DNA of 64,000 nucleotides from Sinorhizobium terangae. Its GTDB lineage: Bacteria > Pseudomonadota > Alphaproteobacteria > Rhizobiales > Rhizobiaceae. The notes under the pieces were generated by a model. That model had not been told where the DNA came from and made no database searches. It saw only the letters and a list, made by a program, of their open reading frames with translations. The translations under genes were made by a program, and so were the position numbers. How positions within the stretch are numbered: position 1 is the stretch's first letter; every line of letters begins with the position of its first letter. The stretch spans positions 1,426,001 to 1,490,000 of the forward strand of contig NZ_CP121659.1 in the NCBI RefSeq assembly GCF_029714365.1, written 5' to 3'. Below, piece by piece: positions 1 through 64,000 of the stretch.

Positions 1-26
1 TTCAGGCTGGCATAAATGACTTGTTA

Positions 27-42
27 ATACTATATTTAGTGT
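27..42. promoter_or_regulatory. NrdR-box-like palindrome upstream of nrdJ
   Basis: The 16 bases ATACTATATTTAGTGT differ at two positions from the palindromic NrdR consensus ACACTATATATAGTGT. NrdR is the nucleotide-sensing repressor of ribonucleotide reductase genes. The site lies about 145 bp before the nrdJ start, a plausible promoter-proximal place. NrdR sites usually come in pairs; I do not see an equally good second box, which could lie outside the window or be degenerate. I see no cobalamin riboswitch in the bases available. Confidence 0.6.
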
Positions 43-187
43 TTGCAGCCAGCATCACCACAAGATACAGGATGACCCAGGGCATATGGGTTTCCTTCAA
101 ATGACGGAAGCTGGAGCTGGCTGCGGTACCTCGCGGCCGGGCGGGGATATTTGCGCCTAGGCGCATGGCAACAAAGGACACGGGACA

Positions 188-3100
188 ATGAAGATCGAAC
201 GCCGTTTCACAAAGGCTGGGCAATCCGCCTACGCCGAGATCGATTTCCGCAAGGCGACGAGTGAGATCAAGAACCCGGATGGGTCGATCGTCTTCCGCCT
301 CGAGAACATCGATGTCCCCGCGCAGTTCTCCCAGGTTGCCGCGGACATCCTCGCGCAGAAGTATTTCCGCAAGGCGGGCGTGCCGGCCAAGCTGAAGCGT
401 GTCGAGGAAAACGACGTCCCCTCCTTCCTGTGGCGCTCGGTCCCCGACACGGATGCGCTGAAAGCACTGCCGAAGGATGAACAGTATGGCTCCGAAACGG
501 ATGCACGCCAGGTTTTCGATCGCCTGGCGGGCACCTGGACCTATTGGGGCTGGAAGGGCGGCTACTTTGATACAGAAGAAGACGCGGCCGCTTTCCGTGA
601 TGAACTCGCCTATATGCTCGCTACCCAGCGCGTCGCGCCGAACTCGCCGCAATGGTTCAACACCGGCCTGCACTGGGCCTACGGCATCGACGGCCCCGGC
701 CAAGGCCACTTCTATGTCGATCCCTTCACCGGCAAGCTGACGAAATCGAAATCCGCGTACGAGCACCCGCAGCCGCATGCCTGCTTCATCCAGTCCGTTG
801 CCGACGACCTCGTCAACGAGGGCGGCATCATGGACCTCTGGGTGCGTGAGGCGCGCCTCTTCAAATACGGCTCCGGCACCGGCTCCAACTTCTCGCATCT
901 GCGCGGCGAAGGCGAAAAGCTTTCGGGCGGCGGCAAGTCCTCCGGCCTCATGAGCTTCCTGAAGATCGGCGACCGCGCTGCCGGCGCCATCAAGTCGGGC
1001 GGCACGACCCGCCGCGCCGCCAAGATGGTCGTCGTCGACATCGACCATCCGGATATCGAGGAATACATCAACTGGAAGGTCAAGGAAGAGCAGAAGGTCG
1101 CCGCCCTCGTCACCGGCTCCAAGATCGTCGCGAAGCACCTGAAGGCGATCATGAAGGCCTGCGTCAATTGCGACGGCACCGACGACGCCTGCTTCGACCC
1201 GAAGCAGAACCCGGCGCTGAAGCGCGAGATCCGCGCCGCCAAGCAGGCGCTGGTTCCGGAAAACTACGTCAAGCGCGTCATCCAGTTCGCGCGCCAGGGC
1301 TATAAGGATATCGAGTTCAAGACCTATGACACGGACTGGGATTCGGAAGCTTATCTCACGGTCTCCGGCCAAAACTCGAACAACTCCGTCTCGATCAAGG
1401 ACGATTTCCTGCGTGCCGTTGAGGCCGATGGCGAGTGGAACCTGACCGCCCGCAAGGATGGCCGCGTGCTGAAGACGCTGAAGGCCCGCGACCTTTGGGA
1501 ATCGATCTCCTACGCCGCCTGGGCGTCGGCCGATCCGGGTCTGCACTTCAACACGACGATGAACGACTGGCACACCTGCCCGGCTGCCGGCCCGATCCGC
1601 GCGTCGAACCCGTGCTCGGAGTACATGTTCCTTGACGACACGGCCTGCAACCTCGCCTCGCTGAACCTGATGCAGTTCAAGGATGCCGCCACCAAGCGGA
1701 TCAACATCGGCGATTACGAACATGCCGTCCGCCTCTGGACGATCGTTCTTGAAATCTCGGTGATGATGGCGCAGTTCCCGTCCCGCGAGATCGCCGAGCT
1801 CTCCTATGAATACCGCACACTCGGCCTCGGCTACGCCAACATTGGCGGCCTGCTGATGTCGTCCGGCATCCCCTATGACTCAGCCGAAGGCCGTGCCATC
1901 GCCGGTGCGCTGACCGCGATCATGACCGGCATCGCCTATGCTACTTCGGCCGAAATCTCGGCAAAGCTCGGTCCCTTCCCGAGCTTTGCCCCGAACCGCG
2001 ACAACATGCTGCGCGTCATGCGCAATCATCGTCGCGCGGCTCACGGCGAAACCACGGGCTATGAGAGCCTGTCGGTGAACCCGGTGGCACTCGTCCATGC
2101 CGATTGCCCGGACCAGGACCTGATCGCCCACGCCAAGAGCGCCTGGGACAAGGCCGTCGAGCTTGGCGAGAAGCACGGCTACCGCAATGCTCAGGCAACG
2201 GTTATCGCGCCGACCGGCACGATCGGCCTCGTCATGGATTGCGACACCACCGGCATCGAGCCTGACTTCGCGCTGGTCAAGTTCAAGAAGCTCGCCGGCG
2301 GCGGCTACTTCAAGATCATCAACCGCGCCGTTCCGGAAGCGCTGCGCACGCTCGGCTACTCGGAAAGCCAGATCGCCGAGATCGAGGCTTACGCCGTCGG
2401 TCATGGCAACCTCAACCAGGCGCCGGCAATCAACCCGACGACGCTCAAGACCAAGGGCTTCACCGATGAGAAAATCGAGGCCGTCAACGCTGCGCTGAAG
2501 GCCGCCTTCGACATCAAGTTCGTCTTCAACCAGTGGACGCTCGGCGCCGATTTCCTCAAGGGCACGCTGAAGGTCACCGACGAGCAGCTTGCCTCGATGG
2601 ACTTCAACCTGCTCGAGCACCTGGGCTTTTCGAAGAAGGACATCGAAGCCGCCAACATCCATGTCTGCGGTGCGATGACCCTCGAAGGCGCACCGTTCCT
2701 GAAGGCCGAGCACCTGCCGGTGTTCGATTGCGCCAATCCCTGCGGCAAGATCGGTAAGCGCTATCTTTCGGTCGAGAGCCACATCCGCATGATGGCGGCC
2801 GCCCAGCCGTTCATCTCCGGCGCGATCTCGAAGACGATCAATATGCCGAACGAGGCCACCGTCGAGGATTGCAAGAACGCCTATATGCTCTCCTGGAAGC
2901 TGGCGCTGAAGGCGAACGCGCTCTATCGCGACGGTTCGAAGCTGTCGCAGCCGCTGAACGCCTCGCTGATCGAGGATGACGAGGAAGAGGAAGCGATCGA
3001 AGAGCTCATGCAGGCGCCGGCCGCCGCCCAGGCAGTCGCCGTCACCGAGAAGATCGTCGAGCGCGTGATCGAAAAGGTCGTCCGCGCCCGGGAGAAACTG

Positions 3101-3985
3101 CCGAATCGTCGCCAGGGCTACACCCAGAAGGCGATCGTCGGCGGCCACAAGGTCTACCTCCGCACCGGCGAATTCGGCGATGGCCGCTTGGGCGAGATCT
3201 TCATCGACATGCACAAGGAAGGTGCCGCCTTCCGGGCGATGATGAACAACTTCGCCATCGCCATCTCGCTCGGCCTGCAATATGGCGTGCCACTCGAAGA
3301 ATATGTGGAGGCCTTCACCTTCACCAAGTTCGAGCCCGCCGGCATGGTCCAGGGCAACGATGCGATCAAGAATGCGACGTCGATCCTCGACTACGTCTTC
3401 CGCGAACTCGCCGTTTCCTATCTCGGCCGCCACGACCTTGCCCATGTTGATACCTCCGACTTCGGCAATACCGCACTCGGTCGCGGCATTCAGGAAGGCA
3501 AGACCAACCTTGTATCGACCGGTTGGACCCGCGGCTACAAGCCGACCATCGTCGGCGGCACGGCCGATCGCCAGCTCTCCGAGCCGAAGGGCGCCTCGAC
3601 CGCCGCACCGGCGCGGGCGTCCGGTGGTGCCACGGTCACCTCGATCGCCGGCAACGCCGCCCGCAAGCTGGAACCGGCGATAGCTGCCGCTACATCGGAA
3701 GTCCTGGCTTTCAAGCGCGACTATGAAGAGCGGGCCGCCGAGCTTGCCGAGGACATCGCGGCCGAATCCGAGCAGGACGTAACCGCCCTCTTCTCCGACA
3801 AAGCCGCTGCCGAAGCCGCTTCGGCAAAAGCCGACGCCAAGAAGGTCGAAGCCGAACGCCGCGCCCGTTCGATCATGCAGGGCTACACCGGCAACATGTG
3901 CTCCGAGTGCCAGAACTTCACGATGGTCCGGAATGGTACGTGTGAGAAGTGCGACACGTGCGGCGCGACGAGCGGGTGCAGCTGA
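188..3985 (+). CDS. nrdJ: Adenosylcobalamin-dependent (class II) ribonucleotide reductase
   Basis: A 1265-residue protein of the usual length for alphaproteobacterial NrdJ. It reduces ribonucleotides to deoxyribonucleotides with an adenosylcobalamin-derived thiyl radical, so it works without oxygen or a separate radical subunit. The barrel motif NPCSEYMF followed by ACNLASLNL lies near residue 475. A late region (about 930-970) is rich in Asp/Glu, and the C-terminus is a cysteine-rich tail with CSEC and CEKCDTC pairs that passes electrons from thioredoxin-type donors. The start is the ATG at 188, preceded by AAAGGA. It is the only housekeeping gene in the left part of the window and probably marks the edge of the chromosomal backbone before the accessory region. 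The long minus-strand frame opposite it is a shadow. Confidence 0.97.
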
Positions 3986-4277
3986 GTCCCGATTGCCTGG
4001 GCCTCGTGCGTGGGCGCGCCACAAAAGTCATTGTGCCCACGTATCAGCACAGATTGTGCCATTAGAAATGTCGCGGTTATGTGCAACAGAAGTTCAGTAC
4101 TTCCCGGCTGGATTTTCACTCAACTCGAACATCTAGCCGGGAGGCACTGAATTGGCTGGGTAAACCAGCCCTCCGCCGGCTGCGGGAGATCGTAAGAGAT
4201 GAAGTTTCCGAGCGCCTCGTGGTCCAAGGAACAAAACAAGATCATGCCCGCGACGTACGGGGAGACGGGGGTATCGG

Positions 4278-4406
4278 ATGAGTGAAGGGACGGAGTCAGC
4301 TCTCGTCGAAGAGGGCGGGTCTAAACCAGACGAGCTTTCATCGACTAAGGCGACGATGTTTCACCTGCACGGCTTCGAGCAGGAAAGCTTTCGGGGGCCA
4401 GGTTGA
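4278..4406 (+). CDS. Small ORF translationally coupled to the HEPN-like gene
   Basis: A 42-residue frame (MSEGTESALVEEGG...) whose TGA overlaps the TTG start of the next gene, so the two could be translated together. Its start overlaps the end of another short open frame (4081-4281), so the exact coding extent here is unclear. No family is recognised. It could be an antitoxin-like or leader peptide for the HEPN-like gene, but that is only suggested by position. Confidence 0.3.
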   Translation: MSEGTESALVEEGGSKPDELSSTKATMFHLHGFEQESFRGPG

Positions 4407-5503
4407 AAGATTTCGGTTCGATTGATTTCACGTCGATCAATGAGACAATGCGCCGCGTGGCTTCGGGTCTCGAAGGCTTCAACGACCTCCAAGCCAGATT
4501 CCGCGCTGGATATCAGTCGCCCCTCACTGAGATGCTAAAGCAGTTCGAAGACCAACAGGCCGCGCGTCAGGCGATGTTCGGCAATCTGGATATCAATAAT
4601 AGGCTACGCGAGTTCGGAGCCGCGGCAGGTGGCTTCCGATCCGCTCTCGCGGATACGTTGGCAGGAGCGTCGGCAGCCTTTCGGGAGGCGCAGGAACGTG
4701 CTTCGTTAGCACAAACCCTCTCTCTCCCCTCGCCTCTTGAAGGGTTCCGCACGCCTTTCGACAGTCTGTCGGTCCGCATGCTCGCTCTCGATGATGCACG
4801 TATGTTGGGATCGAGACTTCATATCGAGTTCTTCAATCAGGCCTCCGCCCTCTCCGACATGATCGAAGGCGTCAATAGGGTTGGTCGAGAGCTTTCGGAA
4901 GCTGTGGCAGCATTTCGCCAATTTCCCTTGCCCGAGCTTGAGTCGCTCTCGGGCTACAGGAATTTCTTCGATGGCACCGGACTGATTTTGCCTCGGTGGC
5001 CGAAGATCCGTCTCCTAACGAAAGCTGAAAAGAGGCGCCGTTTCAAGGATCGCCTCAAAGCCAAGTCGGAGCCCGCGCACGTGAAGCGGGCGAAGTCTCT
5101 GGTCCATCGATACGAGCTCACGCTCCGCGACATCTTGGATGCAGTGATGGCCGAGGAATACGGTGAAGACTGGCCTGATACTCGGTTGCCGCTCTGTGAC
5201 TGCAAGGATCTCCTCGGCAAATGGAAGAAGCGAGGCGGCGACGTGCTCGATCACGCCGACTATGTTCACTATGGCCGCATCATGGGATATCCGGATCATT
5301 TCGTCGCCATCTTCGAAACCGCCTTCGCGGATCCGCAGATGGTGGTCGATCTCATGAGGACGGCAGGCAACCTGCGTGCGGCCTCACACCATGGCAGAGA
5401 GTTCACACCTGAGGACCTTCGCGATCTTCGGGTAACATGGAAGACGATCGAGACCGGGCTCCTGGTCTTCACTGACGACTACGAATTCGTCCTACAGGAC
5501 TAG
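4403..5503 (+). CDS. Swt1-type HEPN-like protein
   Basis: A 366-residue protein with a long helical, probably coiled N-terminal part (about 1-175) rich in Ala, Arg and Glu, a basic linker (about 205-235), and a C-terminal helical domain. The C-terminal part ends with R325-A-A-S-H-H330 followed by EFTPEDLRDLRVTWKTIE, which fits the R-x4-H signature and following helix of Swt1-like HEPN domains. The Asn usual after the Arg is Ala here. HEPN domains are commonly RNases in toxin-antitoxin and anti-phage systems. The TTG start overlaps the stop of the 42-residue ORF. It converges on the pseudokinase gene on the other strand, with 248 bp between the stops. Function is inferred from fold-level resemblance only. 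Confidence 0.6.
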   Translation: MKDFGSIDFTSINETMRRVASGLEGFNDLQARFRAGYQSPLTEMLKQFEDQQAARQAMFGNLDINNRLREFGAAAGGFRSALADTLAGASAAFREAQERASLAQTLSLPSPLEGFRTPFDSLSVRMLALDDARMLGSRLHIEFFNQASALSDMIEGVNRVGRELSEAVAAFRQFPLPELESLSGYRNFFDGTGLILPRWPKIRLLTKAEKRRRFKDRLKAKSEPAHVKRAKSLVHRYELTLRDILDAVMAEEYGEDWPDTRLPLCDCKDLLGKWKKRGGDVLDHADYVHYGRIMGYPDHFVAIFETAFADPQMVVDLMRTAGNLRAASHHGREFTPEDLRDLRVTWKTIETGLLVFTDDYEFVLQD

Positions 5504-5751
5504 GCAAAGGCTGAGCACAGGGCATTCCCCAAGGATTCTCCGGGCTTCCGGGGTGCGTCTTCAGTCGAAATGAATTCAGTTCCGTCGATCGGTCAGAGCT
5601 CCGGCGTTCAAGGTCGGTGATTGAGATTGTGCTTCGAATAGGCCGGCACTAGCAATGTGCGGACGCCTGTTAGCATCCTGTCCATCGCTTCGATTGTCAA
5701 CGTCTTGCCAGGAGCAACGTGTACCGTTCTTGCGAGTGAGGGGCAAGCGGC

Positions 5752-7407
5752 CTACCGATAGGCGAGCTTCTTACGAGGAGTTTTGAACGGGAACGAGATC
5801 TTGGCGCTGATTTCACCATGGTCCGCATGCATGGCGAAGTTGGCGCCCATCGCGCTAGTCAGCGTGTCGCAGTGGAACATTGCCAGATACAGCGCCCCGG
5901 TATCCTCGTGGCTTTTGACTACCGATGAAATGCGCACATCGAACGAGCCTCGCGTCAGATCGGAATCAATGCCGACGCGGCTCCCCGACGGACTCCCATC
6001 GATGAAGTCACAAAGGGTCTTTGTCAAAACAGTCCTGAATGCCATCTCGTCGCCGACGACGGACGTCGTGGGAAGCTTGCCCAGAATGACCGCTACGCCG
6101 TTGTTGCGTGATGTCAATGTTAGGTTCCCGAGGACGTTCTGCACGACCTCAGTCGGGTTGAACGCCTCCTCCACGATCCCTGCCACCGTCGGCTTCTCGG
6201 CAATGTAAACAAGCGTGCGGATAAGCCTTCTCGCCTTGGCGGTCTGCTCATACATATCCTTGACGACTTCCAACTGCTCCCTGGTGAGGTTTGTTGCGTC
6301 GCCTTTGCAAAGCCAATAGGCCGAGTGATAGATCGCATTGACCGGTGTCAACAGGTCGCGCCGCAGAGCTGCGAACATCTCGAGGCTCGTCTGATGGTCG
6401 CCGCCGTAAGTGACAGGCATCCGCGCGGCTGCCTGCCACTTTTTGAGAGCATCCAGCTCGGCGACGAGCCGTCGTTCCCTCCGGGCATAGAGGTCCAATC
6501 GCTGGCGATACTCGGTCACGTCCATGCTGAGCCAAATGGACGAGCCGTCGCCGTTTGAGTGCTCCATCACTCGGAAAGTCCTGCCGTCGGGCAGACTCAC
6601 CTCCTCGGGAAGAACTTCGTCGGTAGCGTCCGTCGCAGCGGCCAGATGCTGCCTTAGTACCTCAATGTCGGACTTCGCATTTTCGAAGGTGGGCGTCGCG
6701 GGAAACAGGCACGCGAAATCGTCGTGCCACCAAGTCAGCCCCTTTTCGTCATCCGAAATGGCGACGCTACAGAGCTTCTCAGGCCAGCGATGTCCGAGGA
6801 CTGCGGCTGCCAACGGATTGGCGGATACATCGCGCGCAGACTTCCTATAAGTCCGGCCAGTCATCTCTTCGAGAGACCGCAAGCCTCCCTCGGTGATGTC
6901 GATGGAGACCTCACGACCATTCTGCTGCCTCGACACCCAGCCGGACGCAGCGAGATTGGATATGACTCGAGACAGGTTCGCGTCGCCCAGCTTCGTCTTT
7001 TTGCCGATGGTGATCCGATCGACAGGTTCGCCGCTGATCGCCAGGAGCTCGAGGATTTCCACCACGTGCTTGCGTCGGCGAACCTCCTTGACGGAATGTA
7101 GTTCGGAAAAATGCGAAGCCTGTTCCAAAAAGTCGGACAGCACGATGAAACGTTCTGCGATCAAGGCGTCACGTCGGCGGGCCAATTGACGGACGCGAAG
7201 AACGAGATCCGACCATTGATCGAGATGCCGACCCGCCTCCCTGCTCGCTACGAGCTGAAAGACGAGACCTCGCAGTCCCTCGTATACGAGCTCCAAAGCC
7301 TCGCTACCGTCCGTGGATGCTAGCAAGTTCCGGATTCTATCCAACGCCTCCTGCGGCGTCTTGGATCCGCTCGAGATGTCATCGACCAGCTCGGTGTCTG
7401 CAATCAT
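5752..7407 (-). CDS. Winged-helix/PAS/histidine-kinase-like protein without the acceptor His
   Basis: A 551-residue protein. Residues 110-182 look like a MarR-type winged helix (GDANLSRVISNLAASGWV, then a basic wing). Residues 210-300 resemble a PAS/PAC sensor ending in SMDVTEYRQRLD, followed by a short coiled coil. Residues 340-400 match a HisKA dimerisation helix in which the usual SHELRTPLNAI reads RRDLLTPVNAI, so the phospho-acceptor His is Arg350. Residues 415-545 resemble a HATPase_c domain with weak N and G boxes. There is no transmembrane segment, so it should be cytosolic. It lies 101 bp downstream of the nitrilase-like gene on the same strand, with its own possible promoter between. 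I infer a DNA-binding or scaffolding pseudokinase rather than an active kinase. Confidence 0.72.
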   Translation of the reverse strand: MIADTELVDDISSGSKTPQEALDRIRNLLASTDGSEALELVYEGLRGLVFQLVASREAGRHLDQWSDLVLRVRQLARRRDALIAERFIVLSDFLEQASHFSELHSVKEVRRRKHVVEILELLAISGEPVDRITIGKKTKLGDANLSRVISNLAASGWVSRQQNGREVSIDITEGGLRSLEEMTGRTYRKSARDVSANPLAAAVLGHRWPEKLCSVAISDDEKGLTWWHDDFACLFPATPTFENAKSDIEVLRQHLAAATDATDEVLPEEVSLPDGRTFRVMEHSNGDGSSIWLSMDVTEYRQRLDLYARRERRLVAELDALKKWQAAARMPVTYGGDHQTSLEMFAALRRDLLTPVNAIYHSAYWLCKGDATNLTREQLEVVKDMYEQTAKARRLIRTLVYIAEKPTVAGIVEEAFNPTEVVQNVLGNLTLTSRNNGVAVILGKLPTTSVVGDEMAFRTVLTKTLCDFIDGSPSGSRVGIDSDLTRGSFDVRISSVVKSHEDTGALYLAMFHCDTLTSAMGANFAMHADHGEISAKISFPFKTPRKKLAYR

Positions 7408-7467
7408 AGTCTGAGGGCCGTTGTTTTAAGTCCGACGAATTATCAAGCCGAAACACTTTACAAACAT

Positions 7468-7496
7468 TTACATCGGCATTCCTCTGTCGATGTCAA
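7468..7496 (-). promoter_or_regulatory. Predicted sigma70-type promoter with an overlapping inverted repeat
   Basis: On the minus strand TTGACA (7491-7496) and ATGTAA (7468-7473) are separated by 17 bases, a canonical spacing, about 60 bp before the pseudokinase start at 7407. A perfect 6-bp inverted repeat (ACATCG at 7470-7475, CGATGT at 7488-7493) sits between and over the two boxes, so a repressor bound there would block the promoter. The downstream gene has a winged-helix domain and could bind it, which is inference. Confidence 0.4.
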
Positions 7497-7508
7497 GTGT
7501 GAGGCATA

Positions 7509-8789
7509 CTAAAGCGACAATATGCTCCAAGGTTCCATTGTACGAAGCAGGCCAACGTCGATTTCATCCAGCGAGGAATGACCCAGTACATACCCTAGCG
7601 GCGCTGCTCCCGGAGCGTGCTCTTTCCCGTCGTGGAACTGCTGCACGACGACGGTGTGAGCTTTCCAATGAAGCTTGACCACCTTCGCCTTCTCCAGATG
7701 ACTGCTGATAGTCCTGTCGTCACCGCAAGATGGCACCACCACGTAGTCGACGTCGACGCTGCCGTGAGGGGTGTCCTCCGTCAGGTGGCAGAAATCCAAG
7801 CATATGGCGCAGACGACGACCGCGTCTTCGAGGACGACAATGTTCAGCTCGGTGCCGGGCTCGATCGCCTCCATCGCGTACGGACCGTCGAGATAGCGAA
7901 GAAGCTTGTTATGGACCACAATCTCTTCTCCGTAGCCATCAAGAATCGCAGCGGCATTTCGGAATAGTCCGTCTTGGCCTCTGACGTGACGCGAGCCCGC
8001 CACGACCATGCTGAGATTGTCGACGCGCCAAGTCCCGTCGCCCATGTTGTCGCTCATCTGCTGCAGAATGTCCTCCGAGACCGTGAGCTCCGGGTATATC
8101 ACCGCGAAGCATCGCTTCTTCGACGCGTCGTCGAGCTGAGAGCCGATTGTCGCGATCTGTTCAGCGCAGGTCACACGATTGACGATGAAGCCGTCCTCCT
8201 CGTCGCCGAAGCCAAAGGCGAGATCTGGAAAGAGGCCTGCGCCAAATCGGAGTGGCTCACTTCGCGACAATCGCATTCGTCCTCTCGGGTCGCGGGGGAC
8301 CTTCATCTCGACACGTATCCCGCTTAGCGTGGTCGGAATCATTCTCGACCTCGCCAGGCCACGGCGAAAGAAACTCTCCTTGTCCTTCGGACTGCGGTTT
8401 CTAGGTGCCCTGTGCAGGAAGTAGGCCTTATTTCCATCGAACTCGACCAGGAAGTGTCGACCGGATGTTGTAGGACTTCCGTCGTCGAGGCTGAAGAAAT
8501 AGTCCTCGAGAGCTCGCAGCCTGACGGCGAGTTCGAAGTAAACCTTCTTCTTCTGGGACAGCGTTCTTGTCGGCATCGAGATTTCGCGCAGACAGTCTTC
8601 CAGAGTGCGTTGCGCGGAACCGTCATTCAGGTCAGTCTCGGCGAAACTGCGATATAGATCGCGGACGCTGAACTCCGCGCTCCTCATCACGAGCCATACG
8701 CCATAGAGGATGCTCCGGACGCCGCGGCGCGTCGGTTCAATCCCACGCGCTGCTTCAAGCGTGCGGTTCACGTCATCGATCCACGGCAT
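7509..8789 (-). CDS. Nitrilase-superfamily (carbon-nitrogen hydrolase) protein
   Basis: A 426-residue protein. An N-terminal region of about 220 residues of unknown type contains a helical part and a strand-rich part. The C-terminal half has the CN-hydrolase triad: Glu234 in YPELT, Lys295 in HNKLL, and Cys330 in VCAICLDFCH, followed by YVVVPSCGDDRT, which matches the core strand after the nucleophile. Family members hydrolyse or condense amides and nitriles; the substrate cannot be told. The start at 8789 follows GGAGAGGA located inside the end of the upstream 91-residue gene, 6 bp away. The neighbouring pseudokinase and HEPN-like gene suggest a regulated accessory or defence module rather than ordinary amide catabolism. 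Confidence 0.75.
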   Translation of the reverse strand: MPWIDDVNRTLEAARGIEPTRRGVRSILYGVWLVMRSAEFSVRDLYRSFAETDLNDGSAQRTLEDCLREISMPTRTLSQKKKVYFELAVRLRALEDYFFSLDDGSPTTSGRHFLVEFDGNKAYFLHRAPRNRSPKDKESFFRRGLARSRMIPTTLSGIRVEMKVPRDPRGRMRLSRSEPLRFGAGLFPDLAFGFGDEEDGFIVNRVTCAEQIATIGSQLDDASKKRCFAVIYPELTVSEDILQQMSDNMGDGTWRVDNLSMVVAGSRHVRGQDGLFRNAAAILDGYGEEIVVHNKLLRYLDGPYAMEAIEPGTELNIVVLEDAVVVCAICLDFCHLTEDTPHGSVDVDYVVVPSCGDDRTISSHLEKAKVVKLHWKAHTVVVQQFHDGKEHAPGAAPLGYVLGHSSLDEIDVGLLRTMEPWSILSL

Positions 8790-8795
8790 AGTGTG

Positions 8796-9071
8796 TCAGT
8801 CCTCTCCCCTGCCCGAGGAGCGTGTATCGCGGCTCGGTGACTCGCGCAATCTCCTCCACTGCCGAAAAAGCATTTTGTAGTCGCACGCGGCCACCTGCGC
8901 CTTGCCGATCTCGGGGAACACATCCTCGACGCGCGCTGCTGCCCAATGCCGAAAATGCGGGAGGGCGTGGATCTCTCGGAAATGCGCTGCGGAAACAAAG
9001 ACAACAGTGGCTGGCGGCTCAGCAGTATCGACCGCGATTCGGAGTGGGTGGATGTGCAATCGGTACCGCAT
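8796..9071 (-). CDS. Hypothetical protein upstream of the nitrilase-like gene
   Basis: A 91-residue frame reading like a real protein (TVVFVSAAHFREIHALPHF..., then ACDYKMLFRQWRRLRES). Its stop lies 6 bp before the nitrilase start, and the nitrilase ribosome-binding site is inside its 3' end, which suggests one transcript. The N-terminal limit is unclear: the frame stays open to 9164, and the first 20 bases of this CDS overlap the start of the SRAP pseudogene on the other strand. No family is recognised. Confidence 0.45.
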   Translation of the reverse strand: MRYRLHIHPLRIAVDTAEPPATVVFVSAAHFREIHALPHFRHWAAARVEDVFPEIGKAQVAACDYKMLFRQWRRLRESPSRDTRSSGRGED

Positions 9072-9677
9072 CGAAGTACAGTTTGACGAGCTGTGGCATG
9101 CGGCGCGGCCGCATCGAGACATGACGAACCGTGCCAATCCGACGATTGAGGTGTTCCCGGACAAGGCGGGTCAGTCATCCGCAACAGCGCCGATGGCGAA
9201 CGCGAGCAAGTCAACCTCACCTGGGGCATGCCCTCCCCGCCGACGGTCACGAATGAAGGCCCGACTACGGCGTCACCAATATCCGCAAGCTCTATTCTCC
9301 GCACTGGCACGGCTGGACCCGCGTCGAGAACCGCTGCATCGTGCCGTGGACGGCCGTCTGCGAGTATGAGGACACCAAGCCTAAGAAGACGGTGACAAGC
9401 GGCCCTTCGCCCGGCATCTGGACCCCATGGAAGGCGCGCGCGGCTTGATGAAGAATCCGCGTAATGGCGAGCATGAGCTATTCGCCTTCCTGACGTGCGG
9501 GGCAAACTCGCTGGTGAAGCGATCCATCCCAAGGCGATGCCAGCCATCCTTAGGGACCCAGCCGAGATCGAGCTGTGGCTGACCGCCGAGTGGAGGGATG
9601 GCAAGGCACCGCAGCGGCCATTTCCGATCGAGCCGATGGCACTCTGCCGATCGATAACACACAGGATCCCTTGTTGA
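9052..9677 (+). pseudogene. SRAP (YedK-like) peptidase pseudogene
   Basis: Starts with MCNRYRI, the SRAP signature in which Cys2 would become the catalytic residue that crosslinks abasic DNA. Later parts in other frames keep family motifs: VNLTWGMPSPP, the WTRVENRCIVPWTAVCEYED block, then FAFLTCGANSLV and the C-terminal PAEIELWLT. At least two frameshifts (near 9190 and 9255) and a missing segment near 9410 separate these parts, so no full protein can be made. It overlaps the start of the minus-strand 91-residue gene. Confidence 0.82.
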
Positions 9678-9678
9678 T

Positions 9679-10133
9679 TTGAGGAGACTAACTGCAATCC
9701 TCGCGGCGGCGCTTCTGCTGCCGCCCGACCTCCGGCCGGGCATCCGTAATCGACGCCGATACCATAGAGATCAAGGGCGACCGCATCGGCCTGCATGGCG
9801 TAGACGCCCTCGAGAGCTGGCAGACCTGCGGAGACTGCGATGGCGGCACCTGCCGTTGCGGCAAGGAGGCTGCATTCGCGCTGGACCGGTTCCTCGCAGC
9901 GTCCCGACCGACCCGTTGCGAATTGCTTCAGCGCGCACCAGCGCTTCGTCGGAGTCTGCTTCCGAGCGGACAGCCGCGAGGTTAACCGCTGGCTCGTTGA
10001 GAGCGGCGATGCTGTGGATTGGGAACGTTACAGCAGGAGTGCTTATACCGACTCTCGGCAGCTCGCTGGGATCCATGGTCATTCTTCTGACCACGGCACG
10101 CGGGAAATGATCTCGATCACTCGTTTTTCTTGA
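9679..10133 (+). pseudogene. Thermonuclease-fold (SNase-like) protein pseudogene
   Basis: A hydrophobic signal-like start (LTAILAAALLLPP) in one frame is followed, in a second frame from about 9740, by VIDADTIEIKGDRIGLHGVDALESWQ and CGKEAAFALDRFL, and then in a third frame by RFVGVCFRADSREVNRWLV and DAVDWERYS. These are the blocks of secreted SNase-like proteins common in rhizobia, in their usual order, broken by frameshifts. It lies directly behind the SRAP pseudogene, so both belong to one decayed segment. Confidence 0.78.
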
Positions 10134-10191
10134 AGGCCATCGACATCACAACCAAATTGTGTTTCGATGGCGTTATTGCCGGGGGGCTCGG

Positions 10192-10791
10192 ATGTACTTC
10201 AAGATACTATCGTTATGTATTGGACTCGGAGGGCTCTCGGGATGCGGAACTTTCACGCCCAGAGAGATCGCTGAACCGTCAAAGGTTACGGTGAGGGAAG
10301 CAGTCTTCGAGGTCGCGACGACGCTTCGCGACGTCCAGGATTTGGTACCGGAAAACAAACGCGCAGGTTTGATCGCAGACGAGGTAACGGTTGTCTTCAA
10401 CGTCGCGGCCGCATCGGCGGTTACAGACGCTGCCAAGCTCACGGTGTCGAACGTGCCTCTCGCCGGGGGAGCAATTGGCGGAGACGCAAGCGCCCAGAAC
10501 GTGAGCGACGCCAAACGCGGAAACCAGATCACCATTAAGTTCAAGAACTTTGCCACGGCAGACATGTCGAAAGGTGCTTTCACTTTGTCAGGTGCTGGTG
10601 GGAAAGACGCGAAGGCAAGCAATGGCAAACAGACCGGAAGTGCGACTGGGCCAAATTTGTCGTACGAGCAATTCCTCGCGCAGCTTCGTGCACAATGCAG
10701 GGCGAATCCAGGCATGTGCCTCTTCAACATTGGCATCGATGCTAAGACATTGAGGGAGCTGTCCGGCACGGACAAACAAGACAAACAATAA
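10192..10791 (+). CDS. Putative lipoprotein
   Basis: A 199-residue protein beginning MYFKILSLCIGLGGLSGC, a short signal peptide with a lipobox (LSGC), so it should be acylated and membrane-anchored on the periplasmic side. The rest is hydrophilic, with an Ala/Thr/Val-rich central part and a C-terminal Gly/Lys-rich stretch. I chose the ATG at 10192 because it follows GGGGGG and starts the signal peptide; an in-frame start at 10159 would bury it. Possibly linked to the convergent trypsin-fold membrane protein downstream. No function recognised. Confidence 0.62.
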   Translation: MYFKILSLCIGLGGLSGCGTFTPREIAEPSKVTVREAVFEVATTLRDVQDLVPENKRAGLIADEVTVVFNVAAASAVTDAAKLTVSNVPLAGGAIGGDASAQNVSDAKRGNQITIKFKNFATADMSKGAFTLSGAGGKDAKASNGKQTGSATGPNLSYEQFLAQLRAQCRANPGMCLFNIGIDAKTLRELSGTDKQDKQ

Positions 10792-11087
10792 GCAAAGGGA
10801 GCGGCCGCGAGTTACGAGTTCCGCTTTCCCGTCCACAAGGGCTGTTTTTCCGCAGTTTACAAAGGTTGTTTGCAGCTTGACCCGTTTCTGCGTGATGGCT
10901 AGGGCCATGCAGTACTGGCACTAACACTGACTATGTAGTTGCGATCGCGCCCCCTCAACTGATTTCTAGAGCGTTGTCGGACTCCTGGACTGGAAAGGTC
11001 CAGGGAAGACGCTTCAGGCAGCCATAGAGGTTCGTCTGTGGGCGGCGCCTGCGCATTTAAGGCGGCGCTTCAATGTCGATTTTGCGT

Positions 11088-12143
11088 TCACGGCACATCC
11101 GAAGGGCCAATGCGGATGCCAAACCGCGCTTTCTCGCCGGACCACGAATGGATGCCGATCACCTCTCCTGTTGCGAAGGAGACGAGTGGAGCGCCAGCCG
11201 CACCAACATCGCCATCGCAGCGGTAGGCGATGACAGATTGTTCATCGATCTCGCTGATGCTGCATTCGTCATCCACCGAAGCGCGGAAATCGGTGGCATC
11301 TCCCTTGAGGAACGGCATGATAAGCCGGTCGCCCACTGCCGGTAACTCCGGGCGTATCTTCAGGATCTGCTTTCCGATGACCGTGGCTGACAGCGTCAAG
11401 AACGCGATCCGGTGATCGGAGGAACCCTCGCCGCGCAGAGTGACGCTTGTGACCTGCGGCTCAGCAAAGCCCGCGACTGCAACCCCCTGTACTTTGATAT
11501 CGGTGAGCTTCGGCGAGCCTGCCGCAAGTTCGCCCGGCACACAATAACCGATAGTGGCGATCGTCCGGTCATTAATCAGGAAGCCGGTGCACTTCTGCCA
11601 TTCCCGAACGCTCTGCCGGTTCATAACGACGACCAGCGAATCCCCAGCATTCTGCACGCGTTTCAACACACCGCCATCCAGAACGTTGTTGCCGCCGAAG
11701 GCGCGCCAATTGTCGGCTGTAGTGGCGGCGGTCGCGGGGACCGTCTGCGGAGCGAGAGCAGGAGCCTTCTTCAAATATTCAGAAACCGGACCACTGTAGT
11801 TGGGGATGAGCCCTGACTCGACGAGAAAATTGAGGTTTGCAATCCTGCCAGCGTTGTCTTGCACCTCCAGATATTTCTTTATCAGCTCCGACTGAAGCTT
11901 CTCCCTCTCTAAGGTGATGGTATTCTGGTTGGAGTAGTACCCTGTGATGGAATTGACGAATATAGTGACAATGCCGCCCATAATCGCCAACGTCAGCGGC
12001 GATTTAAGGAAATTGAACCGATCTCGCGTCATTTCTATGCGCGCGGACAGTTTCTTGTACTGAAGCTCTCTCTCGAACTTCTCCTTTTCGAACTCGAAAA
12101 GCTCGCGCTTTGATGGTTCGGCTGTCTCGTTGACATTGCTCAT
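11088..12143 (-). CDS. Membrane-anchored trypsin-fold protein, catalytically degenerate
   Basis: 351 residues: a charged coiled coil (about 10-45), one transmembrane helix (about 48-66), a second coiled segment (75-100), a low-complexity Ala/Pro linker (125-143), and a trypsin-like domain (150-345). The block CTGFLINDRTIATIGYCV matches the family's CTGxL...TAGHC, with Tyr200 in place of the catalytic His. The GDSGGP block reads GAAGAP, with Ala316 in place of the nucleophilic Ser. The Asp motif (DIALL) reads RIAFL. The core fold seems intact, so it is more likely a pseudoprotease that binds something than a decayed gene. It is separated from the S1/P1 nuclease upstream by 162 bp. Confidence 0.7.
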   Translation of the reverse strand: MSNVNETAEPSKRELFEFEKEKFERELQYKKLSARIEMTRDRFNFLKSPLTLAIMGGIVTIFVNSITGYYSNQNTITLEREKLQSELIKKYLEVQDNAGRIANLNFLVESGLIPNYSGPVSEYLKKAPALAPQTVPATAATTADNWRAFGGNNVLDGGVLKRVQNAGDSLVVVMNRQSVREWQKCTGFLINDRTIATIGYCVPGELAAGSPKLTDIKVQGVAVAGFAEPQVTSVTLRGEGSSDHRIAFLTLSATVIGKQILKIRPELPAVGDRLIMPFLKGDATDFRASVDDECSISEIDEQSVIAYRCDGDVGAAGAPLVSFATGEVIGIHSWSGEKARFGIRIGPSDVP

Positions 12144-12305
12144 AATGCGGCCCTCGCTTGTTCAATAGCCAATGCACGGTATGGCACGGCGGGGCTTCGA
12201 GACCGGCGAGGCCGCCGTTTCCGCCCTCCGGGGTTTCCCACCACCGGGCCGCTGCTGACTCTGGGTAGAGGCGGGTTGCCGGCCTCAGATCGGTAACCCT
12301 ATACG

Positions 12306-13403
12306 TCAGCGTGACTTCAAGGCAGCGACCTCCGCCTCAAGCTTTTTCAATCTGGCAATGAGCATATCGATCTGCTGCTGGGTCCCAGCGACCGGCGTCT
12401 GGAGATCCGGCAATACGGTTGTCCTCGTAAGATTCGTGAGCTGCGGGAGCGCGTTCGGCGTCAAAGGCGGCGAGCGAGCTTCGATGATCCGCGTGAGGGA
12501 AAAGTCCCTCATGTTGGCCGCGGCCGCGACCCGATCGCCGTCGCCGAAGATCTTCTCCAGCATTCCGCCAAGACGAATGCCTGCCATCTTCAATCTCACG
12601 CTGACGCGTTCTGATTGTTTCTGAAGGTACGCTTCATCGACCATAACGCTGCGCGTCTGCCCGCCATCGTACGTAACCCTGTTCTCGTCGTACTGGCAGA
12701 CATCCCCTTTGAGGATGCAGTAGCCGACGTCAGAAGCGCGACTCACGGCCAGTGACTCATTCGCCCACCCCAGCACCGTATCCAACGTGACGTCTTCCGA
12801 GGTCCACTCGGTCCGTTCCTGCTGCTTTATTTCGCTGCGAAGGTCAATCGCGACCGCCTGGGCGTCGCGTCCGATCGTCTCCTCGATAATGCAGCTATCC
12901 CAGACCGAATGCATATTGTTGTCGCATGGGCCGGTGACATAGACTTTGTTTCCGCCCTTGTCGTCTTGGAAGGAGACGTGCATCGGCTGATGGATGTCGC
13001 CGACCCAATGCCCAAGGCTCTTGAGCAATCTGAGGGCGTCGCTCCCTTCCCGTGCGGAGGCAAGGTCCCTGGCATCGTTCACGATGGCGGTCACAACGCA
13101 CTTCGACGCTGGTCCGCACGGCTGACTTGCAGCCACCGAGGTCTTAGAGCGTTCGACATTAAGAAAGTGTTCGCTCGCGCGTTGGCGCGGGTGATCTGGC
13201 CATGTGCATGATTTTGCGAATTCGCGGAATTCGCCGTCCTGTGCGATGAGACCGTCGACCCGTTGGCGGGCCGCCGTCGACAGTTCCATGTAGGCAATCC
13301 GGCAGACTATTTCGTGCCCCTCGTCGCCCCACGCGAAAGCGGTCGTGGCTCCGCTGCAAAGAAATGCAATTACAAGAAGCGCTGCATTGATGAATACGGT
13401 CAT
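12306..13403 (-). CDS. Secreted S1/P1-type nuclease
   Basis: A 365-residue precursor. The signal peptide ends ...TTAFA and the mature protein begins with Trp (WGDEGH), as needed because the N-terminal Trp is a zinc ligand in this family. Other ligand motifs are present: CTWPDH, EHFLNV, LGHWVGDIHQPMHVSF and GGNKVYV...NMHSVWD. The enzyme should be a trinuclear-zinc, periplasmic or secreted single-strand nuclease acting on RNA and DNA. A C-terminal extension of about 45 residues ends in a coiled coil (IDMLIARLKKLEAEVAALK), unusual for the family and perhaps for oligomerisation. The ATG at 13403 follows GAGGGGCAAGACG and starts the signal peptide; the frame is open to 13484. Confidence 0.9.
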   Translation of the reverse strand: MTVFINAALLVIAFLCSGATTAFAWGDEGHEIVCRIAYMELSTAARQRVDGLIAQDGEFREFAKSCTWPDHPRQRASEHFLNVERSKTSVAASQPCGPASKCVVTAIVNDARDLASAREGSDALRLLKSLGHWVGDIHQPMHVSFQDDKGGNKVYVTGPCDNNMHSVWDSCIIEETIGRDAQAVAIDLRSEIKQQERTEWTSEDVTLDTVLGWANESLAVSRASDVGYCILKGDVCQYDENRVTYDGGQTRSVMVDEAYLQKQSERVSVRLKMAGIRLGGMLEKIFGDGDRVAAAANMRDFSLTRIIEARSPPLTPNALPQLTNLTRTTVLPDLQTPVAGTQQQIDMLIARLKKLEAEVAALKSR

Positions 13404-13478
13404 CGTCTTGCCCCTCTCCTCTAGGCTGCCTGGCTGCCAAGCGGTCGATTGCAGAACAATAACAGCACTTTCTCTAAG

Positions 13479-13565
13479 TTGCATGACTATTTTGGGGATT
13501 CAGCCCCTGGCGCATGTTACGAACTACAGGACTGTTCGAGCTCGAAGATCCTATCGGGTCGCGAG
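13479..13565. repeat. Dispersed repeat, copy A (mate at 43179-43264)
   Basis: The segment starting AAGTTGCATGACTATTTT matches 43179 onward (AAGTTGCGTGACTATTTT) for about 85 bases with scattered mismatches, in the same orientation. It overlaps the 3' end of the 113-residue gene that also has a paralogue near the other copy. It may be the remnant of a coding end, because the second copy reads KLRDYFWDLALADITDL. Confidence 0.6.
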
Positions 13566-13892
13566 CGGCGGCAATTTGTTGGCCGACAGCGTGGGGTGAA
13601 CGTCGACGGAGCCAATCTCGAACAATCGCGACCTCTCAGCGGCTTTGTCAGCAAGGTTCTGCCATGCATCACGGATCGTGCGCGCAGCTCCGACGAAGAC
13701 CTGATCGACACCGGCATTCTCCATTTCGGAAAGCAGTATTCCGAGCCTGCCGATGCAGTCGTCGATGTGACCTCCAAGTCGCGAGACGTGGTCGAGAGCG
13801 AGTGCTGGATGCGCCAGCATCCTCGGCACCATTGCCGCCGCGCCTTGCGAGGTCCCCTCGCCCAAGAGCGTGTCCTGCCATTCGGAAGTCAT
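13551..13892 (-). CDS. Small helical protein, paralogue A
   Basis: 113 residues (MTSEWQDTLLGEG...), almost all predicted helical, with a well-kept core (HIDDCIGRLGILLSEMENAG, then AARTIRDAWQNLADKAAERSRLFE). The same protein is encoded at 42157-42501, and the bases upstream of both starts also match. Two diverged copies keeping an open frame support it as a real gene. No family recognised; the size and helical content would suit an antitoxin or a phage/plasmid accessory protein. Confidence 0.7.
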   Translation of the reverse strand: MTSEWQDTLLGEGTSQGAAAMVPRMLAHPALALDHVSRLGGHIDDCIGRLGILLSEMENAGVDQVFVGAARTIRDAWQNLADKAAERSRLFEIGSVDVHPTLSANKLPPLATR

Positions 13893-14130
13893 TATGGTCC
13901 GGTCCTCGTTCCGTGATGAAACACCCCAGCATGGACGGTGAGGACGAAGGCAGGATCTTTAAATGCCGACAAATCGTCTACGGTGCTTACTGACAGTGGC
14001 GCTGGTAACGAAATATTCGAATTGCACGCGCAAGCTCCGGCCAGTAATCCGTGCCTCCACCCTCTGCTCGACGATTGTTGCTTCCCGCATCGATTGACGC
14101 CAGGTTGGTAAGGACAAAACCGATAGACCC

Positions 14131-14781
14131 GTGAAGATGCAGCACACGACAACCGACGCCACCATCAGGCAAGCCGTCCGCGCTTCTCTAGAAATCGCCC
14201 ACCGTGGCGAAGACGCCGTTATCGTCGATGAACTGAAGGTCTCGCTGGGCAGCGGCAGGATGGATGTGGCCGTCATCAACGGGAAGATCGAGGGTTACGA
14301 GATCAAGAGCGACAGGGACAGCCTAAACCGACTGGCCAGGCAGTCCGTGATGTTTGGGGCCATTGCCGACCGTATGACCCTCGTTGTCGGCCGGCGGCAT
14401 CTGGAGAAGGCCAGTGCGATCATCCCCGACTGGTGGTCGATCGTCGTCTGTGCCGCGGACGCCGACGGCAATCTCAAGCTGAAACGAGTGCGCCGCGGGC
14501 GCCTCAACCGTGAACTCGACAAGACAGCGCTAGTAGAGACGCTTGAACGCGACGAGATCGTCGCCCTGCTCGCTTCCGCGCAGTTGGACAAGGGCGTCCG
14601 AAGCGCCAACTATCGTACGCTGGTGGAGCGCGCGGTAGCGAACCTGTCTTGTCGCCAGATCTCCTCCTTCGTGAAGAAGATCCTGAAGGTACGCGCGCGT
14701 CTGGAACGCGAGTTCGACGATCTCGCGTTCGGGCGCTCCGTCATCGTCTGCGGCGGGCCATCTGCGACAAGTGCTGATTGA
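14131..14781 (+). CDS. sce7726 family protein (nuclease-like fold)
   Basis: 216 residues. The N-terminal half carries a PD-(D/E)XK-like signature: VDELKVS, GRMDVAVING, then GYEIKSDRDSL, which recalls a restriction-endonuclease-type core (D...EIK). The central part (LVVGRRHLEKASAIIPDWWSI) and the helical C-terminus fit the sce7726 family, usually found beside sce7725 genes as here. A GTG at 14131 or the ATG at 14137 may be the start. It converges on the sce7725-like gene and the two overlap by 41 bp at their 3' ends. The biochemical role is not established; a nuclease role is inferred. Confidence 0.75.
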   Translation: MKMQHTTTDATIRQAVRASLEIAHRGEDAVIVDELKVSLGSGRMDVAVINGKIEGYEIKSDRDSLNRLARQSVMFGAIADRMTLVVGRRHLEKASAIIPDWWSIVVCAADADGNLKLKRVRRGRLNRELDKTALVETLERDEIVALLASAQLDKGVRSANYRTLVERAVANLSCRQISSFVKKILKVRARLEREFDDLAFGRSVIVCGGPSATSAD

Positions 14782-15904
14782 CGCGGACGGTCAACCACGC
14801 CGCCGGATGGGTGAAGCTCTTTCCATCGATTATCTGAACTCCTCGGGACACTTGTTCGATCACAGAGGCGCCCCAGCACTGCGCCCTCTCGGCCCATTCG
14901 GTCTTGTTCGCGATGACTCTCGATGCATCGATGTACTTTTTCGGGTCGCGATTGTTTTCGAAGAGCGAAATATGCCAATCGTCCGGTGTCACTAGATCGA
15001 CGTGAGGGAACCAGCCGCGTGCAGGGGTATCCTCCGTGCGGTTCGGCAGCGATCCGTAGTCGCCGAGACGAATGTCGAAATCCTCTGCGATGCGCCTGTG
15101 AAGCGTAAGATCGCTGATCGGGAGGATCGCCGGCAACGTGCGAAGCGGCTGCCGCGGAAAGCCCGTCGAGAGAACAACGGTAGTAAGGTCTTCGAATCCT
15201 TCGCCAATCGCCGCCCTAAGCCCGAGAAGGATGCTCTTCACGTCGGCAACAGCGCTGTCAACTCTCGCCCAGATGTTCCCGGCGTCGATGATCAACACGA
15301 GAGACGCAGCGCTCGGGCCGATCAGGTCCGCGCATTGCATAACCATAGCAGCCTCGGACCCTTCGCTTACGCGAATTCGTATGGCTGCGGGACGACCGGC
15401 CAAACTCGTCTGCTCGAGCTGTCGCCTGAGGGTTGGAGCGTCGACGATGCGAAGGATTGGAACAAGTTCTGGGAAGGTTCCGACAAGCTCCAGCCATCGA
15501 AAAGGACCGCGTGACGGCTCCGTCAAACTTGTCAGGCTCTCGTTGAAAGCCTCGGTCCTTCGCAACCGTTCGGCGTCGTTCGCGAGTTCCTTTTCGGAAC
15601 GGGGGCGACCTTCCCTCTGGCCGGACTGGGCACGTCTCAGATTGGCCCGGCGCCGTTTTTCCGCTGCCTCGGCGAGCGACGTCACCTTCCGGGGCCTCGG
15701 GTCGAAATCAACGATTGCTGAGCGACCGTCTAGGGCCGCCACCAAAGCAGCCGCAGAATCGACCAGGCTTTCGGTGTCTGCGTTTCGCGTCAATGTGAAA
15801 ATAGGTATGAGCGCGTCCTTCACGGGCGCGTAGCATTGGTCATATGCTGACAGCTCGCCTGCTCTGGTCGTGAGAGATGGAAAGTACGAGGTCGTTTCAA
15901 ACAT
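14741..15904 (-). CDS. sce7725/beta family protein
   Basis: 387 residues. The start (YFPSLTTRAGELSAYDQC, then LIPIFTLTR) and the barrel-like alternation of strands (AIVDFDP, LVLIIDAGN, TVVLSTGFPR) fit the beta/sce7725 family that accompanies sce7726 proteins. The middle of the N-terminal half contains an Arg-rich helical insert (about 75-115). The ATG at 15904 overlaps the end of a short upstream frame. Functional pairing with the convergent sce7726 gene is expected from the family; the convergent arrangement with a 3' overlap means antisense transcripts could form. Confidence 0.72.
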   Translation of the reverse strand: MFETTSYFPSLTTRAGELSAYDQCYAPVKDALIPIFTLTRNADTESLVDSAAALVAALDGRSAIVDFDPRPRKVTSLAEAAEKRRRANLRRAQSGQREGRPRSEKELANDAERLRRTEAFNESLTSLTEPSRGPFRWLELVGTFPELVPILRIVDAPTLRRQLEQTSLAGRPAAIRIRVSEGSEAAMVMQCADLIGPSAASLVLIIDAGNIWARVDSAVADVKSILLGLRAAIGEGFEDLTTVVLSTGFPRQPLRTLPAILPISDLTLHRRIAEDFDIRLGDYGSLPNRTEDTPARGWFPHVDLVTPDDWHISLFENNRDPKKYIDASRVIANKTEWAERAQCWGASVIEQVSRGVQIIDGKSFTHPAAWLTVRVNQHLSQMARRRR

Positions 15905-16163
15905 GCCAAGCCCATTTGGTTTGATCCGTCGCTGAACGCAACTCTAAATTGATTCGCTCTGCGGGCGAAGGTCGGAGGTTAGCCTCGCACCGATCGGCGG
16001 CGACTTGGACTTCGTCGGTTGTCGAGAACATCCCGAAGCCAGTCGCCTCCAAGCGCGTCTCTCCGCGATGGTGAGCCCAATAGTGGCCGTCGGACCAGCA
16101 GGTGCGGCGGCCCTGGTGATTGACGCTAGGCGCGCCTGAAATTGGTCGCGGGATCAGTGTCAA
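15897..16163 (-). CDS. Possible small protein before the sce7725-like gene
   Basis: An open frame of up to 88 residues whose stop overlaps the sce7725-like start (ATGTTTGA), which would couple their translation. The middle (TCWSDGHYWAHHRGETRLEATGFG) looks protein-like, but there is no clear start codon with a ribosome-binding site, and the 5' part overlaps the end of dadA. It could equally be non-coding spacer. Confidence 0.28.
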   Translation of the reverse strand: MTLIPRPISGAPSVNHQGRRTCWSDGHYWAHHRGETRLEATGFGMFSTTDEVQVAADRCEANLRPSPAERINLELRSATDQTKWAWHV

Positions 16164-17373
16164 CCAGATCCGCGACCATTTCGGCTGTCACACACGACAG
16201 CGTCCATCCAAGATGCCCGTGACCGGTATTATAGAAAACGTTCGGGCGTTTTCCGCGTCGCACCCGTGGCATCATGTTCGGCATCATCGGTCTTAGGCCA
16301 CTCCATGGTACGACACGCGATGTCGAGACGTGGGGGAAAAGTCGCTCGACCCAGGCTATTAGGGGTTTTACTCGATCGTGCCGAATGTCGCGGTTCGGAC
16401 CGTTAAACTCCGCGGTGCCCGCGACTCGGAACCTGTCGATCCCCAGCCTGCTGGTCACGATCTTGGCTCTGTCGTCCAGCATGCTCACCCATGGGGCGCT
16501 ATCCCGGCTTTTTTCATCATCAAGGTGGACGGTGATCGAGTATCCTTTCACCGGATACACGTTGATGCGGTCTCCCAACAATGCAGCAAGATGGCGACTG
16601 CCCACCCCGGCGCAGACAACCACGGCATCGGCGGCCAGGCGCTGAGCCTCGCCTGTTGGGTCGCCTATCGCGCGATATGTTACGACTATCGAGCCATTGG
16701 CCTCTACCCCGGTAATCTCCGCTTGCGGAATGAACTCGGCCCCCTTGCGCTGGCACGCATCGGCAAGGCCTCGTGTGAACTTATGGATGTCGCCGGTAGA
16801 ATCCGATGGCGTAAAAAACCCGCCGTAGAACGATCCGAGTAGCGTCGGCTCGATGGCAGAGATTTCGGTCGGAGTGACAGCACGTCTGTCCAGTCCGCCA
16901 CGCCTGAGCAGCTCGTTCACGGCCAATGCGGCATCGAAGCTCGGCTTGTCGTAGTAGACATGCAGGATGCCCCGCCTCTCGAGATCGAAATCTATGCCTT
17001 CATTCTCCGCCACTGCGAACAAGTGCTTGCGCGCGGCGATTGCGAGCCGGGTGGTCTCAATCGTGTTGTCTTCATAATGCGGGATGTTCGCTGTGAACTC
17101 GGCCAGCCAAGAATACTTGTGCCAGCCAGGTAAGGGGTTCAGCAGCAGTGGCGCATCCTTCTTGAGCATCCAGCCGATACCCTTCCTGATGGTCGCCCAG
17201 TTCGTCCATACCTCCGCATTGCTCGCCGAAAGCTGGCCGCCGTTCGCGAACGACGTCTCCATCGCTGGATAGCGATGGCGATCAACGACGGTGACGCGAT
17301 GCCCGCGCTGCAGGAGTGCGTAAGCAGTTGTGACGCCAGTGATACCCGCGCCCAGTACAACGATGTGCGGCAT
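16126..17373 (-). CDS. dadA: D-amino acid dehydrogenase, small subunit type
   Basis: 415 residues. An FAD-binding Rossmann motif opens the protein (VVLGAGITGVTTAYALLQRGHRV, then VVDR), followed by the DadA hallmark ETSFANGGQLSAS. The C-terminal block DIRHDRVKPLIAW...GLRPMMPNMMP and GHGHLGWTL match the DAO-fold flavin site. It oxidises D-amino acids to 2-oxo acids and feeds electrons to the respiratory chain at the inner membrane. The ATG at 17373 follows GGGAGGAATA. It diverges from the peptide importer, with a shared operator-like region between, so I infer it degrades D-amino acids released from imported peptides. Confidence 0.93.
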   Translation of the reverse strand: MPHIVVLGAGITGVTTAYALLQRGHRVTVVDRHRYPAMETSFANGGQLSASNAEVWTNWATIRKGIGWMLKKDAPLLLNPLPGWHKYSWLAEFTANIPHYEDNTIETTRLAIAARKHLFAVAENEGIDFDLERRGILHVYYDKPSFDAALAVNELLRRGGLDRRAVTPTEISAIEPTLLGSFYGGFFTPSDSTGDIHKFTRGLADACQRKGAEFIPQAEITGVEANGSIVVTYRAIGDPTGEAQRLAADAVVVCAGVGSRHLAALLGDRINVYPVKGYSITVHLDDEKSRDSAPWVSMLDDRAKIVTSRLGIDRFRVAGTAEFNGPNRDIRHDRVKPLIAWVERLFPHVSTSRVVPWSGLRPMMPNMMPRVRRGKRPNVFYNTGHGHLGWTLSCVTAEMVADLVDTDPATNFRRA

Positions 17374-17431
17374 TATTCCTCCCGATTCAGTGGTCTGGAT
17401 CCCGATGCCAATCTTAGCAAGCGGGCCCAAA

Positions 17432-17478
17432 AATGATAGTCAAATAATATCCTTTACAAAATGATAGTTATGTATCAA
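17432..17478. promoter_or_regulatory. Operator-like motif between dadA and the peptide importer
   Basis: AATGATAGTCAAATAATAT (17432-17450) matches 25183-25201 (AATGATAGCAAAATAATAT) at 17 of 19 positions. A second AAATGATAG follows at 17458, starting a short inverted repeat (TGATA...TATCA, 17462-17477). The position between two divergent genes and the shared copy before the peptidase/RpiR operon suggest binding by the RpiR regulator encoded at 23089-23997. Confidence 0.55.
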
Positions 17479-17539
17479 CATCAAAATGAAGTGACGGATA
17501 GGGAACACCGCGCTTTTGTGAAAACAGGGAGGTATGGCA

Positions 17540-19150
17540 ATGGCACCGCTCAAGCAGGCTTTGGTATGCACATGGATGGCAGCTTCGACGGCCCTGGTCG
17601 CTACGATGGCGACCCCGTTCACGGTTCACGCGGCAACGCCAGGGGACACTTTAGTCCAGGCTCTGCAGATCGATGACATCATCACTCTGGACCCCGCCGA
17701 GCTCTTCGAGTTCAGCACGGCTGAAATTGCGGGCAACACGTACGAACGCCTGTTTTCTTATGACTACAGCGACGTCTCTAAGGTCTCTGGTGAAGTCGCG
17801 GAATCGTGGGCCGTCTCGGACGACGGCAAAACGTTCACCTTCAAGATCCGCGCAGGCAAGAAGTTCGCCTCTGGCAATCCGTTGACTGCCGAGGACGTGG
17901 TGTTTTCACTTCAGCGGGCCGTCATTCTCGACAAGTCGCCGGCCTTCATTATCGGCCAGTTGGGCTTCGACAAGAACAATGTGAAGGACAGGATCAAGCA
18001 GACCGGCCCCTTTGAGTTCACGATGGAACTCAATCAGCCTTATGCGCCGACCTTTGTCCTCTACTGCCTGACGTCACCCGTCGCATCCATCGTCGACAAG
18101 CTGTTGCTGACGCAACACGAGAGTGACGGCGATCTTGGCTACCATTGGCTCAAGACCCATTATGCTGGTTCCGGCCCTTTCGCCATTCGTGACTGGAAGG
18201 CGAACGAGGTCGTGGTCTTGGAGCGGAACCCAAACTACGAGAAGAAGACGCCTCTGCAGCGCGTGATTTACCGTCACATCAAGGAAACTGCGACACAGCG
18301 CCTGCTGCTGGAGAAAGGCGACGTCGACATCTCCCGCAATCTGAGTCCGGAGGAAATCGACGCGGTGTCGAAGAATCCCGATATCAAGATCAACGAGGGC
18401 GCGAAAAGCACCATCTACTACCTGGGTCTCAATCAAAAGAATCCGAACCTCGCCAAGCCAGAGGTCCGCGAGGCTCTGAGATGGCTCGTCGACTACGGGG
18501 CCATCACCGACACGATCATGAGATATAAGGGCGAGATCCATCAGACTTTCCTGCCGAGAGGGTATCTGGGCGCACTGGACTCAAACCCCTACCACCTCGA
18601 CATTGCCAAGGCGAAGGGTCTGCTCGCCAAAGCCGGTCTGGCGGACGGCTTCACCGTCACCATGGATACCCGCTCGACGCCGGAAATCACCGGTATCGCA
18701 CAGGCGATTCAGGCGACCTTCGCAGAGGCAGGCGTCAAGCTGGAGATCATTCCAGGTGACCTTAAGCAGACCCTGACCAAATATCGCTCCCGGCAGCACG
18801 ATATCTTCATCGGCAACTGGGGCTCCGATTATCCGGATCCGAACTCCAATGCGGATGTGTTCGCGGCAAACGAGGACAACTCGGACGATGCCGCCGCTAA
18901 GCCGCTAGCATGGCGAAACTCCTGGGATCCAGGGTCGTTGACCGGCCAGACCCGCGCCGCTGTCATGGAGAGCGATCCTCAAAAGCGCGCCGAGATGTAC
19001 GAGGAACTGCAGAGAGCCGTGCTCAAGGACGGCCCGTTCGTCATCTTCCTGCAGCAGACCGAGGTCGCCGCCGAACGCAAGAATGTCGATGGCTTCGTCA
19101 TTGGGCCGTCCTTCGACACCAACAGCTTTGCGCAAGCCAAGAAGAACTGA
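17540..19150 (+). CDS. Oligopeptide ABC transporter, substrate-binding protein
   Basis: 536 residues, SBP_bac_5 family. A signal peptide runs to about residue 34 (ALVATMATPFTVHA), so it is periplasmic. Family blocks are present: NTYERLFSYD, AESWAVSDDGKTFTFKIR, LTAEDVVFSLQR, and late PDPNSNADVF. It binds peptides and delivers them to the two permeases behind it. I chose the ATG at 17540, which is 7 bases after AGGGAGG; the ATG at 17534 is only 1 base after it. It is the first gene of a tightly packed five-gene operon (spacing 7, -1, -1 and 2 bp). The substrate is not readable from sequence, but context points to D-aminoacyl or beta-peptides. Confidence 0.92.
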   Translation: MAPLKQALVCTWMAASTALVATMATPFTVHAATPGDTLVQALQIDDIITLDPAELFEFSTAEIAGNTYERLFSYDYSDVSKVSGEVAESWAVSDDGKTFTFKIRAGKKFASGNPLTAEDVVFSLQRAVILDKSPAFIIGQLGFDKNNVKDRIKQTGPFEFTMELNQPYAPTFVLYCLTSPVASIVDKLLLTQHESDGDLGYHWLKTHYAGSGPFAIRDWKANEVVVLERNPNYEKKTPLQRVIYRHIKETATQRLLLEKGDVDISRNLSPEEIDAVSKNPDIKINEGAKSTIYYLGLNQKNPNLAKPEVREALRWLVDYGAITDTIMRYKGEIHQTFLPRGYLGALDSNPYHLDIAKAKGLLAKAGLADGFTVTMDTRSTPEITGIAQAIQATFAEAGVKLEIIPGDLKQTLTKYRSRQHDIFIGNWGSDYPDPNSNADVFAANEDNSDDAAAKPLAWRNSWDPGSLTGQTRAAVMESDPQKRAEMYEELQRAVLKDGPFVIFLQQTEVAAERKNVDGFVIGPSFDTNSFAQAKKN

Positions 19151-19157
19151 TTTTCCG

Positions 19158-20210
19158 ATGGCACACCTACTCGTGGACGGTAGCAAAGGGCATGACGCCC
19201 TTTGCTACCTGGCAAAGCTCGCCCAGTTCGTTTTCGTACTGGCAACGACCCTCCTCGGACTCGTCGCCGTCACCTTCCTGATTGGGCGTGTCGTTCCGAT
19301 CGACCCGGTCCTTGCCATCGTAGGTGATCGCGCCAGCCCCCAAATCTATGCGCGCGCGCGGCAGGAGCTCGGGCTTGATCTGCCGCTCGTCGAGCAGTTC
19401 TGGACCTATCTGAAGAAGGCCGCGACGGGCGATTTCGGCAATTCGGTCCTCACCACCAATCCAGTGATGGCCGACATCGCCAACGCCTTTCCAGCAACTT
19501 TCGAATTGGCGACACTAGGCACCCTTGTCGGCATGCTGTTGGGCATCCCGCTCGGTGTTCTCGCCGCCGTCAAGCGCGGCAGCATTATCGACCACGTCGT
19601 TCGACTCCTCGGGCTCGCCGGCTATTCCATTCCGGTGTTCTGGCTCGGCCTCATGTGCCTGCTGCTCTTCTATGCCAAGCTAGAATGGGTCGGTGGGCCG
19701 GGGCGCATCGACGTGACCTATTCCTATCTCTACACGCCGGTCACCAACATCGTTCTCATCGACGCCGCCATTCAGGGCCAATGGGAGGCGTTCTGGGACG
19801 CAGTTTCGCATGTCATCCTGCCGGCCTGCCTGCTCGGCTACTATTCGCTCGCCTACATCAGCCGGATGACGCGCTCGTTCATGCTCAACGAGCTGGCACA
19901 GGAATACGTCATCGCGGCGCGCGTGAAGGGACTTTCCGAGTTACGAGTGATCTGGCGTCATGCCCTGCGCAATGCGGCCGTGCCGCTGGTCACCGTGGTC
20001 GCGCTGTCCTATGCGAACCTGCTTGAAGGCTCCGTGCTGACGGAAACGGTGTTCGCGTGGCCAGGTCTCGGCCAATACATGACCAATTCCCTTCAGAACG
20101 CCGACATGAATGCGGTCCTGGGCGGAACGATCGCGATCGGCACCGTCTTTGTGCTGCTCAACCTCGTCTCCGACCTTCTCTACCGCCTGCTGGACCCGAG
20201 GACCCGCTGA
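19158..20210 (+). CDS. Oligopeptide ABC transporter permease (DppB type)
   Basis: 350 residues with about six transmembrane helices. The first helix (FVFVLATTLLGLVAVTFLIGR) is followed by the DppB-type periplasmic PIDPVLAIVGDRASP segment and, near the end, the EAA loop (AARVKGLSELRVIWRHALRNA) that docks to the ATPases. The start is the ATG at 19158, 7 bp after the binding-protein stop. Its TGA overlaps the next ATG, so it is translationally coupled to the second permease. Confidence 0.93.
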   Translation: MAHLLVDGSKGHDALCYLAKLAQFVFVLATTLLGLVAVTFLIGRVVPIDPVLAIVGDRASPQIYARARQELGLDLPLVEQFWTYLKKAATGDFGNSVLTTNPVMADIANAFPATFELATLGTLVGMLLGIPLGVLAAVKRGSIIDHVVRLLGLAGYSIPVFWLGLMCLLLFYAKLEWVGGPGRIDVTYSYLYTPVTNIVLIDAAIQGQWEAFWDAVSHVILPACLLGYYSLAYISRMTRSFMLNELAQEYVIAARVKGLSELRVIWRHALRNAAVPLVTVVALSYANLLEGSVLTETVFAWPGLGQYMTNSLQNADMNAVLGGTIAIGTVFVLLNLVSDLLYRLLDPRTR

Positions 20211-21142
20211 TGACTAGCGCCCCTTCGTCTCCCCAATGCTCCGGCCTGCGGGCTTGGCTCCTTTCAACCGAACCAGGCTCTCGCTGGCAGGCGCGCCTGG
20301 GCCGAGGGTATATCGGCTGGCGCTCGTTCACCAGGAACCCGCTCGCCGTCCTGGGCCTCGGCATCGTGGCTGCCCTGATACTTGTCGCGATTTTTGCCGA
20401 TGGCATAGCCCCCCATTCTCCGGTGATCGGCGGCGACCTGCGCACGCAGCGCCTGCTACCGCCGAGCGACGCCTTTTGGCTTGGTACAGACGACCAGGCG
20501 CGGGATATTTTTTCCCGCCTCGTCCATGGCTCGCGCATCACGCTGTTCGTCATCGTTCTGGTATCTCTGATCGCTACGCCCATCGGCCTGCTGGTTGGCA
20601 CCATCTCCGGCTATCGTGGCGGGTGGATCGATACGGCCCTGATGCGGATCACCGACATCTTCCTGGCCTTTCCGCGCCTCATACTGGCGCTGGCCTTCGT
20701 GGCGGCGCTTGGTCCGGGCATTGAGAACGCAGTCATTGCGATCGCGATCACCTCCTGGCCCCCTTACGCCCGCATCGCACGCGCGGAGACGTTGATGATA
20801 CGCAAGAGCGACTTCATCGCGGCCGTGAGGCTCCAGGGCGCCTCAACCGCCCGCGTCATCCTTGGCCACGTGGTGCCGCTGTGCATCCCGTCACTGGTCG
20901 TGCGCGTCACGCTCGACATGGCCGGCATCATCCTAACCGCGGCCGGGCTCGGCTTCCTCGGCCTCGGCGCTCAGCCGCCGATGCCGGAATGGGGTGCGAT
21001 GATCGCCGCCGGGCGCAACTACCTTGTCGATCAATGGTGGGTCGCTGCGATGCCTGGTCTCGCCATCTTCGTGGTGAGCCTCAGTTTCAACCTGTTGGGC
21101 GACGGCTTGCGCGACGTCCTGGATCCGAAGGCTGCGAAGTGA
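20210..21142 (+). CDS. Oligopeptide ABC transporter permease (DppC type)
   Basis: 310 residues. The N-terminal cytoplasmic part contains the OppC-type SFTRNPLAVLGLGIVAALIL helix, then the conserved LGTDDQARDIFSRLVHGSRITL block and an EAA loop (AAVRLQGASTARVILGHVVPL). It pairs with the DppB-type protein to form the membrane channel. The ATG at 20210 lies in the ATGA overlap with the preceding gene, and its stop overlaps the ATG of the first ATPase gene. Confidence 0.93.
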   Translation: MTSAPSSPQCSGLRAWLLSTEPGSRWQARLGRGYIGWRSFTRNPLAVLGLGIVAALILVAIFADGIAPHSPVIGGDLRTQRLLPPSDAFWLGTDDQARDIFSRLVHGSRITLFVIVLVSLIATPIGLLVGTISGYRGGWIDTALMRITDIFLAFPRLILALAFVAALGPGIENAVIAIAITSWPPYARIARAETLMIRKSDFIAAVRLQGASTARVILGHVVPLCIPSLVVRVTLDMAGIILTAAGLGFLGLGAQPPMPEWGAMIAAGRNYLVDQWWVAAMPGLAIFVVSLSFNLLGDGLRDVLDPKAAK

Positions 21143-21975
21143 TGAAACCGCTTCTCGAACTCGAAGACCTTCGGGTCCGCTTCCATCTGCGCACGGGCAC
21201 CGTCGAGGCCGTTCGCGGCGTTTCGTTCCGGCTCGGCCGCGAGCGGCTCGGCATCGTCGGCGAATCCGGTTCAGGAAAATCGCAAACGGGCCGCGCCATC
21301 CTGGGTCTCACACCACCTTCAGGAGACGTCACGGCCAGTCGTCTGGACTTCGATGGGGTCGATCTGCTCAAGGCCTCGCGGCGCACGCTTCGCCAACTGC
21401 GCGGCGGGCGCATCAGCATGGTGATGCAGGATCCGAAATACTCTCTCAACCCGGTCATGACCCTCGGCGAACAGATCGTCGAAGCTTACAGGGCGCATGC
21501 CAGAGCATCCCGCGCGGAGGCTCGCGACAGGACGCTGGCCATACTTGAAGCGGTGAAGATCAGCGACCCCCGGCGCGTATTCTCGCTCTACCCGCACGAA
21601 GTCTCGGGGGGCATGGGTCAGCGTGCGATGATCGCCATGATGCTCGTAACCAATCCCGATCTGCTGATTGCCGACGAACCGACGTCGGCCCTCGACGTCA
21701 CGGTCTCGATGGAGGTGTTGCGCATCCTCGACGAGCTCGTCTCGGAGCGCGGGATGGGTCTGATCTTCGTCTCGCATGACCTGAAGCTCGTATCCTCTTT
21801 CTGCGACCGAGTGCTCGTGATGTATGCGGGCCGGGTGGTGGAGGAACTGGAGGCTACGAAACTCAAGGAAGCCGAGCATCCTTATACGCAGGGGCTGATC
21901 CGGTGCATGCCTACTCTGAAGAACGAGGTGCGCCCGCTGCCAACGCTCAACCGCGATCCTTCCTGGGGGCTGTGA
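21142..21975 (+). CDS. Oligopeptide ABC transporter ATP-binding protein (DppD type)
   Basis: 277 residues. Walker A is GESGSGKS, the signature is VSGGMGQRAMIAM (a GGMxQR variant typical of DppD), Walker B is LLIADEPTSALD, and the switch His is in FVSHDL. It energises peptide uptake together with the second ATPase. Its ATG overlaps the permease stop by one base. The C-terminal part ends with HPYTQGLIRCMPTL, the usual Dpp/Opp tail, and lacks a clear Cys-rich iron-sulfur motif. Confidence 0.93.
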   Translation: MKPLLELEDLRVRFHLRTGTVEAVRGVSFRLGRERLGIVGESGSGKSQTGRAILGLTPPSGDVTASRLDFDGVDLLKASRRTLRQLRGGRISMVMQDPKYSLNPVMTLGEQIVEAYRAHARASRAEARDRTLAILEAVKISDPRRVFSLYPHEVSGGMGQRAMIAMMLVTNPDLLIADEPTSALDVTVSMEVLRILDELVSERGMGLIFVSHDLKLVSSFCDRVLVMYAGRVVEELEATKLKEAEHPYTQGLIRCMPTLKNEVRPLPTLNRDPSWGL

Positions 21976-21977
21976 TC

Positions 21978-22784
21978 ATGCTAGACATTCGGAATCTCAA
22001 TGTCGCCTTCGGTACGGGGCGGCTCGGCGTGGTCGCGGTCAAGAACATGAGCTTCAGCGTGGCGCGTGGCGAAGCTTACGGCCTCGTCGGCGAGTCCGGC
22101 TCGGGCAAGTCCACGGGGCTGCGCGCGATCTGCGGCCTCGCGCCGATCCGCAGTGGAAGTGTGACGGTGGAGGGCAGGCAAGTCGCCACGCCGCGCGACA
22201 AAGCCTTCTACCGTTCGGTGCAGATGGTTTTTCAGGACCCTTACGCCTCGCTCCACCCGCGCCATACGGTCGATCGCACGTTGTCCGAACCCCTCGCCAT
22301 CCACGGTGAGAGGGATGTCGAGGCGCGGATCCTCGAGGCACTCAGAGAAGTGGGACTTGGCCCTTCCTTCCGCTTCCGCTATCCCCACCAGCTCTCGGGC
22401 GGCCAGCGCCAGCGCATCGCAATAGCCCGCGCACTGATACTGCGCCCCAAGGTGCTGCTGCTCGATGAACCGACCTCGGCGCTCGACGCTTCCGTGCAGG
22501 CTGAGATCCTGAACCTTCTTGATGACCTGCGCCAGAGGATGGGACTGACCTACGTTCTGGTGAGCCATGATCTCGCGGTCGTCGCGCATTTGTGCAAGCG
22601 CCTGCTGGTGATGCGCCATGGCGAGACCGTCGAGGAGACGACGTCCGAGGCGCTGCGGTCAGGGAACGCTTCGAACGAGTACACCCGGTCACTGATTAAG
22701 GCGAGTCAGGGATTCGCGCGTGAGTGCACTCCATCGGCAGCGGACCCCGCCAGCCGAGGACATCGGTCATGTCATGGTGGGTGA
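21978..22784 (+). CDS. Oligopeptide ABC transporter ATP-binding protein (DppF type)
   Basis: 268 residues. Walker A GESGSGKST, Q-loop MVFQDPYASLHPRHT (the DppF hallmark), signature LSGGQRQRIAIARAL, Walker B VLLLDEPTSALD and H-loop LVSHDL are all present. It forms the heterodimer with the DppD-type ATPase, 2 bp upstream. The last 25 residues are poorly conserved in character and run into the spacer before the RpiR gene. The spacer (22785-23088) holds only a weak open frame that I do not annotate. Confidence 0.92.
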   Translation: MLDIRNLNVAFGTGRLGVVAVKNMSFSVARGEAYGLVGESGSGKSTGLRAICGLAPIRSGSVTVEGRQVATPRDKAFYRSVQMVFQDPYASLHPRHTVDRTLSEPLAIHGERDVEARILEALREVGLGPSFRFRYPHQLSGGQRQRIAIARALILRPKVLLLDEPTSALDASVQAEILNLLDDLRQRMGLTYVLVSHDLAVVAHLCKRLLVMRHGETVEETTSEALRSGNASNEYTRSLIKASQGFARECTPSAADPASRGHRSCHGG

Positions 22785-23088
22785 GAGCTCAGGCGAAACC
22801 AGCCCTGCGACGGCTCTGATGCGATGGCGACATATGCGCGATCCCTTCTCCCTCGCGGAATGCTGGAGCTATTTCAAGATGCTGGATATGAGACCGATTC
22901 GCAGCGACACGCTTGAATTTACCCGGCGAGATCGGCGTGATAGCTGGCCGTGCTGGGGAAACAGATCGCCAGGCTCGCCAATTGGCAGAGGCATGATCAT
23001 GGCAGACCCGAGGCCGGGCGTCGGAGAGGACGGATCAACTCGAGCAGGCAAACCTCTCGCCCCGGCGACGATCCGCTCCCTCTGAAGG

Positions 23089-23997
23089 CTACTCCGCAAA
23101 ACTTCCAAAGTTGTCCTGCAGCTCTTGGAGCCGCTGGCCGCGCTTCTTGACCAACGGACCCAGACGGCGGATGACCTCGTCCACAAGAAGACCGAGAAAG
23201 GCCGTCACCGGCGCATTACTCTCCCAGAACATATCGATGTCGGTGGCGATGCGGAAAACATTGTCCGTCAGTTCCTCTGCCCAGTAGCACACGGAATCCG
23301 TGACGATCACAGTATCGATGTTGGCCTGCGAAGCCTGCCGGGCCAGAAGCATGGCCTGCTTCGCATACCGTCGGACATCCACGAGGATGAGTACCGGTTT
23401 TCCGACGTCATCCGCGAACAGTTCGCTGTAAGTACCGCTGACGCCGTCCAAGAAGCGGACACGCGGGCGGGCGTATTCGAGACGCAGGGCAAAATCCATG
23501 GCCAGACCCCGCACGGTCTGAAAGCCTGCGACATACACGCGATCGGCCCTGGCGACCGTCTCCGCAACCTGGCTGAACCTGGCGGTGCGGGCGAGCTCGT
23601 AGGTGCCGATAATCGACTTCAATTCCAAATCGAGACTTCCAGAGAGGCCATGAGCCTCGCGGTCCTCCTCACTCCTGGAACGTTCGGCCGAGGTGATGCG
23701 CTCGTACCGCTCTCCCACGAGCCAGGCGATCTGATGAATCGTGCTACCCAGTTCCTCCTTAAGAGCGGAAAGGTTCTCATAGCCGAGTGAACGCAGGAAG
23801 CGCCCCATGGTCATGGGGCTGAGCTTGAGCTTGCTCGCGATCGAGGCCGCGGTCTCGAAAGGAATGTCGCGGACGTTCGCGACTAGATAGGCCGCGATGG
23901 CGCTTTCCGCCTTCGAGAAGGTAGCCTGCCGTTCCTTGATCTTCTCGACGAAGGGGAAGGATGGCGGCGCCGGCTGGGGCGCTTCCTTGCGGCTCAT
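23089..23997 (-). CDS. RpiR/MurR-family transcriptional regulator
   Basis: 302 residues. The N-terminal HTH_6 domain contains ERQATFSKAESAIAAYLVAN and FETAASIASKLKLSPMTMGRFLRSLGY. The C-terminal SIS domain runs from about 150 (RVYVAGFQTVRGLAMDF...VLILVDVRRYAKQAMLLARQA) and normally binds a phosphosugar or related ligand. The ATG at 23997 overlaps the peptidase stop by 4 bp (ATGA), so it is co-translated with the peptidase. I infer it controls both that operon and the dadA/importer intergenic region through the shared AT-rich motif. Confidence 0.9.
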   Translation of the reverse strand: MSRKEAPQPAPPSFPFVEKIKERQATFSKAESAIAAYLVANVRDIPFETAASIASKLKLSPMTMGRFLRSLGYENLSALKEELGSTIHQIAWLVGERYERITSAERSRSEEDREAHGLSGSLDLELKSIIGTYELARTARFSQVAETVARADRVYVAGFQTVRGLAMDFALRLEYARPRVRFLDGVSGTYSELFADDVGKPVLILVDVRRYAKQAMLLARQASQANIDTVIVTDSVCYWAEELTDNVFRIATDIDMFWESNAPVTAFLGLLVDEVIRRLGPLVKKRGQRLQELQDNFGSFAE

Positions 23998-25124
23998 GCG
24001 TTCAATCGTCCATAGTTGCGCATAACCTCCTTTACAGCATCGTGCTCGATGGAGGCAACAAGCCTGTCCTCGCGTCCCACCATCGACTCGGCCGCCACCA
24101 TGGCATTGATGATTGCTTCCTCCACGGCCTGCGCCGTCGCCTCGAAAAGTGAATCGAGCCTGTTGTTCGGCAGGAAGGCAAGGTTACCCAATTCCGGCTG
24201 GGTCGCCGATTCACTCATCGTAAGGTTTGCCGTTGAGAAGGCGAGGCACAGATCGCCGGATCCGTCCCCGGACGGTGTTCCGGTCCGGCCGATTCCGAGT
24301 CCAGCACGTCGGGCGAGTCGTTCCAACTGGGTGGGCATCAGGGGCGCGTCGGTCGCCACGACCGCGATGATCGAGCCCTGCTCGCCGGCCCAGAGTCGGT
24401 TCGAGGCGAGGTGTTCGCCAACGGGTACCCCCAGTATTTTTAAGAGAGGCCGAATGCCAAAATTCGCTTGTACAAGGCAGCCTACGGTATAGCTGGCACC
24501 GAGTAGGTCCACGACGCGGGACGAGGTTCCCGTCCCTCCTTTGAACTCGAAGCAGATCATACCGGTTCCGCCGCCGACGTTGCCCTCGGCCAAAGGTCCG
24601 CCGGAAGCGCTATCGAGAGCCTCTACTACGTGCGCGGGCGTGACATGGAATGCGTTAATGTCGTTGAGATAGGCGTCGCACGTTTCGGCCACCACGGGCA
24701 GCATGAATTTATAAGCCGCAAGCCCGGCGTCCGGCTTCCCGATCATCCATTGCAGCATTGCCTGATGAACGGTTCCAAGGCTATGGGTGTTGGTTATGCC
24801 GATGGGTCCCAGAAAATACCCGGCTTCCCTGATCCAGTGCGTGCCCGTCATCTCACCGTTTCCATTAAGCGAGTGGAAGCCGGCCCATACGGGTACCCGC
24901 AAAAGGCCTGAGCGGCCTCTTGGAAGTATGGCAGTGACACCAGTGCGAGCCGGTCCCTTACCCGCTCCGGGGGAGTCGTTGATCACGGTCGCGTAACCGA
25001 CCTCCACACCGGAAACATCCGTGATGGCGTTGAAAGGGCCGGTCTTTCCCGAAAAGGGCAGGCCCAGGTCCCGCGCCCGCGGCTTTGTATGGGCTCCAGA
25101 TGCCAAGCGCTGAACGATCTCCAT
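23994..25124 (-). CDS. P1-family (DmpA-type) aminopeptidase
   Basis: 376 residues, close to the length of DmpA from Ochrobactrum. These N-terminal-nucleophile enzymes self-cleave before a Ser; here G250-S251 in EQGSIIAVVATDAPL is the matching site. Other family blocks: FNAITDVSGVEVGYAT, GITNTHSLGTVHQAM, and GNVGGGTGM...FKGGTGTSSRVV. Known members release N-terminal D-Ala or beta-Ala residues from peptides and D-esters. The gene is first in an operon with RpiR and has the shared operator motif 58 bp upstream. Together with the importer and dadA it forms a pathway for peptides with D- or beta-amino acids; substrate preference is inferred. Confidence 0.92.
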   Translation of the reverse strand: MEIVQRLASGAHTKPRARDLGLPFSGKTGPFNAITDVSGVEVGYATVINDSPGAGKGPARTGVTAILPRGRSGLLRVPVWAGFHSLNGNGEMTGTHWIREAGYFLGPIGITNTHSLGTVHQAMLQWMIGKPDAGLAAYKFMLPVVAETCDAYLNDINAFHVTPAHVVEALDSASGGPLAEGNVGGGTGMICFEFKGGTGTSSRVVDLLGASYTVGCLVQANFGIRPLLKILGVPVGEHLASNRLWAGEQGSIIAVVATDAPLMPTQLERLARRAGLGIGRTGTPSGDGSGDLCLAFSTANLTMSESATQPELGNLAFLPNNRLDSLFEATAQAVEEAIINAMVAAESMVGREDRLVASIEHDAVKEVMRNYGRLNA

Positions 25125-25182
25125 TGGGTATCCTCATTCTTTGGGTTTCGCTTCCGCGTTACTCTAACGAGCATTTGCGTGA

Positions 25183-25209
25183 AATGATAGCAAAATAATA
25201 TTTTGTCAT
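25183..25209. promoter_or_regulatory. Operator-like palindrome upstream of the P1 peptidase/rpiR operon
   Basis: TGATAGCAAAATA and its near-complement TATTTTGTCATCA form a 27-bp palindrome around one central base, with 11 of 13 arm positions pairing. The same core occurs at 17432-17450. It lies about 60 bp before the peptidase start, a typical operator position. Confidence 0.6.
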
Positions 25210-25229
25210 CAAAGATATTTAGATAACAT

Positions 25230-26219
25230 TAGTGCCGAAATCGCCACCGAGCAACGGTGCGCGAAAGACAGGAACGCGGTGCCCCTGCCCGCCGAGCTTG
25301 AGGAGGCTGATGCGCGAAACGCACAAGCCTATTACTCTCGCCCGCGATCCACTCCGCCGTGATTTCATCCCTCAGTTGCCCCTACTCGCGGCCGCGGAAC
25401 TGTCTGCCCTTGAATTGGAAACGCCCTGCCGGACAGCCCGCACCCGAGCACCGTCCAACCCTTTGGCCTTGATGCCATCACTAGTGCGTACCCACGCGAC
25501 GGTGCGCCTCGGATGCTTACGCCCTCTGTCGGGTTTGTAGGATTCGCGACACAGGAATGACGAGTCAATTTCGTTCTTCCTGCGGTAGATGGCTGAAACC
25601 CAGTCAAAGACGTCTTTTCGGCTCTATTGGGAAGATGGCACGATGCTTGCTCGCTTCGTTACGAGCCGGCGCGAGCAGCGGACCGGCATTCATGTCGCGG
25701 ACACTGCGATGCACAGAGAAGAAGAGAAGAAAGGGAAGCTGCATGTCAGCTCAGGCAAATCCCGTAATACTGGGGAGCGTCGTCCAAGCCAGCACCGCCT
25801 TAGGTCCACCGCAGGCCCGACTGCGTCCGACTGTGCAGATTCGGGCGCGGCAATCTCCATCGGACCCGTTGGCGTTCGCTGGAAAACAGAATCGCCACAC
25901 GCGAATTCGCGGGAACCGCCACAGCAGCACCGAAGACGTGCGGAGTGGATGCTTCATCATTCCGAGGGGCGGCGGGCCCGCCTCCGGCCTGCTCTCTGGA
26001 CAAGACCCACTGAGGCTGCAGCGGGTCTTGAGAGAGATGCTCCCCCTGGTCCGGCTGTCCGCTGCTGCTCTTTCACGTACTCCCGTGGCTTATGCCGCGA
26101 CGGCTGCCGCGTGACCCCATCTCCGTGAACGGCCTCACCTACCCTCCCCTCCGAAAGCTGCTCCTCCCCCATCAACCGCATCGATCAAACCCAGGACGCC
26201 ACCGCCGCGGCTCGTCGGC
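25230..26219. other. About 1 kb without a recognisable gene
   Basis: Several overlapping open frames exist on both strands, but none has a convincing start or reads like a known protein. A plus-strand frame from 25744 (MSAQANPVILGSVVQASTAL...) follows AAGGGAAGC and could be translated, but its composition (Arg/Ser-rich) is typical of a shadow. The segment may be a remnant between the peptide-use block and the panD cluster. Confidence 0.4.
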
Positions 26220-26246
26220 ATGTCGTCCCACACAGGAGACTCGTGG

Positions 26247-26705
26247 ATGAGAAAAGTCATTGCCGCCAAGCTTCATGGCATCACCGTGACGGACGCGGAT
26301 CTGAACTACCACGGTTCAATAACCCTGGATCCAGATCATTGCGATGAGGCGGGTATCCTTCCGCTGGAATTCGTAGAGATCTGGAACAAGGCCTCGGGCG
26401 CGCGAATCAGCACGTATGTCATCTACGGCGAGAGGGGCTCTCGTTGCTGTGTGCTGAACGGGGCCGCTGCTCGCACCTGCCAAATCGGGGACGAGATAAT
26501 CGTTTGCTCGTCGGCATATGTTGAGAAGAGTCAGATTGCAGAGATCAAACCGCGAGTGCTGACGTTCAATCGGGACAATTCTGTGCGCGACCGCATGTTT
26601 TACGATGCTGGAGCCAGGGAGGATGGAACAATGACGTTCAGCGTTCGCGAGGGGTCTCTTGATGGCACCACCCTAAAGACTCCAGTTCGGGCCAATCGGT
26701 CGTAG
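26247..26705 (+). CDS. panD: Aspartate 1-decarboxylase
   Basis: 152 residues. PanD makes beta-alanine from L-aspartate using a pyruvoyl group formed by self-cleavage. The cleavage site YHGSITLD is present (Gly23-Ser24), with Lys8, and the STYVIYGERGSRCCVLNGAAAR block matches the catalytic region of PanD. The protein is about 25 residues longer than the E. coli enzyme at its C-terminus. The ATG at 26247 follows CAGGAGA. Here panD is not with panB/panC but with a Ddl-like ligase, an exporter and a racemase, so its beta-alanine may feed a secondary product rather than pantothenate. Confidence 0.93.
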   Translation: MRKVIAAKLHGITVTDADLNYHGSITLDPDHCDEAGILPLEFVEIWNKASGARISTYVIYGERGSRCCVLNGAAARTCQIGDEIIVCSSAYVEKSQIAEIKPRVLTFNRDNSVRDRMFYDAGAREDGTMTFSVREGSLDGTTLKTPVRANRS

Positions 26706-26825
26706 CGCACCGGATCGGGCTTGACGGGGAGGACTGTCGCCGAACGGGGACCACACCCGTTGGGCCAGATGCTCTTCGTCTCCAAAGGCGACCGCGAAAC
26801 CGCAACTCAACGAAAGGGATCTGCC

Positions 26826-27914
26826 ATGCAATTGGCGCTCATGTATGGGGGCCGGTCGGTCGAGCACGACTGGTCGATCGCGATGTACAATCACTTCGCC
26901 GACGTTCTCAACAGTGCTCCCGACATTTCACCAGTATCCATCTATTACATCGCACGTTCGGGGGAGCTGCTAAGGCTACCCCTGGATGGCAGCGTTCCCA
27001 AGCACGAAGAGTTTGCAGCGCGTGCAGAAACGCATCAGCTCGATTCTCTCGCTCACCTACTCAAGAGCGACGGGCATTTCGTCTTCTCACTTCTTCAAGG
27101 GCAGGACGGCGAGGACGGCCAAATTCAGGCGCTAGCTCAGTTCCACGACATTCCAGGCAGCTTTGGCGACAAGACTGCGGCGATGCTTGCAGCAGACAAG
27201 TACCTGCAATGTCTGATTGTAAATCGGCTCTGCGCCGACTTGACGCCCATTCCGACGGTCCACGTCTCGCAATGCAACCTCGAGCTTGGTATCGCAGCGG
27301 CCCTGCGGCAACTTTCTGGCTCGTGTGTCCTGAAGCCGAACACGCTCGGAGGTTCGTTCCATACGGAATGTGTGGACGCGCTCTCGGCGGACGGCCTCCG
27401 TTCCTATTCGCGGCGGATCGCTCCATATGACGCCTCCTTCTTGGTTCAGCGGCGAATTGTCGGAATGGAGTACACCTGCGGCGTTTTAATCGACCGCCAT
27501 AGCATTACGGCGCTTCCGGTCGCGCGGTTCAACAATCCCTCGGGCTTCCTCGGATATGATCAGAAGACGCAGAAAGGCAGCTACTCTGTCGAGTTTGACA
27601 TAGAGAACAGCCTTCAAACCCGTATCGCCGCGATCTCCAGGCAAATTGCTATGGAGTTCAGGCTCCACACGTTCGCCCGCCTCGATTTCATCGTCGACGA
27701 GGAAGAACGCATTCACTTCTTCGAAGTCAACGTGGTTCCGGGACTTACCGCAGGGAGCGTCTACCCCAAGATGCTCGCCGAAGCTGGTTTGGACTTGTGC
27801 CACGTCGTTCGGCTAGCTGCCTCCAATGAAGAGTACCACCGGCACCGGGAAGCGCTTCGCAAGACCGCCACGAGCCGCATCCGCTATGGACTACCAGTGG
27901 CCGCGGCAACCTAG
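26826..27914 (+). CDS. D-Ala-D-Ala-ligase-like ATP-grasp enzyme
   Basis: 362 residues of the Ddl family. The N-terminal part (LALMYGGRSVEHDWSI) matches the GGxSxEHxVS motif. The ATP-grasp core has VLKPNTLGGS, GMEYTCGVLI and, near the end, RLDFIVDEEERIHFFEVNVVPGLTAGSVYPK, which holds the metal-binding Glu/Asn of EVN. Such enzymes join two amino acids through an acyl phosphate. The divergence from housekeeping Ddl and the position between panD and an EamA exporter suggest a dipeptide ligase with a different substrate, possibly beta-alanine. The start follows GAAAGGGATCTGCC. There is no ddl-typical mur cluster nearby. Confidence 0.82.
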   Translation: MQLALMYGGRSVEHDWSIAMYNHFADVLNSAPDISPVSIYYIARSGELLRLPLDGSVPKHEEFAARAETHQLDSLAHLLKSDGHFVFSLLQGQDGEDGQIQALAQFHDIPGSFGDKTAAMLAADKYLQCLIVNRLCADLTPIPTVHVSQCNLELGIAAALRQLSGSCVLKPNTLGGSFHTECVDALSADGLRSYSRRIAPYDASFLVQRRIVGMEYTCGVLIDRHSITALPVARFNNPSGFLGYDQKTQKGSYSVEFDIENSLQTRIAAISRQIAMEFRLHTFARLDFIVDEEERIHFFEVNVVPGLTAGSVYPKMLAEAGLDLCHVVRLAASNEEYHRHREALRKTATSRIRYGLPVAAAT

Positions 27915-27989
27915 TCCCCTTCGCGCGTCCCGTTCGTGACCCTGGACTGTCGGTCATGGCATGAGACGCCTTTCAGCAGGTGATCCGAT

Positions 27990-28907
27990 ATGGACTCGAG
28001 GAACGCAATGAAAATACGCGCACATCCTTTTGGCAACCTTGTGCCGCCGGTGGCTACCGCTGTCGCCCTCATGGTGGCCGGATCGGCGCTCGCACCGCTG
28101 ATCGACGCTGCGGGCAAGAAAATGGTGGCCTCATACGCCGTCTTTCAGATCGTGTGGATTCGCTACGCTGTGCATGCTTTCACGACCGGTACATTGACGG
28201 CAGTTGGTCGGCAGGGGGTGGAAGCGCTCAAGCCCACCAAAGTGCAGCTTCTGAGAGGGGCCGCACAGTTCGGCTCAACTCTCTTTTTCATGGCGGCTCT
28301 TCGGACGTTGTCGCTCACCAGCGCTCTGGTGATCGTGTTCCTCGCCCCCCTTATCGTCGTCATCGTCAGATCAGCGCTTGGTTTGGCGGGCGCCGACAGG
28401 CGCAGCGTCCTGATTGCCGCGCTCGGGGCACTAGGCGTCCTCTTCGCCTACGCACCGCAATTGACCAGCTTCCAGCCGATTGGCGGGCTATGCGCGATTG
28501 TCGCGGCAATCTTGCTTGCACTGTACTTCTTGGTAACTGGGCATGTGGCCGCGACATCCGGCAGTATAGTCAATAGCTTTCATACAGCTTGGCCCGGCGC
28601 CGTACTAGGAGCGCCGTTTGCGCTGATTTCCTTTGCAAACCCGACAGCACCCGACTGGCTGATCCTGATCGGCATGGGTCTAACGTCGGCGCTTAGTCAC
28701 TTCCTCGTCTCCGCCGCCATGCGGACGCCATTCTCGAGCTCGATCGCACCTGCGGCCTACGTCGAAGTCCCTGCCGGCGCATTCTACGCCGCACTGCTCT
28801 TCGGACATTATCCGACCCCTTCAGAGATCATTGGCGGGGTGATGGTCGTGGTTGCTGGCATGTGTATTGCTCTCCATCTAGGCCGCGGAAAGTCTCCTGG
28901 CCCATGA
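27990..28907 (+). CDS. EamA/DMT-family transporter
   Basis: 305 residues with about ten transmembrane helices in two EamA repeats, the second ending AAYVEVPAGAFYAALLFGHYPTPSEIIGG. Family members include exporters of amino acids and small metabolites. A start at 27990 (after AGGTGA) or at 28008 (after GAGGAA) is possible. Its place directly after the ATP-grasp ligase (75 bp) suggests export of that enzyme's product. Confidence 0.88.
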   Translation: MDSRNAMKIRAHPFGNLVPPVATAVALMVAGSALAPLIDAAGKKMVASYAVFQIVWIRYAVHAFTTGTLTAVGRQGVEALKPTKVQLLRGAAQFGSTLFFMAALRTLSLTSALVIVFLAPLIVVIVRSALGLAGADRRSVLIAALGALGVLFAYAPQLTSFQPIGGLCAIVAAILLALYFLVTGHVAATSGSIVNSFHTAWPGAVLGAPFALISFANPTAPDWLILIGMGLTSALSHFLVSAAMRTPFSSSIAPAAYVEVPAGAFYAALLFGHYPTPSEIIGGVMVVVAGMCIALHLGRGKSPGP

Positions 28908-28992
28908 CGGGTTCCCCGAGTGTTCGGACAGAGGCCGAAGTGCGCACAAATCGAAATCAGGTATTAATTTGCAGAGACGAGGTCCATTGATC

Positions 28993-29700
28993 ATGCTGAA
29001 CAATAATAGCAAACAAAGGAGAATAGCTCTGGTTGGCGGCGTAAGCTGGGCGTCATCGGCCGAATATTACAGGCGTCTGAACATAATTCTAACCGACTCG
29101 GATGAGCCTGGGCTCGTCGCAGTGGACCTGAACTTTAAACACGTGCTGGAGGCTCAAGAGCTGAATATATTTGAAAAAGAAATGGAGTTGGTCAGCGACG
29201 GCATTTCGCGTGCGGCGCGCGCCGGAGGAGAAATTATACTGGTATGCTCGAACACTACGAGCAGGACACTAAATAGTGTCGCCCATCCAGACGTAGAGGT
29301 CATCAGCTTGATCGACTGCGTCTCATCTCACCTTGATGAATTAAAGTACACGGAAACCCTTCTTCTGGGGACGCGATATACGATGGAACGCGACTTCTAC
29401 CGGTCGGCGATGCAGCGACAGGATAGGAAAATTAGAATTCCAGAAGGTGATGATCGCAAGAAAATCCACGGCATCATATACGATGAATTATGCAGAGGCA
29501 AAATTCTGCACACTTCAAAGCAATGGTTTCGCGAAATGCTTGAGTTTTACACCGCCAAGTTCACCAAGCTTGATAGTATTATACTTGGCTGCACCGAGCT
29601 TTCATTGCTGGGAATGCCGGAAACGGTTAATCAATGCGCTGTGATCGACACCATCGCCGTTCACATTGACACTGCTCTTCAAGTGGCATCGATTGCATGA
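28993..29700 (+). CDS. Aspartate/glutamate racemase-family protein
   Basis: 235 residues. The two catalytic Cys motifs are LVCSNTTSR and LGCTELSLLGMP, as in cofactor-independent Asp/Glu racemases. The start IALVGGVSWASSAEYYRRLN is the family's first strand-loop. Codon use is clearly more AT-rich than in its neighbours (many AAT, ATA and AAA codons), which suggests separate acquisition. It ends the panD/ligase/exporter group and could supply a D-amino acid for the ligase; the exact substrate is not readable. Confidence 0.88.
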   Translation: MLNNNSKQRRIALVGGVSWASSAEYYRRLNIILTDSDEPGLVAVDLNFKHVLEAQELNIFEKEMELVSDGISRAARAGGEIILVCSNTTSRTLNSVAHPDVEVISLIDCVSSHLDELKYTETLLLGTRYTMERDFYRSAMQRQDRKIRIPEGDDRKKIHGIIYDELCRGKILHTSKQWFREMLEFYTAKFTKLDSIILGCTELSLLGMPETVNQCAVIDTIAVHIDTALQVASIA

Positions 29701-29932
29701 ACTCCACCTTAACGGAGCCAAGTGGGAAGTCGTGAATACTCGGGAAAGCCGGTCGACGGAGCCACGGTCGCCCGGTGGAAGCTATCGAGCAGGAGGCTGT
29801 ATCAAGAAGCTCCCATAGGCCGCGTGATCGGGAGACGGTCTCGCGCCAACGAAAGAGTAGCTCGGGACCGCGAAATTGGGCGTGCCGAAGCCACCTTCCT
29901 GGGAGCTAGGGAGCGCGACCTGCGAAAGGCGG

Positions 29933-30907
29933 CTAGCAACCGTCTCCCATATACTGGATTACAATGTCGTCAATCGAGGCATCCGCTTCCAATCCGATAC
30001 GAGAGGCCTTGCGTAACGAGAACTGTGTTGGCCAGGTAGTTACGATGCCTCTCACGAAAGGATCCGGCTGCCATCTAACCCGGTTCGCCACCGGTGTGCC
30101 CGCAACCCTTGCAAGTGCATCGACGAGATCCTTTGCGGTGCAGCTCAGGCCCGCCATCATCACCGATCGATTGCGGCCCCAGGCCTCATCGGGAGCATCG
30201 TGCCCCACGATCAATCCTTCAATCGCCTTTAGAGGAGACAGCACAAAGCCGCGATCTTCGGGTGCAACTGGGCAAGCATAGTCGACGCCGTTGAGGGGCT
30301 CTCGTATTATGGCGCTTGCCCAGGACGAAGCGGCAGTATTGGCGCCTCCTGGACGGACGGCAATGATTGGCAGCCGCAGAGAGCGGCCGTTAATAAAACC
30401 CTTTCGGGTGTAGTCGTTCACAAGAAGCTCACCGATCGCCTTCTGAACGCCATAGGAGCTTTCGGGCGTTATGTGGTATTCGTCCGATACAATCTCCGGC
30501 AGGTCTCCCCCGTAGGTGGCAATCGAGCTCGTGAAGACGAACCGCGGGCAGCCGCCCGTTCGCCTCGCGGCCTCCAGCAAATGGATCGTGCCGGTCAGAT
30601 TTGCCCTCATGCCGGCGTCGAAGTCCTGCTCGGCCCCTCCGCTGACCAGGGCGGCTAGATGAAATACGCTCTCCGGATTGTCTGCAAACAGCAGAGCGAC
30701 GAACTCTGGATCCGATATATCACCGCCGCGGTAGGATACTCTTTCGTCTGCGGGCAGCCCGGTGGGCTCCACGAGTATGTCGGTCGCGACAATCCGAGAA
30801 ATCGGCGCGACCTTGCCGCTCGCCCCCACTAAGCTGCCCTGGGCCAAGAGCGCTTCGATCAATCGTCTCCCGAGAAAACCACAGGCACCCGTCACAAGAA
30901 TACGCAT
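29933..30907 (-). CDS. denD: NAD-dependent epimerase/dehydratase, DenD-like
   Basis: 324 residues, extended short-chain dehydrogenase fold. The NAD site is VTGACGFLGRRLIEALL, and the active-site Tyr/Lys pair is in SSYGVQKAIGELL. The stretch NDYTRKGFINGRSLRLPIIAVRPG is characteristic of D-erythronate dehydrogenase (DenD). The start follows GAGGAG, 12 bp after the racemase gene, so both are one operon. Substrate specificity by name is from motif resemblance; a related hydroxy-acid or amino-acid dehydrogenase is possible. Confidence 0.8.
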   Translation of the reverse strand: MRILVTGACGFLGRRLIEALLAQGSLVGASGKVAPISRIVATDILVEPTGLPADERVSYRGGDISDPEFVALLFADNPESVFHLAALVSGGAEQDFDAGMRANLTGTIHLLEAARRTGGCPRFVFTSSIATYGGDLPEIVSDEYHITPESSYGVQKAIGELLVNDYTRKGFINGRSLRLPIIAVRPGGANTAASSWASAIIREPLNGVDYACPVAPEDRGFVLSPLKAIEGLIVGHDAPDEAWGRNRSVMMAGLSCTAKDLVDALARVAGTPVANRVRWQPDPFVRGIVTTWPTQFSLRKASRIGLEADASIDDIVIQYMGDGC

Positions 30908-30919
30908 CTATGACACTCC

Positions 30920-31621
30920 TCAATTCTGCTTCAGTGCCGCATGGACCGTCGCCTGCGCCAGGGCGACACAGGGATCGATCAGCGGCACATCCAATTCGGC
31001 GATCGGGCCGACCAAAGAAATTTCCGAGCAGCCAAGAATGATCGCCTCCGCTCCGCTCTGCGCTAGGTCGCTGACCATCCGAAAGATCTCGCTTCGAACC
31101 TCGACACTCCGATCGCCGGCCTTGATCCGAGCGAGCGCATGCATCAAGTGCTCCTGATCGCCGGCCGCCTGCAGCATGGAGGTCAGTCCGCAACCGGCAA
31201 GCCGCTCCTGATAGATTTCGGACTGCAAGCAGCCTTTCGTCCCTAGCAGGCCAACCCGTGTACATCGGGGGAAATCCGACCGGATACTCCTTACCGTTTC
31301 CTCGATCATGCTGATGAAGGGGACGGAAACCGACGCTTTCAGCTCGCGCTCATAGACATGGGCTGCATTGCAAACCATGACGATGAGGTCCGCCCCGGCG
31401 CTCTCGAGACGTTTGGCGTTCTCGACAAGCGCGGCCGCCGCACCTGGGCCGGTGCCAAGTATAGCGGCATTGATATCGGGGACCTTCGGATTGCAGTCGA
31501 CGAGCATGTGAAGATGGTCGCGCTCGCTCTCTATCGGCGTCAGCTCCAACACCGAGTTCATGAAGGCGATAGTGGCCATGGGGCCAAGCCCGCCAATGAT
31601 TCCGACCGTCTTTTGCGACAT
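30920..31621 (-). CDS. Aspartate/glutamate racemase-family protein
   Basis: 233 residues. The first Cys motif is MVCNAAHVY and the second is ILGCSEISLV; the start VGIIGGLGPMATIAFM is typical of the amino-acid racemase subfamily. Unlike the AT-rich racemase at 28993, base composition here matches the neighbours. It is followed by the DenD-like gene and preceded by LysR on the same strand, which suggests LysR control or a shared transcript. Confidence 0.9.
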   Translation of the reverse strand: MSQKTVGIIGGLGPMATIAFMNSVLELTPIESERDHLHMLVDCNPKVPDINAAILGTGPGAAAALVENAKRLESAGADLIVMVCNAAHVYERELKASVSVPFISMIEETVRSIRSDFPRCTRVGLLGTKGCLQSEIYQERLAGCGLTSMLQAAGDQEHLMHALARIKAGDRSVEVRSEIFRMVSDLAQSGAEAIILGCSEISLVGPIAELDVPLIDPCVALAQATVHAALKQN

Positions 31622-31762
31622 GCCACCCTCCCACTCGAGTACTTAGCCGCAGGACACGGAGCGCACCGATTTTCGCCGCCCGTGCGGCCACTATGCCGCT
31701 GGTGGTAACGAGGAAAATCCAGTGCGTCCAATTATCTTACATACCACCGGTCATTAGCCCTT

Positions 31763-32689
31763 CTAATATGTTCGACCTTGATCAGCGGTCATTCTGTCCT
31801 GAAGCCAGTCGATGAACTCCCTGATGTGGGGGGGCGGGACGTCCGACTGGGTCGAGATGAAGTACTTCATCGTCTCGACGTTCTGGTTTTCGGCCAGTGG
31901 AACGAGTTGGCCCGCTTCAATGTAAGATTTCACGAGCAATGCCCGGCCCAAGGCGATGCCTTCGCCATTTATGGCCGATTGGTAGGCAAGGTGCGCGAGG
32001 TTGAAGAAGCGGTCGCGCGTGGGGATTCGCCAAGGGCTGCCATGTCTTTGCTGCCACAAGGACCATTCTTCTGCCGGTGCCATCGAGTTCGGCCAGGGCC
32101 TCGCGTCATGCAAAAGAACCAGTTCATGCAACTCCTTGCGTTCGATTTTGCGTTTGAGGCCGGGTGAGATAACAGGAAAAAGAGGCTCGACGCACTCGAA
32201 GACGACATTTGTGCCCGATAACGGTGAAGGTCCATATCGGATCACAACATCGAAGTTCTCGGAGATCATGCGGGCCGTATCCAGTTGGCGCATCTCTACA
32301 AACATTCGCACGTCGATATCAGGGTGCTCATTCGTAAACTCAGCCAACCGAGTCGTAAGCCAGCCCAGAGTAAGGGATGGGGTAGAGTTGATGTTGAGGC
32401 TCGGCATTGACATGGACCTTGCCAATTCAACGAGACATTTCTCAATATTTTCGAAGCCGGAACTGCACGCACGAAGCAGTAGTGTCCCCGCATGTGTCGC
32501 CCGTATACCGCCTCGCTCCCGCTCGAACAGCTTTAGGCTGAGGCGCGCCTCCAATCGCTGGATGCGTTGCGTGACGGCGCTTTGCGTGATCGAAAGTGCC
32601 TCGCCCGCGCGACTAAAATTCGCTGTTTCCGCGGCCACTTTAAATATCCAAAGATCAGCGACGAGGCTGGCATCCAGCTTGTTCAACAT
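31763..32689 (-). CDS. LysR-family transcriptional regulator
   Basis: 308 residues. The N-terminal winged helix is clear: AAETANFSRAGEALSITQSAVTQRIQRLEARLSLKLFER. The effector domain (from about 90) resembles GcvA-type regulators (FDVVIRYGPSPLSGTNVVFE). The start at 32689 follows GAGGGGGAT. It lies upstream of the racemase and diverges from kbl with 339 bp between, so it may control both sides. Confidence 0.93.
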   Translation of the reverse strand: MLNKLDASLVADLWIFKVAAETANFSRAGEALSITQSAVTQRIQRLEARLSLKLFERERGGIRATHAGTLLLRACSSGFENIEKCLVELARSMSMPSLNINSTPSLTLGWLTTRLAEFTNEHPDIDVRMFVEMRQLDTARMISENFDVVIRYGPSPLSGTNVVFECVEPLFPVISPGLKRKIERKELHELVLLHDARPWPNSMAPAEEWSLWQQRHGSPWRIPTRDRFFNLAHLAYQSAINGEGIALGRALLVKSYIEAGQLVPLAENQNVETMKYFISTQSDVPPPHIREFIDWLQDRMTADQGRTY

Positions 32690-33028
32690 GTCGTATCCCC
32701 CTCAACGGAGCGACTGGAGTATTGATTGATCATCTGCGATAGGCCGGCACGGCGGAACGAAACAGCGTCTGATCTCACACTAGCGTCCACCTTATTAGGC
32801 ACGCTAATATCACGGAACAGGAATAGTAATTCGACCGCTTTTTGCAAGGGGGGTAATGTCGACGCTCGGGATGGGTGAGGTAATCGACTGGTCCCCTTCC
32901 CCACCAGAGCGTCCAGCTCGTCTGATGTTGGGTGGAGACGGGACACGTGCTGCGCCGAACGGTTCGAACAAACATGTGCAGCACAGTCGCTCGCGCTTAT
33001 GGTCGAGCTCTTTGCAAAGGGGAAGAAG
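32690..33028. promoter_or_regulatory. Divergent intergenic region between the LysR gene and kbl
   Basis: 339 bp without a supported gene; short frames on both strands are not convincing. By position it must hold the promoters of both divergent genes and probably LysR-binding sites. I could not pick out one clear T-N11-A palindrome with confidence. Confidence 0.45.
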
Positions 33029-34216
33029 ATGACAGCAATCTTTCTGCCATATCTTAGGAAGGAACTGGCCTCCCTCCAGGAGTCCGGCCTTTACAGGTCG
33101 GAGCATATCATCACGTCGCCGCAAGCCGGCGAAATAGCCATTGCGAGCGGTGAGCGGGTACTGAATTTCTGCGGCAACAACTATCTAGGCCTGGCCGATA
33201 ATCCGGAGCTGGTCGAGGCGGCGAAGAGAGCACTGGAACGCTACGGTTATGGTATGGCCTCCGTCCGATTTATCTGCGGCACGCAGGAGGAGCACAAGCA
33301 ACTTGAGGCGCGTATCTCCTCCTTTCTGGGGCTGGAGGACACGATTCTCTATTCGTCTTGCTTCGACGCCAATTGCGGGCTGTTCGAGACACTGCTGGGC
33401 GATGAAGACGCGATCATCTCGGACTCACTCAATCATGCCTCGATTATCGACGGCGTGCGGCTGTCGAAGGCCAAGCGCTTCCGTTACGCGAACAACGACA
33501 TGAGCGCTCTGGAGGAAGAGCTGAAGAAAGCTGAGGAAAGCCGCTTCAAGCTGATCGCCACCGATGGCGTCTTCTCCATGGACGGCATCGTCGCCAATCT
33601 CGGTGGCATCTGTGATCTCGCGGAGAAGTACGGTGCGATGGTAATGGTCGACGACAGCCATGCGGTTGGCCTTCTCGGCAAGCACGGCCGCGGTTCGCCG
33701 GAATACTGCGGTGTCGAAGGCCGAATTGACATCGTCACGGGCACCCTGGGCAAGGCGCTCGGTGGTGCATCAGGCGGCTACACCTCGGCCAGAGCAGAAG
33801 TAATCGATTGGCTCCGGCAGCGTTCTCGGCCTTACCTGTTCTCCAATACGCTGGCGCCGGTGGTTGCGGCGGCTTCGTTGAGAGTACTCGACCTGATCGA
33901 GAACGGAGACGAACTGCGAACCAGGCTACGCGGCCATGCCGAATTCTTCCGTCGCGAGATGACGCAGCTCGGATTCTCCCTCGCTGGAGCCGGACATCCG
34001 ATCATTCCGATAATTCTCGGGGATGCAAAGCTGGCGCAGGATTTGGCGATGCTCATGCTAACTAAGGGCATCTACGTTGTCGGATTTTCGTTCCCAGTAG
34101 TGCCACGGGGGCAAGCCCGAATCCGAACGCAGATGACCGCCGCACATTCGCGGGCCGACATCGAACGGGCGATTGTGGCTTTTGCTGAAGCAGGACGAGA
34201 ACTCGGAATCATTTAG
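33029..34216 (+). CDS. kbl: Glycine C-acetyltransferase (2-amino-3-ketobutyrate CoA ligase)
   Basis: 395 residues, alpha-oxoamine synthase family of PLP enzymes. It splits 2-amino-3-oxobutyrate, from threonine oxidation, with CoA into glycine and acetyl-CoA. Motifs: [46 protein letters not shown], and the PLP lysine in [16 protein letters not shown]. The ATG at 33029 follows AAGGGGAAG. No classical threonine dehydrogenase gene is adjacent; the DenD-like SDR across the LysR gene could be looked at as a partner, but this is only an idea. Confidence 0.95.
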
Positions 34217-34526
34217 CCGAGCTGTGAACCGGGAAGCCGGGGCCTGAAACCGGGAAAAAGTGGCAAATCGAGCCTGTCCCTGCGATAGATGAGAATTTCA
34301 ACTTCTGATAAACCACTGTTTCATGGGCTGCTAATGCAACGCAGGGGGAATCTGTTGCGTCTATCAGATTACTCGGCTCACGATCTACGCGAAGAAGTCG
34401 AGGGAAGCCATAATGCCGCGAATCGAGTACAATCACAATCTGATGCTGCGCATCGGCGGCGAGCTGCGAGATCTCCTCTTCCTCGAATACAGGGCTACCG
34501 AGTGTAGCCACGTCAAACCGTGGGCG
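34217..34526. other. Spacer after kbl with two opposing weak frames
   Basis: A minus-strand frame (34209-34511, GTG start, ATLGSPVFEEEEISQLAADA...) and a plus-strand frame (from 34413, MPRIEYNHNLMLRIGGEL...) both look partly protein-like. Neither has a convincing ribosome-binding site or a family match, so I do not call a gene. Confidence 0.3.
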
Positions 34527-34799
34527 TCAGCCCAACGAATATTTCGTCCGTGCTTCTGCTGGCGGTGCAAACCGCGGCGCACCGCTGGCCTCCGAGGGGA
34601 AGTCTTCGGACAGATCCCACAGTCGACCTGTGAGACTTTGGTCGAGTAGCGGGGCACTTGAAAGATAAGCGTCCACTCTGCGCGCAATCTCCTCATCTGA
34701 CGGAAGGTCGATGTCTGCACGTGAACTGCTACCACGCGATCGGTTGGGGCGGCTTGCCTGGGTGGTCATAAACTGAGTGGTGAACCGTGACTTTTTCAT
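34527..34799 (-). CDS. Hypothetical 90-residue protein in an operon with a GNAT protein
   Basis: A small protein with a basic start (MKKSRFTTQFMTTQ) and an acidic helical middle (LPSDEEIARRVDAYLSSAPLL). It begins 7 bp after the stop of the GNAT-like gene, behind GAGAAG, so the two are co-transcribed. GNAT toxins are usually paired with a small antitoxin of this size, but the order here (GNAT first) and the absence of a clear ribbon-helix-helix make that uncertain. Confidence 0.55.
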   Translation of the reverse strand: MKKSRFTTQFMTTQASRPNRSRGSSSRADIDLPSDEEIARRVDAYLSSAPLLDQSLTGRLWDLSEDFPSEASGAPRFAPPAEARTKYSLG

Positions 34800-34806
34800 C
34801 GTCTTC

Positions 34807-35370
34807 TCATATTTCCTTCATGCAGTAAGGCATATTGGACTTGGTGGTTGCAAGTCGAAAGCCAAGATCCTCGTATATTGGTATTGCCGCCGTGACTGGG
34901 CGATAGAAGATCAAGTTTTGGCAGGCGAAAATCCATCCAAACGCCATTCCGATTTCCGCTGCACAATAAGCGACTCTCGCCTTCAACGCATGGCTTACAT
35001 CGGGAGATCCTTCAAGTAGGTCGATCCTCAAAAATTCTCTGCCCTTTGACGCGCATCCGACTAACAATCCACAGAGCTGACCATTGCTCCAGATAGCCGC
35101 GTCTGTCCGTCGATAAGTCGTCCTCCACCCGGCCATTTCCCTGATCCAGTCCCAGTCGTAGATACGATCCGCGTGGCCTTCCCAGTTTGTCCGCCAAGCA
35201 CTTAAAGCCGACTTGTCGACCGGAGTGACGTGTATGTCGCACCCGATGTATGATTTTCCGGAGTCGTCCAATCGTCCTGCGTCGATCAGTTCTTGCAGCC
35301 TGGCTTGAGCCGCAGCACGCGCCGCAGCACGCATGGCGTTGTATCGGTCGGTTGTAAAGTGATAGTTCAC
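34807..35370 (-). CDS. GNAT-like acetyltransferase-fold protein
   Basis: 187 residues. The middle and C-terminal parts alternate strands and helices in the GNAT order (AAIWSNGQLCGLLVGCASKGREFLRIDLLEGS, then a helix, then PIYEDLGFRLA near the end, resembling the terminal GNAT strand pair). The acetyl-CoA loop is not obvious. An N-terminal Ala-rich helix (AMRAAARAAAQARLQELID) precedes the fold. The substrate cannot be told; it may be a toxin or a small-molecule modifier. Confidence 0.6.
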   Translation of the reverse strand: MNYHFTTDRYNAMRAAARAAAQARLQELIDAGRLDDSGKSYIGCDIHVTPVDKSALSAWRTNWEGHADRIYDWDWIREMAGWRTTYRRTDAAIWSNGQLCGLLVGCASKGREFLRIDLLEGSPDVSHALKARVAYCAAEIGMAFGWIFACQNLIFYRPVTAAIPIYEDLGFRLATTKSNMPYCMKEI

Positions 35371-36242
35371 GATGACTTCCTTGGATCAGTACAGTACGCG
35401 CAGTTACCGCAAAACTCACAACTGCACGTTAACGTGGTCCAAGGACGAGCCCAGAGCGCGCTCGTCCGCGGTTTTTCGAAGGCTTTTCGATGGGGGCCGT
35501 GCCGAGACAATGCGGTGAGTGCCGGTGTCGGCAGCTCTCAGACAGTGAGTTCAATGCTTGAGAACTGCGCGACTTTCTATGGAACAATGCCGAAGCCTAC
35601 AACCGACAAGTGCCTGTTGAGCGCTATAAGATGTCTTCGGACGCCACGCCGAAGAACTGGCATTCCTTCCGCGTCCGCCAACGTAGGCCAGCCCTCGCCC
35701 ATACGCGGGGCGAACAAGAAACCGCCGAGTTGCTCCGGGAGGCGTCGTCGATGGCTTGACCCCGGCAATGACGAAGCTGTCGCGGCGTGTGAGAGGCGGG
35801 GCGAGAGAGACGTACCCGACGGACCGTTTAGCAGCTTGCAAAGGCGATCCTCAGGACGAGACGCTCGTCTACGGTGGCTGACGCCCGTCCCGATGACCTT
35901 TCTCACCGGCGTCCTTTTCGATGACGAGGGTAGGATCTTCGTCATGAATTGGGATAGGACTCGGCGAAGCCTGGAAGGCGGTGACGACCGGTCAGCGCTT
36001 TCTGCTTGAAGGATTCGAGGAACTCGAGAATACGCCGGAGGTGGTGCTCCAATCTCCGCGTCCTACCAGGTCCGAGAACATAGCGGCCACTTTCAATCTT
36101 CCGGTGGCCCGGCTTTCGTTGGCTGACCTGAACTCGTCGCATTGGGGCAGCCGCCATAGCAAGCCGTCGCAACTCAGATTGAAGTCGAACCCGCGCCGTG
36201 AGGTCGACGAGAGCTTGAAGAGACTTGAGTACGGATTTGCAG
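35371..36242. other. About 870 bp without a supported gene
   Basis: Frames on both strands are short and Arg/Ser-rich. Pieces such as WLDPGNDEAVAACE and MTFLTGVLFDDEGRIFVMNWD (plus strand, different positions) look like fragments of lost genes, but I cannot assign a family. Confidence 0.35.
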
Positions 36243-36416
36243 TTAACGTGCGGCCGTCTTGGGGCCCTTTAGGTCGGCGTCGCGAATTACATAGGGTCCC
36301 CGAAGGGTCTCCGGTCGCCGTAGAACGTTTTCGACGGCTTTCAACATGATGTTACGCAACTCGTCTCCACGCTCTTTGCTTGTGGATGTTTCCCGTCCAG
36401 CTACGTTCGCATTCAT
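36243..36416 (-). CDS. Hypothetical 57-residue protein divergent from the dCTP deaminase gene
   Basis: MNANVAGRETSTSKERGDEL... followed by a helix (LRNIMLKAVENVLRR) and a short tail. The ATG at 36416 has a strong GGAGG 8 bp upstream, which is the main support. It diverges from the anti-phage dCTP deaminase with 101 bp between. It could be a regulator or accessory factor of that gene, but nothing in its sequence shows this. Confidence 0.5.
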   Translation of the reverse strand: MNANVAGRETSTSKERGDELRNIMLKAVENVLRRPETLRGPYVIRDADLKGPKTAAR

Positions 36417-36517
36417 GTCCACACCTCCACGATCACCCCGACTCGAATATACATCGAATAGTAGGGCCACGATATGATAATTGCGCCCAGTCCTAAAGTT
36501 CCCGTTAAGGAGTCCTA

Positions 36518-38116
36518 ATGGCAGTCACCGCCATCGTCGATAATCCGGAGATCGTAATAGGACTTGTTGGGCCGATCGGGATCGACCTGGGAGCAATTAT
36601 CGGCTTCTTGCAGGAAGCATTGCGCAAAGTCCAGTACGAGAGCGAGGTGATTCACATCACCCGCGTGATGCAGGACGTTCTGCCGCAGGTCGTCGTGGAC
36701 GAATCCAGTTACGGGAAAAGATATCGATCTCTGATTAACCAGGCGGACTTGGTCCGTCGTGGAGTCAACAATCATGCTGCCCTTGCCTGTCTGGCGATAA
36801 GCGAGATTCGGCGTGTTCGCGCAAAGATAAACGGAGTAGGGCCAGACCAGCCAGCCCTTGGAACAGCGTTCATCATCCGGCAGCTCAAGCGCGAAGAGGA
36901 GATCACACTTCTCCGCGAAGTCTACGGCCGCAAGTTCATTCAGGTGTCGGTATTTTCCGACAAGGATGAGCGTCGCAGACAACTCATCAAGAAGATCAAA
37001 GGGCACGGAACCGGCATCGTGGAGGACGACGCCGCCGAAAAGGAGGCGATCGACCTCATCGCGCTCGACCATAACGAAGTCGACGAGGCATATGGACAAC
37101 GGGTATCCGATGTCTTCCACCTCGGAGACGTCTTCGTTCCCGGTGAAGACAGCCGCGATGCCAAGGAAGTTGTGGAACGATTTGTGAAGGCCTTTTTTGG
37201 GCACAACAGCATCTCGCCGACCAAGGCGGAATACGGGATGTACGCGGCGGCGGGCGCCTCGCTGAGATCGCTCGATCTTTCGCGACAGATCGGTGCGGCG
37301 ATTTTCTCCGATAGAGGTGAGGTCATCACGCTCGGCTGTAACGAGGTTCCGAAAGCCTTTGGAGGGACTTACTGGTGCGACGATCCGGCCGACCCTCACC
37401 GCGACTTTGAGGAAGGTGAAGACGGGAACCACAGCCGGAAGCTTCGCCTTCTCCACGACCTCGTGGAGCGCATGGGCGCGTTGGGCTATCTCTCGGACAA
37501 GCTCCTCGGCGAAGGCGAGACCGGTGAGCAAGTGAACAAGTTGATGTCTGAGCGAACGATCTCGGATTCACGTGTGATGGACATCATCGAGTTCGGAAGG
37601 ATCATCCATGCGGAAATGTCGGCGATTACCGACGCCGCGCGGAAAGGCAAGGCCCTGTCGGACTCGATCATGTTCACTACGACGTTCCCGTGCCACATGT
37701 GCGCGAAGCACATCGTGTCGTCCGGAATCAGACGGGTGGTGTTTCTCGAGCCGTATCCTAAAAGCCACGCGAAGGACATGCACGCTGACTCCGTTACATT
37801 CTCGCCGACGGAAAGGGATAGGAAGGTTTTGTTCGAACCATTTATCGGAATATCGCCCAGGCGTTACCGCGACATTTTCGAGAAGAGGAAACGCAAGGAC
37901 TCCGACGGAAAGGCCGTGCCCTGGGCACAAGGGAAGCCCACCCCGAGGATCGAAGACAAGAGTCCTTCATACATCGCCAACGAGGAACCCGCGATCACGA
38001 TCGTAGTCGACATCCTTTCACTTGACGAACAGTTCACGCTTAAGCCCAAGCCGCTCGCCCAGGAGGTCGACGAGAAAGTGGACTCCAACGCGTCACAGGG
38101 TTCGGGGATAGTTTAG
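36518..38116 (+). CDS. Anti-phage dCTP deaminase
   Basis: 532 residues. The N-terminal domain opens with a P-loop-like strand (IVIGLVGPIGIDLGA) as in a nucleotide-kinase-like fold. The C-terminal cytidine-deaminase domain has the zinc motifs HAE (H364, E366 in RIIHAEMSAI) and PCHMC (C392, C395). This two-domain layout is that of defence dCTP deaminases, which convert dCTP to dUTP on infection and so starve phage DNA synthesis. The ATG follows TTAAGGAG. The stop overlaps the convergent frameshifted gene by 4 bp. Family role is known from others; activity here is inferred from intact zinc residues. Confidence 0.9.
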   Translation: MAVTAIVDNPEIVIGLVGPIGIDLGAIIGFLQEALRKVQYESEVIHITRVMQDVLPQVVVDESSYGKRYRSLINQADLVRRGVNNHAALACLAISEIRRVRAKINGVGPDQPALGTAFIIRQLKREEEITLLREVYGRKFIQVSVFSDKDERRRQLIKKIKGHGTGIVEDDAAEKEAIDLIALDHNEVDEAYGQRVSDVFHLGDVFVPGEDSRDAKEVVERFVKAFFGHNSISPTKAEYGMYAAAGASLRSLDLSRQIGAAIFSDRGEVITLGCNEVPKAFGGTYWCDDPADPHRDFEEGEDGNHSRKLRLLHDLVERMGALGYLSDKLLGEGETGEQVNKLMSERTISDSRVMDIIEFGRIIHAEMSAITDAARKGKALSDSIMFTTTFPCHMCAKHIVSSGIRRVVFLEPYPKSHAKDMHADSVTFSPTERDRKVLFEPFIGISPRRYRDIFEKRKRKDSDGKAVPWAQGKPTPRIEDKSPSYIANEEPAITIVVDILSLDEQFTLKPKPLAQEVDEKVDSNASQGSGIV

Positions 38117-38513
38117 CTACTATCGACGTGGCTGTGGAGAATCGGCGCCAGCATGTTGGGGTCCAGATCGAGGATCGTCATGACGCCCTCGCCGTGCACC
38201 CGGAAGGACTCCTCCGTGATCTCGTACTTTGGCGCTGGCCAGTTGTCGAACCAAGCATCGGCGCCGATCTTCCTCGGGAATTTCTGATCCTCGGCGTTCG
38301 CCTTGTGCAGAAGCTCGAATGCAAAGCTTTCCGTATCCAGAACTTCCGTCGGGAACCAGCATCCGGGAATCTTTGCTGCTGCCCTGTGCCAGCCTGCCAC
38401 GCTCTCGACGGAGCACCACTAGACCATTCAAGAACGACGGCAACGTCCAAGGCTTTCGACGCGAACAATTCGACGATGTCCCTGTCGACGAATCCAATGT
38501 TCCCGGCCATCAC
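38113..38513 (-). pseudogene. Frameshifted gene of unknown function between defence genes
   Basis: Two frames join into one protein-like sequence: AGNIGFVDRDIVELFASK and LDVAVVLEW in the first, then, after a shift near 38410-38420, GWHRAAAKIPGCWFPTEVLDTESF... to the stop at 38113. Neither half alone has a normal start and end. The family is not recognised. Coding-like sequence continues a little upstream in yet another frame (to about 38575), which suggests a longer decayed gene. Confidence 0.5.
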
Positions 38514-38581
38514 GAGGTTGTACTGAACATGGATCCTTTCTCGACGTCACGGTTGTAGGCACCGCCGAAACCACGCGCAAT

Positions 38582-39040
38582 ATGCCCTGCCCGGCCGGAT
38601 TTGGCCTGATAGACGAATATTTGAAGTTGCAGACAATTTTAGCGAACGACTTGCCGGTCCCGCAAGGAATGTCCCGATATGACCCGTGCGATTTCACATG
38701 TGAGACGTTGCACATGACGGATTTGAGAAATGCGGCCCTCAGCAAGGCGAAGAAGGCGGTTCGGAGCCCCCAGCAGCAGATCTCCTATCGCTTGTTCAAG
38801 ATGGCCGACGAGGTCGAGGGCGGCAAGGATTCGAGCGCCCGTCGGGTTGGTAACGCCGTCCCTCCCGTCATCGGACAAGTGATCCGGCTTGCGGCGAGGT
38901 CCGCGCTCACGGGGAAGGACTTCGACTACTCGATCGTGCTGCGAGAGGCGGCCTCTTCAGAAGATCTTGGTCTTCGTCTCCATGTCGAGGCACCCACGAT
39001 CGTCCCCAGCCTTCCATCGAAAGAGCTGTCACCGGCTTAA
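38582..39040 (+). pseudogene. C-terminal fragment of a DNA cytosine methyltransferase
   Basis: The block RRVGNAVPPVIGQVIRLAARSAL is motif X of C5-cytosine methyltransferases. The upstream part (about 110 residues) lacks the catalytic PC and ENV motifs and the SAM-binding motif I, so it is a fragment. The first residues (PCPAGFGLIDEYL) do not fit the family and mark the break. It sits between the deaminase and the nuclease-like operon, consistent with loss of a restriction-modification module. Confidence 0.72.
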
Positions 39041-39066
39041 ACATACGGTCGACGGGAACATCCTCA

Positions 39067-39948
39067 ATGATCGACATGCAGCTTATCTTCCGAGTGCTAG
39101 GCCCGGACGCGCTCACGCACCTTCACGTGAAATACGATGGCGCGGAGAACAGCGAGGTCGGCAGACGCTACGAGTTGAGCGTCGTCGCATTCGAAATTCT
39201 AGTTCGCGCTCTCGCCTGTCGCCCGGAGGGTGTGCGTCGTGGCAACCCTGATGAGGTCCACGTTCGACAGGGTGCCAGAATCTTCGTCGACGACGTCGTT
39301 ATTGAGCGTCCGCGGATCGAACGATACATTCAGGTGAAGCATGTCAACGACCTGCGGTGGTCGTATCGCGGCTTGGCCAAAGACTTCACGTATATGAGGC
39401 TGCTATCGCACCATCACCATGTGAAGATTTCCGCCGTCCTTGTAACGGCTGGAAAGGATCAAGCCGACAAGCTGCTCAAGACCCGTCACGACTACGGGAT
39501 ATCGAACGCCAGGGTGCGGCATAGGGACGACCACGAGAACCTCCCGCGGTTGTTTTCCTATCTCCATCGTCTCTCAAATATCTACGTGGATGCGGCGGGC
39601 ATCTCCGCAATCATTCGGTACGTCGAAAGCGTTTGGTTCTTTGAACTCCATCGCCACGCGACCCTTTCGGCCATTATGCTCGCAGCTCACGAACGCTCGC
39701 GAGGAGTCGTCAGGTCGCTCCGGATCACAGATCCCGAGATCACGGCGCTCCTCGACCACGTAAACGCCCTGGACGACGGATTGCGCGTCGCGGCCGACGG
39801 TTCTACGCTTATCGTGCAGTGGGTTGATGGCCAAAAGAGATTCGCAGGCAAGGAGTACCCTTTCGAATGGGAAGATCTACGGCAAGCGTTCGCTACGAGG
39901 TATCCGACGAGCGCGAAGGATTTCTGGAGAATCTGCACCAGCGTCTGA
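39067..39948 (+). CDS. PD-(D/E)XK-like (Cap4-type?) nuclease-fold protein
   Basis: 293 residues. An N-terminal core RRYELSVVAFEILVRAL, then FVDDVVIERP...RYIQVKH, fits the D...QxK layout of Mrr/Cap4-like nuclease domains (D75/D76, Q89, K91). The rest is mainly helical, with an Arg/His-rich middle and a C-terminal strand pair (STLIVQWVDGQKRFAG). It overlaps the next gene by 82 bp, so both are one transcription unit. The place next to a deaminase and a methyltransferase fragment points to defence. The nuclease reading is an inference from motif spacing. Confidence 0.58.
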   Translation: MIDMQLIFRVLGPDALTHLHVKYDGAENSEVGRRYELSVVAFEILVRALACRPEGVRRGNPDEVHVRQGARIFVDDVVIERPRIERYIQVKHVNDLRWSYRGLAKDFTYMRLLSHHHHVKISAVLVTAGKDQADKLLKTRHDYGISNARVRHRDDHENLPRLFSYLHRLSNIYVDAAGISAIIRYVESVWFFELHRHATLSAIMLAAHERSRGVVRSLRITDPEITALLDHVNALDDGLRVAADGSTLIVQWVDGQKRFAGKEYPFEWEDLRQAFATRYPTSAKDFWRICTSV

Positions 39949-40589
39949 TGGACTTGGTTCTCGGTCAGCGCGGGTCGGCTGACGCGGACGCGGCTAAGAC
40001 CACGCTGAAACGAGTGGCGATTGGGCTGGCCAGATCAATCGCGGCTCGGAGATTTGTCGGCAAGAAGATACTGATCATCGGTTGCGGAAGCGACTTCGAC
40101 GAGTGCTGCCTTCCGATTGTCGGCTCACTGCGGCGGCAGAAGATCGAGGTCCACACAAGGTGTTACTGGGTCGATTTCGACGCGGCAGCCGACGTGCTTG
40201 GGGATGACATCGCCCTCGTGTCGCAGGAATACTCTGACGGAGAAGGTCAATACGATCTGGCCGTCGTGCTTACAGCGATCCCTAGTCCAGTCTTTCTCGA
40301 CGCCATTCTTCAGCGCCTGATGGAACTTGACCGGCCGGGCCAAATCGAGGTGGCGCCATTCTTCATCGCCGATGCTGCCCGTACTGCAATCACGTCGCGT
40401 TACACGGGCGTGGCACTTGCCAACGATCAGGGGCAGCCACTGGTAGATGGCCGACAGGCGACGTCGTTCCATGCGGCTCTCTCCGATTTGCTAGCCAGAC
40501 CGAGGCGCTACTTCCGGCATATGCCGGAATCCATTGATGCCGTGCTGACCGGGCGCGACTTCGAGCCTGACAGCGCGTTCACAATCTGA
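39867..40589 (+). CDS. Unknown partner protein overlapping the nuclease-like gene
   Basis: 240 residues with a Rossmann-like alternation: KKILIIGCGSDFDECCLPIVGSL, VHTRCYWVDFDA, YDLAVVLTAIPSPVFLDAIL. It starts with a helical part (EGFLENLHQRLMDLVL). The ATG at 39867 follows AAGGAG by 11 bp; a second ATG at 39948 sits exactly on the upstream TGA. I favour 39867 because the extra residues look like continuous protein. No family is recognised; a nucleotide or nucleoside-binding role is suggested only by the strand-Gly loop. Confidence 0.6.
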   Translation: MGRSTASVRYEVSDEREGFLENLHQRLMDLVLGQRGSADADAAKTTLKRVAIGLARSIAARRFVGKKILIIGCGSDFDECCLPIVGSLRRQKIEVHTRCYWVDFDAAADVLGDDIALVSQEYSDGEGQYDLAVVLTAIPSPVFLDAILQRLMELDRPGQIEVAPFFIADAARTAITSRYTGVALANDQGQPLVDGRQATSFHAALSDLLARPRRYFRHMPESIDAVLTGRDFEPDSAFTI

Positions 40590-40756
40590 TGACCCTCGTC
40601 ATTACGACGCGGCCCGGCCCACGACCTCCGCCAAAGTCGGCGGCGGGTCCGCGAGGATGACCAGAGGGTCGGAAAAAGAGATCAAGCACACCTCTCCCTC
40701 TCCAATGTCGATGAGACGCGGCCGCCCGGACAGCACGTCCACCGACATCGTAGTAA

Positions 40757-41100
40757 ACCTCGCCTCGCCGTTCGGATCCCCGACCTGCCTCGTCCATCTG
40801 GAGCGCAATCGCTACAGCGTGCCAGCCTCCGTCGCCAATCGTCGGGTCAGTCTCCGGGTCTATCCGGATCGCGTTGTAATCGCTGCGGCAGGCCAGATCA
40901 TCAGATCATCTGCGAGCATCGCCGCATCATCGACCGCGCCGCATCGACCTTGAGGAGTTGCGACAGGATCGGAATGGCGGCTTCGAAGGCAGGCGATCCC
41001 TGTTTGGTCAGTTCGCCGACGGCCTGGGCCATTCGTGCATCTTGAGGCGCTCCTCAGCATGATGACGATTGCACCGCTGGCTGGCTTATGAGGCATGGCG
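40757..41100 (+). mobile_element. IS21-family IstA transposase remnant
   Basis: TCLVHLERNRYSVPASVANRRVSLRVYPDRVVIAA (in two pieces) is the C-terminal beta-barrel block of IstA transposases. It then breaks by frameshift where QI.CEHRRIIDRAA would continue. No IS ends or istB can be seen, so only a fragment remains. It separates the nuclease-like operon from the next cluster of small genes; the spacer to 41288 holds nothing else that I recognise. Confidence 0.72.
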
Positions 41101-41288
41101 TACCTCCGCGGTGTTTCTCAAGGCGTCGTATCGCTCGACCCATGAATGACTAGCAACGAAAGGATGCCTCCATCCCGCGTTGAACCCGGATGATGAGCGT
41201 CACGCACGTTCCGGCACCGGACACGAGAAGACTCCGGGAACCAGCGACGTTAGAAGGGATTAACGAACATGGCTGGCTCCGGAACCGG

Positions 41289-41540
41289 TCAGGCTTGCGC
41301 GCTTGTCGTTTGAACGTCCTCCCTAAATTCGGAGAGCTCGGTGATAGCTCCGCGAATTTTGAACTTTGCGATGTCTGCCAGACTCTGGAACACTGCAGTG
41401 CTATCTCTGTCATGCAGGCCGGCTGCTGCCATGAAAATGGCCCGACAGAAATCCTCCGCCTCGCTGAGCCGGTCACGAATATCGATGAGATTGCTCCGCG
41501 ACATGCCCGCAGTGGCTATGGGATCAAGCTTGTCTGACAT
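41289..41540 (-). CDS. Hypothetical 83-residue helical protein
   Basis: MSDKLDPIATAGMSRSNLIDIR... continuing with a helix-rich middle (EDFCRAIFMAAAGL, DSTAVFQSLADIAKFKIRGAITELSEF). The ATG at 41540 has AGGAGGAAACCTC in front, an ideal ribosome-binding site. The frame is open further upstream, but that part reads as shadow. Family unknown. Confidence 0.65.
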   Translation of the reverse strand: MSDKLDPIATAGMSRSNLIDIRDRLSEAEDFCRAIFMAAAGLHDRDSTAVFQSLADIAKFKIRGAITELSEFREDVQTTSAQA

Positions 41541-41683
41541 GAGGTTTCCTCCTCTTAATTTTAGAGCTAGGTAACAATGGAGAGCACGTTTCGCATCATC
41601 TGGTTCGTGCCCTAATCCCATTGGAACGCCGCATGCACGACACATTCGTCCTTGGCGCAACCAGGCATCGAAGCCAAAGCAGC

Positions 41684-41833
41684 CTATTTGTGCTTCTTCC
41701 GCCAAGGGTTCCACTCTATCCCCAAAGCTTTGGTAAACAGCTTCATTATAACGCCGTCGTCCTTCCTGAAGGCCGCCTTGCTGAGGTAGGTTGATGGCTG
41801 AAAGTCCCGGAATTGCCATGAACGCATCATCGA
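41684..41833 (-). pseudogene. Possible remnant related to the HhH-like protein at 49091
   Basis: The C-terminus (VIMKLFTKALGIEWNPWRKKHK) closely matches that of the protein at 49091-49294 (AKAMGIDWNPWRKK), but the N-terminal helices of that protein are not found here. I read it as a truncated relative; a start near 41833 is possible but has no good ribosome-binding site. Confidence 0.42.
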
Positions 41834-42156
41834 TCCAGTTTCTGGTTCGATCAGTCCATTTTGTGGGTTATTCCGTTGCCGGTGTCGGAGACGCAGGCCG
41901 ATCGCCCCTGCCGTTTCTGGATCTGATGTTGCGGCATGCGCATTCGTCGGGATCGCCCGGCCGTCTTGAAGGTTTCTCAGCGAGCAGCGTGGAAGTCCCC
42001 GCGCTATGGCAACTGCTATGCAGATAGTGGCTGCCATCGTTGATCATCGGTTCGGCGTTGGTGCCTTTTGCTACCTGATTGCGGAAAGTCCTAGGACCTG
42101 CATTAGGCCGAAAAGTTCTCGTGGTGACAGCAGATCACCCGCATTAGGCGGTTCGG

Positions 42157-42501
42157 CTAATGCGTGGCCGCGCCCTTGTCTTTGTTGTCCGACAGCGTGG
42201 GGCGGACGTCGACGACGCCAGTCTCGAACAATCGCGACCTCTCAGCGGCTTTATGAGCAAGGCTCTGCCATGCTTCACGTGCCGTGTGCGCCGCCTCGAG
42301 TAAGACCTGATCGGCACCGGCATTCTCCATTTCGGCAAGCAAGGTCCCGAGCCTGCCGATGCAGTCGTCGATGTGACCTCGAAGTCGCGAGACCTGGTCG
42401 AGGGTAACTGCTGGATGCGCCAGCAGCCGCGGCACGAGTGCCGCCGCGCGCCTTGCGAGGTCCCCCTCGCCCAATAGTGCGTCCTGCCACTCGTAAGTCA
42501 T
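42157..42501 (-). CDS. Small helical protein, paralogue B
   Basis: 114 residues (MTYEWQDALLGEGDLARRAAA...), about three-quarters identical by eye to the protein at 13551-13892, including HIDDCIGRLG...LAEMENAGADQV and AWQSLAHKAAERSRLFE. The bases upstream of the start also match those of the first copy (GGACGAGGACCGG). Both copies differ at scattered positions without frame loss, which indicates selection on the protein. Confidence 0.7.
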   Translation of the reverse strand: MTYEWQDALLGEGDLARRAAALVPRLLAHPAVTLDQVSRLRGHIDDCIGRLGTLLAEMENAGADQVLLEAAHTAREAWQSLAHKAAERSRLFETGVVDVRPTLSDNKDKGAATH

Positions 42502-42746
42502 TATGGCCGGTCCTCGTCCCGTGATGAAACATCACCGCTTGGGACACCCTAGTCAAGAGGAACCCGGCATGGCCAGAGTGCGGGCATGGCATGTGGAACG
42601 AAGACGGCGGCGCTATTACTCTGGAGCGGAGACGAGATAGAGGCAGTCCTGAGAACCCACCGAATTACCGATGCCCTGAAGATAAAATACGCGCGTCTCT
42701 TGCGGGATGGCGTGTCAGACTTCGACTTCAGAGGAGATCTGCTTCC

Positions 42747-43136
42747 ATGATCCATTACATAGTCGTCGAGGGCGAGAGCGATGCCAAGCACATCCGGGCC
42801 ATTGTTCCTGATGATCTCGTTGACAAAGTGGTAATAGTTCCGGCTGGGAAGAGAAATTCTGCGATACCGCTTGCCAAATCAATAGCTTTGGCAAAGCAGG
42901 CTCCAGTTGCCTTGATCATGGATGCGGGAACCGAGGACGACGATTTGGTTCGCGATCAGGAGTTGGGATTCGAGGATTTCGTGGCGATGCTTCCGATTTC
43001 GAGCCCTTTGAGGCTTTTCCTAGGCGTTCCCACCATTGTCGCTTCCCTTGACGATGTCGATTGGGAATCAGAAATCGTTGCATTTCTCAGAGACGACGGT
43101 ACCGCGCCGCGCCCAACCTTCGCCTACCGGCCGTAG
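42747..43136 (+). CDS. Standalone TOPRIM-like protein
   Basis: 129 residues. IHYIVVEGESDAKHIRAIVPD gives the TOPRIM Glu (VEGESD), and ALIMDAGTEDDDLV gives the DxD-type acidic motif, here DAGTEDDD. No N-terminal ATPase or helicase part is present, unlike OLD nucleases or primases. The ATG follows AGAGGAG. Small standalone TOPRIM proteins occur in defence and repair contexts; the partner is not obvious. It lies between paralogue B and the repeat at 43179. Confidence 0.7.
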   Translation: MIHYIVVEGESDAKHIRAIVPDDLVDKVVIVPAGKRNSAIPLAKSIALAKQAPVALIMDAGTEDDDLVRDQELGFEDFVAMLPISSPLRLFLGVPTIVASLDDVDWESEIVAFLRDDGTAPRPTFAYRP

Positions 43137-43780
43137 AGACGAAATCCATCGAGAGATCGCGTGGAACTTTGCTTTTAAGTTGCGTGACTATTTTTGGGAT
43201 TTAGCCCTCGCGGATATCACGGACCTACGGGACGATTCGACCTGTCCGGGGTCGCGAGCGTCGGCAAGGTCCACGTGAAGCGGCCGTCGCCGCACTCCCT
43301 GGAACGTGTCCAAGGACTCACCGATGCAAGTTTCCCCAGGCAGATGTGACGCTGGGTACATAGAGGCTGGCTTGCCTGATGGAGGACACGAACGACCACA
43401 AGAATGAGCAATGAAACAGCGGTTACGTGAGGGGTCCTCTCATCGCAATTCCCGTTCACGCCATGGCGTCTTCCGGGACTTTGAATTTCGACAGCGAAGA
43501 GGCGACTCGCCCCGTGCTCAAGGCGCTTCTTGCGATGACTATTGCTGGCCCTGCTTCAAATTAAAAGCGGGGCTTGATCGCTCGCTGCCCGACATCTTCT
43601 CAAAGGTTGTCGGAGTGACGTGCATTTTGAAGCTCACCTCCGCGCTCAGGCGTGAGAACTCGCTTGCCTCTCGGTTTTGATTTCTCGCACGTGCAGCGTG
43701 TAGAGGCCATCCACCTACAAGTGCATAGTTCTGCTCTGTCGGCAAAGTGCCCGGTCGGTACAGTGGCCGGGCGGCTGCTT
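43137..43780. other. Spacer with repeat copy B and no clear gene
   Basis: Holds the repeat at 43179-43264 and a string of short frames. A plus-strand frame from 43411 and minus-strand frames opposite read as shadows, so nothing is called. Confidence 0.4.
43179..43264. repeat. Dispersed repeat, copy B (mate at 13479-13565)
   Basis: Same orientation as copy A, with the conserved start AAGTTGCGTGACTATTTT and a later ACGGACCTACGGGACGATTCGA aligned to ACGAACTACAGGACTGTTCGA of copy A, one base shorter. It lies just downstream of the TOPRIM-like gene. Confidence 0.6.
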
Positions 43781-44134
43781 TTAGCAGCTCCAGACCACGG
43801 CCGGCACCCTGCTCCAGACCGCATCCGGCACGTCGCTTTCCGCCACGAACTCGCAAGTGTTGTACAGGCCACCGTCGACGGGCGTGACCTCGTGCAGCGC
43901 CCCATTCAAATCGACGATCGAATGAGGGATGTAATAGTTTGGTCCCGCAAGCCATCCGCGAACGACCTGACCGCCACGCACTTTGGCGAACTTCTCTGCG
44001 TTCGAATGGCAATCGTTCGATCGTAACCCTAGTTGCGCAATCTCTTCGACCGAGACCTTTTCGTTGAGGCCACGCGCTTTCCCGGCCTTGATCGCCGCCG
44101 CTATTGCTCGCGCCGTGTGCTGTTCACACTTCAT
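43781..44134 (-). CDS. Hypothetical 117-residue protein
   Basis: MKCEQHTARAIAAAIKAG..., then SNDCHSNAEKFAKVRGGQVVRGWL and PNYYIPHSIVDLNGALHEVTPVDGG, which reads like a small cysteine/histidine-containing domain (Cys-His in DCHSN, His in PHSIVD). That layout recalls NlpC/P60-like or papain-fold mini-domains, though I cannot confirm it. It lies downstream of HerA on the same strand, 161 bp away. Confidence 0.6.
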   Translation of the reverse strand: MKCEQHTARAIAAAIKAGKARGLNEKVSVEEIAQLGLRSNDCHSNAEKFAKVRGGQVVRGWLAGPNYYIPHSIVDLNGALHEVTPVDGGLYNTCEFVAESDVPDAVWSRVPAVVWSC

Positions 44135-44295
44135 CCTCGAAGCTTGGAGCCTCCATAAACTGCAGCGGAACGGTGAAGATCGCTCTTCTTCGTCCCTTGG
44201 GTTCGATTCCCAACAATTTCGCTCGCCTCGAGCGCGCTGAACGCCGGCGTCTTCGCGACGCTGGCGTGATCTCTTACTTCGATCCTTCGGCGCCG

Positions 44296-46038
44296 CTATG
44301 ACATGCTCTGGCGGCGCCAGGCCCTGACGGCGTTGGCCGTGTCGGATTTCGGCTCGGTCTCGCACCATCGATCCCAAAACGCCACCGTGTGGCTGTCGGG
44401 CTTCTTGGACGGCTCCGAAATCCGGATGCGGGTCGGCAAAAGGCTGGCATCGCCGACCACGAGCGCCTCACCCACGTCGAGGACCGGCAGCAGTTCGCCA
44501 AAGCTTCCGAGCGAGTCGGGGAGCAATCGCTTGATCACGCTCTGATCGTCTCCGTTCGTAAGACGCATGGCGATCACGTTGTTGCATTGGCTGAGCACCG
44601 TCCGGTTGACCTCCGAGGGCCTCTGACTGATGACCATCAGCCCGATCCCGTACTTTCGCCCCTCCTTGGCGATGCGTTCGAAAATCTCCACCGCAACCGC
44701 GTCTCCGCTGTCCGCCTGCGTCCGTTCGGGGATGTAGAGATGCGCTTCGTCGCACAGGATGGCGATCGGGTGGCGCATCTTGGATTCCGTCCACAGGCTC
44801 GTCGTGAAGATGATCTGCGCCAGCAGGCTGACCATCAGCGGCAGCACGTCGGAAGGCACTTCGGAGAAGTCGATGATCTTGACGCCGCCTTTGGCTTGCT
44901 GTGCACCCCGGCCGGCCACCAGACGGTGCACCATCGTCGCCAGCCAGTCCATCTGCATGCATTCATTCGGAGGCTGAAACAAGAACGCCAGCCGACGGTC
45001 GCTGCGCTTGGCCTCGAGGCGGGCGATCAGGCGGCTGAGCTTGCCATGGAAGTCACCCTGCTTCTCCCGGCCGGAGCTTCCGGTGACCATCTCGCCGTTA
45101 AGCTCCTCCAGCGTCTTGAGCACCGAGTCCAGGTTGAACGGAACCGGACTGTCGATCGTGAAGTTGTCGAGAAGCTCCTTGTGCTCGGGGTTGTTGAGCG
45201 TCGCCTTCTTCGCCTCGGTGATCGTGCGCGTGATCACCATGGACTGGTTCGGCGCGTTCTGGTCGCTGCGATCGACGAACATCGAGACGAGGGCCTCGTA
45301 TCCGAGCAGCCAGTACGGAAGGTGCAGCACGCCGTCGTCGAGCGCCCGCCCCTTTTCGATGTCGCCCGGTCCGGCGATCCGGAAGTGCTGGAATGCCTCG
45401 CCTTCGAGTGGCGCGTACTCGCCATGGATGTCGAAGAGCACTGCATTGGCCTGCGGCAGCGCGGCGATCTGATCCAGCAGCCGCGCCGTCGTCCAGGACT
45501 TCCCGGAGCCGGTGCTGCCAACGACGACCGCGTGCCTTTGGAACAGCTTGTTGCCGTTCAGGTATGCGACGGCCTCGTCGTCCAGCGCGAACGTCCCCAG
45601 CGACAGCTTCGGCCCGTCCATTTCGACGTTCGACACGACCTGCATGAATCTCGTGAGACGGTCCCCTTCGAGCGAGAAGCAGTTCGCCTCGATCTCCGGA
45701 ACGGTCTCCAGGGTGCGTCGAAACACGTTCGGCGCCAGGCCGACCTTGTCGATCAGCGTCCCGATAAGGGTTATCCTCACCAGGTTGTTTTCGTCCGGTT
45801 CGCTTTCCACGCCCGGTTCGATCTCGGTGTCGGCCGCTCGCTGGTCGGGCTTTCGCGTGATCTTCACCACGATTCCGATGAGATGTTGCCCCGCCCGGCT
45901 GCTCTGCAGCACGACGAGGCGGTTCACCTGCAGGCGCTTGAGCCGGTCAAGATCCTCGACACGGACGATGACGGCGGTCGTGTCGACCGAAACGACGGAC
46001 CCGAGTGCCTCGGCGTCGTCGAACTTGAAGATCCCCAA
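44296..46038 (-). CDS. herA: HerA-type ATPase/helicase of a SIR2-HerA defence system
   Basis: 580 residues. An N-terminal HAS-barrel-like part (about 1-95) is followed by a P-loop (VVVGSTGSGKSWTTARLL, 172-189), a Walker-B-type ILCDEAHLYIPE, and ISQRPSEVNRTVLSQCNNVIAMRL with the Arg-finger region. It should form a hexameric ring ATPase. It starts 10 bp after the SIR2-domain gene, and this pair is the SIR2-HerA (Nezha) anti-phage system in which the two proteins form one complex. The catalytic residues look complete. The large plus-strand frame opposite is a shadow. Confidence 0.92.
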   Translation of the reverse strand: MGIFKFDDAEALGSVVSVDTTAVIVRVEDLDRLKRLQVNRLVVLQSSRAGQHLIGIVVKITRKPDQRAADTEIEPGVESEPDENNLVRITLIGTLIDKVGLAPNVFRRTLETVPEIEANCFSLEGDRLTRFMQVVSNVEMDGPKLSLGTFALDDEAVAYLNGNKLFQRHAVVVGSTGSGKSWTTARLLDQIAALPQANAVLFDIHGEYAPLEGEAFQHFRIAGPGDIEKGRALDDGVLHLPYWLLGYEALVSMFVDRSDQNAPNQSMVITRTITEAKKATLNNPEHKELLDNFTIDSPVPFNLDSVLKTLEELNGEMVTGSSGREKQGDFHGKLSRLIARLEAKRSDRRLAFLFQPPNECMQMDWLATMVHRLVAGRGAQQAKGGVKIIDFSEVPSDVLPLMVSLLAQIIFTTSLWTESKMRHPIAILCDEAHLYIPERTQADSGDAVAVEIFERIAKEGRKYGIGLMVISQRPSEVNRTVLSQCNNVIAMRLTNGDDQSVIKRLLPDSLGSFGELLPVLDVGEALVVGDASLLPTRIRISEPSKKPDSHTVAFWDRWCETEPKSDTANAVRAWRRQSMS

Positions 46039-46048
46039 TGTAGTCCCC

Positions 46049-47071
46049 CTAGAATATCAGCTTGTTGAATCCATTCATCGACCAGAGGACGGGCGCGTCC
46101 ACAGCCACTCCATCCGGGAATTCCGCTGTAAAGACTCGGCTGCCCTCGTTGGCCTGTTCGATGCCGAGATAGTTGCTGCCGGCCTTCGACCGCAGGAAGC
46201 TTTTCGCCTCCTCTGTCAGCTCCTGCGCCAGCACCACGATCGGAACGTTCTTTTCCCGGCATCGCTCGATGATCTTCGGGTGGATGTGCTTGTCGCGGAA
46301 GCCGAACCCAATGCAGAGGAAAGCCGCGGCGCGCTTGAGAGCGGTGTCGGCGCCGTTGATCGTCGTACGGAACGGATCTTCCGAAGTCTTCTCGTACTTG
46401 TTGAGCCCCGGCGTCACGATCAGTGGAGTGACCCCGCTGTCCGGAAGGGTGAATACCGGGAGTCCAATGACGCGCTCGTCGGCCGTCTGGAACCAGTCCA
46501 GCGAGCCGTGCACCTTCCAGATCTTTACGACACGCGCCTCCTTGTGGCCGCTTCGAAAGGTGATCTTTTCCCCCGCGTCCCATTTCTGGAGATAGCCGGG
46601 CGCGAATCCCGTCTGAAACAACAGGCCCGCGGAGTTGCAGGCGTATTCGACCACCCGGTCGTAGTTCGTCGTAACGACGTCGACCGAGTTGACGCTGCTA
46701 TGAAACAGGGCTTCCAGCAGCTCGCCCAACGGATATGCGAAAGGATCCGCATAGAGCCTGCGATAGAGGGCTGAGTCCTTCTCGTTGACGCAGTTCCAGG
46801 TCGAGCCGACGATCCTGTGAAGGAGGCTGGCAGGAAGATTCAAACCGTCCAACGCCGCTTCCAGGTGCGCTCCGCGGCCCAGCGCCTGCGAGACCAGCGA
46901 CCACTTCTCCTCCTCGTCCGGGCCCTCCGGATGCACCGACTCATTCAGGTATCGGCTCAGGGCCCTCATGCCGGGCAGCCCGTGCGGCATCGACGCGCCG
47001 CTGCCCAAGACGACGGTCGGGATGCTGGCAAAGCAGCGTTGAGCCGCCTTCGCGATAGTCTCTATGTCCAT
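46049..47071 (-). CDS. SIR2-domain protein of a SIR2-HerA defence system
   Basis: 340 residues. The NAD-binding loop is VLGSGASMPHGLPGM (22-35), followed by VTTNYD (133-138) and KVHGS (186-190), the SIR2 catalytic set including the key Asn and His. SIR2-type effectors deplete NAD+ on phage infection. The ATG at 47071 is chosen because the protein begins directly with the SIR2 fold; the frame is open to 47230. Together with HerA it forms a two-gene operon. Confidence 0.92.
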   Translation of the reverse strand: MDIETIAKAAQRCFASIPTVVLGSGASMPHGLPGMRALSRYLNESVHPEGPDEEEKWSLVSQALGRGAHLEAALDGLNLPASLLHRIVGSTWNCVNEKDSALYRRLYADPFAYPLGELLEALFHSSVNSVDVVTTNYDRVVEYACNSAGLLFQTGFAPGYLQKWDAGEKITFRSGHKEARVVKIWKVHGSLDWFQTADERVIGLPVFTLPDSGVTPLIVTPGLNKYEKTSEDPFRTTINGADTALKRAAAFLCIGFGFRDKHIHPKIIERCREKNVPIVVLAQELTEEAKSFLRSKAGSNYLGIEQANEGSRVFTAEFPDGVAVDAPVLWSMNGFNKLIF

Positions 47072-47807
47072 CGGTGTTCCGCGTGCGTGAGGAAGAGCCG
47101 CACAGGTACGCTGTTTAACTAGAAGTTGTCTATCTAAATCTCTGATGATGGCAAATCCTCTGATGATCAACTGCCAGATGTCGCTGACGCCCGTCAGGAC
47201 AAGTCCCTCGGAAGGGAATGCAATGATCATCGCCCCGGCGGGCTTGCCCTAGATGGATCTCGCCGACGAAGCGGGCTCTTGCGGTGATCGCGTCCGGAAA
47301 TTGTCGCCCGGCCTGCCTCGCAACATTTACAGTCCGCTTAGCCGACCACGAGAACGACCGGATGCCGCCTTCAGGACTCGTCGGTGGATTCCGCACTCGT
47401 GCTGGCTGTGAAGACGGTCGCACCTATTAGGGCGGTCATGGCCGCCGGACGTCGGGCTGTCGCCGTCTCGTCCGAAGGGACGAGACGGCGAATCCTTGAG
47501 TTGCCCTGTATTTTACATTTCAGGTTACCGCCGACGAAAGGTCCGTCCGCTATGAGACACCTGAAAGGAAACGGCTCATGGCGGACATGGACATCAAAAC
47601 GCAGGCGCTTTCCGACGCCAGCGCCGTCCAAAGCTTCAGGAACAGGTGACGGAGCGAGTCCTGCAGATTGCCGCCGAATTTTAGAAGCTGATGGAGATCG
47701 TGCCGGCGGCCGACGAGAAGGCCTCCCTCAAGGCGATTAGGCTGATCGGCTCCGTGTCAGCAGAAGAACGTGTTTGCCCAAAGGAACCAGCATTTAGGAG
47801 TATTGCA
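47072..47807. other. Spacer between SIR2-HerA and the next gene
   Basis: No supported gene. A short frame MADMDIKTQALSDASAV... from 47579 follows GAAAGGAAACG but stops after 23 residues. A longer frame from 47691 has no good start. The perfect hairpin at 47461-47490 lies here. Confidence 0.4.
47461..47490. other. Perfect 13-bp stem hairpin with a 4-base loop
   Basis: CGCCGTCTCGTCC and GGACGAGACGGCG are exact reverse complements around the loop GAAG. No T-run follows on either strand, so it is not a typical intrinsic terminator. It could be a binding or processing site, or a relic of a mobile element. Confidence 0.6.
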
Positions 47808-48239
47808 GTGAACGTAGTCGTGAGACCAGATCCGATGGATCGGTTTGTAAGAATTTCCATCGACGGCATCCTTGTGGATGTTGTCAACCAGCATCAAGGG
47901 ATCGAATTCGAGGTGTATGCGTCGGACGGAACGTTTATCGGTCAAGGACGCACCGGTGCGCTAGACAACGTGCTGGCGGCCTTGCGAGTGTACAGTGGCA
48001 AGAAGGCTCTTCGCGAGAAAGCAGATAAAGACGACGTCATAAAACGCGTTGCGGACAGAATCGCCGATCAGTATGCCGCGGGCCAAGCAAGGGATTTTGC
48101 TATCCGGCTGAAGACAGACGGATTTGAAATCGCGGACATTCCGGACGACGCTGATGATCCTGATCCTGAGACACTTGACTGGAGAGACGAGGACGATCCG
48201 GATTTTCCCGTTCAACCTTTGTCGCCTTCGCTCTTCTAG
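47808..48239 (+). CDS. Hypothetical protein, acidic C-terminus
   Basis: 143 residues from a GTG preceded by AGGAG 8 bases upstream. The N-terminus is a small beta fold (DRFVRISIDGILVDVVN, FEVYASDGTFIGQGRTGAL), followed by charged helices and a strongly acidic tail (DDADDPDPETLDW..., DEDDPD). The frame is open upstream to 47691. It is convergent with the 65-residue gene; their 3' ends overlap by 4 bp. Family not recognised. Confidence 0.6.
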   Translation: MNVVVRPDPMDRFVRISIDGILVDVVNQHQGIEFEVYASDGTFIGQGRTGALDNVLAALRVYSGKKALREKADKDDVIKRVADRIADQYAAGQARDFAIRLKTDGFEIADIPDDADDPDPETLDWRDEDDPDFPVQPLSPSLF

Positions 48240-48433
48240 GCGTTCGCTTCGTGGTACCGCATCCGAAACGACTCCACCTGCTTCCGCTGCCCCGCCGACC
48301 CTCCAGTCTGCAAAAGCACGTCGGCCCTGTCGAGCCAGAACTGGATAAATTCGGCGTCGCCAGCCCTCTCCCCACGGGAGAGACAGCGGAGGCAGGCCGC
48401 GAGTAGATCGGAGTCGGGTCGTACGGTGGACAT
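48236..48433 (-). CDS. Hypothetical 65-residue protein
   Basis: A helical, basic protein (AACLRCLSRGERAGDAEFIQFWLDRADVLL...). The ATG at 48433 has AAGGAG 7 bases before it, which is the best evidence. It ends 4 bp into the end of the convergent gene. No family. Confidence 0.6.
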   Translation of the reverse strand: MSTVRPDSDLLAACLRCLSRGERAGDAEFIQFWLDRADVLLQTGGSAGQRKQVESFRMRYHEANA

Positions 48434-48619
48434 GGATCACTCCTTTTTGAAAAGCTTGAATGGAGGAATTCACCGGCGCAACGAGATGCGGTGTGGTAGC
48501 CCACCGTTCGTCATCTCAGATCAAGGTGCCTCTCGATGCTTCTGGGGACATCGCGCGGCGGTCGCCCTTGGCGCCGCTATGGCTACGGAACGTCTAGGGG
48601 CGCCGTTAATCGGTCTGCC

Positions 48620-48830
48620 GAGGACTTCCAGCAGGCCCAAGTTTCCGTGGCTCGCGGACATCCTCAACGCACCGGTGGACCACGTCCGGCCGCGACCGTC
48701 AGCCTGCCGCCGCCGCGCGGGGGGGCGATCGCCTTCAAGTCGGTCAGCTTCCGCCGCGCGCACAACGGCCCCGACGTGTTGAAGGAAGTGACGCTGGCGG
48801 CTTGGCGAAGGGAAATCGGTCCGAGGCACC
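48620..48830 (+). pseudogene. Fragment of a type I secretion ABC ATPase
   Basis: PWLADILNAPVDHVRP in one frame and PPPRGGAIAFKSVSFRR with PDVLKEVTLAA in the next match the linker and first strand of HlyB/PrtD-type ABC ATPases, just before Walker A. The Walker A region is lost. It is an isolated decayed piece. The rest of 48434-49090 holds no gene that I can support. Confidence 0.62.
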
Positions 48831-49090
48831 GGAGCAGCGCGAGACTCCGTGAGAGCGCCAGGAAGAGGCGCGAGCGCCATTCGCATCAGTCGCCTTCTTG
48901 TACGGCTGCAGCCCTCCGCAACCGAATCGCCGGGACGCCGCGCTTCTTCAACGATCCGCCATTTGCCTTCCAGCGACCAAATTCGTAGACCGCGCTTCGC
49001 TGCATCACTCATCCCCGACACCACGCCTACGCAGGAAAATTGTATGATCATGCAATTGCGCGATTTGTCTTGGTCGCGTTTGATGTCGAC

Positions 49091-49294
49091 ATGGACACCA
49101 AACTCGCAGACTTGAAACTCAAGCCATCGCTCCTCGCCGAGCTGAACCAGCTCGGATACGAGGTGGTCGGAGACATGCGGCATCTTTCCTCAGCAGAGAT
49201 GCTACGGATACCCGGAATGGGCGGACGGGACTGGCGCGTGATTGCCAAAGCTATGGGCATAGATTGGAATCCCTGGCGCAAAAAGCGTAGATAG
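49091..49294 (+). CDS. Small helix-hairpin-helix-like protein
   Basis: 67 residues: KPSLLAELNQLGYEVVGDMR followed by LSSAEMLRIPGMGGRDWRVIAKAMG, an arrangement of helices and a GMGG hairpin loop like the RNA polymerase alpha C-terminal domain or HhH motifs, then the basic end WNPWRKKRR. It could bind DNA. The start is likely the ATG at 49091; the frame is open from TTG at 49040. The same C-terminal motif occurs at 41684. Confidence 0.6.
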   Translation: MDTKLADLKLKPSLLAELNQLGYEVVGDMRHLSSAEMLRIPGMGGRDWRVIAKAMGIDWNPWRKKRR

Positions 49295-49488
49295 CTGCTC
49301 TTCGAAGCTCGTCTTCATGAACGCTTTCTCCGGCGCTGAACGTCTCGCTGCCGAACTCTTAGAAGACGCGGCGTCGCCGTTGCCGGCAGCACAAGTGTGT
49401 CGTTCTGCTAGCGTCTGGCAGTTACCTTTTGTCAGCGAGTTTCCGGTATGTTCGTCAGCAAACATAATCGCATGAAGAGTTCGGCTTC

Positions 49489-51162
49489 GTGAGTAGTTGG
49501 GAAGAAACGCGCCGACGGGTTCTTGAGCGAGACGGCTTCAAGTGCGTTTCGTGCTGCACCAGTCTGAGGTCGCACGACGCCGACGTCCATCATCTTCTTC
49601 CGAAATCCATGGGCGGCTCCGACGAGCTCTCGAACCTCGTCGCACTCTGCGACGGCTGCCACGCTGCGCATCACCCTAACCTCGCCGGAGGTTTGGCACG
49701 CCGGGTGATCGAACGCTGGGCGATGCGTCTCGCCCGATGGCTGGATAGCGAGGCGCAGGCGCTCGAGACCAACATGAATTTCGGCCCCGTTCTTCGACTG
49801 TTCGGGGCCTCGCATTTTCGAGGAGGACAGCTTCCGATCGTCCTTGCGGCGCTCTCCGGGAAATCGGTCCTGGTCGTCAGCCCAACCGGATCCGGGAAGT
49901 CGCTGTGCTTCCAGCTCCCTGCCCTGCTTCGCCACGGTGTCACGATCATCATCAGCCCGCTGAAGACCCTTATGAGCGACCAGGTCTCCGGGCTTTTGCG
50001 AAAGAAGATACCGGCCACCTTCATCAACAGCGCACTCGGTCCCAAGGAAAAGGCGATCCGCTACTCCTTGATTGGGAGCAACGCAGTCAAGTTCCTGTAC
50101 GTCGCTCCAGAGCGCTTTTTCGTGCGGCGACAGGAAGAACGCGACGCACTCGCGCGCAGCAGGCCCGAATACCTCGTCGTAGACGAAGCCCACTGCGTCG
50201 ATCAATGGGGCCGAGACTTCCGGCCTGAATACGGACGCCTGAGTGAGGTCCGCGCCGGCCTCGGTTCGCCACCAATCCTTGCCTTCACTGCCACTGCCGG
50301 GCAGGCCATGCAGAAGCGAATCCTCTCCTCCCTCGGCATCGAGGACGCGACGGTGTTCGTCCGCGGCGTCGATCGTCCCAACATAGCGCTGATCAGATGG
50401 AGCGCGCCGCCGGGAGCCCGTCACCATGAAATCGCCAAGCTGCTACGGCTCCCGATATTTGCGAGCCGCAGGGCGATGATCTTCGTACCGACGGCACGGA
50501 TCGGCCAGGAATTGCAGCGCGACCTTCGCAGCGATGGTCTTGAGATCCCCTTCTATCATTCGAAACTTGGAACCGAGTGGGAGCGCCAGGAACTCCTGAA
50601 GCGGTTTCAAGGAGAGAGCCGTCCGCTCGTCAACCACATCATCTGCACGAACGCCTTCGGCATGGGGCTGGATGTTCCGGACGTCCGTCTGGTGATCCAC
50701 TGGCAGCAGCCCACGTCGGTCGAGGACTATCTACAGGAGTTCGGCAGAGCCGGTCGCGATGGCAGGCAGTCCGCCGCGGTTACGTTCACCGAGCCCGGCC
50801 GCGGCGCCGGCCGAGACGTCGGGCTTCTTCGGTTTATGGCCGAAAAGACCGCGAGCAGCTCGGGCCTGGATGAGATCACTAAGCGGGGGATGCTGCTGCA
50901 GCGGTTTTCTCAGATCGACGATCTCGCGGCCCTGCTCGGCTCAAAGGACTGCTTCCGAAAAGGACTCGTCCAGTATTTCGAAGGGCAGAAAGTGTCTGTT
51001 CGCCAAGGACTTGGACGCGCGATTTTGAACTGGATCTTCAGCAATGAGAGCAAGCCGCAGCGCTTCAGATATTGCTGCGACCGGTGCGCGGGTCTCGATC
51101 CCCGTCAGGAATCTCTACCGCATCATGTGACGTCGGTCTTCGCTGGGAGAGTGAAGCGGTGA
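49489..51162 (+). CDS. HNH endonuclease-RecQ-like helicase fusion
   Basis: 557 residues. The N-terminal HNH domain has C19-C22, the HH pair (H34-H35) in ADVHHLLPKS, and C54-C57 in CDGCH. From residue 97 a RecQ-type SF2 helicase follows: SPTGSGKSLCFQLPA (131-145), SPLKTLMSDQ, DEAH (232-235), FTATAG, VRGVDRPNIAL, and the C-terminal motifs TNAFGMGLDVPDVRLVIHW and QEFGRAGRDG. The C-terminal RecQ zinc domain is short (YCCDRCAG). A nuclease fused to RecQ suggests a DNA-targeting defence or repair protein. The start is GTG at 49489. A decayed partial copy lies at 60801-61190. Confidence 0.85.
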   Translation: MSSWEETRRRVLERDGFKCVSCCTSLRSHDADVHHLLPKSMGGSDELSNLVALCDGCHAAHHPNLAGGLARRVIERWAMRLARWLDSEAQALETNMNFGPVLRLFGASHFRGGQLPIVLAALSGKSVLVVSPTGSGKSLCFQLPALLRHGVTIIISPLKTLMSDQVSGLLRKKIPATFINSALGPKEKAIRYSLIGSNAVKFLYVAPERFFVRRQEERDALARSRPEYLVVDEAHCVDQWGRDFRPEYGRLSEVRAGLGSPPILAFTATAGQAMQKRILSSLGIEDATVFVRGVDRPNIALIRWSAPPGARHHEIAKLLRLPIFASRRAMIFVPTARIGQELQRDLRSDGLEIPFYHSKLGTEWERQELLKRFQGESRPLVNHIICTNAFGMGLDVPDVRLVIHWQQPTSVEDYLQEFGRAGRDGRQSAAVTFTEPGRGAGRDVGLLRFMAEKTASSSGLDEITKRGMLLQRFSQIDDLAALLGSKDCFRKGLVQYFEGQKVSVRQGLGRAILNWIFSNESKPQRFRYCCDRCAGLDPRQESLPHHVTSVFAGRVKR

Positions 51163-52466
51163 CCATCGTCGCTCCCCCGCGATAATGGCGCTCAGGATCG
51201 CCGCGGGTCGGAACGACGAGATGTTGATAGGAGGACCCGCTGACGTTGCCGGAAATCCGTGGTATGAGCCGGTGCATGACAAGCTCCGCTGTTGGTACCG
51301 CGCCTTTGACTGTACGTCGGTCAATTTTCAACTGTAGGGGAATTCCTGGCGGAATTATTCAACTGCGTCTTCAGGGCCTCCGAGTTGCCATTCTATATTC
51401 GGAAGTCGATTTCAGCAGGACCATTTCGCGCGTAATCCGGGACGCACCTCGGCTTTGTGAAATAATCTCCGCTATTCGGCAGCCGGCGACACCTAATCGC
51501 GACGTCGGGGGCGTCACTCTGATGCCTTGATGCTAGGTCAATTGACTTAATATCAAGGCGAGCTGTTGCCTCGACAATTTCGTTCCGCCATCGTCTCCAC
51601 CCCCTTCTCCCGTGGCCGTGCGTTGGTGAACGCCGACACAGGTCGTGTCGAGCATGACGATCTCGCCATCGGAAGCTTCGGAAACAAAAAGCCGACCCGA
51701 GACACCGGTCCAGACACCGGCCTTCCCCGAGCGGAAAGTGACCGGCGCAATCTGGGGGAATAGGCTTGGGCGTCTGCCAACGGGAGGGCGACGGACACTC
51801 GTGAATTAGCACGTGCAGCCTGAACGGCGACGAGGCGGAAGTCGCCACATGAAGACAGGGATCAGAAGATTGCGCCACACTACCCCCTTCTCACGGGAGG
51901 CTCGGCGGTGCGATGAACTGGTAATACGCCCAAAGCAGGATTAGTCCCGCTGTCACCACGAGCCAGGTCAGTGCCTTCCGCTGCTTCAGACTGACCGACC
52001 TTGACTCCTGCTTTGGTTTCCGCGGTTTAAATTTTACAATATTACCGTCGTCGCCATCTGGCCCTCCTTTAGTAGGTGATCGACTTCATAAACCTCAAAC
52101 GCTTTTCTAGTTTTCGCTGTGAGGCCGTGACCGCTACGGTGCAGGTCTTATGCTGCCCCCCGAGTCCTGTCATCCGTCGATGGCGGTACGAATACGAAAG
52201 TCACCGCCGTTGAGCCGCACCTCGGGCAACGAACGCGGGCAAGAAACATCGGCAATTAGGATGATTTATACGATTTATGGTTCTACTAGAACGCGCACCT
52301 TCAGCTTCCTCGCGCCGCTGAAATATATCCGCACACTCGGTTAAGATGATCTCTGCCACCCTCACAATACCCGTGCGATACGAAATCTCGTCTAATCTGC
52401 CAAGGCGAGCTGACGTCTGGAGAAGGGAGCGCGGCCGTGAGTCTGTTCGAACGGAGGGGACACCAT
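51163..52466. other. About 1.3 kb of mostly non-coding sequence
   Basis: Only the small membrane-protein remnant at 51891-52057 is recognisable. A plus-strand frame with VNADTGRVEHDDLAIGSFG (from 51566) resembles the type of sequence left by decayed transposase genes, but I cannot name a family. Confidence 0.4.
51891..52057 (-). pseudogene. Small single-helix membrane protein, out of frame with its start
   Basis: One frame encodes DGNIVKFKPRKPKQ, a basic linker and a transmembrane helix (ALTWLVVTAGLILLWAYYQF) up to the stop at 51891, like short rhizobial membrane proteins. The ATG at 52057, which has a good GGAGG in front, is in another frame and stops after seven codons. So one base must be lost or the true start is non-standard. 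Confidence 0.5.
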
Positions 52467-53675
52467 ATGGAGATTAAATTCTTGACGGCGACTATGGCTA
52501 GCAAAGCCGTAGAGCAGTTTATGGACGAGTACGACGAATTCTATTGGGCTGTAGCCTGGGGAACAAAGACGCCACATGCCGACGCGCTATTTGAGAACGT
52601 CGAGAAGTTCCGATCCGTGACATTCGGAATTGCATTTAATCAAACGCATCCGGATCTCGTCGATCGGCTGGTGAAGGTTCCCAATGCATACATAGCCTCC
52701 GAGTTTATGGGCGGCACCTACCATCCGAAGCTCTATGCTTTCCGCTCTGGAGAAAAGGCGGCGGCGGTCGTGGGCAGCTCCAACTTCACTAACGGCGGCC
52801 TGTCGAGCAACCTGGAGGCCGCTGTCGCCATCACCGGTTCCGACGACGATAAAGTCTTTCAAGACATCTTCAACTTCGTGCGGAGGAGCGAAAAATTTGG
52901 TCGCCCGGTTACGCCTGACATCGCATTGAAATACCGTGCGAGCTGCAAGCGCGCCAGCAGTCTACCGAAGCCCCCTCGCGATCCGCTTGCGGATATGGAC
53001 GTGAAGCGGGCAAACGGGCTAACCTCGCCCATAACGTCGTTGAACTGGAACGACTATCTGCGCTCAATTCGCAAGTCCGCCCATCATGATGTCCAACGCA
53101 GCCTCGAACTTCTGCGGACAGTTCAGCAGTGGTTTTCATCTGTCGGGTCGTTCTCCGATCTTTCGGATGAGCGGCGCAAGGCGATCGCCGGTGTTCTGGG
53201 CGAGTTTCAGAAGACGGACGAACAACTCAATCAGGATTGGGGCTGGTTTGGCTCGATGAGGGGCGCTGGCGAATTCGCAAAGGCTGTCGGGAAAAATACG
53301 CTGGCTCTTGCGAAGGCGATCGACAGCATTCCCCGGCACGGCGAGGTCACCACAACTCACTACCAGGAATTCTGCCGGCATTTCGAAAAGGCGTTTGCCA
53401 GTTCGACCCGCGTGGGCGGTGTCCCGACTGCCAGTAGGCTCTTGGCTATGAAACGTCCGGATACCTTTCTCTGCGTCAGTAAGCCAAATATCGTGCGGGC
53501 CTCGCGGTCCATGGGTTTCGCGAAGACCTCCCTCACTCTCGAAAACTACTGGGAACGCGTTGTTGAAGTCATCCGGGCATGCGACTGGTACAACGCTCCG
53601 CGGCCGGCGGACAAGGGCGCAGAAATCTGGGACAGCCGGGCCGCTATGCTCGACGCTGTCTTCTACGAGAACTGA
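52467..53675 (+). CDS. Phospholipase D-family protein
   Basis: 402 residues. The single HKD-type motif is HPKLYAFRSGEKAAAVVGSSNFTNGGL (His-x-Lys followed by the GSSN loop), about residues 88-114. PLD-type proteins with one motif act as dimers and include nucleases of bacterial defence systems. The C-terminal half (about 180-400) is a separate helical domain of unknown type. The ATG at 52467 follows GGAGGGG; a GTG at 52437 would add ten residues. It stands alone between spacers. Confidence 0.75.
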   Translation: MEIKFLTATMASKAVEQFMDEYDEFYWAVAWGTKTPHADALFENVEKFRSVTFGIAFNQTHPDLVDRLVKVPNAYIASEFMGGTYHPKLYAFRSGEKAAAVVGSSNFTNGGLSSNLEAAVAITGSDDDKVFQDIFNFVRRSEKFGRPVTPDIALKYRASCKRASSLPKPPRDPLADMDVKRANGLTSPITSLNWNDYLRSIRKSAHHDVQRSLELLRTVQQWFSSVGSFSDLSDERRKAIAGVLGEFQKTDEQLNQDWGWFGSMRGAGEFAKAVGKNTLALAKAIDSIPRHGEVTTTHYQEFCRHFEKAFASSTRVGGVPTASRLLAMKRPDTFLCVSKPNIVRASRSMGFAKTSLTLENYWERVVEVIRACDWYNAPRPADKGAEIWDSRAAMLDAVFYEN

Positions 53676-54101
53676 GACGGTCCCGTCTTTTGGTCCGTTG
53701 GTCCGCGCGTCTTCCCCGAACGCCGCGACCGCACCGCCTGTCAGTTCTGGCGCTTCGGTGTGCAAAATTGCGCGTTAGAGCCGTGTAGCCGGGCTGCAGC
53801 GTTCATGCGCCAACGGACTCACTCGCTCGCGAAGACCAAGGTGTCGCTGCATGGAGTAGCGTAACGGATCGTCAACCGGCAAGAGCCGAAAGGCATTAAC
53901 TTCCCTCGTCCTGCGTTGGCTCATCAGATGTGCGACAGAGCTCCGCTTGGCTGCGGGCGTTCGCGTCGCTTGAAACGGCGTCCGCGGCCGCGCTCTGTCG
54001 TTGATATTTTGTATTTATACCCGGAAAAGTTGGGTCCACTCTATTTCGTGTGGTCGCGTGCTCGTGGTAGATCATGGCAGGGGATTTGATGGGGGACAAC
54101 C
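53676..54101. other. Spacer without a supported gene
   Basis: Frames on both strands are short and lack starts. It should hold the promoter of the heme-peroxidase-like gene; I see no clear -35/-10 pair. Confidence 0.35.
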
Positions 54102-55691
54102 ATGATCGACGGGCTGATCGTCGTACTCGAACCGCTTATTGCGTGGCTCGCGTCAAAGTGGCCGGCATTCGGATCGCTCGTGAACAGGATCATGATCGAC
54201 AGGATCGTTCGTACGACGAGAAGTCGACCGCATCCATGGAGTACCAAGGCAGACTATATATGCTGGTCTGGTCTGACGGATAGAACCTACAGCGCGCGCC
54301 ATCTGCCCGCGCAGACCGGTTCCGACGATCCGCCCCTCGATATTGCGAAATCGCTCTTTAGCAGGTCGGGTGCTGAACAACGGCAGTGTCCTAAGTCGAC
54401 GGCGCTGTTTCCGGCATTTGCGCAGTATCTGACCGACGGCTTCATCCGGACGATGGTCTTGAACGACGACGATCTTACTGATCGAAAGCGAACGACTACG
54501 AACCACGAGATTGACCTCTGCCCGCTCTATGGCAGGAATGAAAAGCAAACGCTCGCGCTGCGGCTGCGGTCGGAGGCATTCGGGCAACGCGGAAGGCTGA
54601 AATGCCAACTGATAGGCGGGGAGGAATATCCTCCTTATCTCCACGATGCCGCAGGCACGCCATGTCCTGAATTCAACGACCTCGACGTTCCGTTGGGAAT
54701 AGACAAAGTGCCGGAGGAAGCCCGGCGCGCGCTGTTCGCAGTGGGCGGAGACCGCGCGAACGCTACCGTCGCGGTCTCCATGATTAACACATTGTTCCTA
54801 AGGGAGCACAATCGGCTGGCAGGCCAGATCGAACGCGCAAACCCCGACTGGGACGACACGCGAGTCTTCGAGGTTGCGCGAAATGTAGTGATCGTCGTGT
54901 TCATCAAGATCGTTGTAGAGGAATATATCAACCACATTTCGCCAAGTCGTGTGCGTTTTCTGGCGGACCCGGCCGTCGCGTGGCGCGCTCGGTGGAACAA
55001 GCCGAACTGGATCACTGCGGAATTCAGCCTGCTCTACCGGTGGCATTCCCTCGTACCTGACAAGATCCAGTGGGGAGAGGACCTGCGGCCGACCGCTGCG
55101 CTTCAGTTCGCCAACGATCTCCTGACCGAGATCGGACTGGCGGAGGCATTCGTCCGGATGAGTGCACAGCCGGCGGCCGAACTTGGGATGGGCAATACCG
55201 CAGAGTTTTTGCAAAGCGTCGAGGAGAAAGCAATTCAACAGGCACGCGACAACAAGCTGGCGCGCTATTCCATCTATCGGACTGCCTTCGGCATCAAGCC
55301 AGCAAAAGACTGGACCGACGTTTCCAGCAGCCGCGACACAATTGCGCGACTAAAGGCGGCTTATCCACTTGGAGTGGGCTCTCTCGAGTTCTACACAGGG
55401 ATTTTCGCCGAAGATCGCGTATCCAATTCACCGCTTCCACCGCTTATCTTGCGTATGGTTGCCATTGATGCGTTCTCGCAAGCCCTGACCAACCCTCTGC
55501 TTAGCGAACCGATTTGGGGCGACCGCGTCACTCGGTTGAGCGCCTTCACCAAGGAAGGGCTGGCAGCAATTGAAGCAACGGGAAGCCTGCGCGACGTGCT
55601 CGTTCGCAACGGTGCCGATCCGGGAGACCGGCACGTCGGCATGACGCGGTTATCATGGAGACGGGCACCTGGGCTTCAAAGGGCGGCTTAG
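54102..55691 (+). CDS. Cyclooxygenase-like (animal heme peroxidase family) protein, distal His replaced
   Basis: 529 residues. It aligns by eye along nearly its whole length with prostaglandin-synthase-like enzymes: NHEIDLCPLYG, LREHNRLAGQI, IKIVVEEYINHIS, FSLLYRWHSLVPD with the catalytic Tyr312 and proximal His315, FGIKPAKDW and SLEFYTGIF. The distal block FAQHFTHQF of cyclooxygenases reads FAQYLTDGF, so Gln108 is kept but the distal His is Asp112. Known relatives oxygenate fatty acids. There is no signal peptide, but the first 20 residues form a hydrophobic helix, as in membrane-associated relatives. No adjacent partner gene is clear. Confidence 0.85.
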   Translation: MIDGLIVVLEPLIAWLASKWPAFGSLVNRIMIDRIVRTTRSRPHPWSTKADYICWSGLTDRTYSARHLPAQTGSDDPPLDIAKSLFSRSGAEQRQCPKSTALFPAFAQYLTDGFIRTMVLNDDDLTDRKRTTTNHEIDLCPLYGRNEKQTLALRLRSEAFGQRGRLKCQLIGGEEYPPYLHDAAGTPCPEFNDLDVPLGIDKVPEEARRALFAVGGDRANATVAVSMINTLFLREHNRLAGQIERANPDWDDTRVFEVARNVVIVVFIKIVVEEYINHISPSRVRFLADPAVAWRARWNKPNWITAEFSLLYRWHSLVPDKIQWGEDLRPTAALQFANDLLTEIGLAEAFVRMSAQPAAELGMGNTAEFLQSVEEKAIQQARDNKLARYSIYRTAFGIKPAKDWTDVSSSRDTIARLKAAYPLGVGSLEFYTGIFAEDRVSNSPLPPLILRMVAIDAFSQALTNPLLSEPIWGDRVTRLSAFTKEGLAAIEATGSLRDVLVRNGADPGDRHVGMTRLSWRRAPGLQRAA

Positions 55692-55878
55692 CTTAGAAGC
55701 GGCCGGCCACGCCTGCACTCGTGATTGGCCACGGAGAGTTTTTTGGCGAACCCACTCTGCTTCGCGCGGGTCACGGGCAACTCCCTTGGGATCTAATTGC
55801 GCTGAAGTCCGCCAGAGACATGATCCCCCTTGCCCGGATCAAGGCGCATAGCGCATAAGTCGTAAATACAAGATTAAG

Positions 55879-56290
55879 TTGAGGGAAGAGGTCGTGGTTC
55901 GAAGTGAGAGCATCGAAGACCTTTCCCCTCGAACGAAAGGCGGCGCTGCAGAATTCGTGAGGTCCATCTTTATAAATACGAACTCGACGAAACGGTCGAC
56001 GAGAAGGATTCGAGGGTGTTCGCCAAGCTTTTGGAGCGTGATTCCGACGCCGCTGAAAAGATCCGCCCCGCTGTCGAATGCTTCCGTGTGATGCGTACAG
56101 ATGGGACGAGCGCAAGAATCTCGGTGGGCAAGCTGCTTGCCCGATTATTGAAACGTCGCGCGCGAGCGACGCTTTTGTTAAGGAGCTGTTGGTATCATTG
56201 ATCCGGCAGCTAGTGAAGAAAGACGTTACGCAGTGCTTGTCAAGCTTAAACTATTGTGGGCCAAGGTATCCACGTGGCTGTTTTCAATAG
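55879..56290 (+). pseudogene. Frameshifted gene of unknown family
   Basis: Three frames carry protein-like sequence in order: SESIEDLSPRTKGGAAEFV, then KYELDETVDEKDSRVFAKLLERD, then ERKNLGGQAACPII with ASDAFVKELLVSLIRQLVKKDV. Each shift breaks the reading frame, so one original gene seems decayed. It overlaps the start of the next membrane-protein gene. Confidence 0.42.
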
Positions 56291-56661
56291 CCACCATCGT
56301 CGTGTTCCCACTCCTTCCGCTTGGTATCGAAGCAAAGAAGAACGCCTATCACATCAAGGAGGAGAACATGCTTCTCACGACTGCGGTTCTATCGGTCGCC
56401 TTTTTTGTGACGTCGGAAGGAAACTTCTGTCGAGCTGCGTATGTTCTTCTGTTTCTGTACAGCATTTGCTGGGAGTTCGGAATCGATGCTGCCGCGGGTG
56501 AGCCTATGAAAACGACTATTGAGAACACATATACGGGCTGGATGACAGCAAACTCCGCGTTTGTTGCCTTGACGGCGACGCTGATGATACACTCGATCGA
56601 GCGTTTCAACTGGCATGTCGTCCTGAACCGAAGATTTCCCGATTGGTTGGAGAAAGGTTGA
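56233..56661 (+). CDS. Small membrane protein (three to four transmembrane helices)
   Basis: 142 residues. Hydrophobic segments: WLFSIATIVVFPLLPLGI, LLTTAVLSVAFFVTS, AAYVLLFLYSICWEFGI and ANSAFVALTATLMIHS. The reading frame stays open upstream to 56182 with plausible residues (DPAASEERRYA), but only an ATT (56197) after AGGAG would serve as an earlier start, so I use the GTG at 56233. Its TGA overlaps the ATG of the next gene, which makes the two a translationally coupled pair. Confidence 0.6.
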   Translation: MLVKLKLLWAKVSTWLFSIATIVVFPLLPLGIEAKKNAYHIKEENMLLTTAVLSVAFFVTSEGNFCRAAYVLLFLYSICWEFGIDAAAGEPMKTTIENTYTGWMTANSAFVALTATLMIHSIERFNWHVVLNRRFPDWLEKG

Positions 56662-57014
56662 TGTCTCTGTACGCGACGGTCCTTCTGGAGGTTTTGCGCG
56701 TCGTAACGGCACTCGTCGTTGGTGTGTCGACAATTGGCGGGATATGGGACGCTGTGAGAGGCTTGCGCGCGAAGCGTGCGGCGCGGCGCCATATTGCGGA
56801 GCAGCACGATACGATGCTGGCATCTCTTATCGAACAGGCCAGGCGCCGTAGTCTGAAAGATTCGGAGATTGAACGCGCTAGGGCGCGCATCCAGAGGTAC
56901 ATCAACGACCTGCCCGATGACGAGGCTGCGCTAGTTGGGAAGGGCCTCTCGCAGCTCAGCAAGAGCAGCGAGAGGCGATATGTTCAGGAGTTGCTCGGCG
57001 TGCGAAGCGTTTAG
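56661..57014 (+). CDS. Membrane-anchored coiled-coil protein
   Basis: 117 residues. One N-terminal transmembrane helix (LRVVTALVVGVSTIGGIW) is followed by a basic, helical cytosolic part (RGLRAKRAARRHIAEQ..., then RRSLKDSEIERARARIQRYIND). Start codon overlaps the previous stop (TGATG), with AGAAAGG upstream. Likely works with the preceding membrane protein; function unknown. Confidence 0.6.
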   Translation: MSLYATVLLEVLRVVTALVVGVSTIGGIWDAVRGLRAKRAARRHIAEQHDTMLASLIEQARRRSLKDSEIERARARIQRYINDLPDDEAALVGKGLSQLSKSSERRYVQELLGVRSV

Positions 57015-57483
57015 AGGTGAATTGGAACATTTCCCGCTTTTAGAGAAGTTCGGATTCGCCGACGTGGCGGTTCCTCTGTCTGAACGCCGGTTTCCACCTG
57101 ATGGATCTATTGAGCGTGGGCGGTAGCGTTGAACAATCTGTCGCGAAGATGCTGCGACGCCAACGCTGGGACGGGGCCAGCAGTCGAGCTCATTTTCCTG
57201 AAGGCGAAGATCGTCCCGGTCGTCACGAAGAACTCACAGGCGGCACGCCACTTGAAGCGCCGTCGCCGGCGTTTCCACCAGCTCCGTGCGAGCGGCGGAC
57301 GCATTCCGGGCGGTCCTTCCGCCTCCGGCCGGCGCATGACGCAGAACGCCTGCAGGATCTGCCAAGAAGGGCTTCGCTGTTGAAATTGTCACAATATGCG
57401 GGCGCGTCGTCTGTACGGGAAACCTGCTTCAGCAAAATAGCGAGGCCGATCCTAGCCATTTGTTTTCCCATGGCCAGATACGG
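57015..57483. other. Spacer with no recognisable gene
   Basis: The open frames here are Arg-rich and overlap each other on both strands. The piece with IVPVVTKNSQAARHLKRRRR is not assignable. Confidence 0.35.
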
Positions 57484-57918
57484 TCACCCTCTAACCCACG
57501 CCCACAGATCATCCACCTGCACTGAAGCGGGCAGCCTGTTCCATCCTTGCGTGGCGACATTGATAGGTCCCCTGCCCGTTCCATTGTATCTGTGTTCGAG
57601 TTCCTCGACGTCGACATCGGTCTCGCGCAGCGTATCCAGTTCCAGCACGAAGTAGTATGGGTGCGTTTCTCGGTGCTCAAAGGCATTTGGTAGCAGTCTG
57701 CTGCCGGAACGCGCCGTAAAGACGATCCTGCCTTTGAATGTAAACACCAGGTAGTCGCTGGGAGCGAGCCCTCTTGTCCGAGCGATCCGGTCGGCTGTTA
57801 CGAAGAACCTTCCTTGGGGGGTCCGGGAGGGCAGCTCCGACTGGAAGAACGCTCGCACGCTCTCTAGATCAGGAAATTCGCGCGTGCTTAGTCTCACGAT
57901 GCGCATGCTAGATGCCAT
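57484..57918 (-). CDS. Hypothetical protein downstream of the PD-(D/E)XK gene
   Basis: 144 residues with mixed strands and helices. The part SDYLVFTFKGRIVFTARSG followed by HPYYFVLELDTLRETDVD recalls small beta-barrel (PUA/EVE-like) modules that read modified bases, but this is not certain. The ATG at 57918 follows AAGGAG. It is 38 bp after the nuclease gene on the same strand, so co-transcription is likely. Confidence 0.6.
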   Translation of the reverse strand: MASSMRIVRLSTREFPDLESVRAFFQSELPSRTPQGRFFVTADRIARTRGLAPSDYLVFTFKGRIVFTARSGSRLLPNAFEHRETHPYYFVLELDTLRETDVDVEELEHRYNGTGRGPINVATQGWNRLPASVQVDDLWAWVRG

Positions 57919-57956
57919 GTCGGGGTACTCCTTGGGGCCACGCCACCTGCTGTAGG

Positions 57957-58889
57957 TTAGTTGTCAAGCAGGCGCGCGTACTCGATGAGTCGATAGGCTG
58001 CCTGCAGGACCTCTTCGATGGCATCGACCTGTGCGGATATGCCTGCCGCCATCTCTATTTCACGGACGCGGATGGCCAGCGATGCGGTTCCGCTCTTCTG
58101 GACAACCCGGATATCGTCCGGCCATTCCGGCCTTACGTGCAGGATGTCCTCTACTGTTCTGCGTTCGAATCCCAGCTCCATCATGCTCTGGTCGAACTTG
58201 TGGGTCAGTTTGACGCCTTTCGGGAACGCATGCGCCTTGATGACGACCCAATCCGATTTCCGCCCCTTGTCGCCGGGCTTGTTCATTTGGAGGCGAGGGT
58301 GTCGGTGTCTCAAATGCTCCCAGTATCCAAGGTGGAATTCCGTCTTCGTCGCGCTAACGTTCATGGCGTTCCGTCGGCGGCCCTGCTTTATCGCCTCCGC
58401 CATAATGTGGTGCCGCCAGGCTGCGCGACGACCGTCGAGCTTCGAAAACCAGTCGGCTATCGCTTCATACTCGACGTGGCGGTCATAGGCGCTCGCGGCG
58501 GAGACCCCCTCGAGATATCGTCTGGGGGCGCACACCACGGTCAGGTACTCGTCGAACCTTCCTGCTTCCCGCGAACGCATGCCGCGGATGTGGTGCCGCT
58601 CGGCCTGCTGGTGCTGTTCGGGCGCCCTGATCTTGTTCTCGATGAGAATGCCAACCCTCTTTCCGTCCAGATGGACACGCAAAAGAAGATCCGTCTCGCC
58701 ATCTGCGTCCGAGACGCTGTGCCATGCCCCTCCGGGGCGGACGTGGCCTAGTCCGACTCGGCTGCAGAACCACGAGACAAAGTCGTCGCTTATGTGAAAT
58801 TCCTCCATGAGGAGCAGGTCGATATCGCGCTCCTCGACAGAAGCGAGATAGCGGCCAATATCATTACAGCAATCGGCGATTTCCCGCAT
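57957..58889 (-). CDS. PD-(D/E)XK nuclease-family protein
   Basis: 310 residues. The nuclease core shows ETDLLLRVHLDGKRVGILIENKI (Asp, then Glu-x-Lys as ENK), preceded by a helical part with an acidic motif (EERDIDLLLMEEFHIS). This is the layout of the PDDEXK_4-type domains often found in defence islands. The C-terminal part (about 180-310) has alternating strands and helices of unknown type. Upstream, 58890-59310 holds no gene that I can support. Confidence 0.78.
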   Translation of the reverse strand: MREIADCCNDIGRYLASVEERDIDLLLMEEFHISDDFVSWFCSRVGLGHVRPGGAWHSVSDADGETDLLLRVHLDGKRVGILIENKIRAPEQHQQAERHHIRGMRSREAGRFDEYLTVVCAPRRYLEGVSAASAYDRHVEYEAIADWFSKLDGRRAAWRHHIMAEAIKQGRRRNAMNVSATKTEFHLGYWEHLRHRHPRLQMNKPGDKGRKSDWVVIKAHAFPKGVKLTHKFDQSMMELGFERRTVEDILHVRPEWPDDIRVVQKSGTASLAIRVREIEMAAGISAQVDAIEEVLQAAYRLIEYARLLDN

Positions 58890-59310
58890 TTCCTCCCTTT
58901 CCTTGAGAAGGCAATTACTCCGTGGAATCCAATCCGGCGAATCAAGCAGTCTGGATTAGAGGCCGCAACCTTGGGAAGAAAAGGATAGAACGTCTCTGCC
59001 GCAGACGTGTCGTGACGATACGCATACTCCCTCCCCGCAATCTCCCGCGCTGATCGTAGTGGGACGCCCGCATTAGCGGAAGTCGCACGATCAGGCTAGG
59101 ACAGTAGCTCGGAAGGGTGGCAGTCGAAGCGGTGAGATCGCAACGACTGCGCTGACGGTCGCCATCAACGATCCCTTGAGGCGCCACCCTAGAGAGCTAA
59201 GCCATCTGGTCGAATATACGGTCAGTCGCAGATTGTCTAAATCTTGTGTCGAACCGCGCAAAGCTCGGACCGAAGGTATTTTGCGCGTTGCTTGGACAAG
59301 GAAACCTGGA
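58890..59310. other. Spacer without a supported gene
   Basis: Divergent region between the PD-(D/E)XK gene and the excalibur-domain gene. Only short frames are present. Confidence 0.35.
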
Positions 59311-59538
59311 ATGAAAAAGTATCTGTTTGCCACGGCCACCCTCTTCTGGATTCTCCCCGGCAATCCGCCCGCGATGGCTCAGACGAACAGCGACAGCCAG
59401 ACCGCGTCCGGAGACGGTGAAGTCTACTTTCAAAACTGCGCCGCGGCGCGCGCGGCAGGTGCAGCACCTATACATGCCGGTGAGCCGGGATACCGTCGCA
59501 AGCTCGATCGAGACGGCGACGGCGTCGCCTGCGAATGA
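59311..59538 (+). CDS. Secreted excalibur calcium-binding domain protein
   Basis: 75 residues. A signal peptide (KKYLFATATLFWILPGNPPAMA) precedes the excalibur motif: VYFQNCAAARAAGAAPIH, then GEPGYRRKLDRDGDGVACE with the calcium-binding DRDGDG loop. Such domains are found in secreted nuclease-associated proteins. I chose the ATG at 59311 because it starts the signal peptide; upstream frames have no such feature. Confidence 0.85.
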   Translation: MKKYLFATATLFWILPGNPPAMAQTNSDSQTASGDGEVYFQNCAAARAAGAAPIHAGEPGYRRKLDRDGDGVACE

Positions 59539-59629
59539 TCGTATACCCGGTAGAACGCATTGCAATCAAACGTTGGTATTCGACAGCTATCGAGTGTATC
59601 GGTATCTTTGCGAGCGGCGGGTGGGGCAA

Positions 59630-60778
59630 ATGATACGGACTGTTCTTAGCGCAATGGGGTTTCTCTTGGGCGGAGCCGCCTTGTCGTTTGCCCACGCGGG
59701 CCTGCGCTTCATTCCGGACACTACCGAAGGCGGTCATCCATTCGTCACCGTGACGGGTGACTTTGCCTATGAAGAGGATCTGGGTGCCTTCGTGGCTGTG
59801 GTCAGGGCTCACAAGGCCGTCGCGGTTGTCTTCAATTCCCCCGGAGGCAACGTGCTCAAAGCCATGGAACTGGGCCGATTGATCCGCTCGGAGGGGCTCC
59901 CCACCATTCAGTCGCGTGGCTCAGAATGCTCGTCTGCCTGTGCACTGGCCTTCCTGGGTGGCGTGCAGCGCTTCGCCCAACCGGGGTCGATCGGCGTCCA
60001 TAGATCGTCGTTCAGCGATACGCGGGGTATTTCGGTCGACGACGCCGTGTCGCACATTCAACGTCTCACCGCCGACATAATGGCCTACATCTCGGAGATG
60101 GGGGCTGACCCTGCGTTGCTACAGTTGGCGCTGCAGTATGACAGCGCCGACATGCGCTACCTCTCTCTGAGCGAAATGGCGCAATTCCGGGTGACGACCG
60201 ACAGCTCCTTATCCGCAGGGCTGGCGGCAAAGCCCGCTGTCACCGAGCCACCGCCTACGACACCACCATTGTCGAGCAGCCCTATGCAGGCGAGCGGGCG
60301 CTTCGTCGTACCGGCAGCGCGGTCGGGCTTGGTACGCCACCCGAAGGGTCAAGCTGCCCTGAGGTCGAGGCCAGACAACAAATCAAATACCGTGGCAACC
60401 CTCAGGAACGGCGCGGCTGTAGATATCCTTGCCAGTGTAGACAGGTGGTTTGAAGTCAGGCAGGCCGGAACCAGCGGTTTTCTGCACGAAACCCAGATTT
60501 CGGTCAGGGAGTACGACGGAGGTGCGTTCGAAGACAGGCACGTCCAAATCAGGAGCTTCGACGATTACACGGACGCCGAGGCTTTTGTTCGCGCGTCGTC
60601 GCTTCCGCTTGCCGCCTATCTCGTCTCGAACGGCTGGTTCGCCGTCACGCTAAAGGACACATATAGCCTCGAGATTGCCGCCGATATGATGAAAATGCTG
60701 AAGTCACGTGGAGCTGTTCCGGAGGATGCGTTCGTCACCTACGGCAATACCTATGTCCGGAAGGTGTGCTGTGAGTGA
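59630..60778 (+). CDS. Periplasmic ClpP-like protein with SH3-type domain
   Basis: 382 residues. A signal peptide (TVLSAMGFLLGGAALSFAHA) is followed by a ClpP/crotonase-like domain with VVFNSPGGNVLKAMELG, RGSECSSACALAFLGG (the Ser-Ser-Ala nucleophile region) and GSIGVHRSSF. A Pro/Ser linker (about 205-225) leads to a bacterial SH3 domain (LRSRPDNKSNTVATLRNGAAVDIL...FEVRQAGTSGFLHE). A final SPOR-like segment (ADAEAFVRASSLPL...) ends the protein. It probably acts in the periplasm on the cell wall or its proteins. The ATG at 59630 follows GGGTGGGG. Confidence 0.82.
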   Translation: MIRTVLSAMGFLLGGAALSFAHAGLRFIPDTTEGGHPFVTVTGDFAYEEDLGAFVAVVRAHKAVAVVFNSPGGNVLKAMELGRLIRSEGLPTIQSRGSECSSACALAFLGGVQRFAQPGSIGVHRSSFSDTRGISVDDAVSHIQRLTADIMAYISEMGADPALLQLALQYDSADMRYLSLSEMAQFRVTTDSSLSAGLAAKPAVTEPPPTTPPLSSSPMQASGRFVVPAARSGLVRHPKGQAALRSRPDNKSNTVATLRNGAAVDILASVDRWFEVRQAGTSGFLHETQISVREYDGGAFEDRHVQIRSFDDYTDAEAFVRASSLPLAAYLVSNGWFAVTLKDTYSLEIAADMMKMLKSRGAVPEDAFVTYGNTYVRKVCCE

Positions 60779-60800
60779 CCCATGGACGTTCCGGAGGGGC

Positions 60801-61190
60801 CGTGACTTCCGGCCCGAATACGGACGCCTGAGTGAGGTCCGCGCCGGCCTTGGTTCGCACCAATCCTTGCCTTCACCGCCACTGCTGGGCAGGCGATGCA
60901 GAAGCGAATCCTCTCCTCTCTCGGCGTCGAGGACGCCGTCGCGCTGATCAGGTGGAGCGCGGCGCCCGGAGGTCGTCACCAGGAAATCGCCAAGCGCTGC
61001 GGCTCGCAATGCTTGCGAGCCGCAAGGCGACGATCTTCGTACCGACGCGCACGCATCAGTCAGGAATTGGAGAGCCACCTCCGCAACAATGGGCTCAAGA
61101 TCCCCTTCTATCACTCGAAGCGGTTTCAAGGAGAGAGCCGTCCACTCGTCAATCACATCATCTGCACGAACGCCTTCGGGATGGGCTGGA
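60801..61190 (+). pseudogene. Decayed partial copy of the HNH-RecQ-like helicase gene
   Basis: Corresponds to about 50213-50675 of the complete gene, including the DFRPEYGRLSEVRAGLG stretch, the QAMQKRILSSLG stretch and HIICTNAFGMG. Several deletions and frameshifts remove the segment with VRGVDRPN and shorten the copy by about 70-80 bases. The N-terminal HNH and Walker A parts are missing. It lies directly after the ClpP-like gene. Confidence 0.85.
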
Positions 61191-61341
61191 TCGCCTGCCA
61201 ACCAGCACGTTGGCATCCGTGACTACGCTAGACCACCAAGGGTCGTCGTCCCTTCTAACACGGGCTATCGGCACGCAATCTTTGCAGCGCTTCTTCCTTG
61301 CACCGCCGGCCAGCATCCTCTTGGAGACAGGAGGTGCCCCT

Positions 61342-61671
61342 ATGCGCAGGAGAAGAAGAGAGAGCTCGATTGAAGTCCTTTACTGGCTCGACGACCACGG
61401 CAACCGCGTTGAAGACGTCGACGATCGGTTCAACAGCAGATTCATGATGCACGACAGCATGCTCGGCGACACCTGGGTAGCCGAGAAAACGATCGCTGAA
61501 TCGGGCGTCGCCATCTTTACCTTGAAAGACATCGTCACGTTGGGATTCACGACAGAAGAATTCAACGCGATGATGCGTGTGCTTCGCGATAGTGACTTTG
61601 AAGAGTGCGTCTCCACGGAGGAGGAACTGGACGAGCTTATGACGCCGGCGCCGGGACGTCTTCTAAGGTGA
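61342..61671 (+). CDS. Hypothetical 109-residue protein
   Basis: MRRRRRESSIEVLYWLDDHG... with an acidic end (STEEELDELMTPAPG). The ATG at 61342 follows CAGGAGG, a strong ribosome-binding site. Its last 35 bases overlap the end of the HEPN gene on the other strand. It reads as a small mixed alpha/beta protein; no family. It could be a partner of the HEPN protein but the strands converge. Confidence 0.6.
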   Translation: MRRRRRESSIEVLYWLDDHGNRVEDVDDRFNSRFMMHDSMLGDTWVAEKTIAESGVAIFTLKDIVTLGFTTEEFNAMMRVLRDSDFEECVSTEEELDELMTPAPGRLLR

Positions 61672-63040
61672 TGTTCTGCCCATCCTGTCGGACGTGGGAG
61701 AGGACCAGATTCTCTCCCACGAGCTTCAGATAAGTTCCCGGCCTCCTCCAATCGGCATTCTGCGAAACAGGCGCCGTTGGGCTGGACAGCACATCCCGAA
61801 GGTGCGGTATGTCTGAGAAGCCCGCCTTTCGCATTTTAACGGCGTCGCCCCGCCGTGCCGGATCGATTAACGCCTTGAATATTTGTTCGATGTCATGCCG
61901 GGAAAGAGAACGGGCTAAGACGCGGTCTGACGACTGCAACAATTTCACCACACGCTCTTCGGCAAGCGAATCTTTTGAACGTAGTAGATCCAAGATCGCT
62001 TTCAGATACCGGCTACGCAGGCCGGTTGACGCTAGGAAGCCCATGTCCGGACTATGGCAGAACCGTCCAAGGATGGTTGTGACCGTCTTGGGATAAGTCG
62101 CCGATGCCTGCTGCCCTCCAAGTTCGTTTTCCAACGCCGTGATTAACGCGAGCGGGCTACGAACGATGTCGCGGTCCGGCAGTTCGTTGAACTGCTCGCA
62201 AAAGCGCGCAAACATGTCATCCAGGCGTCTTCGGTCCTCGCCATCCGTTATGGATAGAAACCTGGGCCAGACGTAGCATAGCTCGATCAAGAAGGCGTCC
62301 GAAACAACATCGAAGCCTTGTCGCTTGTTGAAGAAGACGTGTTGGATGCGTTCGTTCACGCCTTCCAGATTCAAACTCGCGAGACCGCTCAGGAACATAA
62401 CGGCGTTCGAATCTTCGTGCCCCCGATCAGCGACTATGACCTTATGGAGCTCGCTGATGAACCAGTTGTAAGTCGTCGGGTGAATAGCACGCATAGCGTC
62501 TGCCGCGGTGCGTGCAACATCGTCGACCATTTTGCCAGCGAAGAACCGCTCGCTCCGGAGATCGTTCATCAGCTTTTGGAGCGCAAATTTCGGCAGCGCG
62601 GGCCTCTCGCTCAGGAAGTGGTTGACCGCCTTCTTGAATACGGCATGGGCGTCGTCGCGATTGCCGGTGTAGCCATTTGGATGAGCCGCGGTGTTGCGCT
62701 TATCGAGGATTTCACGCAGAGCGACTTGATCGTCTGGAAGGATGACCTTGCCTTCTTTAAGCTTTGTCAGGAGGGCGCCTTCGAAGGTTTTTCCAGATTT
62801 TTCAGCATCGTTGATTGCGGACACAACCTGCTCGGCGTCGTATACGTCTAACCTTGCCAGATCTTCGATGTAATCTCGCAGGCTGCGGAAGACCGCGTTG
62901 GACGTCATGATGATGCAGGCGCGATATGCCTCCGCGTTGAAGCACCTCAAAGCTTCGGATAGGTATTCGGCGTACGGATTATCCTGTGCCTTTTGATAAA
63001 GTTGCTCGACGGTCACTGTCTCTGTCATGAAATCCCACAT
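61637..63040 (-). CDS. HEPN-domain protein
   Basis: 467 residues. The N-terminal helical domain has EALRCFNAEAYRACIIMTS..., a typical HEPN helix, and ILDKRNTAAHPNGY, which carries the HEPN RNase motif R115-N116-x3-H120. The middle and C-terminal parts are helical repeats (KTVTTILGRFCHSPDM..., LRSRYLKAILDLLRSKDS) with no recognised domain. HEPN RNases act in abortive infection and toxin-antitoxin systems. Either the ATG at 63040 (after GGAAG) or the one at 63028 may be used. Confidence 0.75.
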   Translation of the reverse strand: MWDFMTETVTVEQLYQKAQDNPYAEYLSEALRCFNAEAYRACIIMTSNAVFRSLRDYIEDLARLDVYDAEQVVSAINDAEKSGKTFEGALLTKLKEGKVILPDDQVALREILDKRNTAAHPNGYTGNRDDAHAVFKKAVNHFLSERPALPKFALQKLMNDLRSERFFAGKMVDDVARTAADAMRAIHPTTYNWFISELHKVIVADRGHEDSNAVMFLSGLASLNLEGVNERIQHVFFNKRQGFDVVSDAFLIELCYVWPRFLSITDGEDRRRLDDMFARFCEQFNELPDRDIVRSPLALITALENELGGQQASATYPKTVTTILGRFCHSPDMGFLASTGLRSRYLKAILDLLRSKDSLAEERVVKLLQSSDRVLARSLSRHDIEQIFKALIDPARRGDAVKMRKAGFSDIPHLRDVLSSPTAPVSQNADWRRPGTYLKLVGENLVLSHVRQDGQNITLEDVPAPAS

Positions 63041-63560
63041 TCAAGGCTTCCGTCCTCGGGACGAGAACGCTGCCTTACGCGCTCCGGCGTAAAGGACGGG
63101 TTAGCGGCGGCGTCCGGATCGAGTCACCCTTAACGAACTCTCTCGATGATCTATCGATTGCGCGCGATTCGTCTGGGTTGCTCGGAAGGTTGACGCGGCT
63201 CCTCGTCGAACGATGGAATGCTGGGGATACGCACAGAAGGTCGGCAAGATCGACTGCCATCACGACGACTACGCTGCCATCGATCGCGATCATCGAAGGC
63301 TTCCCGTTTAGGGCCGAGAGGGAAATCAGGAAGGCCCTCGCTCGCGCTTCCTCGACGCTTTCCGGCCCATCGGCCGTGGTCGCAGGATTCCTCGAATGGG
63401 ACCGACGGCTTCTTCGGGCGGCCGATCAACTCCGATTCCAATCAAGCGGCATCGGACTTTCCCCTGCGCTAGAAACTGAGGTGCTGCCCGGTTTCCGTCG
63501 ACGACACCTTGGCTGCGAAAGATCGTAAGCGTTAATGCTCTGTTTGTACCAGCCGAGGAT
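63041..63560. other. Spacer of about 520 bp with only weak frames
   Basis: A minus-strand frame (63075-63293, MIAIDGSVVVVMAVDLADLLC...) and a plus-strand frame (from 63178) are possible but neither has a family match or a clear partner. Nothing is called. Confidence 0.35.
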
Positions 63561-63869
63561 TCAACGGTTCTTTACCCGGCGCCGTGGCGACTCCCGGAGG
63601 CTCTCGACGAACGTGGCAGGAGCCAGATCCATGAGCACCCATTCCAGGTCCGCGAGAGACATCAGGATGGTTTGGGCGTCGTCCACCGCGATCAATCGGG
63701 GATTGCCCGCTAGCGCGCCGGTCGTAAGCAGATAGAGCTTTGACCGGGCGTCGCGCACCATCAAGGGAGGCCCGCACTCCTTCGCGATGAACGTCCGAAA
63801 CATGCTGGACTTCTGAGCGGTCGGAGACGCTCGCATACGCTTCAGTTCTTCGGTCCACTCATTCGGCAT
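63561..63869 (-). CDS. Hypothetical 102-residue protein
   Basis: MPNEWTEELKRMRASPTAQK..., followed by a strand-rich middle (SKLYLLTTGALAGNPRLIAVDD) and a helical end. Its start overlaps the stop of the upstream partial gene by 11 bp, so the two form one transcription unit on the minus strand. No family recognised. Confidence 0.6.
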   Translation of the reverse strand: MPNEWTEELKRMRASPTAQKSSMFRTFIAKECGPPLMVRDARSKLYLLTTGALAGNPRLIAVDDAQTILMSLADLEWVLMDLAPATFVESLRESPRRRVKNR

Positions 63870-64000
63870 CGGACTTTTCCATCGCGTCGAACATAGACGT
63901 CGCCCGATCACCGTCGACGCCACCTTCCCAGTTGAGGACGACGGCCAGTTCGCAGATGAACTCCTCGTTCTTTTTCACCAGCTCTTTCGCCCTTTCAAAA
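63859..64000 (-). CDS. Partial gene running off the right end
   Basis: Only the last 46 residues are in the window (ERAKELVKKNEEFICELAVVLN... to EKSDAE). They are mostly helical and charged. The stop lies inside the start of the next gene on the same strand. Family cannot be judged from this fragment. Confidence 0.55.
   Translation of the reverse strand, partial: FERAKELVKKNEEFICELAVVLNWEGGVDGDRATSMFDAMEKSDAE

What the first reader, a model, noticed from the sequence alone, without database searches (positions are those of the whole stretch)
26247..29700. Unusual panD/ATP-grasp ligase/exporter/racemase cluster next to a beta-peptidase operon
PanD supplies beta-alanine, a Ddl-like ATP-grasp enzyme can join amino acids, an EamA protein can export the product, and a racemase can supply a D-amino acid. 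P1/DmpA peptidases known in other organisms release beta-Ala or D-Ala from peptides, and one sits a kilobase away in the neighbouring import operon. The combined layout suggests a small natural product such as a beta-alanyl or D-amino-acid dipeptide, made and also taken back up. I know of no described cluster with this composition.
Basis: inference. Interest (0 to 1): 0.75.

Follow-up and report, generated by a model that had tools for sequence, protein, structure and literature searches.

The report
Nodule-timed beta-amino-acid peptide gene cluster
In a nitrogen-fixing legume symbiont, a small set of genes that looks able to make a peptide containing an unusual (beta) amino acid sits behind a copied nitrogenase-gene switch, next to genes that look able to take such a peptide back up and break it down, which suggests a private food or signal made inside root nodules.

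Summary
The four genes are real: panD, a D-Ala-D-Ala-ligase-like ATP-grasp enzyme, an EamA permease and an Asp/Glu racemase, in one direction. The genome has a second panD and two far better Ddl matches, so vitamin or cell-wall supply is unlikely. The key new fact: 596-711 bp before panD, a NifA activator site and an exact sigma-54 promoter lie in a degenerate copy of this genome's nifH promoter (0 of 1000 shuffles score as high). Nine of ten panD loci of this clade, all from rhizobia, carry such a NifA/sigma-54 pair. In three loci without panD the same ligase lies near a lysine-2,3-aminomutase-like gene, another beta-amino-acid maker. The neighbouring S58 peptidase (84-86% identical to copies near panD-ligase in two other genera) shares an operator with dadA/opp, so import, cleavage and D-amino-acid oxidation look like one RpiR regulon. 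Best reading: a beta-alanyl/D-amino-acid dipeptide made in bacteroids under NifA and re-used by free-living kin, like a rhizopine with different chemistry. Product, expression here and the cycle are inferred, not shown. The permease and racemase were found with these genes nowhere else; one relative has alanine racemase there, another its remnant.

The parts
25524..25690 (+). degenerate copy of the nifH promoter region of the same genome (covers the NifA site and the -24/-12 element, not the nifH start)
   Evidence: 68% over 177 aligned columns, E 9e-6, 1.9e-5 in the genome scan; 47.3 bits against at most 33.7 in 1000 dinucleotide shuffles, 393 of which gave any hit
25536..25551 (+). NifA upstream activator site TGT-N10-ACA
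   Evidence: 100 bp upstream of the -24 element. Alone it is not rare: 9 in the window, 6.6 expected
25636..25651 (+). sigma-54 -24/-12 promoter, exact match to the consensus
   Evidence: only exact match in the window; one of 10 in the genome, against 5 for the reversed control pattern
25743..25750 (+). possible remnant of the nifH start codon region
   Evidence: placed against the nifH ATGTCAG start in the alignment only; weak, outside the blast match
26247..26705 (+). panD, aspartate 1-decarboxylase, symbiotic clade; Gly-Ser self-cleavage site present
   Evidence: 83-91% identical to nine other PanDs of this clade, 66% to the second PanD of this genome
26826..27914 (+). Ddl-like ATP-grasp amino acid ligase
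   Evidence: altered motifs against this genome's two ordinary Ddls
27990..28907 (+). EamA (DMT) family permease, likely exporter
   Evidence: no relative at E 1e-15 in 72,556 plasmid records
28993..29700 (+). Asp/Glu racemase family protein
   Evidence: GC 48% against 55-62% for the other genes measured
23994..25124 (-). S58 (P1/DmpA) aminopeptidase
   Evidence: DmpA 1b65 413 bits; BapA 3n2w 312 bits; 84-86% identical in 5 plasmid records
23089..23997 (-). MurR/RpiR-type regulator, overlapping the S58 gene
   Evidence: Pfam HTH_6 27.9 and SIS 22.6, both just under cut-off; 74-81% identical to genes annotated MurR/RpiR beside S58
25182..25201 (.). operator-like repeat upstream of the S58 gene
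17431..17450 (.). same operator-like repeat between dadA and oppA
16126..17373 (-). dadA-like D-amino acid dehydrogenase (DAO family); start codon chosen by me
17534..19150 (+). oppA-type peptide-binding protein (SBP_bac_5)
19158..20210 (+). oppB permease
20210..21142 (+). oppC permease
21142..21975 (+). oppD ATPase
21978..22784 (+). oppF ATPase

Best explanation
The operon panD-ligase-eamA-racemase is switched on by NifA and sigma-54 in nitrogen-fixing bacteroids from a captured copy of the nifH promoter. PanD turns aspartate into beta-alanine; the racemase supplies a D-amino acid (perhaps D-Asp or D-Glu here; D-Ala by alanine racemase in a relative); the Ddl-like ligase joins them, using ATP, into a small peptide; EamA exports it. 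Outside the nodule, free-living cells of the same strain import the peptide with the Opp transporter, split it with the S58 peptidase and oxidise the D-amino acid with the DadA-like enzyme; these genes form a separate regulon of the RpiR-type protein, relieved when the peptide is present. This is the logic of a rhizopine (made by bacteroids, eaten by kin) with new chemistry. Shown by sequence: the genes, the promoter copy, its conservation, the shared operator-like repeat, the recurring gene neighbours. Inferred: the substrates, the direction of the joint, export, which protein binds the repeat, actual expression, and the nodule-to-soil cycle.
For: NifA site and sigma-54 site 100 bp apart inside a nifH-promoter copy. 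9 of 10 panD loci of this clade have such a pair, spacing 91-106 bp, against 0-3 of 300 shuffles per locus and none at the genome's second panD. panD-ligase side by side in the window and six further distinct loci: L004, L005, L006, L022, L023, L024. Ligase near KamA, without panD in the stretch held, in L007, L008, L060. S58 after panD-ligase-alr in Mesorhizobium, remnants in the same order in Rhizobium T136/T1470. Operator-like repeat identical at 18 fixed positions before S58 and between dadA and oppA, one mismatch before S58 in L006, L032, L028. A 30%-identical ligase (P. phymatum Bphy_7633) and the MATE gene after it have log2FC -8.45 and -8.21 in nifA-mutant nodules (PMC8305402, table rows seen), and the ligase stands at -3.7 in the rpoN-mutant table of PMC5979394.
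Against: No expression, enzyme or metabolite data for this strain. The cluster is on C1, not on C3 with nifH. The leader from the sigma-54 site to panD is 611 bp, longer than the 96-363 bp in the eight relatives with a pair. EamA and the racemase were found with these genes nowhere else; the racemase has Ser where 5hqt has Thr83 (that this is a catalytic position is recalled). L005, L022, L023 and L024 have panD-ligase but no match to this S58 in the DNA held (L023 is only 3.4 kb). DadA and OppA are not of a symbiosis-specific clade. R. gallicum L033 has no NifA/sigma-54 pair. In P. phymatum another 'ATP-grasp' gene goes up (+2.26) in the nifA mutant, and the ordinary ddl also falls (-3.0) in the rpoN mutant, so the rpoN effect is not specific to this ligase.
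Confidence: 0.5

Rival explanations
1. The peptide is a nodule-made antimetabolite or a signal to the plant or to rivals, not a food. The S58 enzyme and Opp serve as immunity, turnover or scavenging.
For: ATP-grasp ligases next to exporters are a common layout of small peptide antibiotics (recalled). An exporter gene lies next to the ligase here (EamA) and next to the distant P. phymatum ligase (MATE). P. zundukense carries S58-RpiR, with no ligase hit in that record and no panD hit among the 60 of 284 records listed, as expected of a resister or a cheater.
Against: A D-amino acid dehydrogenase and a full peptide importer share the S58 operator-like repeat, which fits use as nutrient better than immunity.
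Confidence: 0.25
2. The nodule-timed panD only supplies beta-alanine for pantothenate and CoA in bacteroids; the ligase is a separate function.
For: Most rhizobia lack PanD and some need pantothenate (PMC10228743 passages). A NifA-driven panD could relieve that in the nodule. Three of 8 plasmid records with this panD lack this ligase.
Against: This genome has a second intact panD on C3. The ligase follows panD in 7 of 7 distinct loci that have both and, where panD is missing, lies near a 2,3-aminomutase-like gene, which is not a known source of pantothenate (recalled).
Confidence: 0.1
3. Chance neighbours: the dadA-opp-S58 import genes and the panD-ligase operon landed side by side on an accessory stretch of the chromosome and have nothing to do with each other.
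For: The stretch is accessory: 4 of 33 genomes of the genus, own genome included, have the ligase and 1 of 33 (own only) this S58; it also holds defence-like genes. DadA/OppA are of ordinary clades.
Against: S58 of the same narrow clade lies within 8 kb of panD-ligase in Mesorhizobium and Rhizobium too: 4 of 5 plasmid records with this S58 also hold the ligase, three of them near-identical strains.
Confidence: 0.15

Closest known systems
Rhizopine synthesis and catabolism (mos/moc) of Sinorhizobium meliloti L5-30
   Same: Symbiotically regulated synthesis linked to catabolic genes for the same small compound (titles of Murphy 1987 and 1988 seen in reference lists; the concept in PMC8416774 passages).
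   Different: Inosamine chemistry there; here aspartate decarboxylase, ATP-grasp ligase, racemase and a beta-peptidase. None of the 16 genes scanned between 16126 and 34216 carries a mos/moc name; no dedicated mos/moc search was run.
D-Ala-D-Ala ligase family (Ddl, VanA-type)
   Same: Same two Pfam domains and conserved core.
   Different: 9 of 9 clade members aligned read KPNTLGGSF where both ordinary Ddls of this genome read KP...GSS.G; 8 of 9 read YDQK and 0 of 9 have the Ddl motif YD.KY. Scores are below the cut-offs of the 25 NCBIfam models shown.
NifA-dependent ligase-MATE pair Bphy_7633-7634 of Paraburkholderia phymatum STM815
   Same: Ddl-like ligase next to an exporter on the symbiotic plasmid, NifA-dependent in nodules, with NifA and sigma-54-like sites 95 bp apart upstream.
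   Different: Only 30% identical; no panD, KamA or S58 gene annotated in the 17 kb shown.
DmpA and BapA aminopeptidases (S58)
   Same: Near full-length match to DmpA (413 bits) and BapA (312 bits), with the GSI motif conserved (that it holds the nucleophile is recalled).
   Different: In known cases not tied to a NifA-controlled peptide-making operon (recalled).

Membership tests
Rhizopine system (works like) | synthesis genes under nodule/nif control | tested here: met
   In silico only: NifA + sigma-54 pair in a nifH-promoter copy
Rhizopine system (works like) | catabolic genes linked to synthesis genes in the same strain | tested here: met
   S58-rpiR 1.1 kb from panD, dadA/opp within 10 kb, shared operator-like repeat; that they act on this product is inferred
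Rhizopine system (works like) | on the symbiotic plasmid | tested here: not met
   Window is on C1, nifH on C3. Of the ten panD loci 6 are plasmid records of legume-associated rhizobia, 3 are contigs of unknown replicon
Rhizopine system (works like) | compound present in nodules and used by free-living kin | not testable with these tools
   needs metabolomics and growth tests
mos/moc rhizopine genes (membership) | inosamine-synthesis and moc-type genes | tested here: inconclusive
   no such name among the 16 genes scanned with Pfam, 10 of them also with NCBIfam; no dedicated search
Cell-wall D-Ala-D-Ala ligase | scores above NCBIfam Ddl cut-offs; the cell's main Ddl | tested here: not met
   134.8 against 245.65 for TIGR01205; stronger Ddl-domain matches elsewhere, 208.9 and 152.8 bits against 86.4
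PanD aspartate 1-decarboxylase | equivalog score and Gly-Ser cleavage site | tested here: met
   122.6 over 106; YHGS aligned to E. coli YEGS
S58/DmpA aminopeptidase | family domain over cut-off and nucleophile motif | tested here: met
   384.5 bits, cut-off 23.9; alignment to 1b65
Aspartate/glutamate racemase | two catalytic positions | tested here: inconclusive
   TIGR00035 111.5 over 93.1; GCTE kept, first position Ser instead of Thr of 5hqt (roles recalled)

The most novel reading that the evidence does not exclude
Rhizobial plasmids carry a whole unrecognised family of bacteroid-made beta-amino-acid peptides. Its genes were built by repeatedly copying the nifH promoter in front of single biosynthetic genes: PanD or a 2,3-aminomutase makes the beta-amino acid, Ddl-like or other ATP-grasp ligases join it, and an S58 beta-peptidase regulon recovers it, forming a private peptide-rhizopine economy.
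Probability: 0.4. Interest if true: 0.9.

Novelty: new variant of a known kind. Interest (0 to 1): 0.78.

Why it matters
Only one chemical class of rhizopine is well known (recalled), and why a bacteroid should benefit its free-living kin is a long-standing question. A second, peptide-based class with clear genes on both sides would make that question testable in ordinary laboratory rhizobia. It would also show a simple way in which new nodule metabolites arise: copying the nifH promoter in front of a biosynthetic gene.

Tried and rejected
Rejected or not supported: cell-wall Ddl; the only panD of the strain; known RNA family in 15000-36000 (none over gathering score); a tRNA in the window marking an island end (none); terminators splitting the operon (5 terminator-like sites in 25000-30000 against 4.7 in shuffles). 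The third operator-like site of the genome (C1:1501562, 2 mismatches) lies before an unrelated ORF and is not counted. dadA/opp as a symbiosis-specific clade: not supported. The downstream genes 29933-34216 were not tied to the cluster. A dN/dS comparison worked for three of four pairs (0.145-0.184); the fourth failed on a stop codon.

Literature: ten searches were run. No title or abstract start listed describes this cluster, but several lists were capped (for example 20 of 1,482 and 12 of 1,103) and the library is open-access only. Of ten papers I saw only passages found by term: PMC3538637, PMC8305402, PMC8407117, PMC8416774, PMC8479133, PMC7273348, PMC10228743, PMC3999197, PMC5979394, PMC5748707. 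PMC8407117, PMC8479133, PMC7273348 and PMC5748707 held nothing that I used. Papers on the mos locus itself were not read; that mos has a nif-type promoter is recalled.

Errors of mine that were put right: the sigma-54 test had an index slip, redone; the oppC query was out of frame and gives no information; one search ran before L060 was in the file set, redone. The pair rule (-12 A allowed, last base of the NifA site A or T, up to 2 mismatches) was set, where 7 of 9 panD loci of the clade met the stricter rule (L004 lacked the exact NifA site, L006 the sigma-54 site; L033 was not).
Full report
Observation. The S58 peptidase gene 23994-25124 (-) overlaps a RpiR-type regulator gene 23089-23997 (-), whose Pfam domains score just under cut-off. 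A dadA-like gene (16126-17373, -) and an oppABCDF operon (17534-22784, +) lie beyond. The genome is 6.63 Mb in three contigs; the window is on C1, a full nifH (439 bits) on the 566 kb C3. The genus is probably Sinorhizobium/Ensifer: two congeners with a hit agree in contig length with S. fredii NXT3 and S. meliloti 4H41 records (inference).

Not housekeeping. The genome has a second intact panD on C3 (143.7 bits against 141.4). With the Ddl C-terminal domain, two loci on C1 score 208.9 and 152.8 bits and one ATP-grasp gene on C3 114.3, against 86.4 for the window's ligase. The ligase scores 134.8 where TIGR01205 asks 245.65. It occurs in 4 of 33 genomes of the genus and 4 of 394 of the family sample, own genome included in both, so it is a rare accessory gene. 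Against both ordinary Ddls of this genome, 9 of 9 clade members have KPNTLGGSF in place of KP...GSS.G, 8 of 9 have YDQK, and 0 of 9 the Ddl motif YD.KY. In E. coli DdlB numbering, recalled, these would be Ser150 and Tyr216 of the first substrate site. The E.N and R.D residues of the ATP/metal site are kept in 12 of 12 aligned ligases (roles recalled).

The promoter. A NifA site (25536-25551) and an exact sigma-54 site (25636-25651, the only exact match in 64 kb) lie upstream of panD. Singly such sites are not rare (9 NifA-type matches in the window with 6.6 expected; 10 exact sigma-54 matches in the genome with 5 for the reversed control); the pair and its setting are. The stretch 25524-25690 is a degenerate copy of this genome's nifH promoter (68%, E 9e-6). 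A scan of the whole genome with 500 bases around the nifH start and promoter matched 5 places: nifH itself; three on C3, before a nifN-like, a P450-like and a nifQ-like gene (nifN and nifQ named by eye from ORFs; P450); and this one, the only place off C3. Of 1000 dinucleotide shuffles of 25500-26246 none reached its score (47.3 against at most 33.7 bits). In ten panD loci of this clade (window, L004, L005, L006, L009, L010, L022, L023, L024, L033), 9 of 10 have a NifA site 91-106 bp before a sigma-54-like site in the 1 kb upstream; per locus 0-3 of 300 shuffles did. R. gallicum R602 (L033) and the second panD of this genome have none. The rule was relaxed; under the stricter rule 7 of 9 met it. 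The consensus and the A at -12 of some rhizobial nifH promoters are in PMC3538637 (passages).

Relatives. tblastn with the ligase against 72,556 plasmid records gave 14 records at E 1e-20: 7 at 71-79% (Mesorhizobium 1, Rhizobium 3, Sinorhizobium 3), then 7 at 27-33%. Six of the 7 list a legume as source, one lists none. A scan of genome contigs gave 6 loci, three at 75-76% (two Mesorhizobium, one Sinorhizobium), each with panD just upstream, and three at 29-36% from gut bacteria. PanD is 79-91% identical in 8 plasmid records; the next listed are at 60-68% (60 of 284 records listed). panD lies beside the ligase in 5 of these 8. The other three (Mesorhizobium AR10, two R. gallicum) lack this ligase but have other ATP-grasp genes within the 24 kb shown, and two of them a lysine-2,3-aminomutase-like gene. 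That these plasmids are symbiosis plasmids is inferred from size and source; only L008 is named psymA.

The substitution of panD. KamA of L008 scores 328 over the subfamily cut-off of 199 and below each equivalog cut-off, so its substrate is open. nifH-derived stretches stand before these genes too: in L007 promoter copies before KamA and before the ligase; in L060 promoter copies before KamA and before a second ATP-grasp gene; in L008 NifA/sigma-54 pairs followed by nifH-start pieces before KamA and before the second ATP-grasp ORF. Before the ligase of L008 and L060 only a nifH-start piece without a sigma-54 site was found, so there it may be read from the KamA promoter. In L008 the second ATP-grasp ORF begins with a nifH-like N-terminus (by eye). 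Two unrelated makers of beta-amino acids near one ligase clade is the best evidence that the ligase uses a beta-amino acid.

The peptidase side. S58 proteins 84-86% identical to the window's are in 5 plasmid records; the next are at 57%. Four of the 5 also hold the ligase (three are near-identical Rhizobium strains); the fifth, P. zundukense, has S58-RpiR near an aminotransferase and an opp-like set but no ligase hit. In Mesorhizobium 131-3-5 the order is panD, ligase, alanine racemase, S58, RpiR remnant; in Rhizobium T136/T1470 fragments of alr and S58 stand in the same order before an intact RpiR gene, and a second, intact S58-RpiR pair lies upstream. So the EamA and racemase of the window stand where these two relatives have alr or its remnant. 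An AT-rich repeat, AAATGATAGNNAAATAATAT, occurs exactly twice in the window, between dadA and oppA and before S58; the next best have 5 mismatches. In the whole genome these are the only two exact places; a third with 2 mismatches is before an unrelated ORF; the reversed control gave 0. It recurs with one mismatch before S58 in L006, L032 and L028; L004 has only a 5-mismatch version. That the RpiR-type protein binds it is inferred.

Independent data. In P. phymatum STM815 the plasmid gene Bphy_7633, annotated D-Ala-D-Ala ligase and 30% identical to the window's ligase (L029), and the MATE gene Bphy_7634 next to it have log2FC -8.45 and -8.21 in nodules of a nifA mutant, with nifD at -10.05 (PMC8305402, table passages). 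In the same table another ATP-grasp gene, Bphy_7724, goes up by 2.26. Bphy_7633 stands at -3.7 in the rpoN-mutant table of PMC5979394, where the ordinary ddl also falls, by 3.0. Bphy_7633 is a distant relative, so this is support by analogy.

Mechanism and rivals. Most likely: NifA-timed synthesis of a beta-alanyl/D-amino-acid dipeptide in bacteroids and RpiR-controlled recovery by free-living kin (about 0.5 for the whole). Nodule-timed expression is the firmest step (about 0.85), a beta-amino-acid peptide next (about 0.65), the food cycle the weakest. A nodule antimetabolite or signal with S58 as turnover is the main rival (0.25); unrelated neighbours 0.15; vitamin supply 0.1.

Novelty. The logic is that of rhizopines, the chemistry is not. 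Ten literature searches (lists capped, open-access library) listed no paper that describes such a cluster by title or abstract start. I therefore call it a new variant of a known kind.

Noticed in passing
window 29933-34216: A small block downstream: D-erythronate dehydrogenase and cysteate racemase (CuyB) models both over cut-off, a DsdC/GcvA-like LysR regulator and glycine C-acetyltransferase; may handle a beta-hydroxy or sulfo amino acid.
   Followed up: no
window 36518-38116, 44296-47230, 49489-51162: Genes matching anti-phage defence models: dCTPase-type deaminase, a SIR2-HerA pair, and a DpdF-like helicase.
   Followed up: partly
G000 C3:287264-289651 (L052 11265-13652): On the nif-bearing contig a pair of ATP-grasp genes 70-77% identical to those near KamA/panD in other rhizobia; only a weak sigma-54-like site (2 mismatches) upstream.
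   Followed up: partly
G000 C3:389875-390179 (L061): A nifH-promoter copy stands before cytochrome P450-like genes, perhaps the rhizobial gibberellin operon (name recalled, not tested): another metabolite operon under a copied nifH promoter.
   Followed up: partly
L008 6257-7768: The second ATP-grasp ORF of S. meliloti KH35c psymA begins with a nifH-like N-terminus in frame, as if the nifH start was captured with its promoter (by eye).
   Followed up: no
L028 15641-16966 and L033 13118-14443: A class-III aminotransferase (PRK07483 type for L028), 63% identical between the two, lies near S58 in P. zundukense and near panD in R. gallicum; a candidate beta-alanine transaminase.
   Followed up: partly
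L004 4711-8103: Methylaspartate ammonia-lyase, CoA-transferase and CoA ester lyase genes upstream of panD in Mesorhizobium 131-3-5; the first also in L022 at 70% identity.
   Followed up: no
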